From: Ctenosaura bakeri
Lineage: Eukaryota > Chordata > Lepidosauria > Squamata > Iguanidae
DNA length: 64,000 nucleotides
Direction of reading: 5' to 3'
NCBI GenBank assembly: GCA_948474755.1
Contig: CAOLHI010003119.1
Coordinates: forward strand, 124,001 to 188,000
Part shown: piece after piece, positions 1-64,000 of the stretch
Numbering within the stretch: position 1 is the stretch's first letter
Layout: each line of letters opens with the position of its first letter
Position numbers and translations under genes: made by a program
The notes under the pieces: generated by a model
Seen by the model: only the letters and a program-made list of their open reading frames with translations
The model's database searches: none
What the model was told of the DNA's origin: nothing

Positions 1-238
1 TCCTTGCTAAAGGAATTTTTTTTTTTAATTAAAATGTCTTTGCCAGATGCCACAAAAGGCCCTCAGAAAACAGAGGGGGAAAACCTGAGGAGGATTGCCA
101 AGGAAACCATTAATACATAAAAACGTTTTTCGGTTCCCCAGGCCCAAGCTGTTATAGCTTCTGCAAGGATGAGCAATGGGAGACCCTCCAGATGTTGTGG
201 GACTCTAAGTCCCAGCATTCCTCACTCTTGGCTATGCC

Positions 239-327
239 GGACCATTTCCGCACTAGACTCTTATAGCGCTATGATTCCACTTGCAACATCCTATGGAATC
301 CTGAGGTTTGCAGTTTCGGGAGGGGCC
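239..327 (+). mobile_element. Foldback element, half copy (one arm)
   Basis: One arm from GGACCATTTCCGCAC to CGGGAGGGGCC, ending at the usual centre of the palindrome. It interrupts a CCAGATGTTG..CAGCATTCCT-type repeat whose second half resumes at 328. Confidence 0.75.
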
Positions 328-785
328 CTGATTAGGGCTGCTGGGGAGCACAGTCCGACAATAGCTGGAGGGCCACGTAACTCCCATTGCCATTCCAATG
401 ACACTTGGAAATTTGTTTAGAAGGGAGCCAGCCTCTAGCGAAGCTATTTCAGAAGCGGTGAAGGGAATTCTGCATGGTTGTTCCCATTGAGCAGCTGCCT
501 TTTGAGCCAATGTTTCTGGGAAGTTTTCCAAAACAACTCCACGCACAAGACCTTAGGCGGCAATCTAATTGGGAGAGTGCCGTGGCATGAATCGGGGAGG
601 CCTGGCTGTCTCTGTCCAGAAGAAGACGCACCAGCCAAAGCCAAAGCTGGCAAAAAGGGACTGTATTGCAGAAGTCGCTTGCACCTCCGGTGGCAAAGGC
701 GGGTCAAATTTATCTCCAGCCTCAGGGGTCTCTTTGCCATGAGGCACAGTAAAGATATAGGAGTCCCTTTGTAATAAATTCCCAA

Positions 786-803
786 TAATAATAATAATAA
801 TAA
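786..803 (+). repeat. (AAT)n microsatellite
   Basis: Six AAT/ATA units. Confidence 0.9.
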
Positions 804-978
804 ATACCCAATGCAGCCACAATTTTATTTATTAGACATGACTGAGGATATTTCTCAAATTCAAAGACTAGAAAAGTGTGAGAAAAAAGTTTTATTGTAT
901 ACTAGAGTATTTACCTGGCGATGCCTGGGGTTTTAATTTTCCTCTTAAGAACTCACCAAACTGTCTTCTCCATTTCCT

Positions 979-1290
979 GTAACTTTGCTTCATATTTCTC
1001 AATGCAATCTATGTTCAGAGTTATTTACATACACAGTTTGGTTTCCTGAGAGAGTACACTGTCCTCCTCCTTGCTGCTAGGCCTCGTGTCCATAGCAACC
1101 AGCCTATCAGAGTACTTGTAACTTTTCCCCATAGTCCCCAATCCAGTCTTTATTCAGAGTTGTTAACATACAGAGGTTGGGTTCCTGCGAGAATACACTG
1201 TCTTCCTCCTTGCTGCTAGGCATTGTCTCCATAGCAACCAGCGTATTCCAGTACCTGTAACTTTTCCTCATGGTCCCCAATCCAAATCTG
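979..1290 (+). repeat. Tandem duplication, about 140-bp unit, 2.3 copies
   Basis: Units start GTAACTTTGC (979), GTAACTTTTCC (1119) and GTAACTTTTCC (1257). Both full units contain CTCCTTGCTGCTAGGC and CCATAGCAACCAG. Confidence 0.8.
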
Positions 1291-1456
1291 TGTTGTCTGG
1301 TGACATTGATGTACTGGCTTTTTTCTTCTTTCTGTTGAATTTGTGCAATTTATGTTTTTATGGAAGCGCTTTTTGTTTTTAATTTCAACTTTTAAGATTC
1401 CTCACATATGGAATCCATACAATCTACTGTATGAGGCGAGAAGACCTTGTAACTAT

Positions 1457-1637
1457 GGCTGTTTCTGCCCTGCACTGTTATAGTGCTATTATTCCCCTTT
1501 CAACATCCTGTGGGATTCTGGGGTTTGTAGTTTCCTGAGGCCAAAGAGCTCTCTGGCTGAGAATTCTTCAATGCCCCTCCTTAAACTACAAATCCCAGGA
1601 AATCATCGCGCTATAACAGGCTAGTGCGGAAATGGCC
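1457..1637. mobile_element. Foldback element (GGCCATTTCC family)
   Basis: Two inverted arms of about 85 bp; the centre contains AAGAGCTCTCTGGCTGAGAA, the variant-core subtype. Confidence 0.85.
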
Positions 1638-3360
1638 TATATGATCTAGCTGAACTAGATAAATTGACAATGATGCTCTCAAATAAAAAAGATAAACAAT
1701 TTTGCGATGTATGGAAGATAGTTGCCTCCTTATGGGAGATGCGATGGGGGAACCAGCTACAGTGGGGGTGTTAAAACTATAAATATATTGGATATGGTCA
1801 GACGTTTAGATCCTACCTCGATCTTTACTGAAACTCGACACTTTATGAAACTCTGGTTAAGCGTGAATGTGTATTTCCGGTTGTGTTAAACTCCTATGTA
1901 TGATGTAATAATTATTAGGAAACAAGTTAAAAACATATATATTTATAGTTTAAAAATAAGGGAATTACCAAAGGCTGAAAGCAGAGAAATAAGTTATATA
2001 TGATTAAGAATGTACGCCAAAGCAAAACAAGAAATAATGAAGCACCCAAAAACTTTTGGAGAAAGGAGTTGGTAGATGATTAAAGGTAGGGATATAGGAC
2101 TTCTATTTAATATTATTTGAGAAGTATTAGAATTGTAATGGATTGAATTGTGCTTGGTGAATTGTGATATACCAAGTATCTAATTGTAGATGATCTCTTT
2201 TCTGGATTTTAAAGTTGATAGACGCAATAAAAAATATTTTTTTAAAAAAGATACAGGAGCCCCTTCCAATTTCCCCTTGGCAGCTGTAGGCGGCAGCAAA
2301 AGATGCAGTAAAGATTCAGCTGCCATCTTGCATTCTAGCTTATTTATTGATTTCTGACATTTTTCTGTCATCTCTCAACCCAGTGGGTAAATTTTTTTAA
2401 AAAAGATTAAATGTATGAATTAAAAACATTGAAAAGCTGAAACTCCTCTTTAAAAATTGTTTTAAAACCTCAGAACTCCTACAGTGGTGGACAACCTTTA
2501 TGGAAAATAGAAATGCGGACATTCTTACACAAAGATTAAAATGAAAATCAGATGAAGATATTAATAAAGAGTGGAAGATTGTTACAGATTTGGGCTAGGT
2601 GTGGACAGAAGGCAATGCATAATTCATGATATCAATTACTATACAGCATAATAATCATTGAAATATCATGTAATAAGTAAAGTAGAGAAATATAGCAGGA
2701 ACTAACGAATTATTGATTATTAACATTTTATTGTGATACATGGTATAATAAATAGAGGAAATATTAATAATTGTAACCCAGAAAGGAAAGGAAGAAGAAA
2801 TATCTCATGTAAACATTGCAGAGATAATTGTTTGTTTTAAATATTTGTTGAAACTTTAATAAAATTAATTAAAACAAAACAAAACCCCAGAACTCCCCAT
2901 GGGCATCCCATAGAATTGCGAGTGTGTTGCCATCTTTTCTCCTCCTTCAGACAGTTGAATACCTTTGACCAGCCGTATTTGAAGGGCTCATACAGCCATC
3001 TCTCCCCACCTGCCACCTTCCTTGTGGATATATTTTGCACCGTTAACTACCTTAGGTGCTTTACGGCGCTGTTATGTAAATTTTTTTACGGAACTATTTC
3101 TGTAACAGTTTAAGACTAAGCTGCTTAAGTATGATCCTTGGACTATGTCCCATACCTGGATAGATCTGCAAAGGTAAATTATAAATATTTAACAGAATGG
3201 ACTTCTCTTTTCCATCCACCCCCACCTGAGTTATGTTTTATGGAGGAGATTTTTCACAGATGATGAAGTCCACCCAAAGTTGGAGAGGAGCCAAAGCTTG
3301 GTGGAAAAATACCTACTTTGTACGCGGATAGTCCAAAGTTCAGTCCCAAACAGGGGCGTC
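1638..3360. other. AT-rich sequence, possible old LINE tail, no gene
   Basis: No exon recognised. AT-rich with AATAAAAAATATTTTTTT at 2226 that could be the 3' end of a degraded L1-like element. Confidence 0.35.
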
Positions 3361-3519
3361 CGCATTTCCACATAGGCTGTTATAGCGGATGATTCCACTT
3401 TCAACTCCTATGGAATCCTGAGGTTTGCAGTTTTGGGAGGGGGTGGCCCCCCGGCCAGGATTCCATAGGATGTTGAAAGTGGAATCATAGCGCTATAACA
3501 GCCTAGTGCAGAAATGGCC
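3361..3519. mobile_element. Foldback element (GGCCATTTCC family)
   Basis: Arms meet at GGGGGTGGCCCCCCGGCC; the right arm lacks the AACTGCAAACC part. Confidence 0.85.
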
Positions 3520-3871
3520 TTAGTTCCAAGGGGTTCAAGGAAAGAACGGGCTCCCTGAGTAGATGGTGTCCGTAAGGTTGCCAGATCCCAGGGTGTGTCC
3601 CTGAGTTACAAGTTTTCCTGGATCACCTCCAAGCAGGAGATGAGATATAAATTATCCATATTTTTTTTTGGCGGGGGGCTTAGCTCCACTCAAGATCTCC
3701 GGCTCAACTAGAATTGCACCAACCATGCTGTAGCATTTCTCATTTTTGTGTGTGGAGGTGAAAACTGGGCAGTGAAGAAAGCTGACAAACGTGAAAGGTG
3801 GGTCGAGAGGAGAGTTCTTGGATACCGCAGTCCATCAGATAGACAAATAAATGGATCCTAGAACCAGTTAG

Positions 3872-4068
3872 GGAGCCATCGTATTATAGTGGTTTGAACG
3901 TTGGACTATGACTCTGAAGACCAAAGTTCGATTCCCCATTCAGCCATGGAAACCCATGGGTGACCTTGGGTGCATCACATACTCTCAGCCCCATAAAACC
4001 CCATGATAGGTTTGCCTTTGGGTCACCGTAAGTTGGAAATGACTTGAAGGCACTCAACAACAACTCAG
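3872..4068 (+). mobile_element. tRNA-derived SINE, type 1
   Basis: Box-like head GAGCCATCGTATTATAGTGG and CGATTCCCC, then ACCTTGGG..CTCTCAGCC and tail GACTTGAAGGCACTCAACAA. Confidence 0.85.
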
Positions 4069-5064
4069 TACTCTGGTTTCTCTTCAGATCGTATAAATCT
4101 TTCACTTTTAGCAACAAAAACAACAGAGTTAGTTAAGCTTGAACTCTCTCTATAAGCCAAAGTGGTTAAATGGGGGCAATTGTATTTTGAACACATCTTG
4201 AGATGACGCAACTCATTGGAAAAGACAAAGATGCTTAATAACTTGGGAAACTAGAAAGCAGGGAAGGCCACATTACAAGTAGATTGTAAGGATTATAAGT
4301 CAAGAAAGCCACAGTCCTGAGTCTACAAGACCTGAGCGGGGCTGTCAATGACAGGGTCTCGGAGATTTCTCATTCAAATGGTATCCTAAGTCAAAGCTGA
4401 CTTGACAGCAAAAAACAACAAAACTCAGTTCTGGGACTGGGGGTGGTCACAGATTCCTGTCCAAAGTGTGTAACTTCTTCTAAGTAGTGCCACATGATTC
4501 TTGGCGGATTACCCATAGTTTTCCTGACATTGTTGGAGCGCAATTCCCATCAGCTCTGGCCACTGCAACTCCCATTATTCAGAGGAAGGTAGGCTTTAGG
4601 AGTGGCAGAATCTATGTCATCTTTCACTGGACTCTTGAGTTCCCTCAACAGGAGCCAAGTTCAAAATAGTGGCTCAAGACACAGAGAATGACAGACGGAG
4701 GTTCCTCCTACCAGACACTCAGCCTAAGAATTTCTTTTCCATTCCAGAAATGGAGTTGTCACAAATGCCCTTCATATACACGTCTGCTCTGGATTTCCAC
4801 CAAGTGCTTTTTTGTTTCAGCAGCTTAATTTGGACAGAAAAGGGATGTTCTGTTGTTGATATTGAACCATTGTCTTTAAAGCAGCTAAGGGAAGTCCTTG
4901 CTGATCTACTGCAGATCACCTGAAGATCTACTCAAAAGTTTGATCTTCATATATCTTCCACTTTCTGCCATAACCTCCAATGCCTGGTTGGGGATAAGGG
5001 AGTTACAGTTCAACAACATCTGGGGGCCACAGATTGCCCACCTGTATTAGAAATTAAGCAGAGG
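4069..5064. other. No recognisable gene
   Basis: Short open frames only, with no family match. This is one of the places where the missing PSMB9 first exon could lie. Confidence 0.4.
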
Positions 5065-5374
5065 CCAATATTTGAAGGGATGTCATGTTGAAGATGGAGC
5101 AAGCTCGTTTTTTGCTGCTCTAGAAACTAGGACATGGAACAATGGATTCAAACTACAAAAAAAGAGATTTCACCTAAAGATCAGGAAGAACTTCCTGACA
5201 GTCAGAGCTGTTCGAGAGTGGAATATGCTGCCTTGGAGTATGGTGGCGTCATGTTCTTTGGCATTTTTTAAACAAAGGCCGGACGGCCATTTGCTGGGGG
5301 TGTTTTGAGTGTGTGTTCCTGTGTGGCAGAATGGGGTTGGACTCGATGGCCATTGTGGTCTCTTACAACTCTAT
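5065..5374 (+). mobile_element. CR1 LINE 3' fragment
   Basis: Encodes the tail [41 protein letters not shown] of CR1 ORF2 and the typical GTTGGACTCGATGGCC 3' end. Interrupted by the foldback element at 5375-5525. Confidence 0.85.
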
Positions 5375-5525
5375 GGTGATTTCCGCACTAGCCTGTTATA
5401 GTGCAATGCTTCCACTTTCAACATCCTCTGGAATCCTGGGGTTTGCAGAAACTGCAAACCCCAGGATTCCAGAGGATGTTGAAAGTGGAATCATCGCGCT
5501 ATAACAGGCTAGTGCGGAAATGACC
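5375..5525. mobile_element. Foldback element nested in a CR1 tail
   Basis: Near-perfect 70-bp arms with almost no loop. It interrupts the CR1 3' end at CAACTCTATG, which resumes as TTTCTATGATTC. Confidence 0.85.
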
Positions 5526-5568
5526 TGTGTTTCTATGATTCTCTCTCTCTCTCAATCTCTCTGTGTGA

Positions 5569-16527
<10,959 letters not shown>

Positions 16528-16554
16528 ACATCTTTCTCTTCCCATTTTTTATCC

Positions 16555-16560
16555 AATAAA
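16555..16560 (+). terminator. PSMB9: PSMB9 polyadenylation signal
   Basis: AATAAA 28 bp after the PSMB9 stop, followed by TGTG-rich sequence (16575-16600). This implies a very short 3' UTR. Confidence 0.8.
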
Positions 16561-18699
16561 TGTTACTACAGTGGAACTGTGTGTCTCTGTGTGGTCCACT
16601 GGAGCAGAGGGTGTGCACTCTTTTGGGTGTGAATTTCTTTCATCAGCATCCTTTTCATCAACATACCACATGGTGAAGAAAACAAAAGAAGAGAGTTTGT
16701 GTTGTGTGACCACCACTCCCCCTTCTTGAAGTGTTAGAAATACACAGTTCCTTGGCTTCCCCTTCACTTCCTGTGTGTATGTTGAGTCAATTTTTATCAA
16801 GTGGTCAAAAGTGATTGTAGATCCAGCTCAATGAGGACAAGGACAACAATTTCCTAGGTCAGAAACTTGTACTGCCAGCCCAGATTATTTTTATATTATA
16901 CAGGAGTCACCCTTTATCGGTAGGAATACATTCCAAAACCCAATATGGATACCTGAAACTGTGGGTAGCGTTCATCCTTATACCTTCACAGGAAATAGCC
17001 CTCTAGCTTTGCAGGAACCATCAAGAGCTTTATACTACAGGCTTCCCCTTGTTACCTAACAGATTATCTGACAGGTTCAGGGACTGGAACATTTCCAGAA
17101 AACAGAATTGCTTGAAAAGTGGAACTCATCTCCTGTACTGAAGGGCTTATGGAGGCTCCCTTGGGACTGGCTGCGTACACATTGCTTGCAAAGACTCTCA
17201 CCAGGCTCGGTGCCTTCCCTGCCACCCAGCTCACTTTGCAAGCAGCACATGTATGCGTGTGGTTCCAAACAAGCCTCTGCAAGAACTGATTTTTTAAAAT
17301 TATTTATTTGTATCCCGCCTCTCCATATGGATCGAGGTGGCGAACAACTTACAAATAGCATGTATTTTGAAACATTTCTGTACATGCCCCCAACAAGCTG
17401 GGTACTCATTTTACCAACCTGCGAAAGGATGGAAGGCTGAGTCAACCTTGGAGCCCGGCAGGATCGAACTCCCAACCTTGTGGCTTGCAGTACTGGCATT
17501 TAACCACTGTGCCACCAGGGCTGATGAAAGAACAGAATGACTGTTGAATTAATAGAACTTGCTCTGAGTTTGGAAGCGTCAGAAAAGCAAATTGCCAGAT
17601 AATGGGACATCAAAAGGTGGGAGTTCCTGTACCAGATAGTATGAAGTCTCACTATAGTCCCTACAAAGCTAGAGGGCTGCATCTTGTGATGCCAGAGCCA
17701 TTTCTGCTGTGTGTGTGTGATTAAAGTGGGGTGCGCAAGCAGGCAGGGTTGGGTGGCAGCACCTGGGGTACGCCACATATTGTAAGCTGCCTTGGATCCC
17801 ATTTGGGAGAAAGGCAAGATATAAATAAATTAACTAAATAAGTACATACGTGGGTGCTGTTGCCCAGATGTCAGGGACAGATCAGGGGAAAGGATGGGAT
17901 GGAGGAAGTGAGTCTGTGAAGGAAGAAGTTGACCGTGATTAAATGAAACCACATATACAGGGGACTACTGCATAAATAATGTAATTGTTGTTGTTATTAA
18001 AGGCTGGAAAACTATGGGAATTGCATCTTTATAAGTGCATTTGTGTCTGTCAGAATTAGAATTAAGCAGACATTTTGTAATGTCTGTATCCAGTCGAGGG
18101 CTGCTATTACAGTGCTACATAGCACATCTGGCAAAGTGACTGTTGCATAATGGGACCTGATACCCATTGGGACACCAGCTAGGAAGTGTCAATGCACATC
18201 AACTCTGCTCACCCTCACAATTATCCAGTTATACATCTTTACAATTCACTAATGGGGTTTCTTAGTGCTTCTGTTATGGAGTTAAGTAAACATAAACTTA
18301 AGTAACATAGAAGGTGATCCAACATTCCGGCACCATCATCCGGTCTTTCCGCTAGTTTGGGACTCAAGGCAGCTTACAACAATTTAAAAAACAGATTGAA
18401 AAGTCACAAAATAGAAAAGTTAAAATGTAATTGAATTATCAAAAAGATTAAAACCAGCTGAAAGCAAACTACAAAAAAACACCCCAAAAAACAAAACAAC
18501 CAACCCACAAAATAAATATACACACACGTACACAAACCAGACAGAATGGCTGTAGAACAGAAGCAGCAAATGTGCCCTCCAGATGTTACACTGAAATTCC
18601 CATCCACCTTCACCACTAGCTGGGTGTTATACCAGACCCACAGTCCAATATTTGAAGGGGAACAATTTCCCAGTCAGGTTCAGGATATAGGCCCACTTT
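16561..18699. other. Intergenic region between PSMB9 and the class I array
   Basis: Apart from the SINE at 17299-17524 and scattered CTCCAGATGTT..AACTGGAGTT-type repeat fragments (around 18580), I see no gene. Confidence 0.6.
17299..17524 (-). mobile_element. tRNA-derived SINE, type 2
   Basis: Reverse copy of the 37011 element: TTATTTGTATCCCGCCTCTC to CTGTGCCACCAGGGCT. Confidence 0.85.
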
Positions 18700-19290
18700 T
18701 TCTAAAAAGTATGGACTGGACTCACATTAAATTATACTTTTGTTGTAGATCCATTGAAATCAATGGATGTAATATAGTCCTAACTTCTCCCATTAACATT
18801 AATAGGTACTGGCCAAAAGGGTGAATCACTTTGAGGTTCTCCAATCTCTGTCCCCCTCCCCACCACCTTAGGGGCTTCTTTTCAGGCTGCACAGCCTTTT
18901 AGAAACCTGCTTCTGGTCCTCCTCCACCAGCAGCCACTACCTGGCCAATTAATGATAGATCACAGTGCCCACTCTCCCCATCATGCCCTTAGCTTCTTCC
19001 CATAGACACAGACACACACACATTTTGATATTTGCAGTATTTCCATTTTGCTGAGATCCTGTGTCCCTAATCCCAGCTAATGTGGAGGACTGACTGTACT
19101 TTTTGGACAGGTTACAGCATCTTTCTTGCACTATTTAACATTTTAAAACCTGTTCCCTGACTGGGGGATGCTTCCCGGGGTTCCAGGTCAGCGTCTTCCC
19201 CGCCTTAATGCAAGATGAAACCAAGGGATTTCTTCATGCAAAGCAAGATACTGCCACTGAGTTACATACATAGCCTAGCATTCACTGTGC
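18700..19290. repeat. Outer part of the duplicated block, copy A
   Basis: Shares CACTATTTAACATTTTAAAACC, CTGACTGGGG and TGCAAAGCAAG in the same order with 45920-46220, so the duplicated unit extends at least this far from gene A's 3' end. Confidence 0.65.
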
Positions 19291-20529
19291 TAAGAGAAAA
19301 CACACACACCCAAAGAGAAAAGAGATACAGACAGTGGCATTCTTGCTCATTTATTTTACTCCAACAGAGATTTCAGATAAAAAGTAATTACATCCACTGT
19401 ATTCAAAGGGAAATTAAAGAATTGGGCAATGAATGCTCCCTCAAGGAGTCCATATAATCAGAGTCCCCATAAACAGAATGGGAAGTTGCAGTCTTACAAG
19501 GCATCTAGAAAGAGGTCAGTTTAGAGAGAGCTATTCAGACAACTTCCACTGGCTGGTGGTGAATTCAGACGGCATGCAGCTCCAATCCTTTCTCCACACT
19601 CTCTGCACTCTTGAGAAATGGTCATCCCACCTGTGTTTAAAGACTATCACTGAAGGTCTTACCTCTGTGGTGAGAAATGATGGGAACTGGAGTTCAACAC
19701 CAGCAGGAGGACCACACATTTCCACCCTGGCTCTAGAGGAATATCATCTTTCCAGAAGAAGTAGAATTAAACCAGAGCTTTTTTGCCTCCAAGACACCAC
19801 AGATCTAGCTGACCATATTTAAGGGGACCCTGTAAGGTCAGTGGTAATCGTCTCTCAACATGGTTTTGATCACCACAGAGACAAATCTTCATCTGGAGCT
19901 CAGAATGGGAGATCATGCTTTCAGTGCATCCTGTGATTTCCACCGATTCTGAGTTTTAATCTTCCAGATCATCCTTAGCTCCAGAAGAATAGAACTTCTG
20001 TTTTCATCCTGTGTTTTCTCTTCCTCAGCTTCAACTTCTAAGCAGCTCCGCCTGCTGAGCATCTTTCCCTCCTCTCAGCTGTCCTCTTCCCAGGCTGATT
20101 TCCTACTCAGAAGATGAACCTCCTCCTTCCCCCTGAGAAGTCACAATGCATATACACATTCCAATGCAAGCGCAACGTCATACTAGCTCAGCCAAAGGCC
20201 AAGAGCCCCAGAGCCCCAAAGACAGCAAGCAACAATCAATTTAGTCTATTTCGTTCATAATGCAGGTATAACAAGCCTTTAGTGCCATTACGGTAGCAAG
20301 GAAGCACAAATCTGGAGGGATTACAGAAACTAGATACTGTCAAAATCCCTGTAGTTCTTGTTTAGCTAAGCACAAGAAATAATGATGATCCTCATTTTTA
20401 AGAATTATGACTTTAGTTGCAGATGTTTGGCAAATTTTGGATCAAAGTAGATTCTTTAAAAATCAGCCAAAAGAATGAATAAGCTCTAATGCATCAGAAA
20501 TGAAATCTCCCCTCAAATCTGAGCCAGTC

Positions 20530-20717
20530 TGTTAGCTTCCTGATGGTCAGAGCTCTTCAGCGGTGGAATATGCTGACTCGGAGTGTAGTGGAGTCTCTTT
20601 CTTTGGCAGCAGCTCGATGGCTATCTGTTGGGGGTGCTTTGAAGTGAGTTCCTGCATGGCAGAAGGGGGTTGGATTGGGTGGCCCCTGTGGTGTCTTCCA
20701 GCTCTATGATTTTATGA
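20530..20717 (+). mobile_element. CR1 LINE 3' fragment
   Basis: TTCCTGATGGTCAGAGCTCT through GGTTGGATTGGGTGGCCCC and CTATGATTTTATG; diverged CR1 tail in the gene A 3' flank. Confidence 0.8.
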
Positions 20718-20831
20718 AACCTGGGTTAGGAACCACAGCAGGCAGCAGGCAGTAGAAGCTTTTCACCTATAAAATTCACAGCAAGATTTCAGAAGACACC
20801 TTCTGGTTCCACCTCATACATCAAGAGGATC

Positions 20832-20836
20832 TCATG
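20832..20836 (-). CDS. MHC class I gene A, last coding bases and start of 3' UTR exon
   Basis: After a TTTCTGCAG acceptor the exon opens CATGA, which completes a Thr codon from the previous exon and then gives TGA. Gene B has the same arrangement at 49983-49987. The 3' UTR probably continues to lower coordinates; TTTATT at 19350-19355 (AATAAA on the - strand) is one possible end. Confidence 0.55.
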
Positions 20837-23800
20837 CTGCAGAAACAGAAAAAGGAGAATTTAGAGTTCAGCCAACATCATGGAACTGTCAGTGCAAGAG
20901 AGGGCACAAAGGACAGCATCACCTAACATACACAGCATGTCACAAAATGTCCCCTGGCAGGGACCAGGCGTGGTACCAAGAGGAGCCTGCAGAAGACATG
21001 CTCCAAATGCTGGCTCAAGCAAGTGAGCCAAGCTGCACATAAGCTGACAGACTGGAGGAGAATCCATCTGTGAGCCCACAATGTGGTTTTCATTCAGCCC
21101 CTGGGCAAAATCTCTCTCTTTCAAGGGAAGGGAACTCTGCCATGGCTGTTGGGATGCTCTCACCGAAAAGATAGCAAAAGTTATTTGAATGTTACTTTTT
21201 GTAAGGAACTAGTTACTTTACTCATCAATCGACCAGACAATATGTTGTTGCTGCTACTGAGTTCTAGGAAGCTAATTTGATAGTTATTTATTACAAGTCA
21301 TTATGACTGCTGCTCTTGCACTCCTAGAAAATAAAAGAAAATGCTTTCTGGTTTCGCTGAGTGACAAATACTGATATGAGAAGTGCTGAGAATAATGCGG
21401 AAACCTTACAAAACCATCCTTCCAGGCTGCAGAACAGGGGCAAGAAACTGGGGGAGGTCAGGGGGCCACATTAGCCCTGCAGTGGACCTGGGGGGCCACC
21501 CCCCACCATATAACCCCAGAGCAAAAACAGTTGCCCACCCTTGTCCCCCAACACCCTCTTTAGGGCCTACGGGGAACACTTTTGCCGTGCTTTTAGCCCT
21601 CAGTGGGCCAATTTTAGGCCCAGGACAGGCCTTTTTTCCCAACAGGGACCAGAAGTCAATCCCAGTTTACTTCTGTTTTTTTAAGAAAAAAGCCATTCCT
21701 GAACAGATGGTAGCCCAAGAAGTCCCTCAAATATGGCAAACATGCCGCTACTTTCCCTAGAGGGCCTCTGGGGCATATTGTGGCAAAAAAAAAAAAAAAA
21801 GTTATAAAAACAATTTTTTAGATTTTTTTTAATTCCTAGGGTCCCTGAGGGCCCCAAAAACTGCCCTGGGGGTCACATGCAGTCATGGGCCACACCTTGC
21901 CCACCTCTGCTGTAGCATGAAGCCGCCACTGACGTAACACTTCCTCCTGTCCGTCCACATTTTTCAGCCTGAGTTAGCACATACGCCAAATAATGAGTAA
22001 CAGGCAGGCAACCTGCTCCCATTCCACAAAAGAGCAGAGTATTACAACCACGGTAGTCAAGAGGTGGGGGGAACCCTGCATTCCAACTACAGTTGCCAAA
22101 AGCAGGTAATTAGCCCCGCAACAGACTATGAAACTCTTGGAAATTCCCTGAGGTCTGAACCACAGGGAAATCGAAGCCCTTTCAAAACTGGTCCAGGAGA
22201 TCGGAAGGACAGTTTCTGAATGAGCCTGCTGAGAACTCCAGTCATCACCTGAGGCCTTATTGTTACCTTGTTCTCTGGGGGTCCCAGGAGGGGCGCCCAA
22301 ATAACCAAACAACAAATACAACCTTGGGGAAAATTAGCTGGAGCACTCACTAAAGCTAGCGAGAGGCAGGGTAACTTAGCAGGATCTTGCAACCCAGCGT
22401 CTATAGGGTCAGGTCAGTCAAGCAGCCAGACAGTTTAAAATAGCAAAAACGATGTTTTATTAAGTACAGACAAATATCAAAGACAACACAGTCACACAGC
22501 TGACTAAAGAATTGGAAATAGGGATTTTCGGAGGGAAATGGGTGATACGACACCTGTCTCGTAGTCCTGGAAAGGTATGAAGATTGAGTTCGTGGATATG
22601 GAGTCTCAGTACGTGGGACTGAGGGGACAGCTCACCAGACAAAGCGGCAGCAAGGCAGGATGGAAGTCCAGAGTGATCCAAGCGGTCCGAGGAAGATATC
22701 AGAATCGGGGGCTTTTATAGGGTGAATTGTGACTGCAGGCCATACCTTACTCGGTGAGAACAATGTGATTTAGGAGTGGGACAAAGCTCTGGAAAGGTCA
22801 GAGTTTAGTATGATTGGCTTAGCGCCGATTTAACAATAGTGTAGCCAGTATGCAAATGCGGAGCGCTTAGTACAGCTTTGTAAGGCTACCTGCTCGGGGC
22901 TGGGTGCCTTTGTTGGTATTGTGCATAAACAAAAGGGTGTTTGCTGGAGAGGTCCCTGAAGCGACGAACCAGCTCTGTCTGGCCTGCCTAGGTGGAGAAT
23001 GGAATGTCCAGCAATTATCGGCTGCGCCTGTTTACATGCTTGTCCAGAGGCCTCACAAACACGTGGAGTGGGGTGGCAGAGGAAAGCTGAATGGTTTGAT
23101 ATCAAAAGGATATCATATGCTATCTCCGGGTAGGCCTGGACCGTAGTAACACTATCCTATGTGCTGTTTGTTATCAAGAAGCTGTATCCATGGAAATGTG
23201 GGACAGGGCCTTTTTCATGCTGGCACCTTATCTGTGGAACTCACTTCCCATTGGAATTAGACTGACTCTCTCATTTACTCTGAGGTAGATGCCCCATCCC
23301 ACTCTATTCTACTTTTCTCCCAATGCATATACTTACACTAAAGGAAGCTGTAAAAGCTCCTGTTACTTGCTGCAAAAAGAAGAAAAGAAGAGATTCAGCA
23401 TCAAATGCTATGTTGTGAGAAGAGAATTTCTGCCTTCCCACCTCCCTTCTTTTCAACTCCTCTTTCCCCTGTTTAACCCTTCCTACCCCATCAAATCTAA
23501 TCTGCAATAAGCATCAGACAAAAGCCAACGGAGGTGAATCACAAAACATGAAAATTGGGAAGTAGCATCCACAGCCAAGAGACTCCAGAGCCAGCTTTCT
23601 AAATCATCGAATCATAGAGTTGGAAGAGACCCCAGGGGCCATCCAGTGCAACTCCCTGCGATGCAGGAACACCCATCAAAGCATTCCCAACAGATGGCCA
23701 TCCAGTCTCTGCTTAAAAACCTCCAAGGAAGGAGACTCCACCACATTCCACTGAGGCAGCATATTCCACTGTTGGACAGCTCTGACCATCAGGAAGTTCT

Positions 23801-26800
23801 TCCTGAGGTTTACATAGAATCTCTTTTCCCGCAGTTTGAATCCATTGCTCCTTGTCCTAGTCTCTGGAGCAGTGGAAAACCAGCCCACTCCCTCCTCAAC
23901 ATGACATCCCTTCAAATATTTAAACATGGCTATCATTATGGGAATTGTCTGACAGCCTGTGAAAAGCCAGCACTCTAAGTAAATTTTATTCTTTGAATGT
24001 TTCAGATGCATTTAATCTCATTCATGGAGACCACATGTTGATGCCTTCTTGCATTTTCCCACTGTTTCTCCAGTCCCTTTTCTCACCACAGAAAACCCAT
24101 TAAAGAAAGGACTGAATAGCTCCCCAGCACCTTTTAACTGTGAGCAGCAGTCACTTTCTGTCTAGAACAGTGGTTCTCAACCTGTAGGTTGTGACCCCTT
24201 TCACAGGGGTCGCCTAAGACCATTGGAAAATATGTATTTCCAATGGTCTTAGGCTCCATCCCCTCCTTGGTGGTGTTGCGCATGGTGGCCTTTCCTGGGG
24301 AGGGGGGAGGCCTTGTAAATAATAAATAAATAATTTTATGGTTGGAGGTCACCATAACATGAGGAAATGTATTAAAGGGTCATGGCATTAGGAAGGTTGA
24401 GAACCATTGGTCTAGAAGTTGCAGCTATTCCTGCAAACCAGCAAATGAGAGAAGCTGAGGAATTTCTGGGAGCCCTGCAGTCCAGGGTGAGCCACCTCCA
24501 TTCTGAAGCAAATGGAATCTCCTTGAAGTGATCTATAGATTTGTTCTTCAGCCACGACACTCAGCCATTAAAGACTCAAGAATTAAAGGTGTTTCTTCGA
24601 ACCTGGTGCCTTCCACATCTTTTGTGTAATTCCCACAATCCCTGACCAATCATGCTGGCTGAGACTGAGACTGGCAGGGGTTGCAGCTTCCAACATTTGG
24701 AGGGCACCCGGTTAGGAAATGCTGAGCTAGAAACTGAGCCAAAAACTGGCTCTTTTCTGTCACAATACTTTCCCCACCCTAACTAGTTAGGTTGTTATGA
24801 GGTCATGAAATATTTACGACCAATTTAACTAGCTTAATGTTTTCTTTAAGGTCTCACTTTTTACTCCTTTGCCAACCTATCTAGGAAGGATTTGCATGGC
24901 TCTGTCAGTAGAGCTCTTGGACTTCTAGTCCATCTGTATGACTTAACTCTTACACACCTGTGTCTATTTTTACCTATTTATTTATAAAATGTTTCAACTT
25001 TATTGAAAGCCTTATTTTAGAAAGGGAGCAATCACTCACTTGATGCTGCTCGATAGCCTGCCATCCATCGGCGTTTTTCTGTTGAGAAAAGGAAAAAACA
25101 AGTAATCAGAGGTGGGAGGATTCTCTAGATATTGTCCAGTTCTCACCCTATTCTCCCTGTGCTTCTTGGCAGGGCTCCTGGACTCCCAACCCTGCCCAAT
25201 TCTATGTGTATTTACTCAGAAGTAAATCCCACTGCAGCTTAGGAAACTTATGGCCTTATTACTTAACACTGCATTTCAAATATTTCTCGTCCGTTTTTCA
25301 GGGTAGAAACCACTGAAAAGCAGATTATAGCTTAATTAACAATACAAAGGAGAAAATTAGACCATAAAAACAATAACCAACATGCAAATAATGAAAAAGA
25401 AAATACAGTGGCCTCTGGAATTTAGCAAGGGTTCAGGGCACAGAACCTTCACAAAAGGAAAATAAAAAACGTGAACAACTCCCCCTGTCTGCATGAGGGC
25501 CCCCCTCCCATTCCCTTCTGGGGCTCCCCCTCACACTCCCTTGCCCTTTGCCTGGGTGTGCATGCTTCTTTCCACATCCCTGGACAAGAGGCAGGCAAAT
25601 GGGAGGGGGCAGCCCTGTGCTCAGAGAAGACGTATGTCTGCCCCCATTCCTTTGCCTTTCCCCTGGGCACATGTGCCTTCCTTCATGCACTCACAGAAAA
25701 GGCACATGAATGGGAGGGGGCAGCCCCATGTACGGGGAAGGCACATGCATGCCTCCCCAGTATTCTACCCCTCACATTCTCTTGCTTTTTGCCCAGGAGT
25801 GGTGCCTTCACCCTCCACACCTGAGCAAAAAGCAAGCAAATGGGAGGCGCAGCCCTGAGCATGGAGAAGGTGCACATGTGCCTCCCCCATTCTCCCCCTC
25901 CCATTCACTTGTCTTTTGCCCGAGCCTGAAGAAGGGAGGGCAACGGAGGGGGAGAATGGGGGAGACAAGTGGGCACCTGGTGAATAATCAAACTTGTGAA
26001 GATCAAACCTACAAATACAGAGGGAAGACTGTATAACCCTTAAAAAAAAGCAGCAACCAAAACCTCAATTAAAAATATTATAATTAAATGCAGTGTAGAA
26101 CGAATAACGCTCTAGACTCCTAACAAGAGCCTACAAAGAGGAGACCATGCCCATCATTGTCTAGGACACTGCAAAGATGTAAAGCCATCAGAGAAAAGGC
26201 TCTGTGCCACGCATTTATAAGTCTCGGGCCCTTTTCGCATGGCACTTGCCATGTGAAAGGGCGCCTGGAGCATCGTGCGATGTGAGGAGTGATCTGCATG
26301 ACGCACCCACAATTGCGTGACGATCCAGGGGCCGGCAGGCACCGATCACGCACCTTTTCATTTTCGGCTAGAAGCCGAAAGTGGTGTGCAATTGTGCATT
26401 GCTCCCAGCCCCCACGCACACTTATCTGGCATACAAAGCCTCTGGAGCCGTGCTGGTCATGCTTCCTGCCCCAGCGCAACCTGGGAAGCTCCCAGGCTGC
26501 ATTGCGGAAGGAAGAGGTGCGGCTCTCGCGCGAGCAGGCAGCTCATGCAGAACTGAAGGAGCAGGGACGCGAGAGCCTCTCGCTGGAGGCTGCTTGCACG
26601 ATCCCTGCACCCCAGCGCCAGAAAAAGATAAGGTGTGGAAAGGGCCTCAGAGTCCATACTGGCGAATCTAAAACCTATAATCTGTTTTCTATGATTACAG
26701 CTTTGTTATGAAACAGATTGTTATTTCTCTTTCAGAAAACTGATACATGGGACAAATTTCCACAAGAAATGCACCCCCCCCGCCATTTGTACTGATGCTG

Positions 26801-29800
26801 CCACCAGTGGGAAGAAATCGAAATATCAGAAAAGTGTGAGACAAAACCGGACCCCCCAATACAAGACAATAGCTATGAAGGGGTATGAATCATGCATCCC
26901 TGCAGACTCTTTCAGATGCTGCCAGACTATAATCCTTGCAATCCCAGCCAGCACAGTTTATAGGGAGAATTAAGAGGTGATGCAGTAACAATATCTGGAA
27001 GGACACAGGAGTCCCATCTGACTTAGAGTTTGGGATCTTTCACTGGGTTTTTACTAGAGGGAGGGGGAGAGTCAGGCTCAGCCATGGCTCTCAGAGATAG
27101 GGGTCCCCACAACAGAAAGAAAAGTGCCTTAGAACCAGAAAAAACATATCAGTATAGAATGTAATACCCTTCAAAGCCACTGCGACTTAATTCTATTTAA
27201 GTATGTCTATGGCCCAGGAGAAAAATTTGACAATTGATAAGACGAGACTCAGCTGCATTCCAGCCCTGATAAATTTGGATCTGGGAACCTAGACTTCATC
27301 TGTTAACCATCAGAGGATTGTTTAATCTCAGATAAACCATCTTTGAAAATATATGGTGTGGGAGGGGATGAAGGATTTAGAAGGCTGTGGGTTTCTTGTT
27401 CAATGTGGGTAAATGAAGGATGGCATTCTGAGGTCACAGAACTAGTCTGGAAACAACCTACATAAACTTCAGCAACTTTGGAGTCCATATCTAAGATGTT
27501 CTCCTACAAGGGGAAGAGGGTCTGGGGGTTCCACCAAGGGTCAGGCAGTCTCTGCCATCAGCAGTCTGAAGAAAAATGTAGCACAGAAGAAGACACGTGG
27601 CCCAGCAAAAGCATCCACAGGCACTTACTGAGGTAGGAGGCAATCCGAGCCAGCAACAGAAGTGCTGCCGGGACTCCGAAGACGGCTCCAACCATGAATC
27701 CCACGTTGACTAAAACAGAAGAAACACATTGCTTTTCCATCAAGCTCTTTAAGGTTACTGACACAAGCCCTGAGATCCGTTAAGCAGAGATGCTAGTGGC
27801 TGAAGCTCCCAACATTACCCATGGACTATGACCTTCTTTTGAAAGAATTCTTTCTCCCCTGAGGCTTACCAGAGCCTAGCATTACTGGCTTCACTAAAAT
27901 CATTTAATTTAAAAATGCACAGAGAGTCCAAGTGTGTGTGTTATTTTAGACCATGTTACGCAATGCAAAGGCAGAAAGAAAGCTGTATCTTTCTGCCTCA
28001 CTGCTGTCAAATATGGAGCTTATACTTTCAAGGTTTATTCTTCCAGCGCCTTTATCAAACGTCACCCCATTCCATTCTCTGAGCCTTCAGCATAGGACTC
28101 CATCTTCTTCCTTGCACACCTAAACATATTCAGAGTTGAATGGAGTTTTTCCCCGTAACAGGGGCCGCTGGGGAGTGCTCCCCTCCCAGAATCCCCCCCT
28201 GCTGACCAAGGGCCCCTTCCTTTTGCCCCCTTCAGTCTCTCACCGCCAGGCTCTTCAAAGGCCAAGACCAGCGGCTTGCTTAGGCTGGCATGATCCACAT
28301 GGCACCGGTAGAGGTCCCTCTCTTTGGGGTCAATGTCGATGCCAAGCCAAGTGTGGTAGGTTCCATCTGAGTTGGGAGCAACATCCCTACGGAAAGTTTC
28401 ATGGTCCAGGACCTTCTCCCCCTTTTTCCAAGTGGCACCAATCTCCTTGGGGTAGAAGCCGTGGACCTGGCAGATGAGGGCTTCCTGGCCATCACCAATT
28501 GCCTTGCGTGTTACCTTCCCTACAGGGGGATCTGAAAGAAAACAGCAAATCAAGGATCAATGCATCTCTTAAGACCTTCCGAACAGGCAGCAGGAGGGAT
28601 GGGATGTTTGGGCAGAAGGAAGGGGCCTCCTGGGTTCAAGCATAGTCCTGCCCTTCACCCCGAAACTAGATAATCACATCTTTAGCCTACTAAAGAAGGG
28701 AAAACCCATCCCTAAGAAGAGGATTTGCTAGATTCATTCTGAACACACACATCTATGGTGTTAGGGCAGCGGTGTGCAACTACACAGGAATTGGAGCCTA
28801 ACCGGGTCCCCAACCCCACCATGAGCAGCACCTGCCTGTCAGTGGGCCAAAATTAGCCATATAGGAGCCAAAATGGTCACCACAAATGGAGCAACGTCAT
28901 TTCTGGCTAACATGTGGTTTTAAAAAGGGATATTTTCCAGATAAGGAAGAGTGTTTCTGTACTTTGGAGTCTTCTGGCATGGCTGTTGGACAAAAATAGC
29001 CTAAAAATCATCCTCCCCAAAAAATTAAAAATGGAGGGGAGGAGGTTCAAGAGGCTTCGAGGGACTGGGAGGGAGCTTCAGAAGCTGCAAAAGACGTTGG
29101 AGGTCCATCTGCAGCACATGTGGGGAAGACCTCTTTTTGTCCCACAGCTACCTAAAGACATGGGACCTCCACCTGTCCCACTTCAAGGGCACCAGACGTG
29201 GGGCGACCTCCCTTTATCTCAGCATGATGGCTCCAAAGTTATTCCTATAACTGAATAAATGCTGCCACCACAGAGATCAGGTATCTGAACCAAGCCAGTC
29301 TGTTGTTTTATTATTGTTTTTATTCTTATTATTGTAGCATTCCCAAAGGCACACGTGTACAGTTAGCCCTCCACTTTCATGAGGGTTAAAGGTGCCAGAT
29401 CCCGCAAAAATGGAAAAACCACGAATAAAAATAAAAATGGTAAAAGCTATATTTTTTTTAAATCTAAGAATACTTCTGTGGAAATCTCTGGGACCTTCAG
29501 TGCGATTCTATGTTCAACTTGTGGTGGAAGCGGGCCACAGATTCATGCCGGAAGACCCAGCAATACCTAGAGAAGTGCTCTCTCTAGGAATCTCTAGGTC
29601 TTCCAGTGGGACTCTGTGGTCCACTTCCAGCTGAAGTGGAACACAGAACTGCAGAGGATGACCTAGAGATTCCTAGAGATAACATATTTTTTTCCATGGC
29701 AAAGATATGGGGCAAATACAGTAAGATTTTAAAAAAAAATAAAAAAAAATAAAAATAACCCAGGAATAATCAAATCAGTGAATACTAAACCAGCGAAAGT

Positions 29801-32800
29801 GAAGACCCAGCTTCATATTAAAACAATGGCCCTTTCCACACGCAGGCGAAGAAACGGGGGAAACCACGCTGAAACAGAGGTTACCTTAAACCCGGTAAGT
29901 CCGTCGCCGCGTGGAGCAGAGCATTTTTGCTGCTCCACATTCGTCGGCGTCCTGCGGCATCCAAAATGGCTGCTTATGACTGGCGGAGGCTCTCCACCAA
30001 CCGGAGAAGCTTGCCAGCCAGAAAGCCCGTCCCCGGCAGATCTGCAGGCATGCCCTTGCACATGTCTGCAAATCTACACCGGGCGCTGCAACGCAGCTGC
30101 ACGCCTTGTGCCTTTTAAAAACCACTTGAAAAGTGGTTTTTAAAGAAGCACACGGCGCTGCCACTTCTGGGCGCCCTAGTGCGGATTGGGGTGTGGAATT
30201 ACACTAAAGTAATCCGTCCCAATCCATTTTATGGTGTAGACGACCTCCGTCAGAGGTCGAGCTATACCGTTTTAATACTCCAGAAGTTCAACATAGGGTT
30301 AAAGATTACTTTGCTTACAGAACTTTGTTGTTGTGTTCTGATTTATGGCGCCCTGAAGGTCAATCTATCATGGGGTTTTCTTGGCAAGATTTGTTTGGAG
30401 GAGATAGGCTGAGAGAGTGTGTCCTGCCCAATGTCACTCAGTGGGTTTCTACGGCTGAGCAGGGATTTGAATCCTGGTCTCCAGAGTCATAGTCCAGCAA
30501 TCAAATTGGGGGCTGCATCCAGACTTTGAAACTTTAAGTAAAACTATTTCTCTTCCCTCAGGCTTCTAGAAGCTGACTGTGATGGAATTGTAGTGGCATG
30601 GTGTGCTGGTTCGTTGGCTTGTTTACAGTTCTTTTAATTGAATTTCAATGGTTTTAATTTTACAAAATGTTTTAATTTTTAGTTTTTTAAAAAAATAACT
30701 TTTATATTTATTCTTTTTCTTTATGTTTCTGTATAGCTCTTAATCTGCACTATTTTTAATAAGCTGCTTTGAGCTGCTTTGTGCTGCTTTGTGAGCTGCT
30801 TTGACTCCCATGTTTGAGTAAAAGGTCAGGATATAAATGAATTAATTACACACATGTATTCGTACGTACATGCATAATACCAGCTGGGATGGAAGGAGAA
30901 TTCAAACACAGACCTGGCCCTACCTGCACTCTGCAACACTCCAGCCTACTAAAACATTTGACTGAATTTAGGGGACTGAGTTTCAAGGAGCAGGAGCAGG
31001 GAATGCATCCATGGACTGTGCTATCGCAGTTCAAGCAGAAAGGATCAACATATCTGAATGCTTCCCCCACCCAACAAAGGTATAAACCCTCTCATCCTGC
31101 TATGCTAGTTTGGTACTTGTGCTCCAGTAAAGCAACTGAATTTGCCTTTTCTCTTCATTTAGAACCACTGCATTTCTTTAAGGAAAATTGAACAGAACTC
31201 CTCTTCTCTGAGAATGGTAGCCTCTCTCTCTGGCCCCTGTTGGGCTGCTGAGTAGGTTGCTCTCAGGCAGAATATACCTGAATATTGCTGGGCTGGAGTA
31301 TAACGTTATTGCTGGTTTTTCCTATGAGCCTTTAAGTCATTTCTGACTTATGGCAGCCCTAAAGCGACCCTATCATGGGGTTTCATTGGCAAGATTTGTT
31401 CAGAGGGGTTTGCCTTTGCCCTTCTCTGAGGCTGAGAGAGCATGGCTGATGTGGATTTGAATCCTGGTCTCCAAAGTTGTAATTCAATGCTCAGTCTCTC
31501 TACACCATGCTCAGGTCCCAGACCTTTTTCTGGACACTGGACGCGTATGCCTAGTTGAGAACAAAGCCAAGGAGTGTGTGTGTGGAGGCAGAAGGAGGGA
31601 GTGGGGCCCAATGGCGACTCCTCCCTGGCAGAAGCCCTCCCTGTCTCACCTGCCCACAGCACTCACCTCTCCTCAGGAACATCTCTTTCCCATAGTCCAG
31701 GTAAATCTGCAGCCACATAATGCAGGCATCCTCCAGGTAGCCCTTCAGGTACTGGTTGTTTGCTGCATCAGCATCCCACTTCTTCTTGGTGATCTGGGCT
31801 GCCCCATCGGCTGCTGTCCAGGTGAGGGTCGTCTTGTCAAAGCTGATGTAGTCCTTCCCGTCGTAGGCAAACTGGATGTACCCTCTTTTGCTCCTGTCCT
31901 TCCTCAGCTCACAGCCCAATGCCTCCTGCAGAATGTGAAACCCTGAAAGAGACCCATCAAATGTGAGGGTTGGGGGTCATGTAAACAGAGCTGGGGGACA
32001 GCCTCTCCCTCCCACATGCCAAGCCCTACAAACCAGGTTCAAGTGGATTTTTTTTCTTATTTTATCTAAGATTGAAGGAAGAGTCAAGAGACAGAGGCCA
32101 CTCAAAAAACTTGAAACATTATTCAAGAATGAAAGCAATGAGGCTGCTTTTCATCCTGGAGAGAAGTGACTAGCGGGGTGCCACATGGTTCTGTCCTGGG
32201 CCCAGTGCTGTTCAATATTTTTATCAGCAACTTGGATGAAGGAATAGAGGGCACGCTCATCAAATCTGCAGATGACACCAAATTGAGAGGGATTGCTAAT
32301 GTGCCAGAAGACAGGATCAAAATTCAAAATGACCTGGACAGATTGGAGAGCTGGGCGAAGGCTAACAAAATGAAATTCAACAGAGAGAAGTGTAAGGTCC
32401 TACACTTAGGTAGAAAAAATGGAATATAGAAATATAGGATGGGGGACACGTGGCTGGATAGCAGTACGTGTGAAAGGGATCTAGGAGTCTTAATAGACCA
32501 CAAGCTGAACATGAGTCAGCAGTGTGATGCGGCAGCCAAGAAAGCCAATGCAATTCTCAGCTGCATCAACAGAAGCATGGTGTCTAGATAAAGGGAGGTA
32601 CTGGTACCACTCTACTCTGCTTTGGTTAGACCTCATCTTGAATACTGTGTCCAGTTCTGGGCACCCCAATTCAAGAAGGATATTGACAAGCTGGAGCAAG
32701 TCCAGAGGAGGGCGACCAAAATGGTGAGAGGCCTGGAAGCCATGCCTTATGAGGATAGACTTAGAGAGCTGGGTATGTTTAGTCTGCAGAAGAGAAGGTT

Positions 32801-34648
32801 AAGAGGGGATAAGATAGCCATATTTAAATATTTTAAGGGATGCCATGTAGAGGAAGGAGAGGGCTTGTTTTCTGCTGCTCCAGAGATCAGGACAAGGAGC
32901 AATGGATTCAAGCTGCAGGAAAGGAGATTCCACCTGAACCTCAGGAAGAACTTCCTGACAGTCAGGGCTGTCCGGCAGTGGAATCTGCTGCCTCGGAGTG
33001 TAGTGGAGTCTCCTTCCTTGGAGGTTTTTAAGCAGAGGCTTGATGGCCATCTGTCGGGAGTGCTTTGAGGGTGTTCCTGTATGGCAGGGGGTTGGACTAG
33101 ATGGCCCGTGTGGTCTCTTCCAACTCTACATTTCTATGATTCTATGATTAACTACTACATTTTATGACGTATTGAATCCTGACTCCCAAACCCTCACCCC
33201 ACAGACCCTCCATGGTCCCTCTTTGGGCCTCTTCCCTCCCCATTCTTTACTTCCTCTCTGACTACCCTTTTGACTTCCCCCTCCAGCCTCCCTCTTCCAA
33301 AATCCTTCCCCACAAAGCCCCAGGGGACTCTCCCCACAGTCTCCAATTGACAGACAATGACATTATGGAGCTGATAGTAAGCACTCCTGGCATCTATCTG
33401 AGCTGACATTTGGAAGGATGGATCTGCAGCACTCCCAAACTGCGAACACAATCTTTCTGGGGGAGCGTGACCCTGTCCAGAATTGGCTGATAAACCTCCA
33501 ACCCCTTGATAGTAAGCATCCCTCTTGTCTGGATTCAATTTCAATTTATTTTTCTTCATCCAGCCCATTACCTCCTTCAAGCTTTCATTCAGAGGAGACA
33601 TGCTGTCCATAACAGAAGTTGTTTTTGAAGGCATGGAGAAATATATTTGGGTGTCATCAGCTTATGAGTTTTATGCCCAAGGAATGCATGCCAAAAGTTT
33701 GCCACTACGCTACCCAAGTCCTTAGGCATATTTATTTAGAACACCCAGTCTCTTGGGCATTTCAATTGGATTGTACTACTAAATAAACATGTAGGACTGA
33801 CTGCATCTCCAGAGACAGAGTCTATGCCCATTTACTCCAGATGAGAGTCCAGTATAAAGGAATAAATGTTAAATTACTTTGGATATTTAAATAGCAGAGC
33901 ATTTGCATTTTGCAAATATTTTGTAATACATCTTATCCGTGCCTAACTGCAAATAAGTCCAATTGTTCTCTGCAGGATTTACTGCCAGCATTGTGAATGA
34001 AAGGCAGGAGTCTTAATTGATTAACTGGGTCAAAAACAAGAGAGAATTAGTTTTCTGTAACACATGTATGTTTAAGTGCAGGCTCTAGCCCAGGCTCCAA
34101 CCCAGGTCATTTCCGCACTACACTCTTAAAGCGCGATTATTCTGCTTTCAACATCCTATGGAATCCTGAGGTTTGCAGTTTTGGGAGGGGCCGGCCAGCC
34201 CCTCCTAAAACTGCAAATTCCAGGATTCCATAGGATGTTGCAAGTGGAATAATCACGTTATAAGAGTGTGGTGCGGAAATGGCCAGTCACTAATTTAAAC
34301 TCCTCACCACCTGATTTGTTTCTAAAAATCTGTACCACACAGTGCTTAAAAGGAGCGGGGAAGTCCACTGTTATATTGTCAAGTTGCAATAACAGAACTG
34401 GCTGCTGCAGGAACCAGACTGTATTTATTGGTATTCTGTATATAGTGCTGAATAATCAGCATTTTGCATCATAACAACTGTTAGGGAGTTACATCTTCCA
34501 ATCATGTTCAAAACTCAGATCAGCAACTCACACAAATGGTGGGGGATTGCTTTGTGACTTTCTGATCACCACCAACCAATCTCATACTGCACAGGTAGCT
34601 TCCCTGGAACACTAGAAAACACTGGCTTCCAGACATCGTTTACCTTGA

Positions 34649-34686
<38 letters not shown>

Positions 34687-37600
34687 TCTCTTTCCATGCA
34701 TCTCCCCAAAAGCTGAAAGATTTGCACTTAAGAAGCAATAGAACTGGATGGATGGCCACTTCTCCTTCTCCTCTGGAATGTGGGCTCCCTCCTATCTCAT
34801 AGGATGGAATTATGAGGCCTTCCACATGTTGACTGCAACTCTGGGCATTCCTTCTTAATAATAGCTTATGCACAAGGGTGGTTTTGGGGGGAAGAGTACC
34901 AAGGTCCCACTCCCAATCTTGCAGCTCTGCCAGCTGTGGGAATACCAGATGGTTTTAACTGCAGCTCCCAGCAGCCCTAGCCAGCACAATCAATGCTGAC
35001 AAAGCCTGGGAGTTGCGGTCCAGCATCTGGAGGGGAGCACAATTGTTACCCTTGTGCTCGTGTCTGCACAGAATTTAAGGGGAGACTATTTTTCCAGGAT
35101 TCTTCTGGTTTAATCAGCTTGACTGGGAAGGGTCTCTACTGTAAAAAAAAGTTCTATCTTTCTGCCTTTCTGCAGTCCCCTCTGCATTTCTTTCTCCTGG
35201 AAGACACAAACAAAGGGTAGGAATCTGCTGCTAATTGCTCACCCACCTCCACTCTGGTTGTAACGGTGCCGTGCGGTTGCCAAATTCTCTCTGAATACTC
35301 TTTCTGTGCTCTGTGTTCTCTTAGTGTTGAAGTCCCAGTGTTGAGGATCTATCTTTTCCACCTCCTTCACCCACGGGACTCGAGGCACAGCCTTCCTCGT
35401 ATTGGCATCATAGTAAATAAAGGGTAGGTCATCCACGTACCCCACGCTAAAGAACTGTGGCAGCCCTGGGCCAGCCTCTGTCACTGCCGTGAAGTAATAG
35501 CGCAGGGAGTGAGAGGAAGAGCCTGGAAAGAAAGACATTTTATATACGGTTGGGACCTGTAGCTGTAACTCTCTTTTCAAGCCTTCAAAGCCTTTCCAAG
35601 ATTCTGCCACCCTGTGGGACTCCCCATGAAAGAGGTCCAAGAAGTGAACTGGCCTGTGGAAAGAAGGATTGGAGAGGACGATGTCTATGAGCCCAAAATA
35701 TATTCCAGTTAATTAGGAGGAGCAAATTGGGGAAGCCAAAATAACAGAGAGAAGACAAGAGAAGAGATGGAATGGGGATGGTCAGAGGAGGGGGATAAGA
35801 AAGCTTACTTGGGAGCTAAGGAGAGCAGAAGGTGGAATTTTTAAAAAGGGAGGTGGGGTGAATATCTAAGGCCACCTTTCATGGTCATAAAAGGATTCCC
35901 CCAGAAAAAGATTCCTAACTGAAGAGGAAAGGAACTGGTGGGGTCCTCCACTGATATGCACTGCAGGTACACCCCATTTTCTTTATATGAAAACAAACAT
36001 TCCTGTTAGAAATATACTGTTCTACAAAATTAATTGTAGCATAAAGGACGCAAAGTAAGCCAGACCAAGCAGGTTAAATGGAAAACAATACTGGTCAAAT
36101 ATAATATCAAAATTGTAGTTTTTTCCAGGTGTCTTTATCTAGGAAAATGATACATTAAAGCACACCAACTTGTAGTTAGAAATGAAAAGAAAAAAAAATC
36201 TGGATTCTTGACTTTTCTGCTCATTTTTCTTGAAAAATTGAAAAAAAAATAGAAATTATATAGGGATTATAGAATTTTTTTTTTTTGAATGATGAAAAGT
36301 TAAGGCAGAATAGTCATATATTTATGACTATATACTTTAGAAGGTAGAGAGTTTTACGCAGAACTATGTACAGTGCTCCCTCTTTCGGCATATGTGAATC
36401 TGATGTTGCGTGAAGTGGCATGTCTGCGATCGCTGATGGACACAGTGGGCATGTTATCAACTTCATACACCGTATGTTGTGATGCAGTGTGAAAAGTACC
36501 TGCAATCAGCTTTCCAAGGTTTGTTACCGCAGCTGTGAGCCAGGAACACACCAGAGGTACAAGGATGCAGTCCCTGCCCCACTAAGCTTACAAATCATAC
36601 AAGTTGGGGGAAGAGGACTGCAAAAAAGATGATCTGGAGTCTCTTGGGGATGTGTTCGAATCTCAGTTCTGCCTCTCCCCCTGCCCCACTTTGCACACCA
36701 AGGAAACCCAAAATGCAATCCCTCTCTTAATATGGGACTGGATGGGCCTGTCGCTCTCTTCCTGCCCCCAAACACACCCTTGCCCAACACATGGGGCTCT
36801 CAAGCCTGAACTCTCCCCTTCCGCACTGCAGTGTCATAGTGCTGTTATTCCACTTTCAACCTCCTGTGGAGTTCTGGAGTTTGAGGCCAAAGAACTCTCT
36901 GGCTGAGAAGTCAAAGCCCCTCCCTAAACTGCAAACCCCAGGATTCCATAGGAGGTTGAAAGTGGAATCATAGCACTATAAAAGTGTAGTGTGGAAATGG
37001 TGGAAGTCAAGAGCCCTGGTGGTGCAGTGGTTAAATGCCGGTACTGCAAGCCACAAGGTTGTGAGTTCGATCCTGCCGGGCTCTAAGGTTGACTCAGCAT
37101 TAAGGTTTACCCACCCTTCCGCAGGTCGGTAAAATGAGTACCCAGCTTGTTGGGGGCATGTATAGAAATACATGCTATTTGTAAGTTGTTCGCCGCCTCA
37201 ATCCACGTGGAGAGGCGGGATATAAATAAATAAAAAGAGGAGGAAACCGAGACTGCCACGCTTTGAACAGATCATGGGAAGGTGGGACAAGCTAGAAGAA
37301 CAGGTTGCTTACCTGTAACTGTGGTTCTTCGAGTGGTCATCTGTGCCATCATACACTAGGAGCTTTAGCGCCTGCGCGGTAGCGTTCGGAAACTTCTAGA
37401 GCTTGTTCGCTTGGCGGGAACCCCTCCCCCACGCCGGTACTGCGCATGCTCCTCCCGCCGAGCAACGGTCTCTCCTCAGTTCTGTCGTCCGCCGTAGAAC
37501 CTACAGGGACCTGAGAAAGAGGGGAGGAAGGGCGGGTGTGTATGATGGCACAGATGACCACTCGAAGAACCACAGTTACAGGTAAGCAACCTGTTCTTCT

Positions 37601-40600
37601 TCTTTGTGGTCTCTGTGCCTTCATACACTAGGAGACTGTGTAGCTTACCGGTCGGACGGCGGGTCAGGTCCTACAGCACGGAAGCCAACACCTCACGTCC
37701 AAACCGGGCATCTCTGCGCAACCGGCAGTCGAGCCTGTAGTGGCGCACGAAGGTCGATGGTTGGGACCAGGTCGCCACACGGCAGAGTTCATGCAGGTCA
37801 ACTCCTCGCAGGAGGGCCGCAGAAGTAGCCACCGCTCTGGTGGAGTGGGCTCGAAGCAGGACTGGCGGAGGCTTCCTCGCGAGCTCATACGCCAGTTGAA
37901 TAGTCCTCACCACCCATTTGGAGAAGCGCTGGGTGGACACATTGAGGCCCTTCCGACGTCGCCCATAGCAAACGAAGAGATGCGGCGTCTGTCGGAAGGA
38001 AGCAGTCCTGTCCATGTAGAAGGCCACGGCCCGACGCACGTCCAGGGAGTGGAGAGACCGCTCCAACGGTGTCGTCGGGTTCGGGAAGAAGGCAGGCAGG
38101 ATGATGTCCTGGTTGAGATGGAAACTGGACACCACCTTAGGCAGGAACGAGATGTCAGGTCTCAGGACCACCTTGTCTCTGTGGAAGACCGTGAAGGGCT
38201 CATCGGATCGAACAGCTGTGATCTCACCCGCTCGCCTCGCTGAGGTCACCGCTACCAAGAAGGCAGTTTTCATGGTGAGAAGCCTATCATCCGAGGTCGC
38301 CATCGGCTCGAAGGGCGGCTTTGTCAGCTGCGAGAGCACCAGCGAGAGGGACCACGGCGGTAGCGGCGGCGATACCGGCGGGTAGAGATGATGAAGTCCT
38401 TTCAGGAACCGCTTAACGGTATCGTTCCTGAAGAAGGCCGAGGCAGCCGATCGTGGCGGTTGGTATGCCACGATCGCGGAAAGATACACCTTCAGGGATG
38501 GAAACGCCAGCCCCTGTTGCCGGAGGTGCAGAAGGAAATGCAGGACGGTAGAGAGCCCCGCGGGCGATACCGGCTCACTCCTCTCGTTAGCGAAGGTCAG
38601 GAAGCGTCGCCACTTGTATTGATAGTTGCGACGGGTGGATTCCTTCCTGGCCGCGACGAGGACGGTACCGAGCACGGGATCGTCTAGTGCGATATCCTCC
38701 AGGCATGGAGGGCCAGGCGTGGCAGGTCCGGATGGAGGACTCGGCCGCCGGAGTGGGAGAGCAGGTCCGGTGTCGGTGGCAACCGGAGCAGGTCGTCTCG
38801 TGCGGCTTGTAGCAGGGGTGCGAACCAATGTTGCCTCGGCCAGTACAGGGCTACCAGGATCGCGTCGGCTCGGTCGGCGAGGATCTTCGATATCGTCCGG
38901 CCGAGCAGCGGGAACGGCGGGAACGCGTAGAGGAGTTCCCCGGTCCACGGAAACTGGAAAGCGTCCCCGATGGAGGCACGATCGTGGCCTGCTCTGGAAC
39001 AGAATCGGCGACACTTCGCGTTTTCCCTGGTTGCGAAGAGGTCGATCGATGGTTCGCCCCAGCGGTCCCGAATCAGTCTGAACGCCTCTCTGGAGAGAGA
39101 CCATTCGTGATGGGATGAGGTGTCCCTGCTGAGGGCGTCTGCCGTGGTGTTCTCCTGCCCGGCCAGGTGAACTGCCACGGGATGCGTATGCAGGCGAATG
39201 CACCATTTCCACAAGTCGAGTGCAATGTTGAGCAGGGTTGTGGAGTGAGTCCCTCCTTGTCTGTTGATGTAACAGACGGCGGTGGTATTGTCCGTCAGAA
39301 CCAGGACCGTCCGCCCCGCTACGACGTGGCGGAACGCCCATAGCGCTTTCAAGACGGCGAGTAGCTCCAGCGCGTTGATATGGAGAGCGGTCTCGTCGTC
39401 GGTCCATCTGTCGCGGACTCTGAGATCGCCGCAGTGGGCACCCCATCCATACAGGGAGGCGTCGGTCGTTACCGTCACCTTCGGTGTCGGCTGTTGGAAA
39501 GGCATCCCTGACATGAGATTGCGTCGCGACTGCCACCATCGGAGGGATGAGCGGACGTCTCCCGGCAGCTGCAGTCGGAGTGTCTGTTCGTCTCGCAGGG
39601 GGTCGAATATGCGGACGAACCAGTGTTGAAGAGGTCTCGCTCTCAGCCTGGCGAGATATGTCACAGCGGTCGTCGCAGCCATGTAGCCCAAGAGCTGCTG
39701 GACGCTTCTCGCAGATAATGTCGGGGCCGTACGCGCGTGAGCGGCGGCCCGGATCAGGGTTTGGGCTCGAGACTCTGGTAGGTACGCCCTGGCGGAGGTC
39801 GAGTCGAGCGTCGCCCCGATGAAGTCCAAGATCCTCGCCGGCTCGAGGTGGGACTTCTTCGGATTCACCCGTAGACCAAGGCGGGTCAGGAGTGACAACA
39901 TCATGTGGACGTCGTGGTAAAGTCTCTGTTTGCAGGACGCCACCAACAGCCAATCGTCGAGGTAAGGGAAGACAGAAGCACCCTTCGTCCGCAGGAAGGA
40001 TACCACCGGGGCCATGCACTTGGTGAAGACCCTTGGGGCAGTCGAGAGTCCGAACGGCAGCACCTTGTACTGGTAACAGGTGTCGTCGACTGCGAAGCGG
40101 AGGTACCGTCTGTGCTGCGGGCGAATGGCGATATGGAAGTATGCGTCTCGGAGATCGATGGAGGCGAACCAGTCCCCTCGATGTAGGAAGGGCAGGATCG
40201 ACGGTATCATGACCATCTTGAACCTCTTGGGGCGGATGTAGTAGTTCACCCCTCTGAGGTCTAGGATCGGCCGGAGGGTACCGTCGGCTTTCGGTACCGT
40301 GAAGTACCTGGAGAAGAAGCCGGTGGTCTTGGCCTCTTGCGGGAGCTGCTCGATCGCCCCTTTCTGGAGGAGGGATTGGATCTCTTCCAGGAGGGCCGGA
40401 CTCGACGGCGTGGAATAGTAAACGCCTCGAGGAGGAATATCGAGAAACTCGATGGCGTAGCCAAGACGGACGATGGAAAGCACCCAAGAGTCCGTAGTGA
40501 CACACTGCCACTCCGCGAGATGTCGAGCAAGAGTCGGTCGGTCTCCGAGCGCTGATGGTAGGCTGAAGAGTGGGTATTGGTAGGTCCTGCCAGGCACGTC

Positions 40601-43600
40601 AAAATCGAGACTTTGTCTCGGAGGAGGACTTCTTGGACGAAGCCGGGCGTCGCCTAATCGTGCCTCTGGCCGATGAGCCGGAGGACGGTCTCGACTGTCC
40701 AGACTGGGCCGAACGCTGGAACGACGAGGTGGAAGATCGTCGCCAGGATGGGCGGAAGGTGGAGGTCCTGCGGGCTTGCGTGGCCGGCTGTAGCCTGATC
40801 TTCTTGGCGGTCAGCCTCGCCTTAACGAGATTGTCCAAAGCTTCGTCTGTGGACGAATTGAATAGGCCCTCACCGTCGAAGGGGAGATCTTCAATCCTCC
40901 TTCTGGTGTCCTCCTGGATGTCGGCCGGCCGCAGCCAAGCATGGCGGCGCAGGCCGATGGATCCCGCCATGACCCGGGAGGCAATCTCCACTGCGTGCCT
41001 GGAGGAGGCCATCTGCTGCCGAGCGATGGAGATGGCCTCGTTGAAGATCACGGAGGAGGCTTGGCGGATGTCCTCCGGTACCGCCTCCATCGCCGGTTGC
41101 AGGCGATCGAGCACCTTTTTCAGGTATGCCGCGAGGCAAGCCTGAGTGTTGGACAGCCTGATCTGCAAGGAGGCAGCTGAATAGAACCTTCTTGCATAGG
41201 CGTCCAACTTCCTGCCCTCTTTGTCCGGCGGGGTGGTGTGTTGCCTGCCGGAGCCTTTCGTCTGTGCCGACTCGACCACCACAGAGTTCGGTGCAGGGTG
41301 ATTAAAGAGATAACCGGCGTTATCCTTCTGCACCCTGTAGAGGTGTTCCAACCGCTGCGGTATCGGCTGAGCCGAGGCCGGCCTATCCCAGGCGGCCTTC
41401 ACCAGTCTGGATACCCGGGGCAGGAGAGGCAGCGGGGCCGTGGCAGGTCGCTTCTCCTCGAAGACGGAGAAGGCTGGATCGTCGTCCTCCGGCTCCGCAT
41501 CGGCGATCTTAAGGCCGAGGGTAGTAGCCATGCAGAGCAGCATCGCAGAGAACTGGTGGACGTCCTCTGGAGCAGAATCTGGGATCGGGTCCCCGAATCC
41601 CAGCGGAGGAGACTCCTGGGAGGCCGCCTCAGACACCTCTGATTCCGCACTCGAGTCGTACGACTCTGAGGTCGGTGAGTCCTCTCGCCGCTCGCTTTCC
41701 GGCTCCTTCGCAGTCGCCACAGGTGTTGCCTTCCTAGGCTTCTCTGCAGCCGGGGCGGTGGTAGTAGCAGCGTCCCGCTTGGACTGGCTGACTACTGACT
41801 TCACCTTCTTAGTGGTGACAGGGGTAGTCTGGCAGGCTGACGTCGTCGTAGCCCGCTCAGTCACCACCGACTCCGTAGGGCGCGTCGCCATTGCCGTGAC
41901 CCTAGGAGGTGGCGATATCGCCCGATACCGAGGTGAAGGCTCCCTCGCCCTATGATATCGAGGAGAAGGAGAGCGGCTGAAGGAGCGGCGGTCCGACGGA
42001 GATCGGCTTCGGCGTCGACGGTACCGAGCCTCGTCCCCTCTAGGCGAGCGCGATTCGCGCTGTCGACGAGGTGACCGGGACCTCCGGAAGGTCTCCCAGC
42101 GACTCGGGCCACGATGGTACCGATCCTGGTACGATGGCGAATGTGACCGATAAGAGGCCGGGCGCTCTCTCCATTCAGATTCCCTCGCGTACCTGGCCAC
42201 GTAGGACACCGAGGTGTATCTGGAGGCAGACGAGCGAGGTTGTTCCTCTCTTGTCTCCCTAGGAGGCGGCGAGGCCACCGGACGCTCGGAAGAGCGGGAC
42301 CGGGACCGGAAGGAGGTCGAACGCCGCTCCGGAGAAGCAGAGGGCTCTCTCTGCTGCAGGTCGGCCGACCTGCGACGGCTAGGAGGGCGGTGGCGCTCCT
42401 CCACCAGGGTTGGAGGGTCTGCCACAGGCGAGTCCGGGCACTGTTGGGGAACGTCCTCGATCTCATCATCCGAGAGATCGACGGACTCGCCTCGCCCTTT
42501 GGAAGGCTGCTGAGTAGGAGGAGGAGTAGGAGGTTGAACGTCCCCAGCCGGGGAGCGCTTCTTCTCCTTCTTCTTCTTCTTCTTCTCCTTCTCCTTGCCC
42601 TTGCCTCCGTCCGGAGCAGGGCGCTTTTTAGCAGGCGTCTCCGTCAGGGGAGCCTCAGCCTTCCTCGCCGTCGAGGATCCTTTCGCTGACTTGGCAGCCG
42701 CCGACAGCTTCGGGATCCTCGGTAACGCCGAGATCGGCGTTTTCGCCGGTACCGAGCCCGATACCGACGAGGTGGATGGAACGGCAGCCGCCGATACCGT
42801 CGATGGCGTGGTCGTCTTCTTGTCGGCCATCTTGGAAGTGGAGGTCTCGTCTATCGCCCGCAGAGACTGTTCCCAACAATAAGACTTAAGTCTCGCGGAC
42901 CGGTTGCGGAGAGTTTGGGGAGTAAAATCCCGGCAAATTGGGCAAGTCCGGATGTTGTGGGACTCACCCAAACAGAAGAGACACTCCTTGTGGCTGTCGT
43001 TGAGGGCAACCTTGCGCCCGCAGGACACGCACTTCTTGAAGAGCGCGGACATAAGACGAAGAACGCCAAACTGCGAAAATCCGAAAAGACCAAAGCCGAA
43101 GGGGGAGTCCGAAAGAGAGGTCAGAGACAGTCCAAAATCCGTAAAACCGTGAAAACAGCAAGCCAAGCACAAAAGTGAGAGGAACAAACTAAAGAACCTT
43201 CCGTACGCGACGGCGGACGAGAAAGAACTGAGGAGAGACCGTTGCTCGGCGGGAGGAGCATGCGCAGTACCGGCGTGGGGGAGGGGTTCCCGCCAAGCGA
43301 ACAAGCTCTAGAAGTTTCCGAACGCTACCGCACAGGCGCTAAAGCTCCTAGTGTATGAAGGCACAGAGACCACGAAGAAGAAAAAGATGATCATGTTTAG
43401 CAAGGTAGTAGGAAAAGAGCAAGACTGGATCACACGTGGAAGGACTCGACCAAGGAAATCAAGGCTGCCCTGACTTTGCAAGACCTGAGCAGAACTTCTA
43501 ATGTCAATCAAGGAAATCAAGGCTGCCCTGACTTTGCAAGACCTGAGCAGAACTTCTGATGTTAGGGGACATTCCCGCATTACACTCTCATAGGGTGATT

Positions 43601-44076
43601 ATTCCACTTTCAACATCCTATGGAATCCTGGGATTTGCAGATTGGAGAGGGGCTTGCCTCCCCAAACTGCAAATCCCAGGGTTCCATAGGATGTTGAAAG
43701 TGGAATAATTGTGTTCTATAAGAGTGTAGTGTGGAGGGTGACCCGGAGGTCTCTAATCTTATAGGCTTGGCATAAATCAAAAGTCGACTTGATGCCCAAG
43801 AAGTACCCCCTCTCAGGGCCCACCGAGGCTAGAGCCCCCCCGAGCCAAGGGGGGGTCACTGCCCCCAAAACTGGTTTGGGGTCTCTGCCACCCCAAAAAA
43901 AGTTTGGCCCCGGGGCAGACCCCCCAAAGTGCCACCACCCTGGGAGAAGGAGACAGGAGGAGAAATCAAATGAATGACTCACCATCCCTTGGCAGTCTAG
44001 CAGCTCTCGACGATGGCAGAGCCAGTCCTGTGGTCCCCAGAAGGGACGCCGCCCCCAAGAGCCAAAGGGACCCCAT
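20832..44076 (-). CDS. MHC class I heavy chain, gene A (gene span)
   Basis: Cell-surface antigen-presenting heavy chain that pairs with beta2-microglobulin. Seven exons on the - strand (leader 43983-44076, alpha1 35247-35522, alpha2 31667-31942, alpha3 28244-28531, transmembrane 27629-27709, tail 25040-25078, last 20832-20836 plus 3' UTR) all splice in phase 1 with AG/GT borders, the class I norm. The alpha1 domain keeps Tyr7; the residue at the position of human Tyr84 is Arg, as in non-mammalian classical class I. The alpha2 domain keeps the Thr143/Lys146/Trp147 cluster (ITKKKW), Tyr159, Tyr171 and the Cys pair. The alpha3 domain keeps both Cys. No stop or frameshift is visible. Human Tyr59 corresponds to His (PQHWD). 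Intron 1 is 8.5 kb because it holds a DIRS element. Classical or non-classical status cannot be decided from sequence alone. Confidence 0.93.
22261..23151 (-). mobile_element. Solo LTR downstream of class I gene A
   Basis: 891 bp in reverse orientation (TGTTACCTTG to GTAGTAACA). The right flank is CTAT and the left flank TTAT. The paralogous sequence near gene B (about 51403-51425) reads GAGGCCCTATCCTATG without the LTR, so the target duplication was CTAT. Confidence 0.92.
23606..23940 (-). mobile_element. CR1 LINE 3' fragment, gene A block only
   Basis: On the - strand encodes [33 protein letters not shown] and ends ATCATAGAGTTGGAAGAGACC. The gene B block lacks it (52285-52300). Confidence 0.87.
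24168..24409. mobile_element. SPIN-like non-autonomous hAT transposon
   Basis: 242 bp with terminal inverted CAGTGGTTCTCAACCT / AGGTTGAGAACCATTG and a perfect 8-bp duplication GTCTAGAA on both sides (24160-24167, 24410-24417). The ends match what I know of SPIN hAT elements (AATGCC..GACCCTTTAAT-type end). An internal palindrome TATTTCCAATGGTCTTAGGC lies at 24235. The gene B paralogue (near 52668) is an empty site. Confidence 0.85.
25040..25078 (-). CDS. MHC class I gene A, cytoplasmic-tail exon
   Basis: 39 bp between CTCAACAG and GTGAGT, phase 1. Reads (K)[12 protein letters not shown], basic next to the membrane with a tail tyrosine. Paralogues lie at 53810-53845 and 63609-63647. Confidence 0.75.
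25490..25945. repeat. Minisatellite-like tandem repeat, period about 110-130 bp
   Basis: The GGGAGG..GCAGCCC block recurs at 25601, 25712 and 25842, each with CCTTTGCC/TTTTGCCC and GCACATG motifs. The gene B block has about one unit (54240-54420). Confidence 0.7.
26222..26645. mobile_element. Possible GC-rich non-autonomous DNA transposon
   Basis: Starts GGGCCCTTTTCGCATGG and ends GTGTGGAAAGGGCC, short imperfect inverted ends like those of the foldback family, with CpG-rich content unlike its flanks. I found no clear target duplication. The gene B block has nothing comparable. Confidence 0.4.
27629..27709 (-). CDS. MHC class I gene A, transmembrane exon
   Basis: 81 bp, phase 1 at both ends. 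Encodes a hydrophobic segment beginning [20 protein letters not shown]; splicing to the next exon puts KKRR straight after it, a typical stop-transfer signal. Confidence 0.9.
28244..28531 (-). CDS. MHC class I gene A, alpha3 immunoglobulin-like exon
   Basis: 288 bp, phase 1 to phase 1, open. Encodes [50 protein letters not shown] and [11 protein letters not shown], a C1-set domain with both disulphide Cys. Confidence 0.95.
28545..31319. other. Gene A intron 3, remainder
   Basis: No exon. Contains a GC-rich patch at 29826-30180 starting CCCTTTCCACACGCAGG, possibly another transposon, AT-rich sequence at 30600-30860 resembling an L2-like 3' end, and the SINE at 30323. Confidence 0.45.
30323..30507 (-). 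mobile_element. tRNA-derived SINE, type 1
   Basis: Reverse copy with GATTTATGGCGCCCTGAAGG and GGGGTTTTCTTGGCAAGATT; partial head. Confidence 0.75.
31320..31519 (-). mobile_element. tRNA-derived SINE, type 1, shared by genes A and B
   Basis: Reverse copy ending CTACACCATGCTCAGGTCCC about 150 bp 3' of alpha2. Gene B has the same insertion at 57142-57355, so it predates the duplication. Confidence 0.8.
31667..31942 (-). CDS. MHC class I gene A, alpha2 exon
   Basis: 276 bp, phase 1 to phase 1. Encodes [45 protein letters not shown] and YLDYGKEM; Cys101 and Cys164 (human numbering) are present. Confidence 0.95.
32165..33155 (+). mobile_element. CR1 LINE, 5'-truncated, in gene A intron 3-side of alpha2
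   Basis: Encodes the end of reverse transcriptase ([41 protein letters not shown]) and the whole C-terminal tail to HLSGVL, with stops between frames, then the short CR1 3' UTR ending TTCTATGATTCTATGATT. It lies between alpha2 and alpha1 of gene A (intron 2), opposite in sense. The gene B block has no CR1 at the matching position (57880-57930). Confidence 0.9.
34105..34284. mobile_element. Foldback element in gene A intron 2
   Basis: GGTCATTTCCGCAC to GTGCGGAAATGGCC, centre GGGGCCGGCCAGCCCC. Confidence 0.88.
34653..34683 (+). repeat. (TC)n microsatellite in gene A intron 2
   Basis: Uninterrupted CT dinucleotide run of about 15 units. Confidence 0.95.
35247..35522 (-). CDS. MHC class I gene A, alpha1 exon
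   Basis: 276 bp, phase 1 to phase 1. Encodes [29 protein letters not shown], the helix around PQHWDFNT and the terminal RYNQSGG with the N-glycosylation motif NQS. Confidence 0.95.
35523..36814. other. Gene A intron 1, part 5' of repeats
   Basis: 35523-36070 parallels 60228-60760 of gene B. The remainder up to 36814 is AT-rich, then resembles 62170-62450 of gene B. No exon. Confidence 0.6.
36815..37000. mobile_element. Foldback element in gene A intron 1
   Basis: Variant core; the left tip is shortened (CCCTTCCGCAC); the right tip is GTGTGGAAATGG. Confidence 0.82.
37011..37237 (+). mobile_element. tRNA-derived SINE, type 2
   Basis: Head AGCCCTGGTGGTGCAGTGGT with GTTCGATCCTG (B box), body TAAGTTGTTCGCCGCCTCAA, tail GATATAAATAAATAAA. 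Ends about 60 bp left of the DIRS. Confidence 0.85.
37325..37483 (+). repeat. DIRS left inverted terminal repeat
   Basis: Inverted copy of 43223-43378 with few mismatches, including TACACTAGGAGCTTTAGCGC and GCATGCTCCTCCCGCCGAGC. The outer edge extends a further 28 bp (37297-37324) that the right repeat lacks. Confidence 0.9.
37538..37632. repeat. DIRS internal complementary region
   Basis: Positions 37538-37600 are the reverse complement of the left end (37297-37356). Positions 37595-37632 are the reverse complement of the right end (about 43342-43380), with one mismatch. The unit therefore equals the complement of the joined ends, the template used to close the DIRS circle. Confidence 0.9.
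37671..38705 (-). CDS. DIRS tyrosine recombinase
   Basis: About 344 residues from the LEDIALDD region to the stop at 37671. An N-terminal core-binding part ([19 protein letters not shown]) precedes the catalytic domain, which has the first Arg in TSARRAGEI, the HxxR box in HSTRAVAT and the nucleophile Tyr in FVRHYRLD, the tyrosine-recombinase set. The same frame stays open upstream to 40511 across the RT gene, so the true start is uncertain; 38705 marks where recognisable recombinase sequence begins, overlapping the end of the RT frame by about 20 bp. Confidence 0.88.
   Translation of the reverse strand, partial: CLEDIALDDPVLGTVLVAARKESTRRNYQYKWRRFLTFANERSEPVSPAGLSTVLHFLLHLRQQGLAFPSLKVYLSAIVAYQPPRSAASAFFRNDTVKRFLKGLHHLYPPVSPPLPPWSLSLVLSQLTKPPFEPMATSDDRLLTMKTAFLVAVTSARRAGEITAVRSDEPFTVFHRDKVVLRPDISFLPKVVSSFHLNQDIILPAFFPNPTTPLERSLHSLDVRRAVAFYMDRTASFRQTPHLFVCYGRRRKGLNVSTQRFSKWVVRTIQLAYELARKPPPVLLRAHSTRAVATSAALLRGVDLHELCRVATWSQPSTFVRHYRLDCRLRRDARFGREVLASVL
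38684..40597 (-). CDS. DIRS polyprotein: reverse transcriptase, RNase H and methylase-like domain
   Basis: 637 residues, open. The reverse transcriptase covers about 50-330 with SIDLRDAY (Asp148) and the catalytic box YLDD (212-215). RNase H covers about 375-490 with [12 protein letters not shown] (Asp379), the helix ELLAVLKAL (Glu411), LTDNTTAV (Asp436) and ADALSR (Asp487). Residues about 515-610, with [10 protein letters not shown] and AFPPFPLL, correspond to the Dam-like methylase domain characteristic of DIRS1-type elements. Spacing to Gag is one base; the recombinase core begins in another frame at the 3' end. All catalytic residues seen suggest a recently active copy. Confidence 0.92.
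   Translation of the reverse strand: MPGRTYQYPLFSLPSALGDRPTLARHLAEWQCVTTDSWVLSIVRLGYAIEFLDIPPRGVYYSTPSSPALLEEIQSLLQKGAIEQLPQEAKTTGFFSRYFTVPKADGTLRPILDLRGVNYYIRPKRFKMVMIPSILPFLHRGDWFASIDLRDAYFHIAIRPQHRRYLRFAVDDTCYQYKVLPFGLSTAPRVFTKCMAPVVSFLRTKGASVFPYLDDWLLVASCKQRLYHDVHMMLSLLTRLGLRVNPKKSHLEPARILDFIGATLDSTSARAYLPESRAQTLIRAAAHARTAPTLSARSVQQLLGYMAATTAVTYLARLRARPLQHWFVRIFDPLRDEQTLRLQLPGDVRSSLRWWQSRRNLMSGMPFQQPTPKVTVTTDASLYGWGAHCGDLRVRDRWTDDETALHINALELLAVLKALWAFRHVVAGRTVLVLTDNTTAVCYINRQGGTHSTTLLNIALDLWKWCIRLHTHPVAVHLAGQENTTADALSRDTSSHHEWSLSREAFRLIRDRWGEPSIDLFATRENAKCRRFCSRAGHDRASIGDAFQFPWTGELLYAFPPFPLLGRTISKILADRADAILVALYWPRQHWFAPLLQAARDDLLRLPPTPDLLSHSGGRVLHPDLPRLALHAWRISH
40599..43052 (-). CDS. DIRS Gag-like protein
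   Basis: 817 residues from the ATG at 43052; the frame is open further upstream into the terminal repeat. Residues 1-60 have paired Cys motifs ([24 protein letters not shown]) resembling a zinc-binding module. The middle is Lys-rich then very Ser/Arg-rich (SR/RS repeats, about residues 220-400), and the C-terminal part is a folded-looking region. No enzymatic motif is seen. Position 5' of the RT frame fits the structural protein of DIRS elements. It ends just upstream of the RT frame, whose first ATG is at 40597, and this suggests stop/restart or coupled translation. Confidence 0.8.
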   Translation of the reverse strand: MSALFKKCVSCGRKVALNDSHKECLFCLGESHNIRTCPICRDFTPQTLRNRSARLKSYCWEQSLRAIDETSTSKMADKKTTTPSTVSAAAVPSTSSVSGSVPAKTPISALPRIPKLSAAAKSAKGSSTARKAEAPLTETPAKKRPAPDGGKGKEKEKKKKKKEKKRSPAGDVQPPTPPPTQQPSKGRGESVDLSDDEIEDVPQQCPDSPVADPPTLVEERHRPPSRRRSADLQQREPSASPERRSTSFRSRSRSSERPVASPPPRETREEQPRSSASRYTSVSYVARYARESEWRERPASYRSHSPSYQDRYHRGPSRWETFRRSRSPRRQRESRSPRGDEARYRRRRSRSPSDRRSFSRSPSPRYHRAREPSPRYRAISPPPRVTAMATRPTESVVTERATTTSACQTTPVTTKKVKSVVSQSKRDAATTTAPAAEKPRKATPVATAKEPESERREDSPTSESYDSSAESEVSEAASQESPPLGFGDPIPDSAPEDVHQFSAMLLCMATTLGLKIADAEPEDDDPAFSVFEEKRPATAPLPLLPRVSRLVKAAWDRPASAQPIPQRLEHLYRVQKDNAGYLFNHPAPNSVVVESAQTKGSGRQHTTPPDKEGRKLDAYARRFYSAASLQIRLSNTQACLAAYLKKVLDRLQPAMEAVPEDIRQASSVIFNEAISIARQQMASSRHAVEIASRVMAGSIGLRRHAWLRPADIQEDTRRRIEDLPFDGEGLFNSSTDEALDNLVKARLTAKKIRLQPATQARRTSTFRPSWRRSSTSSFQRSAQSGQSRPSSGSSARGTIRRRPASSKKSSSETKSRF
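43223..43378 (-). repeat. DIRS right inverted terminal repeat
   Basis: Inverted copy of 37325-37483; forms the 5' end of the element in its coding orientation. Confidence 0.9.
43565..43738. mobile_element. Foldback element, 185 bp right of the DIRS
   Basis: Diverged tips (GGGGACATTCCCGCAT / GTGTAGTGTGGAGG) with a typical TTCAACATCCTATGGAATCC middle on both arms. Confidence 0.8.
43983..44076 (-). CDS. MHC class I gene A, leader exon
   Basis: ATG at 44076-44074; encodes [20 protein letters not shown] and 11 further residues, a hydrophobic signal peptide, and ends in phase 1 before GTGAGT. This start is chosen over an out-of-frame upstream ATG because it gives a signal peptide paralogous to gene B. 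Confidence 0.88.
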
Positions 44077-44198
44077 GCCGCCCCCATAACTCGAACCCCG
44101 ACCTCGCATGAACTTCGACACCACCTGAGCGCGGAACTAAGGATGACTCCTGCCTAGGTGAACCGGGGGAAGAGCGGGGATTGGCCGAAGGAGGAATA

Positions 44199-44248
44199 AT
44201 TGACCAATAGGAAACTTGTATTCCGATTTTGTCAGCAGTCGCTGGGTA
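44199..44248 (-). promoter_or_regulatory. Gene A X-box-like and inverted CCAAT (Y box) module
   Basis: On the - strand CCCAGCGACTGCTGACA (X1/X2-like, 44230-44248) is followed 20-25 bp later by ATTGGTCAAT (44199-44208). Order and spacing match the SXY module that recruits RFX, CREB/ATF, NF-Y and the transactivator NLRC5. Gene B has the same layout. Confidence 0.6.
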
Positions 44249-44270
44249 GAGAAGGCAACCTGCAAGGGGT

Positions 44271-44286
44271 GGGAAACGAAAGTTTC
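44271..44286 (-). promoter_or_regulatory. Gene A interferon-stimulated response element
   Basis: GGGAAACGAAAGTTTC about 195 bp upstream of the leader ATG matches the ISRE core (GAAA-NN-GAAA type) bound by IRF factors in class I promoters. Confidence 0.65.
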
Positions 44287-44333
44287 TTTTCAAGAGTTTC
44301 CTTCTTAAACAGATTGCAGGGCAGGGCGACTTT

Positions 44334-44479
44334 GGCCATTTCCGCACTACACTGTTATAGCGCTATTATTCCGCTTGCAACACCCTATGGAATCTTGGGG
44401 TTTGCAGTTTCGGGAGGGGCCGGCCGAAACTGCAAACTCCAGGATTAAAGCGCTATAATAGTCCAGTGCGGAAATGGCC
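44334..44479. mobile_element. Foldback element upstream of gene A
   Basis: GGCCATTTCCGCAC to GTGCGGAAATGGCC with a deletion in the right arm. It lies about 50 bp upstream of the gene A ISRE. Confidence 0.85.
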
Positions 44480-44518
44480 GAGGCTGGTGGAGACTTAGGC
44501 CATTTCAGCATTACCCTC

Positions 44519-44719
44519 ATCATTTCCGCACTACGCTGTTATAGTGCTATTATTCCGCTTGCAACATCCTATGGAATCTTGGGGTTTGCAGTTTCGGGAG
44601 GGGCCTTTAGAATTCTCAGCCAGAGAGTTCTTTGGTCTGAATAAACTACAAACCCCAGAATTCCAGAGGATGTTGAAAGTGGAATAATCACGCTATAACA
44701 GTGTAGTGTGGAAATGGCC
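44519..44719. mobile_element. Foldback element, variant core
   Basis: Second of three nearly adjacent copies; an additional orphan tip GGCCATTTCAGCATTAC is at 44498-44514. Confidence 0.83.
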
Positions 44720-44881
44720 ACAGTTATAGCGCTATTACTCCATTTTCAGCATCCTATGGAATTCTAGGGTTTGTAGTTTGCAGAGGCCAAAGGTTCCCCT
44801 CCTTAAACAGCAAACCCTAGGATTCCACAGGATGTTGAAAGTGGAATAATAGCACTATAACAGGGTAGTGCAGCAATGGCC
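44720..44881. mobile_element. Foldback element lacking its left tip
   Basis: Begins inside the arm (CAGTTATAGCGC) directly abutting the previous copy and ends GTAGTGCAGCAATGGCC. Confidence 0.8.
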
Positions 44882-45145
44882 GAGGCATTATGGTCTGTTT
44901 ATGCAGCACCTGGCATTCAAGTTTCATAAATGTACCAGATCCCATCTGATCGTAGAAGCTAAGCAGGCTCAGACCTGGTTAGTACTTGGATGGGAGACCA
45001 CCAAGTAACACCAAATGTGCTGTAGGCTCTATTTCGGAGTAGGAAAGCACCAAACCATCTCTAAATACTACATCTTTTGTCTAAGAAAACCCAATGAAAT
45101 TCATAGGGTCGCCATAACTCCACAGCCAACTTGAACTGGCACAGA
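44882..45145 (+). mobile_element. 5S rRNA-derived SINE
   Basis: Same head (GAGGCATTATGGTCTG..) and 5S-like part (about 44935-45010) as 9070-9260, plus a tail with CATAGGGTCGCCATAACTC. Confidence 0.8.
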
Positions 45146-45479
45146 CACGCAGATATTATAGTACTCAGAGTGATCTTTCTCTGTATTGTTGAAGGACAAA
45201 TTTTTCTCTTTTACCTTCTAGAACTAATGCCACATGGAAAAAATATATCAACATAATGTTCTTGCCTGTCAGTAGGAACAAATCTATTGTTTGTTTGTAA
45301 TCATATTATTGTTACTATACGCTGTAATACTGTTATCGATGTTCTCATTTATCCTATGAATGAAGCAGAGTCTTCTTCGTGTTACTTTTGATTCTTGCCT
45401 TTGGTTTCTCACATTGAGGCTGCAGCAACGTCATAATGATCTTTCTTAGACCTTTTCTTTCCTCTTCCTCTGCTAAGAC

Positions 45480-45900
45480 AGGCGTTGATCATTTCCTGCC
45501 TTGGTTACTGTAATCTTCTTTTGACTAGGCTTCCATTCTCTCCCCTTAGTCCTCTGGTTTCCAATTAACAATTCTGCTGCTAAGATGATCTTTTTGGCCT
45601 GTCATTTTGATCATGTTAGCCTACATCTGATACCTCCTCAATGGTTACCCATTGCTTCTAAGGCCATTTCCACACTACACTGTTACAGTGCTATTATTCC
45701 ACTTTCAACATCCTATGGTCCTCCCCATCATAACTGTGAACCCCAGGATTCCATAGGATGTTGGAATAATAGCACTATAACAGTGTAGTGTGGAAAGGCC
45801 CTAAGATTCAGTTCAAGCTTCTTGTTTTTTGCTCAAAGCCCTAGAGGACCTTCTTCCCCATCTTTCAGCCCTTATTTCTTTTTACCAGTCTGGTCTAGAT
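45480..45900 (+). mobile_element. L2-like LINE fragment
   Basis: Diverged reading of the ISCLDYCNLLLTRL type and LVFCSKPLEDLLPHL, split by the foldback element 45662-45800. Confidence 0.55.
45662..45800. mobile_element. Foldback element nested in an L2-like LINE fragment
   Basis: GGCCATTTCCACAC to GTGTGGAAAGGCC, with a deleted centre. LINE-like sequence resumes at 45803. Confidence 0.82.
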
Positions 45901-45919
45901 CTGCCTTCTAGGAACTCTG

Positions 45920-46220
45920 TAGGTCAACTGAAATCAATGGATGTAGGTTAGTCCTAACGTCTCCCATTGACATCAATGGGACTACTGGCCACAAAGGGGA
46001 ACTTGTCATTTCCTGGAAGCCTCCAGAAGCAGAAGAAATACTTTTTTGAAGAGGTTACAGGATTCTCCTTGCACTATTTAACATTTTAAAACCTTTTTCC
46101 TGACTGGGGGGACACTTCCCAGGGTTTCAGGCCAGAGTCCACCCCTGCCCTAACTGAGGATGGAAACCAAGAGCTTTTTGGATGCAAAGCAAGTACCTTC
46201 CCACTGAATCACAAACAGCC
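45920..46220. repeat. Outer part of the duplicated block, copy B
   Basis: Paralogue of 18700-19290; shorter by about 250 bp. Confidence 0.65.
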
Positions 46221-46227
46221 TTTCCTT

Positions 46228-46323
46228 GGCCATTTCCACACTCAACTGTTATAATGCTATTATCCCACTTTCAACATCCTATGGAATCCTGGGGTTTGCA
46301 GTTTCGGGAAGGGCTGACTGGCC
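46228..46323 (+). mobile_element. Foldback element, half copy next to the ERV remnant
   Basis: A single arm GGCCATTTCCACAC to TTCGGGAAGGGCTGACTGGCC; the second arm is missing. Confidence 0.72.
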
Positions 46324-46344
46324 ACCTGGCAGAGCCTAACTCTC

Positions 46345-47155
46345 ATGGTGGAAGTTGCCCACGAAAGGATTCTGGATCCGGTAATTGTACATCCAGTATC
46401 CCATCTAGGACTCCCTCTCATAGCCACCAACGCTACTCTGATACCTCAACCGCTTTACCATTGGTCCAATGGTACCCACTTCTTTGATTTGTCCGGTGGT
46501 TTGTTCCACCAGCATTGGACGCAATGTTTCCGTAATATCGATAGCTTCAGTCATAACAACTGCTCTGTGTTTTGGTACCTGTAAATTCCACTGCAATGGC
46601 CCAGATAACCCGTGAATGTTTTTGTTTGAGAACCCCCTTGTGAGAATGTGACTCTAATACCTAGCAGTACCCCCGTTTGGATTGACCATGGCACCGGCAA
46701 TCCTGCTTTTGTGGCCAGCATGTCCAGGACTGTCTTGGCCGAGACTTTTTATTTGGCAGGAGAAACGTGATTATGTTTTGGAAATTGAGTATGCACTCAG
46801 CAAATCCGAACTAGTCAGATTCCATCTTAATACCGAGATCCCAACATCTTTATGGCTCCGGAATCTCAGCCAATTATCAGAAAAGGTAAAGGAGGTTTCA
46901 CACTCCCTCCGACAAATTGCAATAAATGTCGACCACTCCTCCCAGAAGGTTGTAAAAACCTCTGTGGAACTTGAAGCAGCTACAAAACATTAATGGTGGG
47001 ACATTTTTAATTGGTCATCCTCTGGACAGACAATCACCCGATATGCCATGCATCCCCTGATTGTATTAATCATTTTCCAAGTCGTACTCATTATATGTTT
47101 GGTTATCCTGGCTCTGTGGGCCAAGAAACAGATCTTTCAACTTAAAGCTGGATGA
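46345..47155 (+). pseudogene. Endogenous retrovirus envelope remnant
   Basis: Broken by stops and frame changes. The recognisable part (from about 46690) has a helical, heptad-like stretch, then a tryptophan-rich FNWSSSGQT segment, then a long hydrophobic membrane anchor ending in WAKKQ and a stop at 47155. That is the layout of a retroviral transmembrane envelope end. Upstream (46345-46584) is a fragment with N-glycosylation motifs (NAT, NGT, NCS) that fits a surface subunit. Gag and pol are absent. Degraded and non-functional. Confidence 0.6.
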
Positions 47156-48736
47156 TTCCTAACCCCTGGTTGTGTCCAATAATGTTTGTAAATAGTGTAG
47201 TGTTAATGTAACGTTGTGTGTTTCTTGTTCAGTCAAGCCTTTAACAGCCTAACGGAACAACTGTTAAAAGCCTACCCGAGGGCGACCAATCTTCAGGTTT
47301 GCCCCCGGGATCGAGCTTATATTTGTGGGGAGTGACGTTGGTGGGTCGGGCCCAGCATTGACCCGGTGGATCTACTCAGGCCGGCCCGCCCCAGACCCTC
47401 GGGTCCATCATCAGGCCTGGAGTCTCGGCTTCGACCTGGTGGTTGGGAGGCAGGGAGACTTCTGGTTTGTGTCTGCCTGCTGGAGCCTAGCCTTGGGCTT
47501 GGCGTGCAGATACGACCCACATATCCCGATCTCGCGGGGCAAGGAGGTTAACATCGGCCTCTTTAGACCACTGAACCGATGCGGAGCCCGAACCAGCAGC
47601 CTCACTGCCTTACTGCCTTACATCCCTATACTCAGCCGCTATTTATATCCCCACCAGTCAGCAACTCTTTTGGTCATGGTGAGGACAAATTCAGAATTTG
47701 AACTCAGCTCCCGGCAGGCTTCGTGCCATTGATTTGCATTGAATGACTACATTGGTTGTAATCTGTGTCAGTATCTCTCTTGTAGAACTATAGGTCGAAG
47801 GTTCCAGTAGCTGAGACCATCCCCGGACTCGCCCACACCCCCGGGTACCATGGGGGGATGCGCCGAGACTACACCATTCCAGTCGAGGGACCAGCCCGAG
47901 ACGACTTCTTGTTCCTGTTGCCGTAGTTGGGGACCCAGTTCCAGCCGTTCTCCAATGGACTTTACGAGCTACTTGCCATTTTGCCCGTGGACTACCAGTT
48001 CCTGCCATTTGGACTATCCCGCTTGCCGCTCTTGCAAGCCCCATCCTGCAAAGAGCTAGCGTGCCCTGGCTAGCTTGACTGTAGACCCGGACATTCTGCC
48101 CGCACTCCACATTTTGCCCGCATTTCCAGCCAACTTTGGACTTATTTGCTGTTTGTTCCAGTTGCCGAACTTTTCCTGTACCTGGGGGCGGGGGTGCACA
48201 GAGACTTTTGCTTGCAGCTCACCTCCCCCGGACCACGAACTCTTGCTCCAGTGCATTTCTGGAATATCATTGGTGCCTGCTCTCCACGGAACTGTTTACC
48301 ATGTTGGATTCTTCTTATTGCCCATTCTCCACCAAGCGATACTTTTTGCCCGTTCTCCACCAGATCACTTCTTTCTGCCTGCTTCGCCACAGTATTTCCA
48401 TATTGCTGTTTCCATATTGCATTGCTGTTTTACTTTCTCCATTGACAGGAGGATTCTTTCATTGATCACCGTTCATTACTATTGCTGTTATTGATTGCCA
48501 TTTGCCATTCAGCCATTGTTAAATTTCTGTTTTGTCTGTATGTTTGTAATTAAGTTTAGGATTTTGGTTAGTTAGGGACAGTTTTTACTGTTTAGCAATG
48601 TTGCAAACCCATTTACCCTTGGAGTGATATGACCCCGGAACTGTAGTCCCTCATTCAGCTCTAAATTTGGTTTTAAATGGTTAATTGCAAAAATGATTGA
48701 TATCGTCCCAATATCTCCCATTTTTTGGGGGGGGAC
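47156..48736 (+). other. Unassigned region between env remnant and 3' LTR
   Basis: 1.6 kb, partly GC-rich, without an open frame I can assign. It ends in a purine-rich run GGGGGGGGA (48727-48735) just before the LTR, which looks like a polypurine tract. It may be a retroviral 3' leader or accessory region, or a later insertion. Confidence 0.4.
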
Positions 48737-49594
48737 TGTTACTACGGTTATGATATGTCTGGTGAGAGCACTAGATAGCTCTTGATATCAAATAATTTGG
48801 CCTTTACTTGACCTTTCTCTGCCACCCTACTCCACATGTTTGCAGAGGTCCACCAGACAAGCACGTTTTGGGCGTGGCCGTTAATGGTTCTACATTCCAA
48901 ACCTCATTTAGGCAGGCAACTTAAGCCTCTCCGATGCTTCAGGGAAAAACCTTCTTGCAAACCAGCCTTGCTTAGCGCGAAGCTACACAAAGACGCACGG
49001 CCAAGTGCCGAGCCATTCCTTTATGTTGAGCCATTTGCATACTGGCCATACTATTGTCATCAAGCGCTAACCCCATTATGTAAAACCTGACCTTTTCTAA
49101 CTCCTTTGTCCAGCTCCAAAATTCCTTTGTTCTCACCGAGCATGGCATAGCCTATAGGTAAAATCCACCCTATAAAAGGTCCCCATTTTCTAGTCCTCCT
49201 TGGAACACCCTGGACTGCTATCCTACCTTGCTGTCGGTCTGCCCAGCGAGTCGCCCCCTCAGCAAACTGTGTTGAGCTTTCCTTCCTCTGCAACCTCCTC
49301 TTCTCTCCAGGACTACAAGACCAGGTGTCGTAGTACCCATTATTTCTCAGTTAGCTGTTTGTATGTTGTGTCTTTTATGTTTTTTGTCCTCAATAAATGT
49401 TATTTTTGTTACTTTAAAACCTTGTCTGACTACGCTCTCTGACCTGAAGCCGTAGACCTAGGGTAAAAGATCCTAGCTAAAGTTACCCTGCCTCTCGTTA
49501 GCTTAAGAGGGTGCTCGAGCTTGATTTCCCCATCTTGTGTTGTTGTTTAGTTATTTGGGCGCCCCTCCCGGGACCCCCAACATACAGGGTAACA
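48737..49594 (+). mobile_element. ERV 3' long terminal repeat
   Basis: 858 bp, TGTTACTACGG to GGTAACA. Contains a TATA-like TATAAAA near 49172 and AATAAA near 49392, in U3-R-U5 order for + orientation. Closely related to the LTRs at 58556-59426 and (inverted) 22261-23151. Confidence 0.85.
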
Positions 49595-49659
49595 GGAGGA
49601 TTATATAAATGTAGATAAGTGTGAAAAGCACTGAAGATGTTATTTTGCTAAGCACAAGA

Positions 49660-51430
49660 GATAATGATCATTCTCACGCTTTATAGAAATTATGACTTTA
49701 GTGACAGAGGTTTGGCACACTTTAAACCAAAGTAAATACTTCACAAATCAGCCAAAAGAAAGATTCAGCTCTATAGCCATCAGAAATAAAACTGCACTCG
49801 AATCTAAGCCAGTTTGTTAGTTGGAATCCGAATGGCTGGACTAGAGCCTGGGTTAAGAAGCATAATGTGCAGCAGCTAGCAGAAGCTCTTTGAATATAAC
49901 ATTCAAATTTCTTTGCATATGAAATTCATAGCAAAAGTTTCAGCAGGTGTCTTCTAATCCCATCTGACAGACCAAGGGGATTTCATGCTGCAGAAACAAA
50001 GACAAAGAAGGATTCAGAGTTCAGCCAGCACCATGGGACTGTCAGTGCAAGAGAGGACACAAAGGACAGCATCCCCTAACATACACAGCTTGTCACAAAA
50101 TGTCCCCTGGCAGGAACCAGGCGTGCTACCAGGAGGAGCCTGCAGAAGACATGCTCCAAATGCTGGCTCAAGCAAGTGAGCCAAGCTGCACATAAGCTGA
50201 CAGACTGGAGGAGAATCCATCTGTGAGCCCACAATGGTTTTCATTCAGCCCCTGGGCAAAATCTCTCTCTTTCAAGATAAGGGAAATCTGCCATGGCTGT
50301 TGGGATGGTCTGGCCAAAAAGGTAGCAAAAGTTATTTGAACGTTACTTTTTGTAAGGAACTAGTTACTTTACTCATCAATCATCCAGACAACATGTTGTT
50401 GCTGTTACTGAGGTCCATGAAGCTAATTTGATATTTATTACAAGTCCTTATGACTGCTGCTCTTGCACTCCCGGAAAATACAAGAAAATGCTTCCTGGTT
50501 TCACTGAGTGGCAAATACTGATATGAGAAGTGCTGAGAATAATGCAGGAAACCTTACAAAGCCATCCTTCCAGGTTGCAGAATAGGGGCGAGAAACTGGG
50601 GGAGGCCAGGGTGCCACATTAGCTCTGCAGTAGACCTGAGGGGCCACCCCCCACCATATAACCCCACAGCAAAAACAGTTGCCCACTCTTTTCCCCCAAC
50701 ACCCTCTCTAGGGCCTATGGGGAACACTTTTGCCATGTTTTTTAGTCCTCACTGGGTCAATTTTAGGTCCAGGAGAGGCCTTTTTTTTTGCAACAGGGAT
50801 CAGAAGTCAATCCCAGTTTACTTCTCTCTCTCTCTTTTTTAGATAAAGACCATTCCTGGAACGACAGTAGCCCAAGAAGCCCCCCAAATGTGGCAAACGT
50901 GTCCCTGATTTCCCTAGAAGGCCTCTGCGGCATTTTGTGCCAAAAAAAAGTTATAAAAACAATTTTTTAGATTTCTTTTTATTCCTGGAGTCCCTGAGGG
51001 CCACAAAAACTGCCCTGGGGGCCACATGCAGTCATGGGTCACACCCTGCCCACCTCTGCTGTAGCATGAAGCCGCCACCCACGTAACACTTCCTCCTGTC
51101 TGTCCACATTTTTCAGGCTGGGTTAGCACATACACCAAATAATGAGTAACAGGCAGGCAAACTGCTCCCATTCTCCCGAAAAGCACATTATTACAATTAT
51201 GTGTAGTCAAGGGATGGGGGAACCCTCTATTTCAACTGTTGTTACCAAAAGCAGATAATTAGCCCCGCACCAGACTATGAAACTCCTGGAAATTCCCTAA
51301 GGTTTGAACCAGAGGAAAGCCGAAGCCCTTTCAAAACTGGTGCAGGAGATCTGAAGGACAGTTTCTGAAAGAGCCTGCTGAGAACTTTGGTCATCACCTG
51401 AGGCCCTATCCTATGTTGTATATGTGGCAA
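49660..51430. repeat. Class I 3' flank duplicated block, copy B
   Basis: Paralogue of 20380-22260 plus 23152 onward, including the last exon of gene B. Confidence 0.8.
49983..49987 (-). CDS. MHC class I gene B, last coding bases
   Basis: TTTCTGCAG acceptor then CATGA, giving Thr-stop after the tail exon, exactly as in gene A. Confidence 0.55.
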
Positions 51431-51689
51431 CATGGGTTAAAACCTTTTTCACACTGGCACCTTATCTGTGGAACTCACTTCCCATTGGAATTAGACTGAC
51501 ATTTACTCTGAGCAGATGCCCCATCCCACTGCATTCTACTCCCTCCAATGCACATACTTACTCCCAAGGAAGCTGTCAGAGCTCCTGTCACTTGCTGCAA
51601 AAAGGAGAAAAGAAGAAATTCAGCATCAAATACCATGTTGTGAGAAGGGAGTTTCTACCTTCTGAACTCCCTTCCTTTCAATTTGAAGG

Positions 51690-52135
51690 ACCGTGTCTTC
51701 CCCTACGAACCAGCCCAGGTGTTGAGATCTGCTGGAGAGGCCCTTCCCTGTGTCCCACCACCCTCACAGGTGCATTTGGTGAGAGACGGAGCCTTCTCAG
51801 TGGCTACCCCTAGGCTCTGAAACTCCCTCCCCAAAGAGGGCAGACTGGCACCTCCCTGCCTACCTTTGGGAAACAGCAAAATTATTCCTCTACCAGCAGG
51901 CATTTAATACGTAATCTATAATAGAATGGTGCTGGGTATTTTAATTGCTATTTAATTGCTTTTTGTATGCTGTTTTTAATGTATTTTAACATTGTTTTAA
52001 TCATTGCTAATGTTTAATCTGTGTCTTAACTTTTGTATATTATAGTTTTTAATTATGCTTTTTATGTTCGTAAGCCAGTTTGAGTCCCCTCGGCGAGAAA
52101 AGCGGGATAGAAATTAATAATAATAATAACAACAA
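51690..52135 (+). mobile_element. L2-like LINE 3' end
   Basis: GTGTTGAGATCTGCTGGAGA and CCCTCCCCAAAGAG blocks match the fragment at 13820-13960; ends GCGGGATAGAAATTAATAAT. Confidence 0.7.
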
Positions 52136-52353
52136 TAACAAAAACAACTCCTCGTTCCTCTGTTTAATCCTTTCTTCCCCATTAATTCCAATCTGGAGTA
52201 GGCCTTAGCCAAAAGCCAATAGAGGTGAATCAGAAAATATGAAAATTGGGAACTAGTATCCAGAGCCAAGAGACTCCAGAGACATCTTTCCAAATGGTTT
52301 ATGGGAACTGCTTGAAGGCTTGTGTTTTATTATTTGCATTTCAGACGCATTCA

Positions 52354-52518
52354 GGCCATTTCTGCACTAGGCTGTTATAGCACTATGATTCCACTTTCAA
52401 CATCCTATGGATTCCTGGGGTTTGCAGTTTTGGGAGGGGCCAGAACTGCAAACCCCAGGATTCCATAGGATGCTGAAAGTGGAATCATAGCACTATAACA
52501 GCCTAGTGCAGAAATGGC
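52354..52518. mobile_element. Foldback element with paralogous empty site
   Basis: GGCCATTTCTGCAC to GTGCAGAAATGGC, flanked by TTCAG on both sides. Gene A's block (about 24004-24025) is uninterrupted here. Confidence 0.9.
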
Positions 52519-53099
52519 TTCAGTCTCATTCATGGAGATCACATGTTGATGCCTTCCTACATTTTCCCACTGTTTCTCCCATTTTTCTTCCTACCAGAGA
52601 AAACCCATTAAGGAAAGGACAGAATAGCTGCTGAGCATCTTTTGACCGTGAGCTGCGGGTGCCTTTTGTCTGGAAGCTGCAGCTACTCCCGCAAACCAGC
52701 AGAGGAGAGCCATCTAGACATTTCCGGGGGCCCTACAGTCCAATATGAGCCAGCTCCATTCTGAGGCAAATGGAATCTCATGCACCCAGCCATTAAAGAC
52801 TCAAGAATTAATAGTATTTCCTCCAACCTGGTGTGTTCCAAATTTTTTATATAATTCCCACAGTCCCTGACCAACGATCATGATAGCTGAGACAGCAGGA
52901 ATTGGAGCCTCCAACATTCTGAGGGCACCTGGTTAGGAAACACTGAGCTCAAAACTGAGCCAAAACTGGTTGTTTTCTGTCACTGTACCTTTCCCACCCT
53001 AAATGGTTAGGTTGCCATACTATCATGAAATATTTACAATCAATTTAACTAGCTTAATGTTTTCTTTAAGGTCTCACATTTTACTCCTTTGCTAACCAA

Positions 53100-53640
53100 T
53101 AGGAGTGTGGCGTCTAGATCGAGGGAGGTGATGGTACCACTCTATCCTCCAATGGTTAGGTCTCATCTGGACTACTGTGCCTAGTTCTAGGCACCTCAAT
53201 TCAAGAAAGCTATCGACAAACTGGAATGTGTCTGGAAGCCATGAAGCCCTATGAAGAACGCCTGAGGGAGCTGGGTATGTTTAGTCTGCAGAAGAGAAGG
53301 TTAAGAGGGGACATGGTAGCCATGTTTAAATGTTTGAAAGGATGTCATGTTGAGGAGGGAGCAGGTTTGTTCTCTACCATTCCAGAGACTAGGACAAGGA
53401 GCAATGGATTCAAGATGCAGGAAAGGAGATTCCACCTGAACCTCAGGAAGAACTTCTTGACGATCAGAGCTGTCCGGCAGTGGAATATGCTACCTTGGAG
53501 TGTGATGGAGTCTCCTTCTTTGGAGGTTTTTAAGCAGAGGCTGGATGGCCATCTGCCAGGGGTGCTTTGAGTGTTTGTTCCTGCATAGCAGGGGGTTGGA
53601 CTTGATGGCCCCTGGGGTCTCGTCCAGCTCTATGATTCTA
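53100..53640 (+). mobile_element. CR1 LINE 3' fragment, gene B block only
   Basis: Encodes [20 protein letters not shown] through LDGHLPGVL and the CR1 3' end. Absent from the matching sequence of unit A (24880) and unit C (63440). Confidence 0.9.
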
Positions 53641-53809
53641 ACCTAGCTGGGAAGGATTTGTGTAGCTCTCTCAGTAGAACTCTTTGGCTTCCAGGCCATC
53701 TGCATGACTAAACTCTCACCCAGCTCAGCAGCTGTGTCTATTTGTGTTTATTTACAACATGTTCCAATTTTGTTGAAAACCTTATTTCAGAAAGGGAGCC
53801 ATCACTCAC

Positions 53810-53845
53810 TTGATGTTGCTTTATAATGATGATTTTGATGATTTT
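53810..53845 (-). CDS. MHC class I gene B, cytoplasmic-tail exon
   Basis: 36 bp between CTCAACAG and GTGAGT. Reads (K)NHQNHHYKATS; His/Asn-rich, unlike the KKRR start in gene A, but it keeps the tail Tyr. Confidence 0.7.
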
Positions 53846-54432
53846 CTGTTGAGAAGAGGAAAAAACAGATAATCAGAGGTGGGAGGTTTCTCCAGAGATC
53901 GTCCAGAGTTCTCACCCTATTCTCCTTGTGCTTGTTGGCAGGTCTTCTAGACCCCACAACCCTGCACAATTCTATGTGCATTTACTCTGAAGTAAATCCC
54001 ACTGCATTTTAGGAGACTTATGGCCTTATTGCTTATTTCAAATATTTCTAGTTTATTTTTCAGGATAGAAATAATTGAAAAGCAGATTATAACTTAATTA
54101 AAAATACAAAACAGACAACCAGACCATAAAAACAATAGCCAACATGCAAATAATTAAAATGAAAAAGAAAATACAGAGGATCCTTGAATTTAGCAAGGAT
54201 TCAGGGCAGAGAAACCTTGCAAAAGTCAAAAAACTGTGAACTCCCCCTGCTGCGTGAGCATTCTCCCTCCCATTCCCTACAGGGGTTCCCCCTCACATTC
54301 CCTTGCCTTTTGCCCAGATATACAAGCCTTCTTCCAGGCACCAAGGCAAAAGGCAAGTGAATGGAAAGGTAAGTGACTGGAAGTGGGAAGCTGCATGCAG
54401 AGAAGGATATGCGTGCCTCCCCACCAGACTAC

Positions 54433-54611
54433 GGCCATTTCTGCACTAGACTGTTATAGCGCTATGATTCCACTTTCAACATCCTATGGAATCCTGGGGT
54501 TTGCAGTTCTGGGAGGGGCCGGTCGGGTCCTCCCAAAACTGCAGACCCCAGGATTCCATAGGATGTTGAAAGTGGAATCATAGCGCTATAACAGCTTAGT
54601 GCAGAAATGGC
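54433..54611. mobile_element. Foldback element, gene B block only
   Basis: Near-perfect arms with centre GGGGCCGGTCGGGTCCTCC. The gene A block reads CCAGACTATAATCC at the matching place (about 26920) without it. Confidence 0.88.
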
Positions 54612-55142
54612 TTATAACTCCTTGTAACCCTAGCCAGCATGGCCTGTAGGGAGGAACATCAGGAGCTGTAGTTTAACAATACCTGGAGGGCCCCAGGACT
54701 CTTACCCCTGACTTAGGGTTTGGGATCTTCCACTCGGTTTTCCTCGAGGGAGGGGTGGAGTCAGGCTCAGCCAGATGCTGCCAGATATAACTCCTTGCAA
54801 CCCCAGCCAGCACAGCCTAAAGGGAGGAATGTCAGGAGCTGAAGTCTAACAATATTTGGAAAGCCACAGGATTCCTACAAATATGGGATGGGAAGATAAA
54901 GGATTTGGGATGCAGTAGATTCCTTGTTCAATAAATTCAGGATGGCCAAGGATACAGAGCTAGTTTGGAAACAACCTAAATAACTTTCAGGTACTTTCGA
55001 GTTTTTGTTTAAAATGTCCAATAAGGGGAGAGGGCCTGGGGGTTCCACCAAGGGTCAGGCAGTCTCTGCCATCAGCAGTCCCAGGAAGAATGTCCCACAG
55101 AAAAAGAGACATGGCCCAGAAAATACATTCACACGCACTTAC

Positions 55143-55223
55143 TGAGGAAGAAGACGGCAAGCCCAGCCACCAACAGAACGGTCACTACTCCCAAGATGGC
55201 TTTCACAATGAGTCCCACATTGA
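55143..55223 (-). CDS. MHC class I gene B, transmembrane exon
   Basis: 81 bp, same borders as gene A. Encodes VNVGLIVKAILGVVTVLLVA and continues GLAVFFL. A Lys sits within the hydrophobic stretch. Confidence 0.88.
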
Positions 55224-55705
55224 CTAAAAGGGAAGAAGCACATCAGATGTTCAGACAAGCTCTTCAAAGCCACCATCAGAAGATCTGATATCCGTTAAGC
55301 AAAGAAACTACTGGCTGAGTCTCTCAGCATTCAGCCTATGGACTGTGACCTTCTTTTGAAGTTATAAAGACACAGAGTGCCCAAGCGTGTGAGTGTGTAT
55401 GTGTGCTGGGTATGTTATTTTAGGCCATGTTCATGCATTCCAAAGGCAACAATAAAACTGCATTTTTCTGCCTCACTTTATACATTTTCAAGGGTTATTA
55501 TTCCAGCTTCTTTTTCAAGCATCACCTCATTCCATTCCCTGAGCCTTCAACAGGGGAGTCCATCTCCTGCTTTGCACACCCAAACATAATCAGGGTTCAA
55601 TGGAGTTTTTCCTCATAACAGGGGCCGCTGGGGAGTGCTCTCTCCTCCCAGAATCCTTCCCTGATGACCAAAGGCCCATTCCTTTCACCCCCTCCAGTCT
55701 CTCAC

Positions 55706-55992
55706 CACCAGGGTCTTTGAAGGCCAAGACCAGGGGCTTGGTCAGGCTGTCATGATCCACATGGCACCGGTAGAGGCCCCTCTCTTTGGGATCAATCTCA
55801 GTGCTGAGCCAAGTGTAGTAGGTCCCATCAGAGTTGGGAGCAATGCTCCTACGGAAAGTCTCATGTTCCATGATCTCGTCCCCCTTTTCCAGATAGCTTC
55901 GATCTCCTTGGGGTAGAAGCCGTGTACCTGGCAGATGAGGGCCTCCTGGCCATCGCCAATTGTCTTGCGTGTTACCTTCCCCACAGGGGGCT
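55706..55992 (-). pseudogene. MHC class I gene B, alpha3 exon with frameshift
   Basis: Opens [20 protein letters not shown] and continues normally to EIEAIWK. A missing base in the T run 55885-55888 then changes frame; MEHETFRRS, TYYTWLSTEIDPKERGLYRC and the second Cys are in another frame. Splice sites are intact. Confidence 0.9.
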
Positions 55993-56244
55993 CTGAAGGA
56001 AAACAGCAAATTGAGGATCAATGAATCTATCAGAACCTTCTTAATGTGTGGCAGGAGGGGTGAGATATTTGGGCAGAAGAAAGGGCCCCCTGGGTTGAAG
56101 CAGTCTAGTCCTGCCCTTTGTCCTGAAACTGGATAACTCACACCTTTAGCCTAGCAAAGAAGGGAACCCTGTTCCAAAGAAGAGTATTCACCAAATTCAT
56201 TTTGAACAGAGCTTGGTGGTAAAAAGCAAGAGGCTCCACTCATG

Positions 56245-56439
56245 GGCCATTTCCGCACTACAGTGTTAAAGTGCTGCTATTCCACTATCAACCTCCTATT
56301 GAATTCTGGGGTTTGTAGTTTAGGGAAGGGCACTTCAAATTCTCAGCCAAAAAGCCCTCAGTAAACTATAAACCCCAGAATTCCACAGGGCATTGAAAGT
56401 GGAATAGCAGCAGTTTAACACTGTAGTGCGGAAATGGCC
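56245..56439. mobile_element. Foldback element, diverged variant
   Basis: Unusual middle CACTATCAACCTCCTATTGA and core AATTCTCAGCCAAAAAGCCC; tips intact. Confidence 0.82.
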
Positions 56440-56639
56440 ATGAACTGGCTGAGATCCAAATGATGGTCATAAAGGTAAGGTGTGCTCAGGAGAGTCATAT
56501 CTCGAAAGAAAAACACACTGCAACTGCAATTCTTTGGGGCTTTACAATTATTTCATTCCCTATGGAACCTTAAAATTAATTTTAACAAGTTAAGCAAACA
56601 AGAACGGTGGGAAGAGGGGGGTAGGCTTTCTCTGTGACT

Positions 56640-56955
56640 GCTCCCACACTTTCAAACTCTTCCTACAAAAGCTACCATGGCTCCATTTTTGTTGTCTCTT
56701 CAGCAGCAGGTTAAGGCCTTTCTTTTCAGCAGGCTTTTGAGAATGCATTTTTAACAAGAAAAAGGCTTTTTATTGCATTGTTCTGTTTTTAATCTTTTAA
56801 GGGAAGGTTTTAAATAGCTTTCATTATGTTGTTTAACAATCCTCACTTTTGTATATTTTTACTCATATGCATTTTTATTGTTATCTTCTCCCCTTTGTAA
56901 GCCTCCTTGAGCCCCCCAGTCTGGGAAAAAGGTGGGATATAAAGAAAGGGAGGGG
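56640..56955 (+). mobile_element. L2-like LINE 3' end
   Basis: AT-rich tail ending GAGCCCCCCAGTCTGGG and GGTGGGATATAAAG, typical of L2-like 3' UTRs. Confidence 0.55.
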
Positions 56956-57141
56956 GGAATTGGTGGAACACACAGTCTCTGCTTTGGTTGCTGGCTGTGC
57001 AATTAAGAAAAATTGAACTGTTTTTCTCTGAGAATCGTAGCCTCCCCCTCTGGCCTCTGATGAGTCTTGAGTAGGTTGCTGTAAAGTATGAGAATATCCT
57101 TGAATACAGGTGGGCTGGAGTAAAACATTGTTGTTGGTTGC

Positions 57142-57355
57142 TGCTATGAGCCTTCAAGGACTTATGGCAATCCTAAAGCAACCCTATCATGAGGTCTTCT
57201 TGGAGAGACTTGTTCAGAGGGGGTTTGTCTTCCCCTGCTGCTGAGAAAGAGTGATTCACTCAAGCTCACCCAGTGGGTTTCCATGGCAGAGCATGGATTT
57301 GAACCCTGGTCTCCAGAGTTGTAGTCCAATGTTCAATCCTGCCACACCATGCTCA
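57142..57355 (-). mobile_element. tRNA-derived SINE, type 1, shared by genes A and B
   Basis: Paralogue of 31320-31519 with the same flanks (GCTATGAGCCTT, CCATGCTCAGGTCCCA). Confidence 0.8.
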
Positions 57356-57512
57356 GGTCCCACATCTTTTTCTGGAAGCTGGAAGATATATCACATACCT
57401 CTGGTGGAGGAAAAAAGCCAAGGAGTGTGCATTTGGGGAAGGATGGAGTGGGGCACCATGGTCAGTCCTCTCTGGTGGGAGCCCTTTGGTTTCCCCCACC
57501 CACAGCACTCAC

Positions 57513-57788
57513 CACTCCTCAGCAACGTCTCCTTCCCGTAGTCCAGGTATTTCTGCAGCCATTCAATGCAGGGCTCCTCCAAGTAGGCCCTCAAGAACTG
57601 GCTGAACACTGAATCAGCCTCCCACTTCCTCTTGGTGATCTGGGCTGTCCCATCAGCTGCCGTCCAGGTGAGGGTCTCCTTGTCAAAGCTGAGGTAGTCC
57701 CTCCCGTCGTAGGCAAACTGGACGTACCCTCCTGCGCTCCAATCCCTCCTTAGCTCACAGCCCAACATCTCCTGCAGAGTGTGAAACC
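57513..57788 (-). CDS. MHC class I gene B, alpha2 exon
   Basis: 276 bp, open. Encodes [53 protein letters not shown] and YLDYGKET. Confidence 0.95.
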
Positions 57789-58555
57789 CTGAAACAGACC
57801 CACACAAAGTTAGGGGTTTTTTTTCTTAGTTTATCTCAGACTGATGGAAGAGGCAGAGACAGAGGTCACCCCCCAAAATTGAATCATTACCAAAGAATGA
57901 AAGCAATGAGATGTTTTCTCTTATTAACCACACATTTTTACAATATGTTTAATCCTGACTCACAGGGAAACCCTCACTTCACAAACTCTCCTCGGCCCCT
58001 CTTTAGACCTCATTTCCACAATTCCCTCCTTCTGCTCTGACTGATCCTTCTGCCTTTCCCCTCCGGCCTCCCTCTCCCAAATGCCTTCCCACAAAGCTCC
58101 AAGGGACTCTCTACACAGGCTCCAACTGACAGGCAGTGATGTTATGAAGGGGGGTGTTGGGAGATTTTTCAAGAAGGAACTGAGCTGATTTTGGCCATCT
58201 TCCTTCACCCCAACCCTCAAGACTCCCTTAGAGTTACAAAGGCAATCCCAAGTATCCTCTTCTCATACTTGCCTGCAGTCAAAAGGAAGACAGGAGGCCA
58301 TGTTAGGCTCTCAGAGAAAGGGCACCTGCCCTCCACCCTCCATCCCTCTGCCCCCATCCATGGCTGGCCCCATAGAAGTAGGGAAGCGACTGAGGAACTT
58401 GGTTCAGAGAAAGAGGCTCCAGGTTGCCTAGGAGGGAAGGACCAAGCCAAGCGGGGTTTGGATGCCTCTCAAAACGGTTTCCTCATTCTGACCACAATTC
58501 AGGCTGCCCTCAGCCAAGGGAGCTCCTTGCCACTTCTGGCACCCTTCACTCAACC

Positions 58556-59426
58556 TGTTATCACGGTTATGATATGTCTGGTGAGAGCACTAGATATCCT
58601 TTTGATATCAAATAATTTGGCCTTTGCCTGACCTTTCTCTGCCACCCTACTCCACCTGTTAGCAGAGGTCTCCCGGACAAGCAAGTAAGGGCGTGGCCGT
58701 TAATGATTGTACTTTCCAAAACCCCACTCAGGCAGGCAGTTTAAGCCTCTCCGTTGCTTTAGGGAAAAACCTCCCTGCAAATCGGCTTTGCTCGGCGCGT
58801 ATCCACACAAAGCCGCATGGCCAAGAGCCAAGTCATTCCTTTATGTTGGGTCATCAATGTACTGGCCACACTATTGTCATTAAGAGCTAAGTTAATCATG
58901 CAAAACCTGACTTTTTCCAACTCCATTGTCCAACTCCAAATTCCCTTTGTTCTCACCGAGCATAACATAGCCTGTAGGTAAAATCCACCCTATAAAAAGT
59001 CCCCACTTTTGGGAAGTCTTCGGACTACTTTGGACTTCCATCCTGCCTTGCTGCCGGTTGTCTAAGGAAACTCCCCTCAGCTAACCACGCTGAGCTTTCT
59101 CCCGTAACCCCATCTTTCTCTCCAGGACTACAAGACTAGGTGTCGTATTACCCATTCCCAAAGCTCTCCAATTCTATTTCTAAGTTAGTTAGTATTTGTT
59201 GTGTCTTTCGTATTGCTTGCTTTTAATAAAAATATTATTTGTTACTTTTAAAACCTCGTCTAGCCGCTCTCTGACCTGACGCTGTACACATAGGGTTAAA
59301 GATCCTTGCTAACGTTACCCTGCCTCTCGTTTAGCCAAGAGAGTGCTCAAGCTAAATTCCCCCAACTTGTGTTTTTATTTGGTTATTTGGGCACCCCTCC
59401 CGGGACCCCCAACTTACAGGGTAACA
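58556..59426 (+). mobile_element. Solo LTR in intron 2 of class I gene B
   Basis: 871 bp, TGTTATCACGG to GGTAACA, flanked by a perfect 4-bp duplication AACC (58552-58555 and 59427-59430). TATA-like TATAAAA near 58991 and AATAAA near 59224. Same family as 48737-49594. Confidence 0.92.
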
Positions 59427-59951
59427 AACCCAGGGTGCTCCCAGCCCCCCAGATCACACTGGAACATACAGTTGAAAAAAATGGGATTTTTCCCACAGCA
59501 AAGAAAATAAATAAGCCCCATATATTTTAGTTGCGTTGCTTCTTCCAAATGAATCATTCTGCAGGCTCAGAGTTCTTCCTCTGGACAGTATATTTTGGTT
59601 GTCTCTTGGTCCTCAGAGACAACTGGACAGATTAACCTCCGATTTGGAGGTTATGTCTGAGGTGGCTTGATTTAAAATGCAGAACTATGCTGCATCCACA
59701 AAATTCTTTTAGAAGGATACATGGTGAGGGCACCCCAAATATAAATCCCAAAACAGTTAGGCAATTTTAATTAAATTTGTACAGCTCCCAGCAGCCTTAG
59801 CCCGCACAATCAATGGTGACAATGCTGGGAGTTGCAGGTCAACATCTGGAGGAGGCACAACTGCTTCCCCTCTACCTCCCTGCACTTCTTTCTCCTGGGG
59901 GAGCCAAATAAAGGGTGGGAATCTGTTCCATTCCTCCAACCACTCACTCAC

Positions 59952-60227
59952 CTCCAGTCTGGTTGTAACGATTCTGTAGAGTTGCCAAATTTGTCCTGAA
60001 TAGTGCTTCCGTGTTCTGTTCTCTCTCAGTGGTCAAGTCCCAGTACTGAGGTTCTATCTTTTCCACTTCCTTCACCCATGGGATTCGAGGCACAGCCCTC
60101 CTTGTATTGGCATCATAATGAACAAAGAGCATGTCGTCCACATACCCCACACTTATGAACTGTGGCAGCCCTGGGCTGGACACTGTCGCTGCCATGAAGT
60201 AATAGCGCAGGGAGTGGGAGGAAAAGC
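59952..60227 (-). CDS. MHC class I gene B, alpha1 exon
   Basis: 276 bp, open. Encodes [44 protein letters not shown] and RYNQTGG (glycosylation site NQT). Confidence 0.95.
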
Positions 60228-60989
60228 CTGGAAAAGAGAGACGTTTTATATATAGTTGGGACCTGTAACTATAACTCTCTCTTCAAGTCTTCACAATCTT
60301 TCCAAGATTCTGCCACCCTGTGGGACTCCCCACAGAGGATGTCCAAAATGTGAATTAGTAAGAAGGGAAGAAGGAATGGAGAGCAGGATGTTTTGAGTCC
60401 AAAAGATATTACAGTTGACTTAGAGGAGTACAGAGGGGAAGCCAACACAGCAGAGAAAAGACAAGAGAAGGATGGAACAGAGAGGATTAGACGAGGGGAT
60501 AAGAATGCATACCTGGGAGCCATGGATAGCGGAAGGTGGAATTTCTAAAAACAGAGGTGGGGTGAATATCTAAGGCCATCCTTTGGTGCCATAAAAGGAT
60601 TCTTACCTGAAGAGGGAAGGAACTGGTTGGGTCCCCCACTGATATATATTGCAGGTGAATCCCATTTTCTTTATATGAAAAAAAAAATCCTCTTTTAGAA
60701 ATATTTTGTCCGACAAAATTGATTTGTAGCATAAAGAACACAATGTAAGGCAAACTGGGCCCATGAAATGGAGAAAATATTGTCAGATATAGAAGTTGTA
60801 AATTTTGTTATTTCCTTATCCAGTAAGCCTGTGCAGTATTAAAAATGGCACCAGCTGTCCAATCTGCTTTGCTAGGCAACCCTGCCACCTCGAAGGAATC
60901 AGCAGGAGGCTAGCAATAGTAATATCTGAAGAAATATGTCTCCCTATATAAGCCTGTTAAAGTTCTAAGATCTTTGGGGGAGGCCTTTT

Positions 60990-61445
60990 TTTCCCCCTGA
61001 GTTTGGTGGGAACAAGGGAGAAGGACTTCTTAGTGGCTACTCTCAGGCCATTTCTGCACTAGCCTGTTATAGCGTGATGATTCCACTTTCAACATCCTCT
61101 GTAATCCTGGAGTTTGCAGTTTTGGGAGGGGCCTCAGATTTTAAAACTTCCTCCCTGGAGAGGCAAGGATGCCTTCCTTCTTGTTCTTCTCCGAGCAAGT
61201 GAAAAATTTTGTATTCTCACAACCTCTTAGGGTTTGACCACAATGAACTTTAATGACGTGATTGTTTTAATGTCTTTTAACAAATTTTTAAACAGCTTTA
61301 AATTCTACAGATTGTTTAACTGGTTTTTAAAATAACACATACTTTTTATTGATGTTTTTGTATATTGGCAACCTGGTCTGGTTTTAATATTCTGCAAGTT
61401 GCCTTGGGTCCCAAAACTGGGGAAAACGTGGAATATAAATGGATA
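60990..61445 (+). mobile_element. L2-like LINE 3' end interrupted by a half foldback element
   Basis: GAGAAGGACTTCTTAGTGGC before and CTTCCTCCCTGGAGAGGC after the half element 61046-61133; ends GGGAAAACGTGGAATATAAA. Confidence 0.65.
61046..61133 (+). mobile_element. Foldback element, half copy
   Basis: A single arm GGCCATTTCTGCAC to TTTGGGAGGGGCC, inserted in an L2-like LINE tail that resumes as TCAGATTTTAAAACTTCC. Confidence 0.78.
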
Positions 61446-62854
61446 AAATAAGGATAATTCTGCCCATTTTTTTATTTGCCAGTTGAGGTTCATTCCCCCC
61501 CCCACAAAATTAGGACTCTTTGGAGAGGGCACAGTGCACAGATGTTGCTTGCTCCACCTGAGTCACTGAGCTGTACCTCATCACATTTTTGTTGTTGTTG
61601 TTGATTGATCTACCCTCTCGTGTAGGTTAGATAGAGATGGTAAGATACAACAGACTAGCAAATGAATAGCATGGCATAACCCTAGTATCTGACTCAGACC
61701 CGGGGGAGTATAATATTCAATATCAAGTTATATTTGGCCAGAGGTTCATGGGCAGGAAACGTAGACACACCGGTCAGGGACCAGACAAAAGGTGTGACCA
61801 GGCTAGACCTAGGCTTTTTTATTAAAATGTTTTAAGAAAATTTTGAAATTGGATTTTAAAAATATGATGTATTCATTTTTAAATGACTGGGTGACTGTGG
61901 AGCTCTGTGCCTCCCAGAGATATACTGAATCTAGCCGTCCATTTCCAGCCTATGAAGCTGTTTTAGCTGGAGGAGAAAACGGGCAAGATTAACACTTAAT
62001 AAAGAGAAGAATATGATGTGTTTAGGATTAACTAGAAAACCTTAGGAATACTTCCGCAAGGTGAAGATCCAGCAACCCATGAGAGGCCTACTGTGTTATC
62101 AGCGCCCTACAACCATGTTGAGACACCACTGTCGAGACGTCCCCTCCACTTCTGGAGTTTGTCGCTGCAGCTGCGAGATAAGAAAAGAAGCAGCAAAACA
62201 AGGAGGCAGTTCCTGCCCTGCAGGGCTTCCAAAACGTACAAGTCGGGCAAACTGGACTGCAAAAACCCCCAAAACGATCTGGCTTCTCTTGGGAGGTGTG
62301 TGTATGTGGATCCCAGTTCTGCCTCTCCCCCTGCCCCACTTCCCACACCAAGGAAACCCAAAACACAAACTCCTCCCTCTCCTAGTAGGGGACTGGATGC
62401 GACCCCCGCTCTGTCCTCCCGCCCCCAAACCCACCATCGCCCTACACTCCCCAAGAGCCAAGAGGACTAAATCGAGACTGTCGCACTTTGGGCAAATTAC
62501 AAGACGACAGGACTCTCTTGGAAAGAAAATCACGTTTGGCAAGGCAGAGGGAAAGCAGGAAAACCGCATCGCAGGTGGACGGACCCACTCCAGGAAGCCA
62601 AGGCTGCCCTGACTTTGCAAGACCTGAGCTGATCCCGATGACTTCTCGTTTTATAGGGTTGCCATAAATTGAAGTCCACGTGATGGCAGTGAACGACAAC
62701 AACATCGCCCTAGAAGTGCCCCCTCGAGCCAAAGGGGGGGTCTCTGTCCTTAAAGCTGGTGGGGTGAGCTTGGCCCCCCGGGGCAGACACCCCCCACCCC
62801 AGGTGCCTCCCTCTTGGTAGAAAGACAGGGGGAGAAAGGAAATCAGCCACTCAC

Positions 62855-62948
62855 CATCATTTGTTGGTCTAGCTGTGCCCAACAATGGCAGAACCAGTCC
62901 TGTGGCTCCCAGAAGAGCTGCCGCCCCCAGGAGCCAAAGGGGCGCCAT
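62855..62948 (-). CDS. MHC class I gene B, leader exon
   Basis: 94 bp, the same length as in gene A. Encodes MAPLWLLGAAALLGATGLVL and 11 more residues, a clear signal peptide. An in-frame ATG 48 bp upstream adds a Gly/Trp-rich stretch and is not preferred. Confidence 0.88.
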
Positions 62949-63072
62949 GTCTCCCCCCACCCAGCCACCCTGCCACCCACCCACCGACCCCACCAACTGC
63001 TTGCTACAGAAGAAGAAACTCTCCGCGTTTAGGCAATTGGTGAAAAAGTGGGGGATTAGCTGAGGGAGGAAT

Positions 63073-63125
63073 CATTGACCAATGGGAAACTTGTATCTCA
63101 ATTTTATCAGTAGCAAGCAGGTGGG
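63073..63125 (-). promoter_or_regulatory. Gene B X-box-like and inverted CCAAT (Y box) module
   Basis: On the - strand a CCTGCTTGCTACTGATAA X-like site (63104-63125) precedes CCATTGGTCAATG (63073-63085) with the same spacing as in gene A. Confidence 0.6.
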
Positions 63126-63145
63126 CAGAGAAGTCTGCAAGCGCT

Positions 63146-63164
63146 GAAAGTGAAAGTGAAAGTG
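63146..63164 (-). promoter_or_regulatory. Gene B interferon-stimulated response element
   Basis: Three consecutive GAAAGT(G) repeats about 200 bp upstream of the leader ATG, an ISRE-like tandem at the same position as in gene A. Confidence 0.65.
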
Positions 63165-63608
63165 TATCCCTCCCAGGCATCTCTTTAGAATCCAAGTTCT
63201 CTATCCCTGGGGAGGAGAAAAATACAGGAAGGAGGGAATGGGGAATTGGAGTCTCCAAGATTTGGAAGGCACCTGACTGGGAAAAACTGAGCTAGAAACA
63301 GAGCTAAACACTGGCTGTTCTCTGTCACCTTCCCCGCCCTCACTGGTTAGGTTGCTATACTATCATGAAATATTTATAATCAATTTAACTAGCTTAATGT
63401 TTTCTTTAAGGGCTCTCATTTCACTCCTTTGCCAACCAATCTGGGAAAGTTATGTATGGATCTGTCAGTAGAGCTCTGTGGCTTCCAAGCCTCCTGCATG
63501 ACTAAACTCCCACAAAGAGCAGCACGTGTGTTTCTTTTAAATCTGTTTATTTACAAAACGTTTCAACTTGGTTGAAGGTCTTATTTTAGAAAGGGAGAAG
63601 TCACTCAC

Positions 63609-63647
63609 TTGATGCTACTTTATAGGCTGCCTTCTCTCGCCACATGG
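63609..63647 (-). CDS. MHC class I gene C, cytoplasmic-tail exon (partial gene at window edge)
   Basis: 39 bp between CTCTACAG and GTGAGT on the - strand, reading MWREKAAYKVAS; aligns with the tail exons of genes A and B, including the flanks. The remainder of the gene would lie to the right of the window. No last-exon sequence like 20836 or 49987 lies between it and the gene B promoter. Confidence 0.65.
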
Positions 63648-63826
63648 CTGTAGAGATAGAAACAGGTAATCAGAAGTGGGAGGTTTGTCCACATTGTCTA
63701 ATTCCTCCTTGTACTTTTTGGCAAGACTCCTGTACTCCCAACCCTGCCCAACTCTATGTGTATTTACTCAGCAGTGAATTCCACTGCATTCAAGAATTAT
63801 TATTATCTCATTAACACTTAACACTG

Positions 63827-63872
63827 TAAGTTGTTCGCCGCCTTCGATCCATATGGAGAGGCGGGATGCAAA

Positions 63873-63934
<62 letters not shown>

Positions 63935-63937
63935 TGA
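63827..63937 (+). mobile_element. tRNA-derived SINE type 2, 3' end with AAT tail expansion
   Basis: Only the TAAGTTGTTCGCCGCC part onward, followed by AAATAAATAAAT and a long (AAT)n run. Confidence 0.8.
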
Positions 63938-64000
63938 AGGATTTTGGAGGATTTTGGAGTCACAGGTCTACATTTTGTATCAAATGTCAGTTGGTCCTCC

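What the first reader, a model, noticed from the sequence alone, without database searches (positions are those of the whole stretch)
37297..43380. Complete-looking DIRS retroelement inside intron 1 of an MHC class I gene
Gag-like, RT/RNase H/methylase and tyrosine-recombinase frames are all open with their catalytic residues, and both terminal repeats are present. Few vertebrate genomes show intact DIRS copies, and one in an antigen-presentation gene could alter splicing or expression. Sense orientation means its splice and polyadenylation signals face the host transcript.
Basis: partly seen in the sequence, partly recalled or inferred. Interest (0 to 1): 0.82.

Follow-up and report, generated by a model that had tools for sequence, protein, structure and literature searches.

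The report
Intact DIRS retroelement in MHC-I intron
A young, apparently complete copy of a known type of jumping gene (a DIRS retrotransposon) sits in the first intron of what looks like a reptile immune gene; the element is of an ordinary kind, but it may carry splice signals that could disturb the immune gene, which has not been tested.

Summary
[quoted passage not shown] It lies in sense in intron 1 (8,460 nt) of an MHC class I gene whose leader and alpha1-3 exons read open. A tandem paralogue in the window shows the unoccupied site, with no target-site duplication beyond an ambiguous 4 nt. The copy looks young: 1 mismatch in 101 terminus/ICR positions; CpG o/e 0.99 against 0.28 outside. 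Rarity was overstated: a published survey counts 775 well-conserved copies in Anolis carolinensis. Four poly(A)-type hexamers searched are absent from the sense strand; strong predicted splice sites bound a 198-nt right-ITR segment that would add an in-frame stop, which is unproven. The recombinase frame is Gag's own frame after one TGA and has no stop across the RT overlap (reached by 0 of 2000 synonymous shuffles), suggesting translation from Gag. Copy number, polymorphism and expression were not tested: the genome search did not complete (5 tries). New member of a known kind; modest interest.

The parts
37294..43382 (-). whole DIRS1-like element, about 6,085 nt; exact ends ambiguous within a TTCT present at each end
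   Evidence: terminus/ICR alignment, unoccupied site in paralogue, length
43221..43382 (-). left terminus with left ITR
   Evidence: inverted repeat I1, 98% over 147 nt; alignment
40599..43052 (-). Gag ORF, 817 aa from ATG, stop TGA
   Evidence: sub-threshold LAP2alpha Pfam hit; 40% over 231 aa to P0010 (Varanus) and 45% over 196 aa to P0012 (Pogona)
38684..40810 (-). RT / RNase H / methyltransferase frame (+1 relative to Gag by coordinates), first ATG only at 40216
37671..40598 (-). tyrosine recombinase frame, same frame as Gag after one TGA, open across the whole RT overlap; first ATG at 39539
37671..38684 (-). tyrosine recombinase domain, R151 / H280xxR283 / Y316 (numbering of the 337-aa piece)
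37538..37634 (-). internal complementary region (circle junction), complementary to both element ends
37294..37486 (-). right ITR plus right extension
37313..37510 (-). predicted cryptic exon (198 nt, mostly right ITR); in-frame stop if joined to the leader exon
   Evidence: matrix scores; prediction only
43983..44076 (-). leader exon of host MHC class I gene A
35247..35522 (-). alpha1 exon of gene A (276 nt)
31667..31942 (-). alpha2 exon of gene A (276 nt)
   Evidence: MHC_I E=1.9e-29; joined reading open
28244..28531 (-). alpha3 exon of gene A (3' end less certain)
   Evidence: C1-set E=1.4e-12
62480..62660 (-). unoccupied homologous site in intron 1 of paralogous MHC class I gene B

Best explanation
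A recently inserted, apparently coding-competent DIRS1-like tyrosine-recombinase retrotransposon in intron 1 of a reptile MHC class I gene. Its RNA would be reverse-transcribed, the ends completed from the internal complementary region to give a circle, and the circle recombined by the element's tyrosine recombinase into a short pyrimidine-rich match (TTCT-like), leaving no target-site duplication. Shown here: anatomy, open frames, conserved catalytic positions, an unoccupied site in a paralogue, a join clean to within a few bases. Inferred from the known family: the circle intermediate and the recombinase step. Inferred from stop-codon avoidance: the recombinase frame is translated from upstream, most simply by reading past the single Gag TGA. 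On the host gene the likeliest effect is small (a lengthened, CpG-dense intron), with a minority chance of right-ITR exon inclusion.
For: Frames and domains; relatives, best 54% for RT and 60% for YR, the latter in Sceloporus undulatus; conserved columns; ITR/ICR layout like that tabulated for AcDIRS1/AcDIRS2 of Anolis carolinensis (5938/5997 bp, conserved ITR 140/136, ICR 40-58/39-60; PMC3266345, passages); unoccupied site in gene B; youth: 1 of 101 terminus/ICR mismatches, CpG o/e 0.99 against 0.28, no disabling change in 5,373 coding nt, which under neutral decay bounds divergence to about 0.005 substitutions per site at 95% (assumed indel rate 10% of substitutions, 85% of them disabling).
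Against: No other copy was found in the window and the genome could not be searched, so recent activity of the family is not shown. The RT frame has no ATG before 40216 and the YR frame none before 39539, so expression is by an unproven route. A Gag search of the protein collection scored 7,980 candidates and found none at E<=0.001, although pairwise comparison with two reptile relatives did match. The paralogue is diverged at the site: the alignment there has gaps of 6, 1 and 2 nt, so a small loss, or a duplication of up to the 4 ambiguous nt, is not excluded.
Confidence: 0.93

Rival explanations
1. The insertion alters the MHC class I gene: the right-ITR segment 37313-37510 is spliced in between leader and alpha1, adding a stop, so part or all of the transcripts are null. 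(This and the next two concern the effect on the host, not the identity of the element.)
For: The best-scoring acceptor and donor of the scanned stretch 35400-44100 flank this segment. It is the only acceptor/donor pair 50-300 nt apart in 64 kb, both strands, at thresholds 12.9/11.0, one of 4 at 11/10 and one of 7 at 10/9. Its scores, 12.9/11.1, exceed those of gene A's own alpha1 exon, 11.7/8.9, and match gene B's alpha1, 12.6/11.5. Joined to the leader it reads 11 codons and then a stop.
Against: They are poor at finding true exons: of 5 MHC exons scored at both ends (A alpha1, alpha2, alpha3; B alpha1, alpha2) only 1 passes 10/9. No enhancer model and no RNA evidence. The donor lies in a short inverted repeat next to the crossover and may be recombinase sequence only.
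Confidence: 0.15
2. The element silences the gene through DNA methylation spreading from a 6-kb CpG-dense block that begins 694 nt downstream of the start codon.
For: CpG o/e 0.79-1.07 in the 1-kb bins of 37-43 kb; 0.57-0.59 in 43-45 kb; 0.15-0.37 in the other bins between 33 and 47 kb.
Against: No methylation data; undecayed CpGs may equally mean little germline methylation or mere youth.
Confidence: 0.15
3. A passenger with no effect on the host gene.
For: Intronic; none of four poly(A)-type hexamers on the sense strand; squamate MHC regions are rich in repeats and have comparatively long introns (PMC9679377, section 19 read; passages).
Against: Sense orientation and strong predicted splice sites.
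Confidence: 0.65
4. Assembly artefact or misjoined haplotypes.
For: MHC is hard to assemble (PMC13398492, passages).
Against: Recombinase-type joins at both ends and a matching unoccupied paralogous site.
Confidence: 0.03

Closest known systems
AcDIRS1 / AcDIRS2 of Anolis carolinensis (DIRS1-like superfamily)
   Same: Length near 6 kb, conserved ITR near 140 nt, ICR of about 40 plus 60 nt, pyrimidine start trinucleotide, long ORF overlap in AcDIRS2 (PMC3266345, passages)
DIRS-type proteins in other squamates (Sceloporus, Pogona, Varanus, Anolis sagrei)
   Same: RT/RH and YR domains align
   Different: 40-61% identity in the aligned ones; several carry names of host genes in their source annotation
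LAP2alpha domain of TMPO and ZNF451
   Same: Gag C-terminal region matches the Pfam LAP2alpha model below its cut-off; PMC4495291 (passages) derives that domain from ORF1 of DIRS1-like elements
   Different: Here part of a mobile element, not exapted
MHC class I antigen, PDB 7cpo (host gene)
   Same: best solved match of gene A alpha2, E=1.4e-34
   Different: The species is not shown by the call; recalled as green anole

Membership tests
DIRS1-like retrotransposon | Gag, RT-RH-MT and YR coding frames | tested here: met
   MT rests on alignment to relatives and a sub-threshold Dam hit
DIRS1-like retrotransposon | inverted terminal repeats | tested here: met
   147 nt, 98%
DIRS1-like retrotransposon | internal complementary region matching both ends, with a right extension | tested here: met
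   63/63 right, 37/38 left
DIRS1-like retrotransposon | no target-site duplication | tested here: met
   unoccupied site in paralogue B; 4 nt (TTCT) are shared by both ends and the circle junction, so a duplication of up to 4 nt is not strictly excluded
DIRS1-like retrotransposon | circular intermediate and YR-dependent integration | not testable with these tools
   needs experiment
PAT-like | split direct repeats instead of ITRs | tested here: not met
   ends are inverted
Ngaro / Viper | no methyltransferase domain, usually no ORF overlap | tested here: not met
   MT stretch aligns with relatives; long overlap present
LTR retrotransposon | direct LTRs, DDE integrase, TSD | tested here: not met
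   no long direct terminal repeats, no DDE-integrase family among the hits listed, no TSD beyond the ambiguous 4 nt
MHC class I gene (host) | leader, alpha1, alpha2, alpha3 (C1-set) and TM exons open on one strand | tested here: met
   leader-alpha1-alpha2 joined reading open; alpha3 C1-set; TM only read by eye, no Pfam hit

The most novel reading that the evidence does not exclude
In this DIRS family Gag and tyrosine recombinase form one reading frame divided by a single TGA, read through to make a Gag-recombinase fusion, while RT is reached by a +1 shift; the whole RT gene has been kept free of stops in the other frame for that purpose, including the 353 codons before that frame's first ATG.
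Probability: 0.3. Interest if true: 0.5.

Novelty: new member of a known kind. Interest (0 to 1): 0.35.

Why it matters
A young, intact-looking DIRS copy with an unoccupied paralogous site is a good substrate for studying how these elements express overlapping frames and integrate. Its position in sense near the promoter of an antigen-presentation gene makes presence/absence and allele-specific expression directly testable.

Tried and rejected
Other copies in the window: none found by blastn (E<=0.01) or by tblastn with RT, YR and Gag (E<=0.1), 37201-43450 masked. Viral contigs with the RT alignment: 15 pattern matches, none confirmed. Gag homologue search: none at E<=0.001 among 7,980 candidates scored, a capped set. 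Rfam gathering thresholds over 35000-46500: 0 matches. Poly(A)-signal idea rejected for the four hexamers searched. Gag/RT overlap openness is uninformative: 4525 of 5000 shuffles also have no stop. One calibration value printed (alpha1 donor of gene A, -11.8) came from a wrong index; one search gives 8.9. Paper searches: no title or abstract start in the listings reports a DIRS in an MHC intron; the main text of PMC9679377 holds 0 occurrences of DIRS.

Full report
Observation. Three long frames lie on the minus strand between 43.3 and 37.7 kb. From its ATG the Gag ORF is 817 codons (43052-40599). The RT frame is open from 40810 to 38684 and the recombinase frame from 40598 to 37671. Pfam finds RT, RNase H and a recombinase N-terminal domain above curated cut-offs, and LAP2alpha (Gag) and Dam (MT) below them. 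Inverted ends of 147 nt are 98% complementary.

Relatives. The RT search scored a capped 7,984 candidates and found 1,963 hits, 120 listed, best 54% identity; 11 of the 120 were aligned. The YR search gave 121 hits, 120 listed, best 60% in Sceloporus undulatus; 16 of the 120 were aligned. The positions taken as catalytic are conserved; YR R283 has one exception among 17 rows (P0126), and one RT relative (P0006) differs at the first Asp of the YxDD box, while the window copy keeps them all. The Gag search gave nothing, but pairwise comparison gives 40% over 231 aa to a Varanus protein and 45% over 196 aa to a Pogona protein. The best-named relatives are squamates and turtles, so the host is most likely a squamate; the species is not established.

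Ends and insertion. The ICR matches the right end 63 of 63. The alignment to the left end has 2 mismatches in 41; one lies outside the part shared with the circle, leaving 1 in 38, at a CpG of the left end. Both ends carry TTCT, within which the crossover would lie. In the tandem paralogue, gene B, the homologous intron 1 sequence runs through the site without the element. Near the site that alignment has gaps of 6, 1 and 2 nt, and the joined string still held a few bases of the element's end, so the join is clean only to within a few bases; no duplication beyond the ambiguous 4 nt is seen. Matched blocks of the two genes range from about 69% to 89% identity around the site, so this shows order of events, not a close date.

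Age. CpG o/e is 0.99 in the element and 0.28 in the rest of the window. Enumerating single substitutions over 5,373 coding nt, with an assumed indel rate, intact frames imply fewer than about 0.005 substitutions per site at 95%. Years would need a mutation rate not established here.

Host gene. Gene A: leader 44076-43983, alpha1 35522-35247, alpha2 31942-31667, alpha3 from 28531 to about 28244, and a membrane stretch near 27.7 kb read by eye. Leader, alpha1 and alpha2 join into one open reading. Intron 1 is 8,460 nt, of which about 6,085 are the element; gene B's intron 1 is 2,627 nt. The element starts 694 nt after the start codon. Gene B has a reading-frame break in alpha3, and its alpha3 stretch has no Pfam hit at E<=0.001.

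Effect on the host. AATAAA, ATTAAA, AGTAAA and TATAAA are absent from the sense strand. The highest-scoring donor and acceptor of 35400-44100 bound a 198-nt segment made mostly of the right ITR. With thresholds set afterwards to its own scores it is the only such pair in 64 kb on both strands; at 11/10 it is one of four, at 10/9 one of seven. Control: of 5 MHC exons scored at both ends only gene B alpha1 passes 10/9, so the matrices, which are recalled approximations, find true exons poorly. Inclusion would add 198 nt with a stop after 11 codons. This is a prediction, not a finding.

Frame organisation. By coordinates the recombinase frame is Gag's own frame, after one TGA, and RT is in +1. 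Over the RT ORF the recombinase frame has 0 stops; 2000 synonymous shuffles average 12.5 (sd 3.0) and none reaches 0, while the third frame has 16 against a mean of 17.4. Before the frame's first ATG (40597-39540) it has 0 against 6.4, reached by 3 of 5000 shuffles; after it 0 against 6.1, reached by 8 of 5000; the third frame shows no avoidance in either part. Selection for openness upstream of any ATG suggests translation from Gag, by readthrough; splicing or non-ATG starts remain possible, and a single copy was tested. Long overlap as such is known: half of 28 annotated elements in PMC3266345 (passages), AcDIRS2 included.

Papers. PMC3266345, PMC13398492 and PMC4495291: passages only; PMC9679377: passages and section 19; others: search listings only. 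PMC13398492 (passages) reports DIRS more than twofold enriched in structural variants, and MHC as a variant hotspot, in the brown treesnake, which makes polymorphism here plausible.

Verdict. A real, young, complete-looking DIRS1-like element in an MHC class I intron; ordinary in kind, with two testable predictions.

Noticed in passing
54950-62950: A second, tandem MHC class I gene (gene B) on the minus strand, 78-82% identical to gene A in four blocks that hold alpha1, alpha2, alpha3 and membrane exons, with a frame break in alpha3; pseudogene or assembly error.
   Followed up: partly
43446-43561: 58-bp tandem duplication just upstream of the element in gene A, copies 95% alike; one copy in gene B.
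   Followed up: partly
20768-22260 and 49918-51409: 1.5-kb repeat pair, 88% identical; identity not determined, may belong to the duplicated MHC block.
   Followed up: no
37297-37315: Short inverted repeat ACAGGT-N5-ACCTGT beside the crossover at the right end; may be a recombinase site and coincides with the predicted splice donor (read by eye).
   Followed up: no
36816-37002, 43570-43738, 44329-44880 and other places: Many copies of a roughly 85-180 bp inverted-repeat (MITE-like) family across the window, some about 90% alike.
   Followed up: no
35247-35522 and 31667-31942: Gene A alpha2 keeps TKKKW and late tyrosines typical of classical peptide-binding class I (motif recalled); alpha1 has PQHW where gene B has PQYW.
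   Followed up: partly
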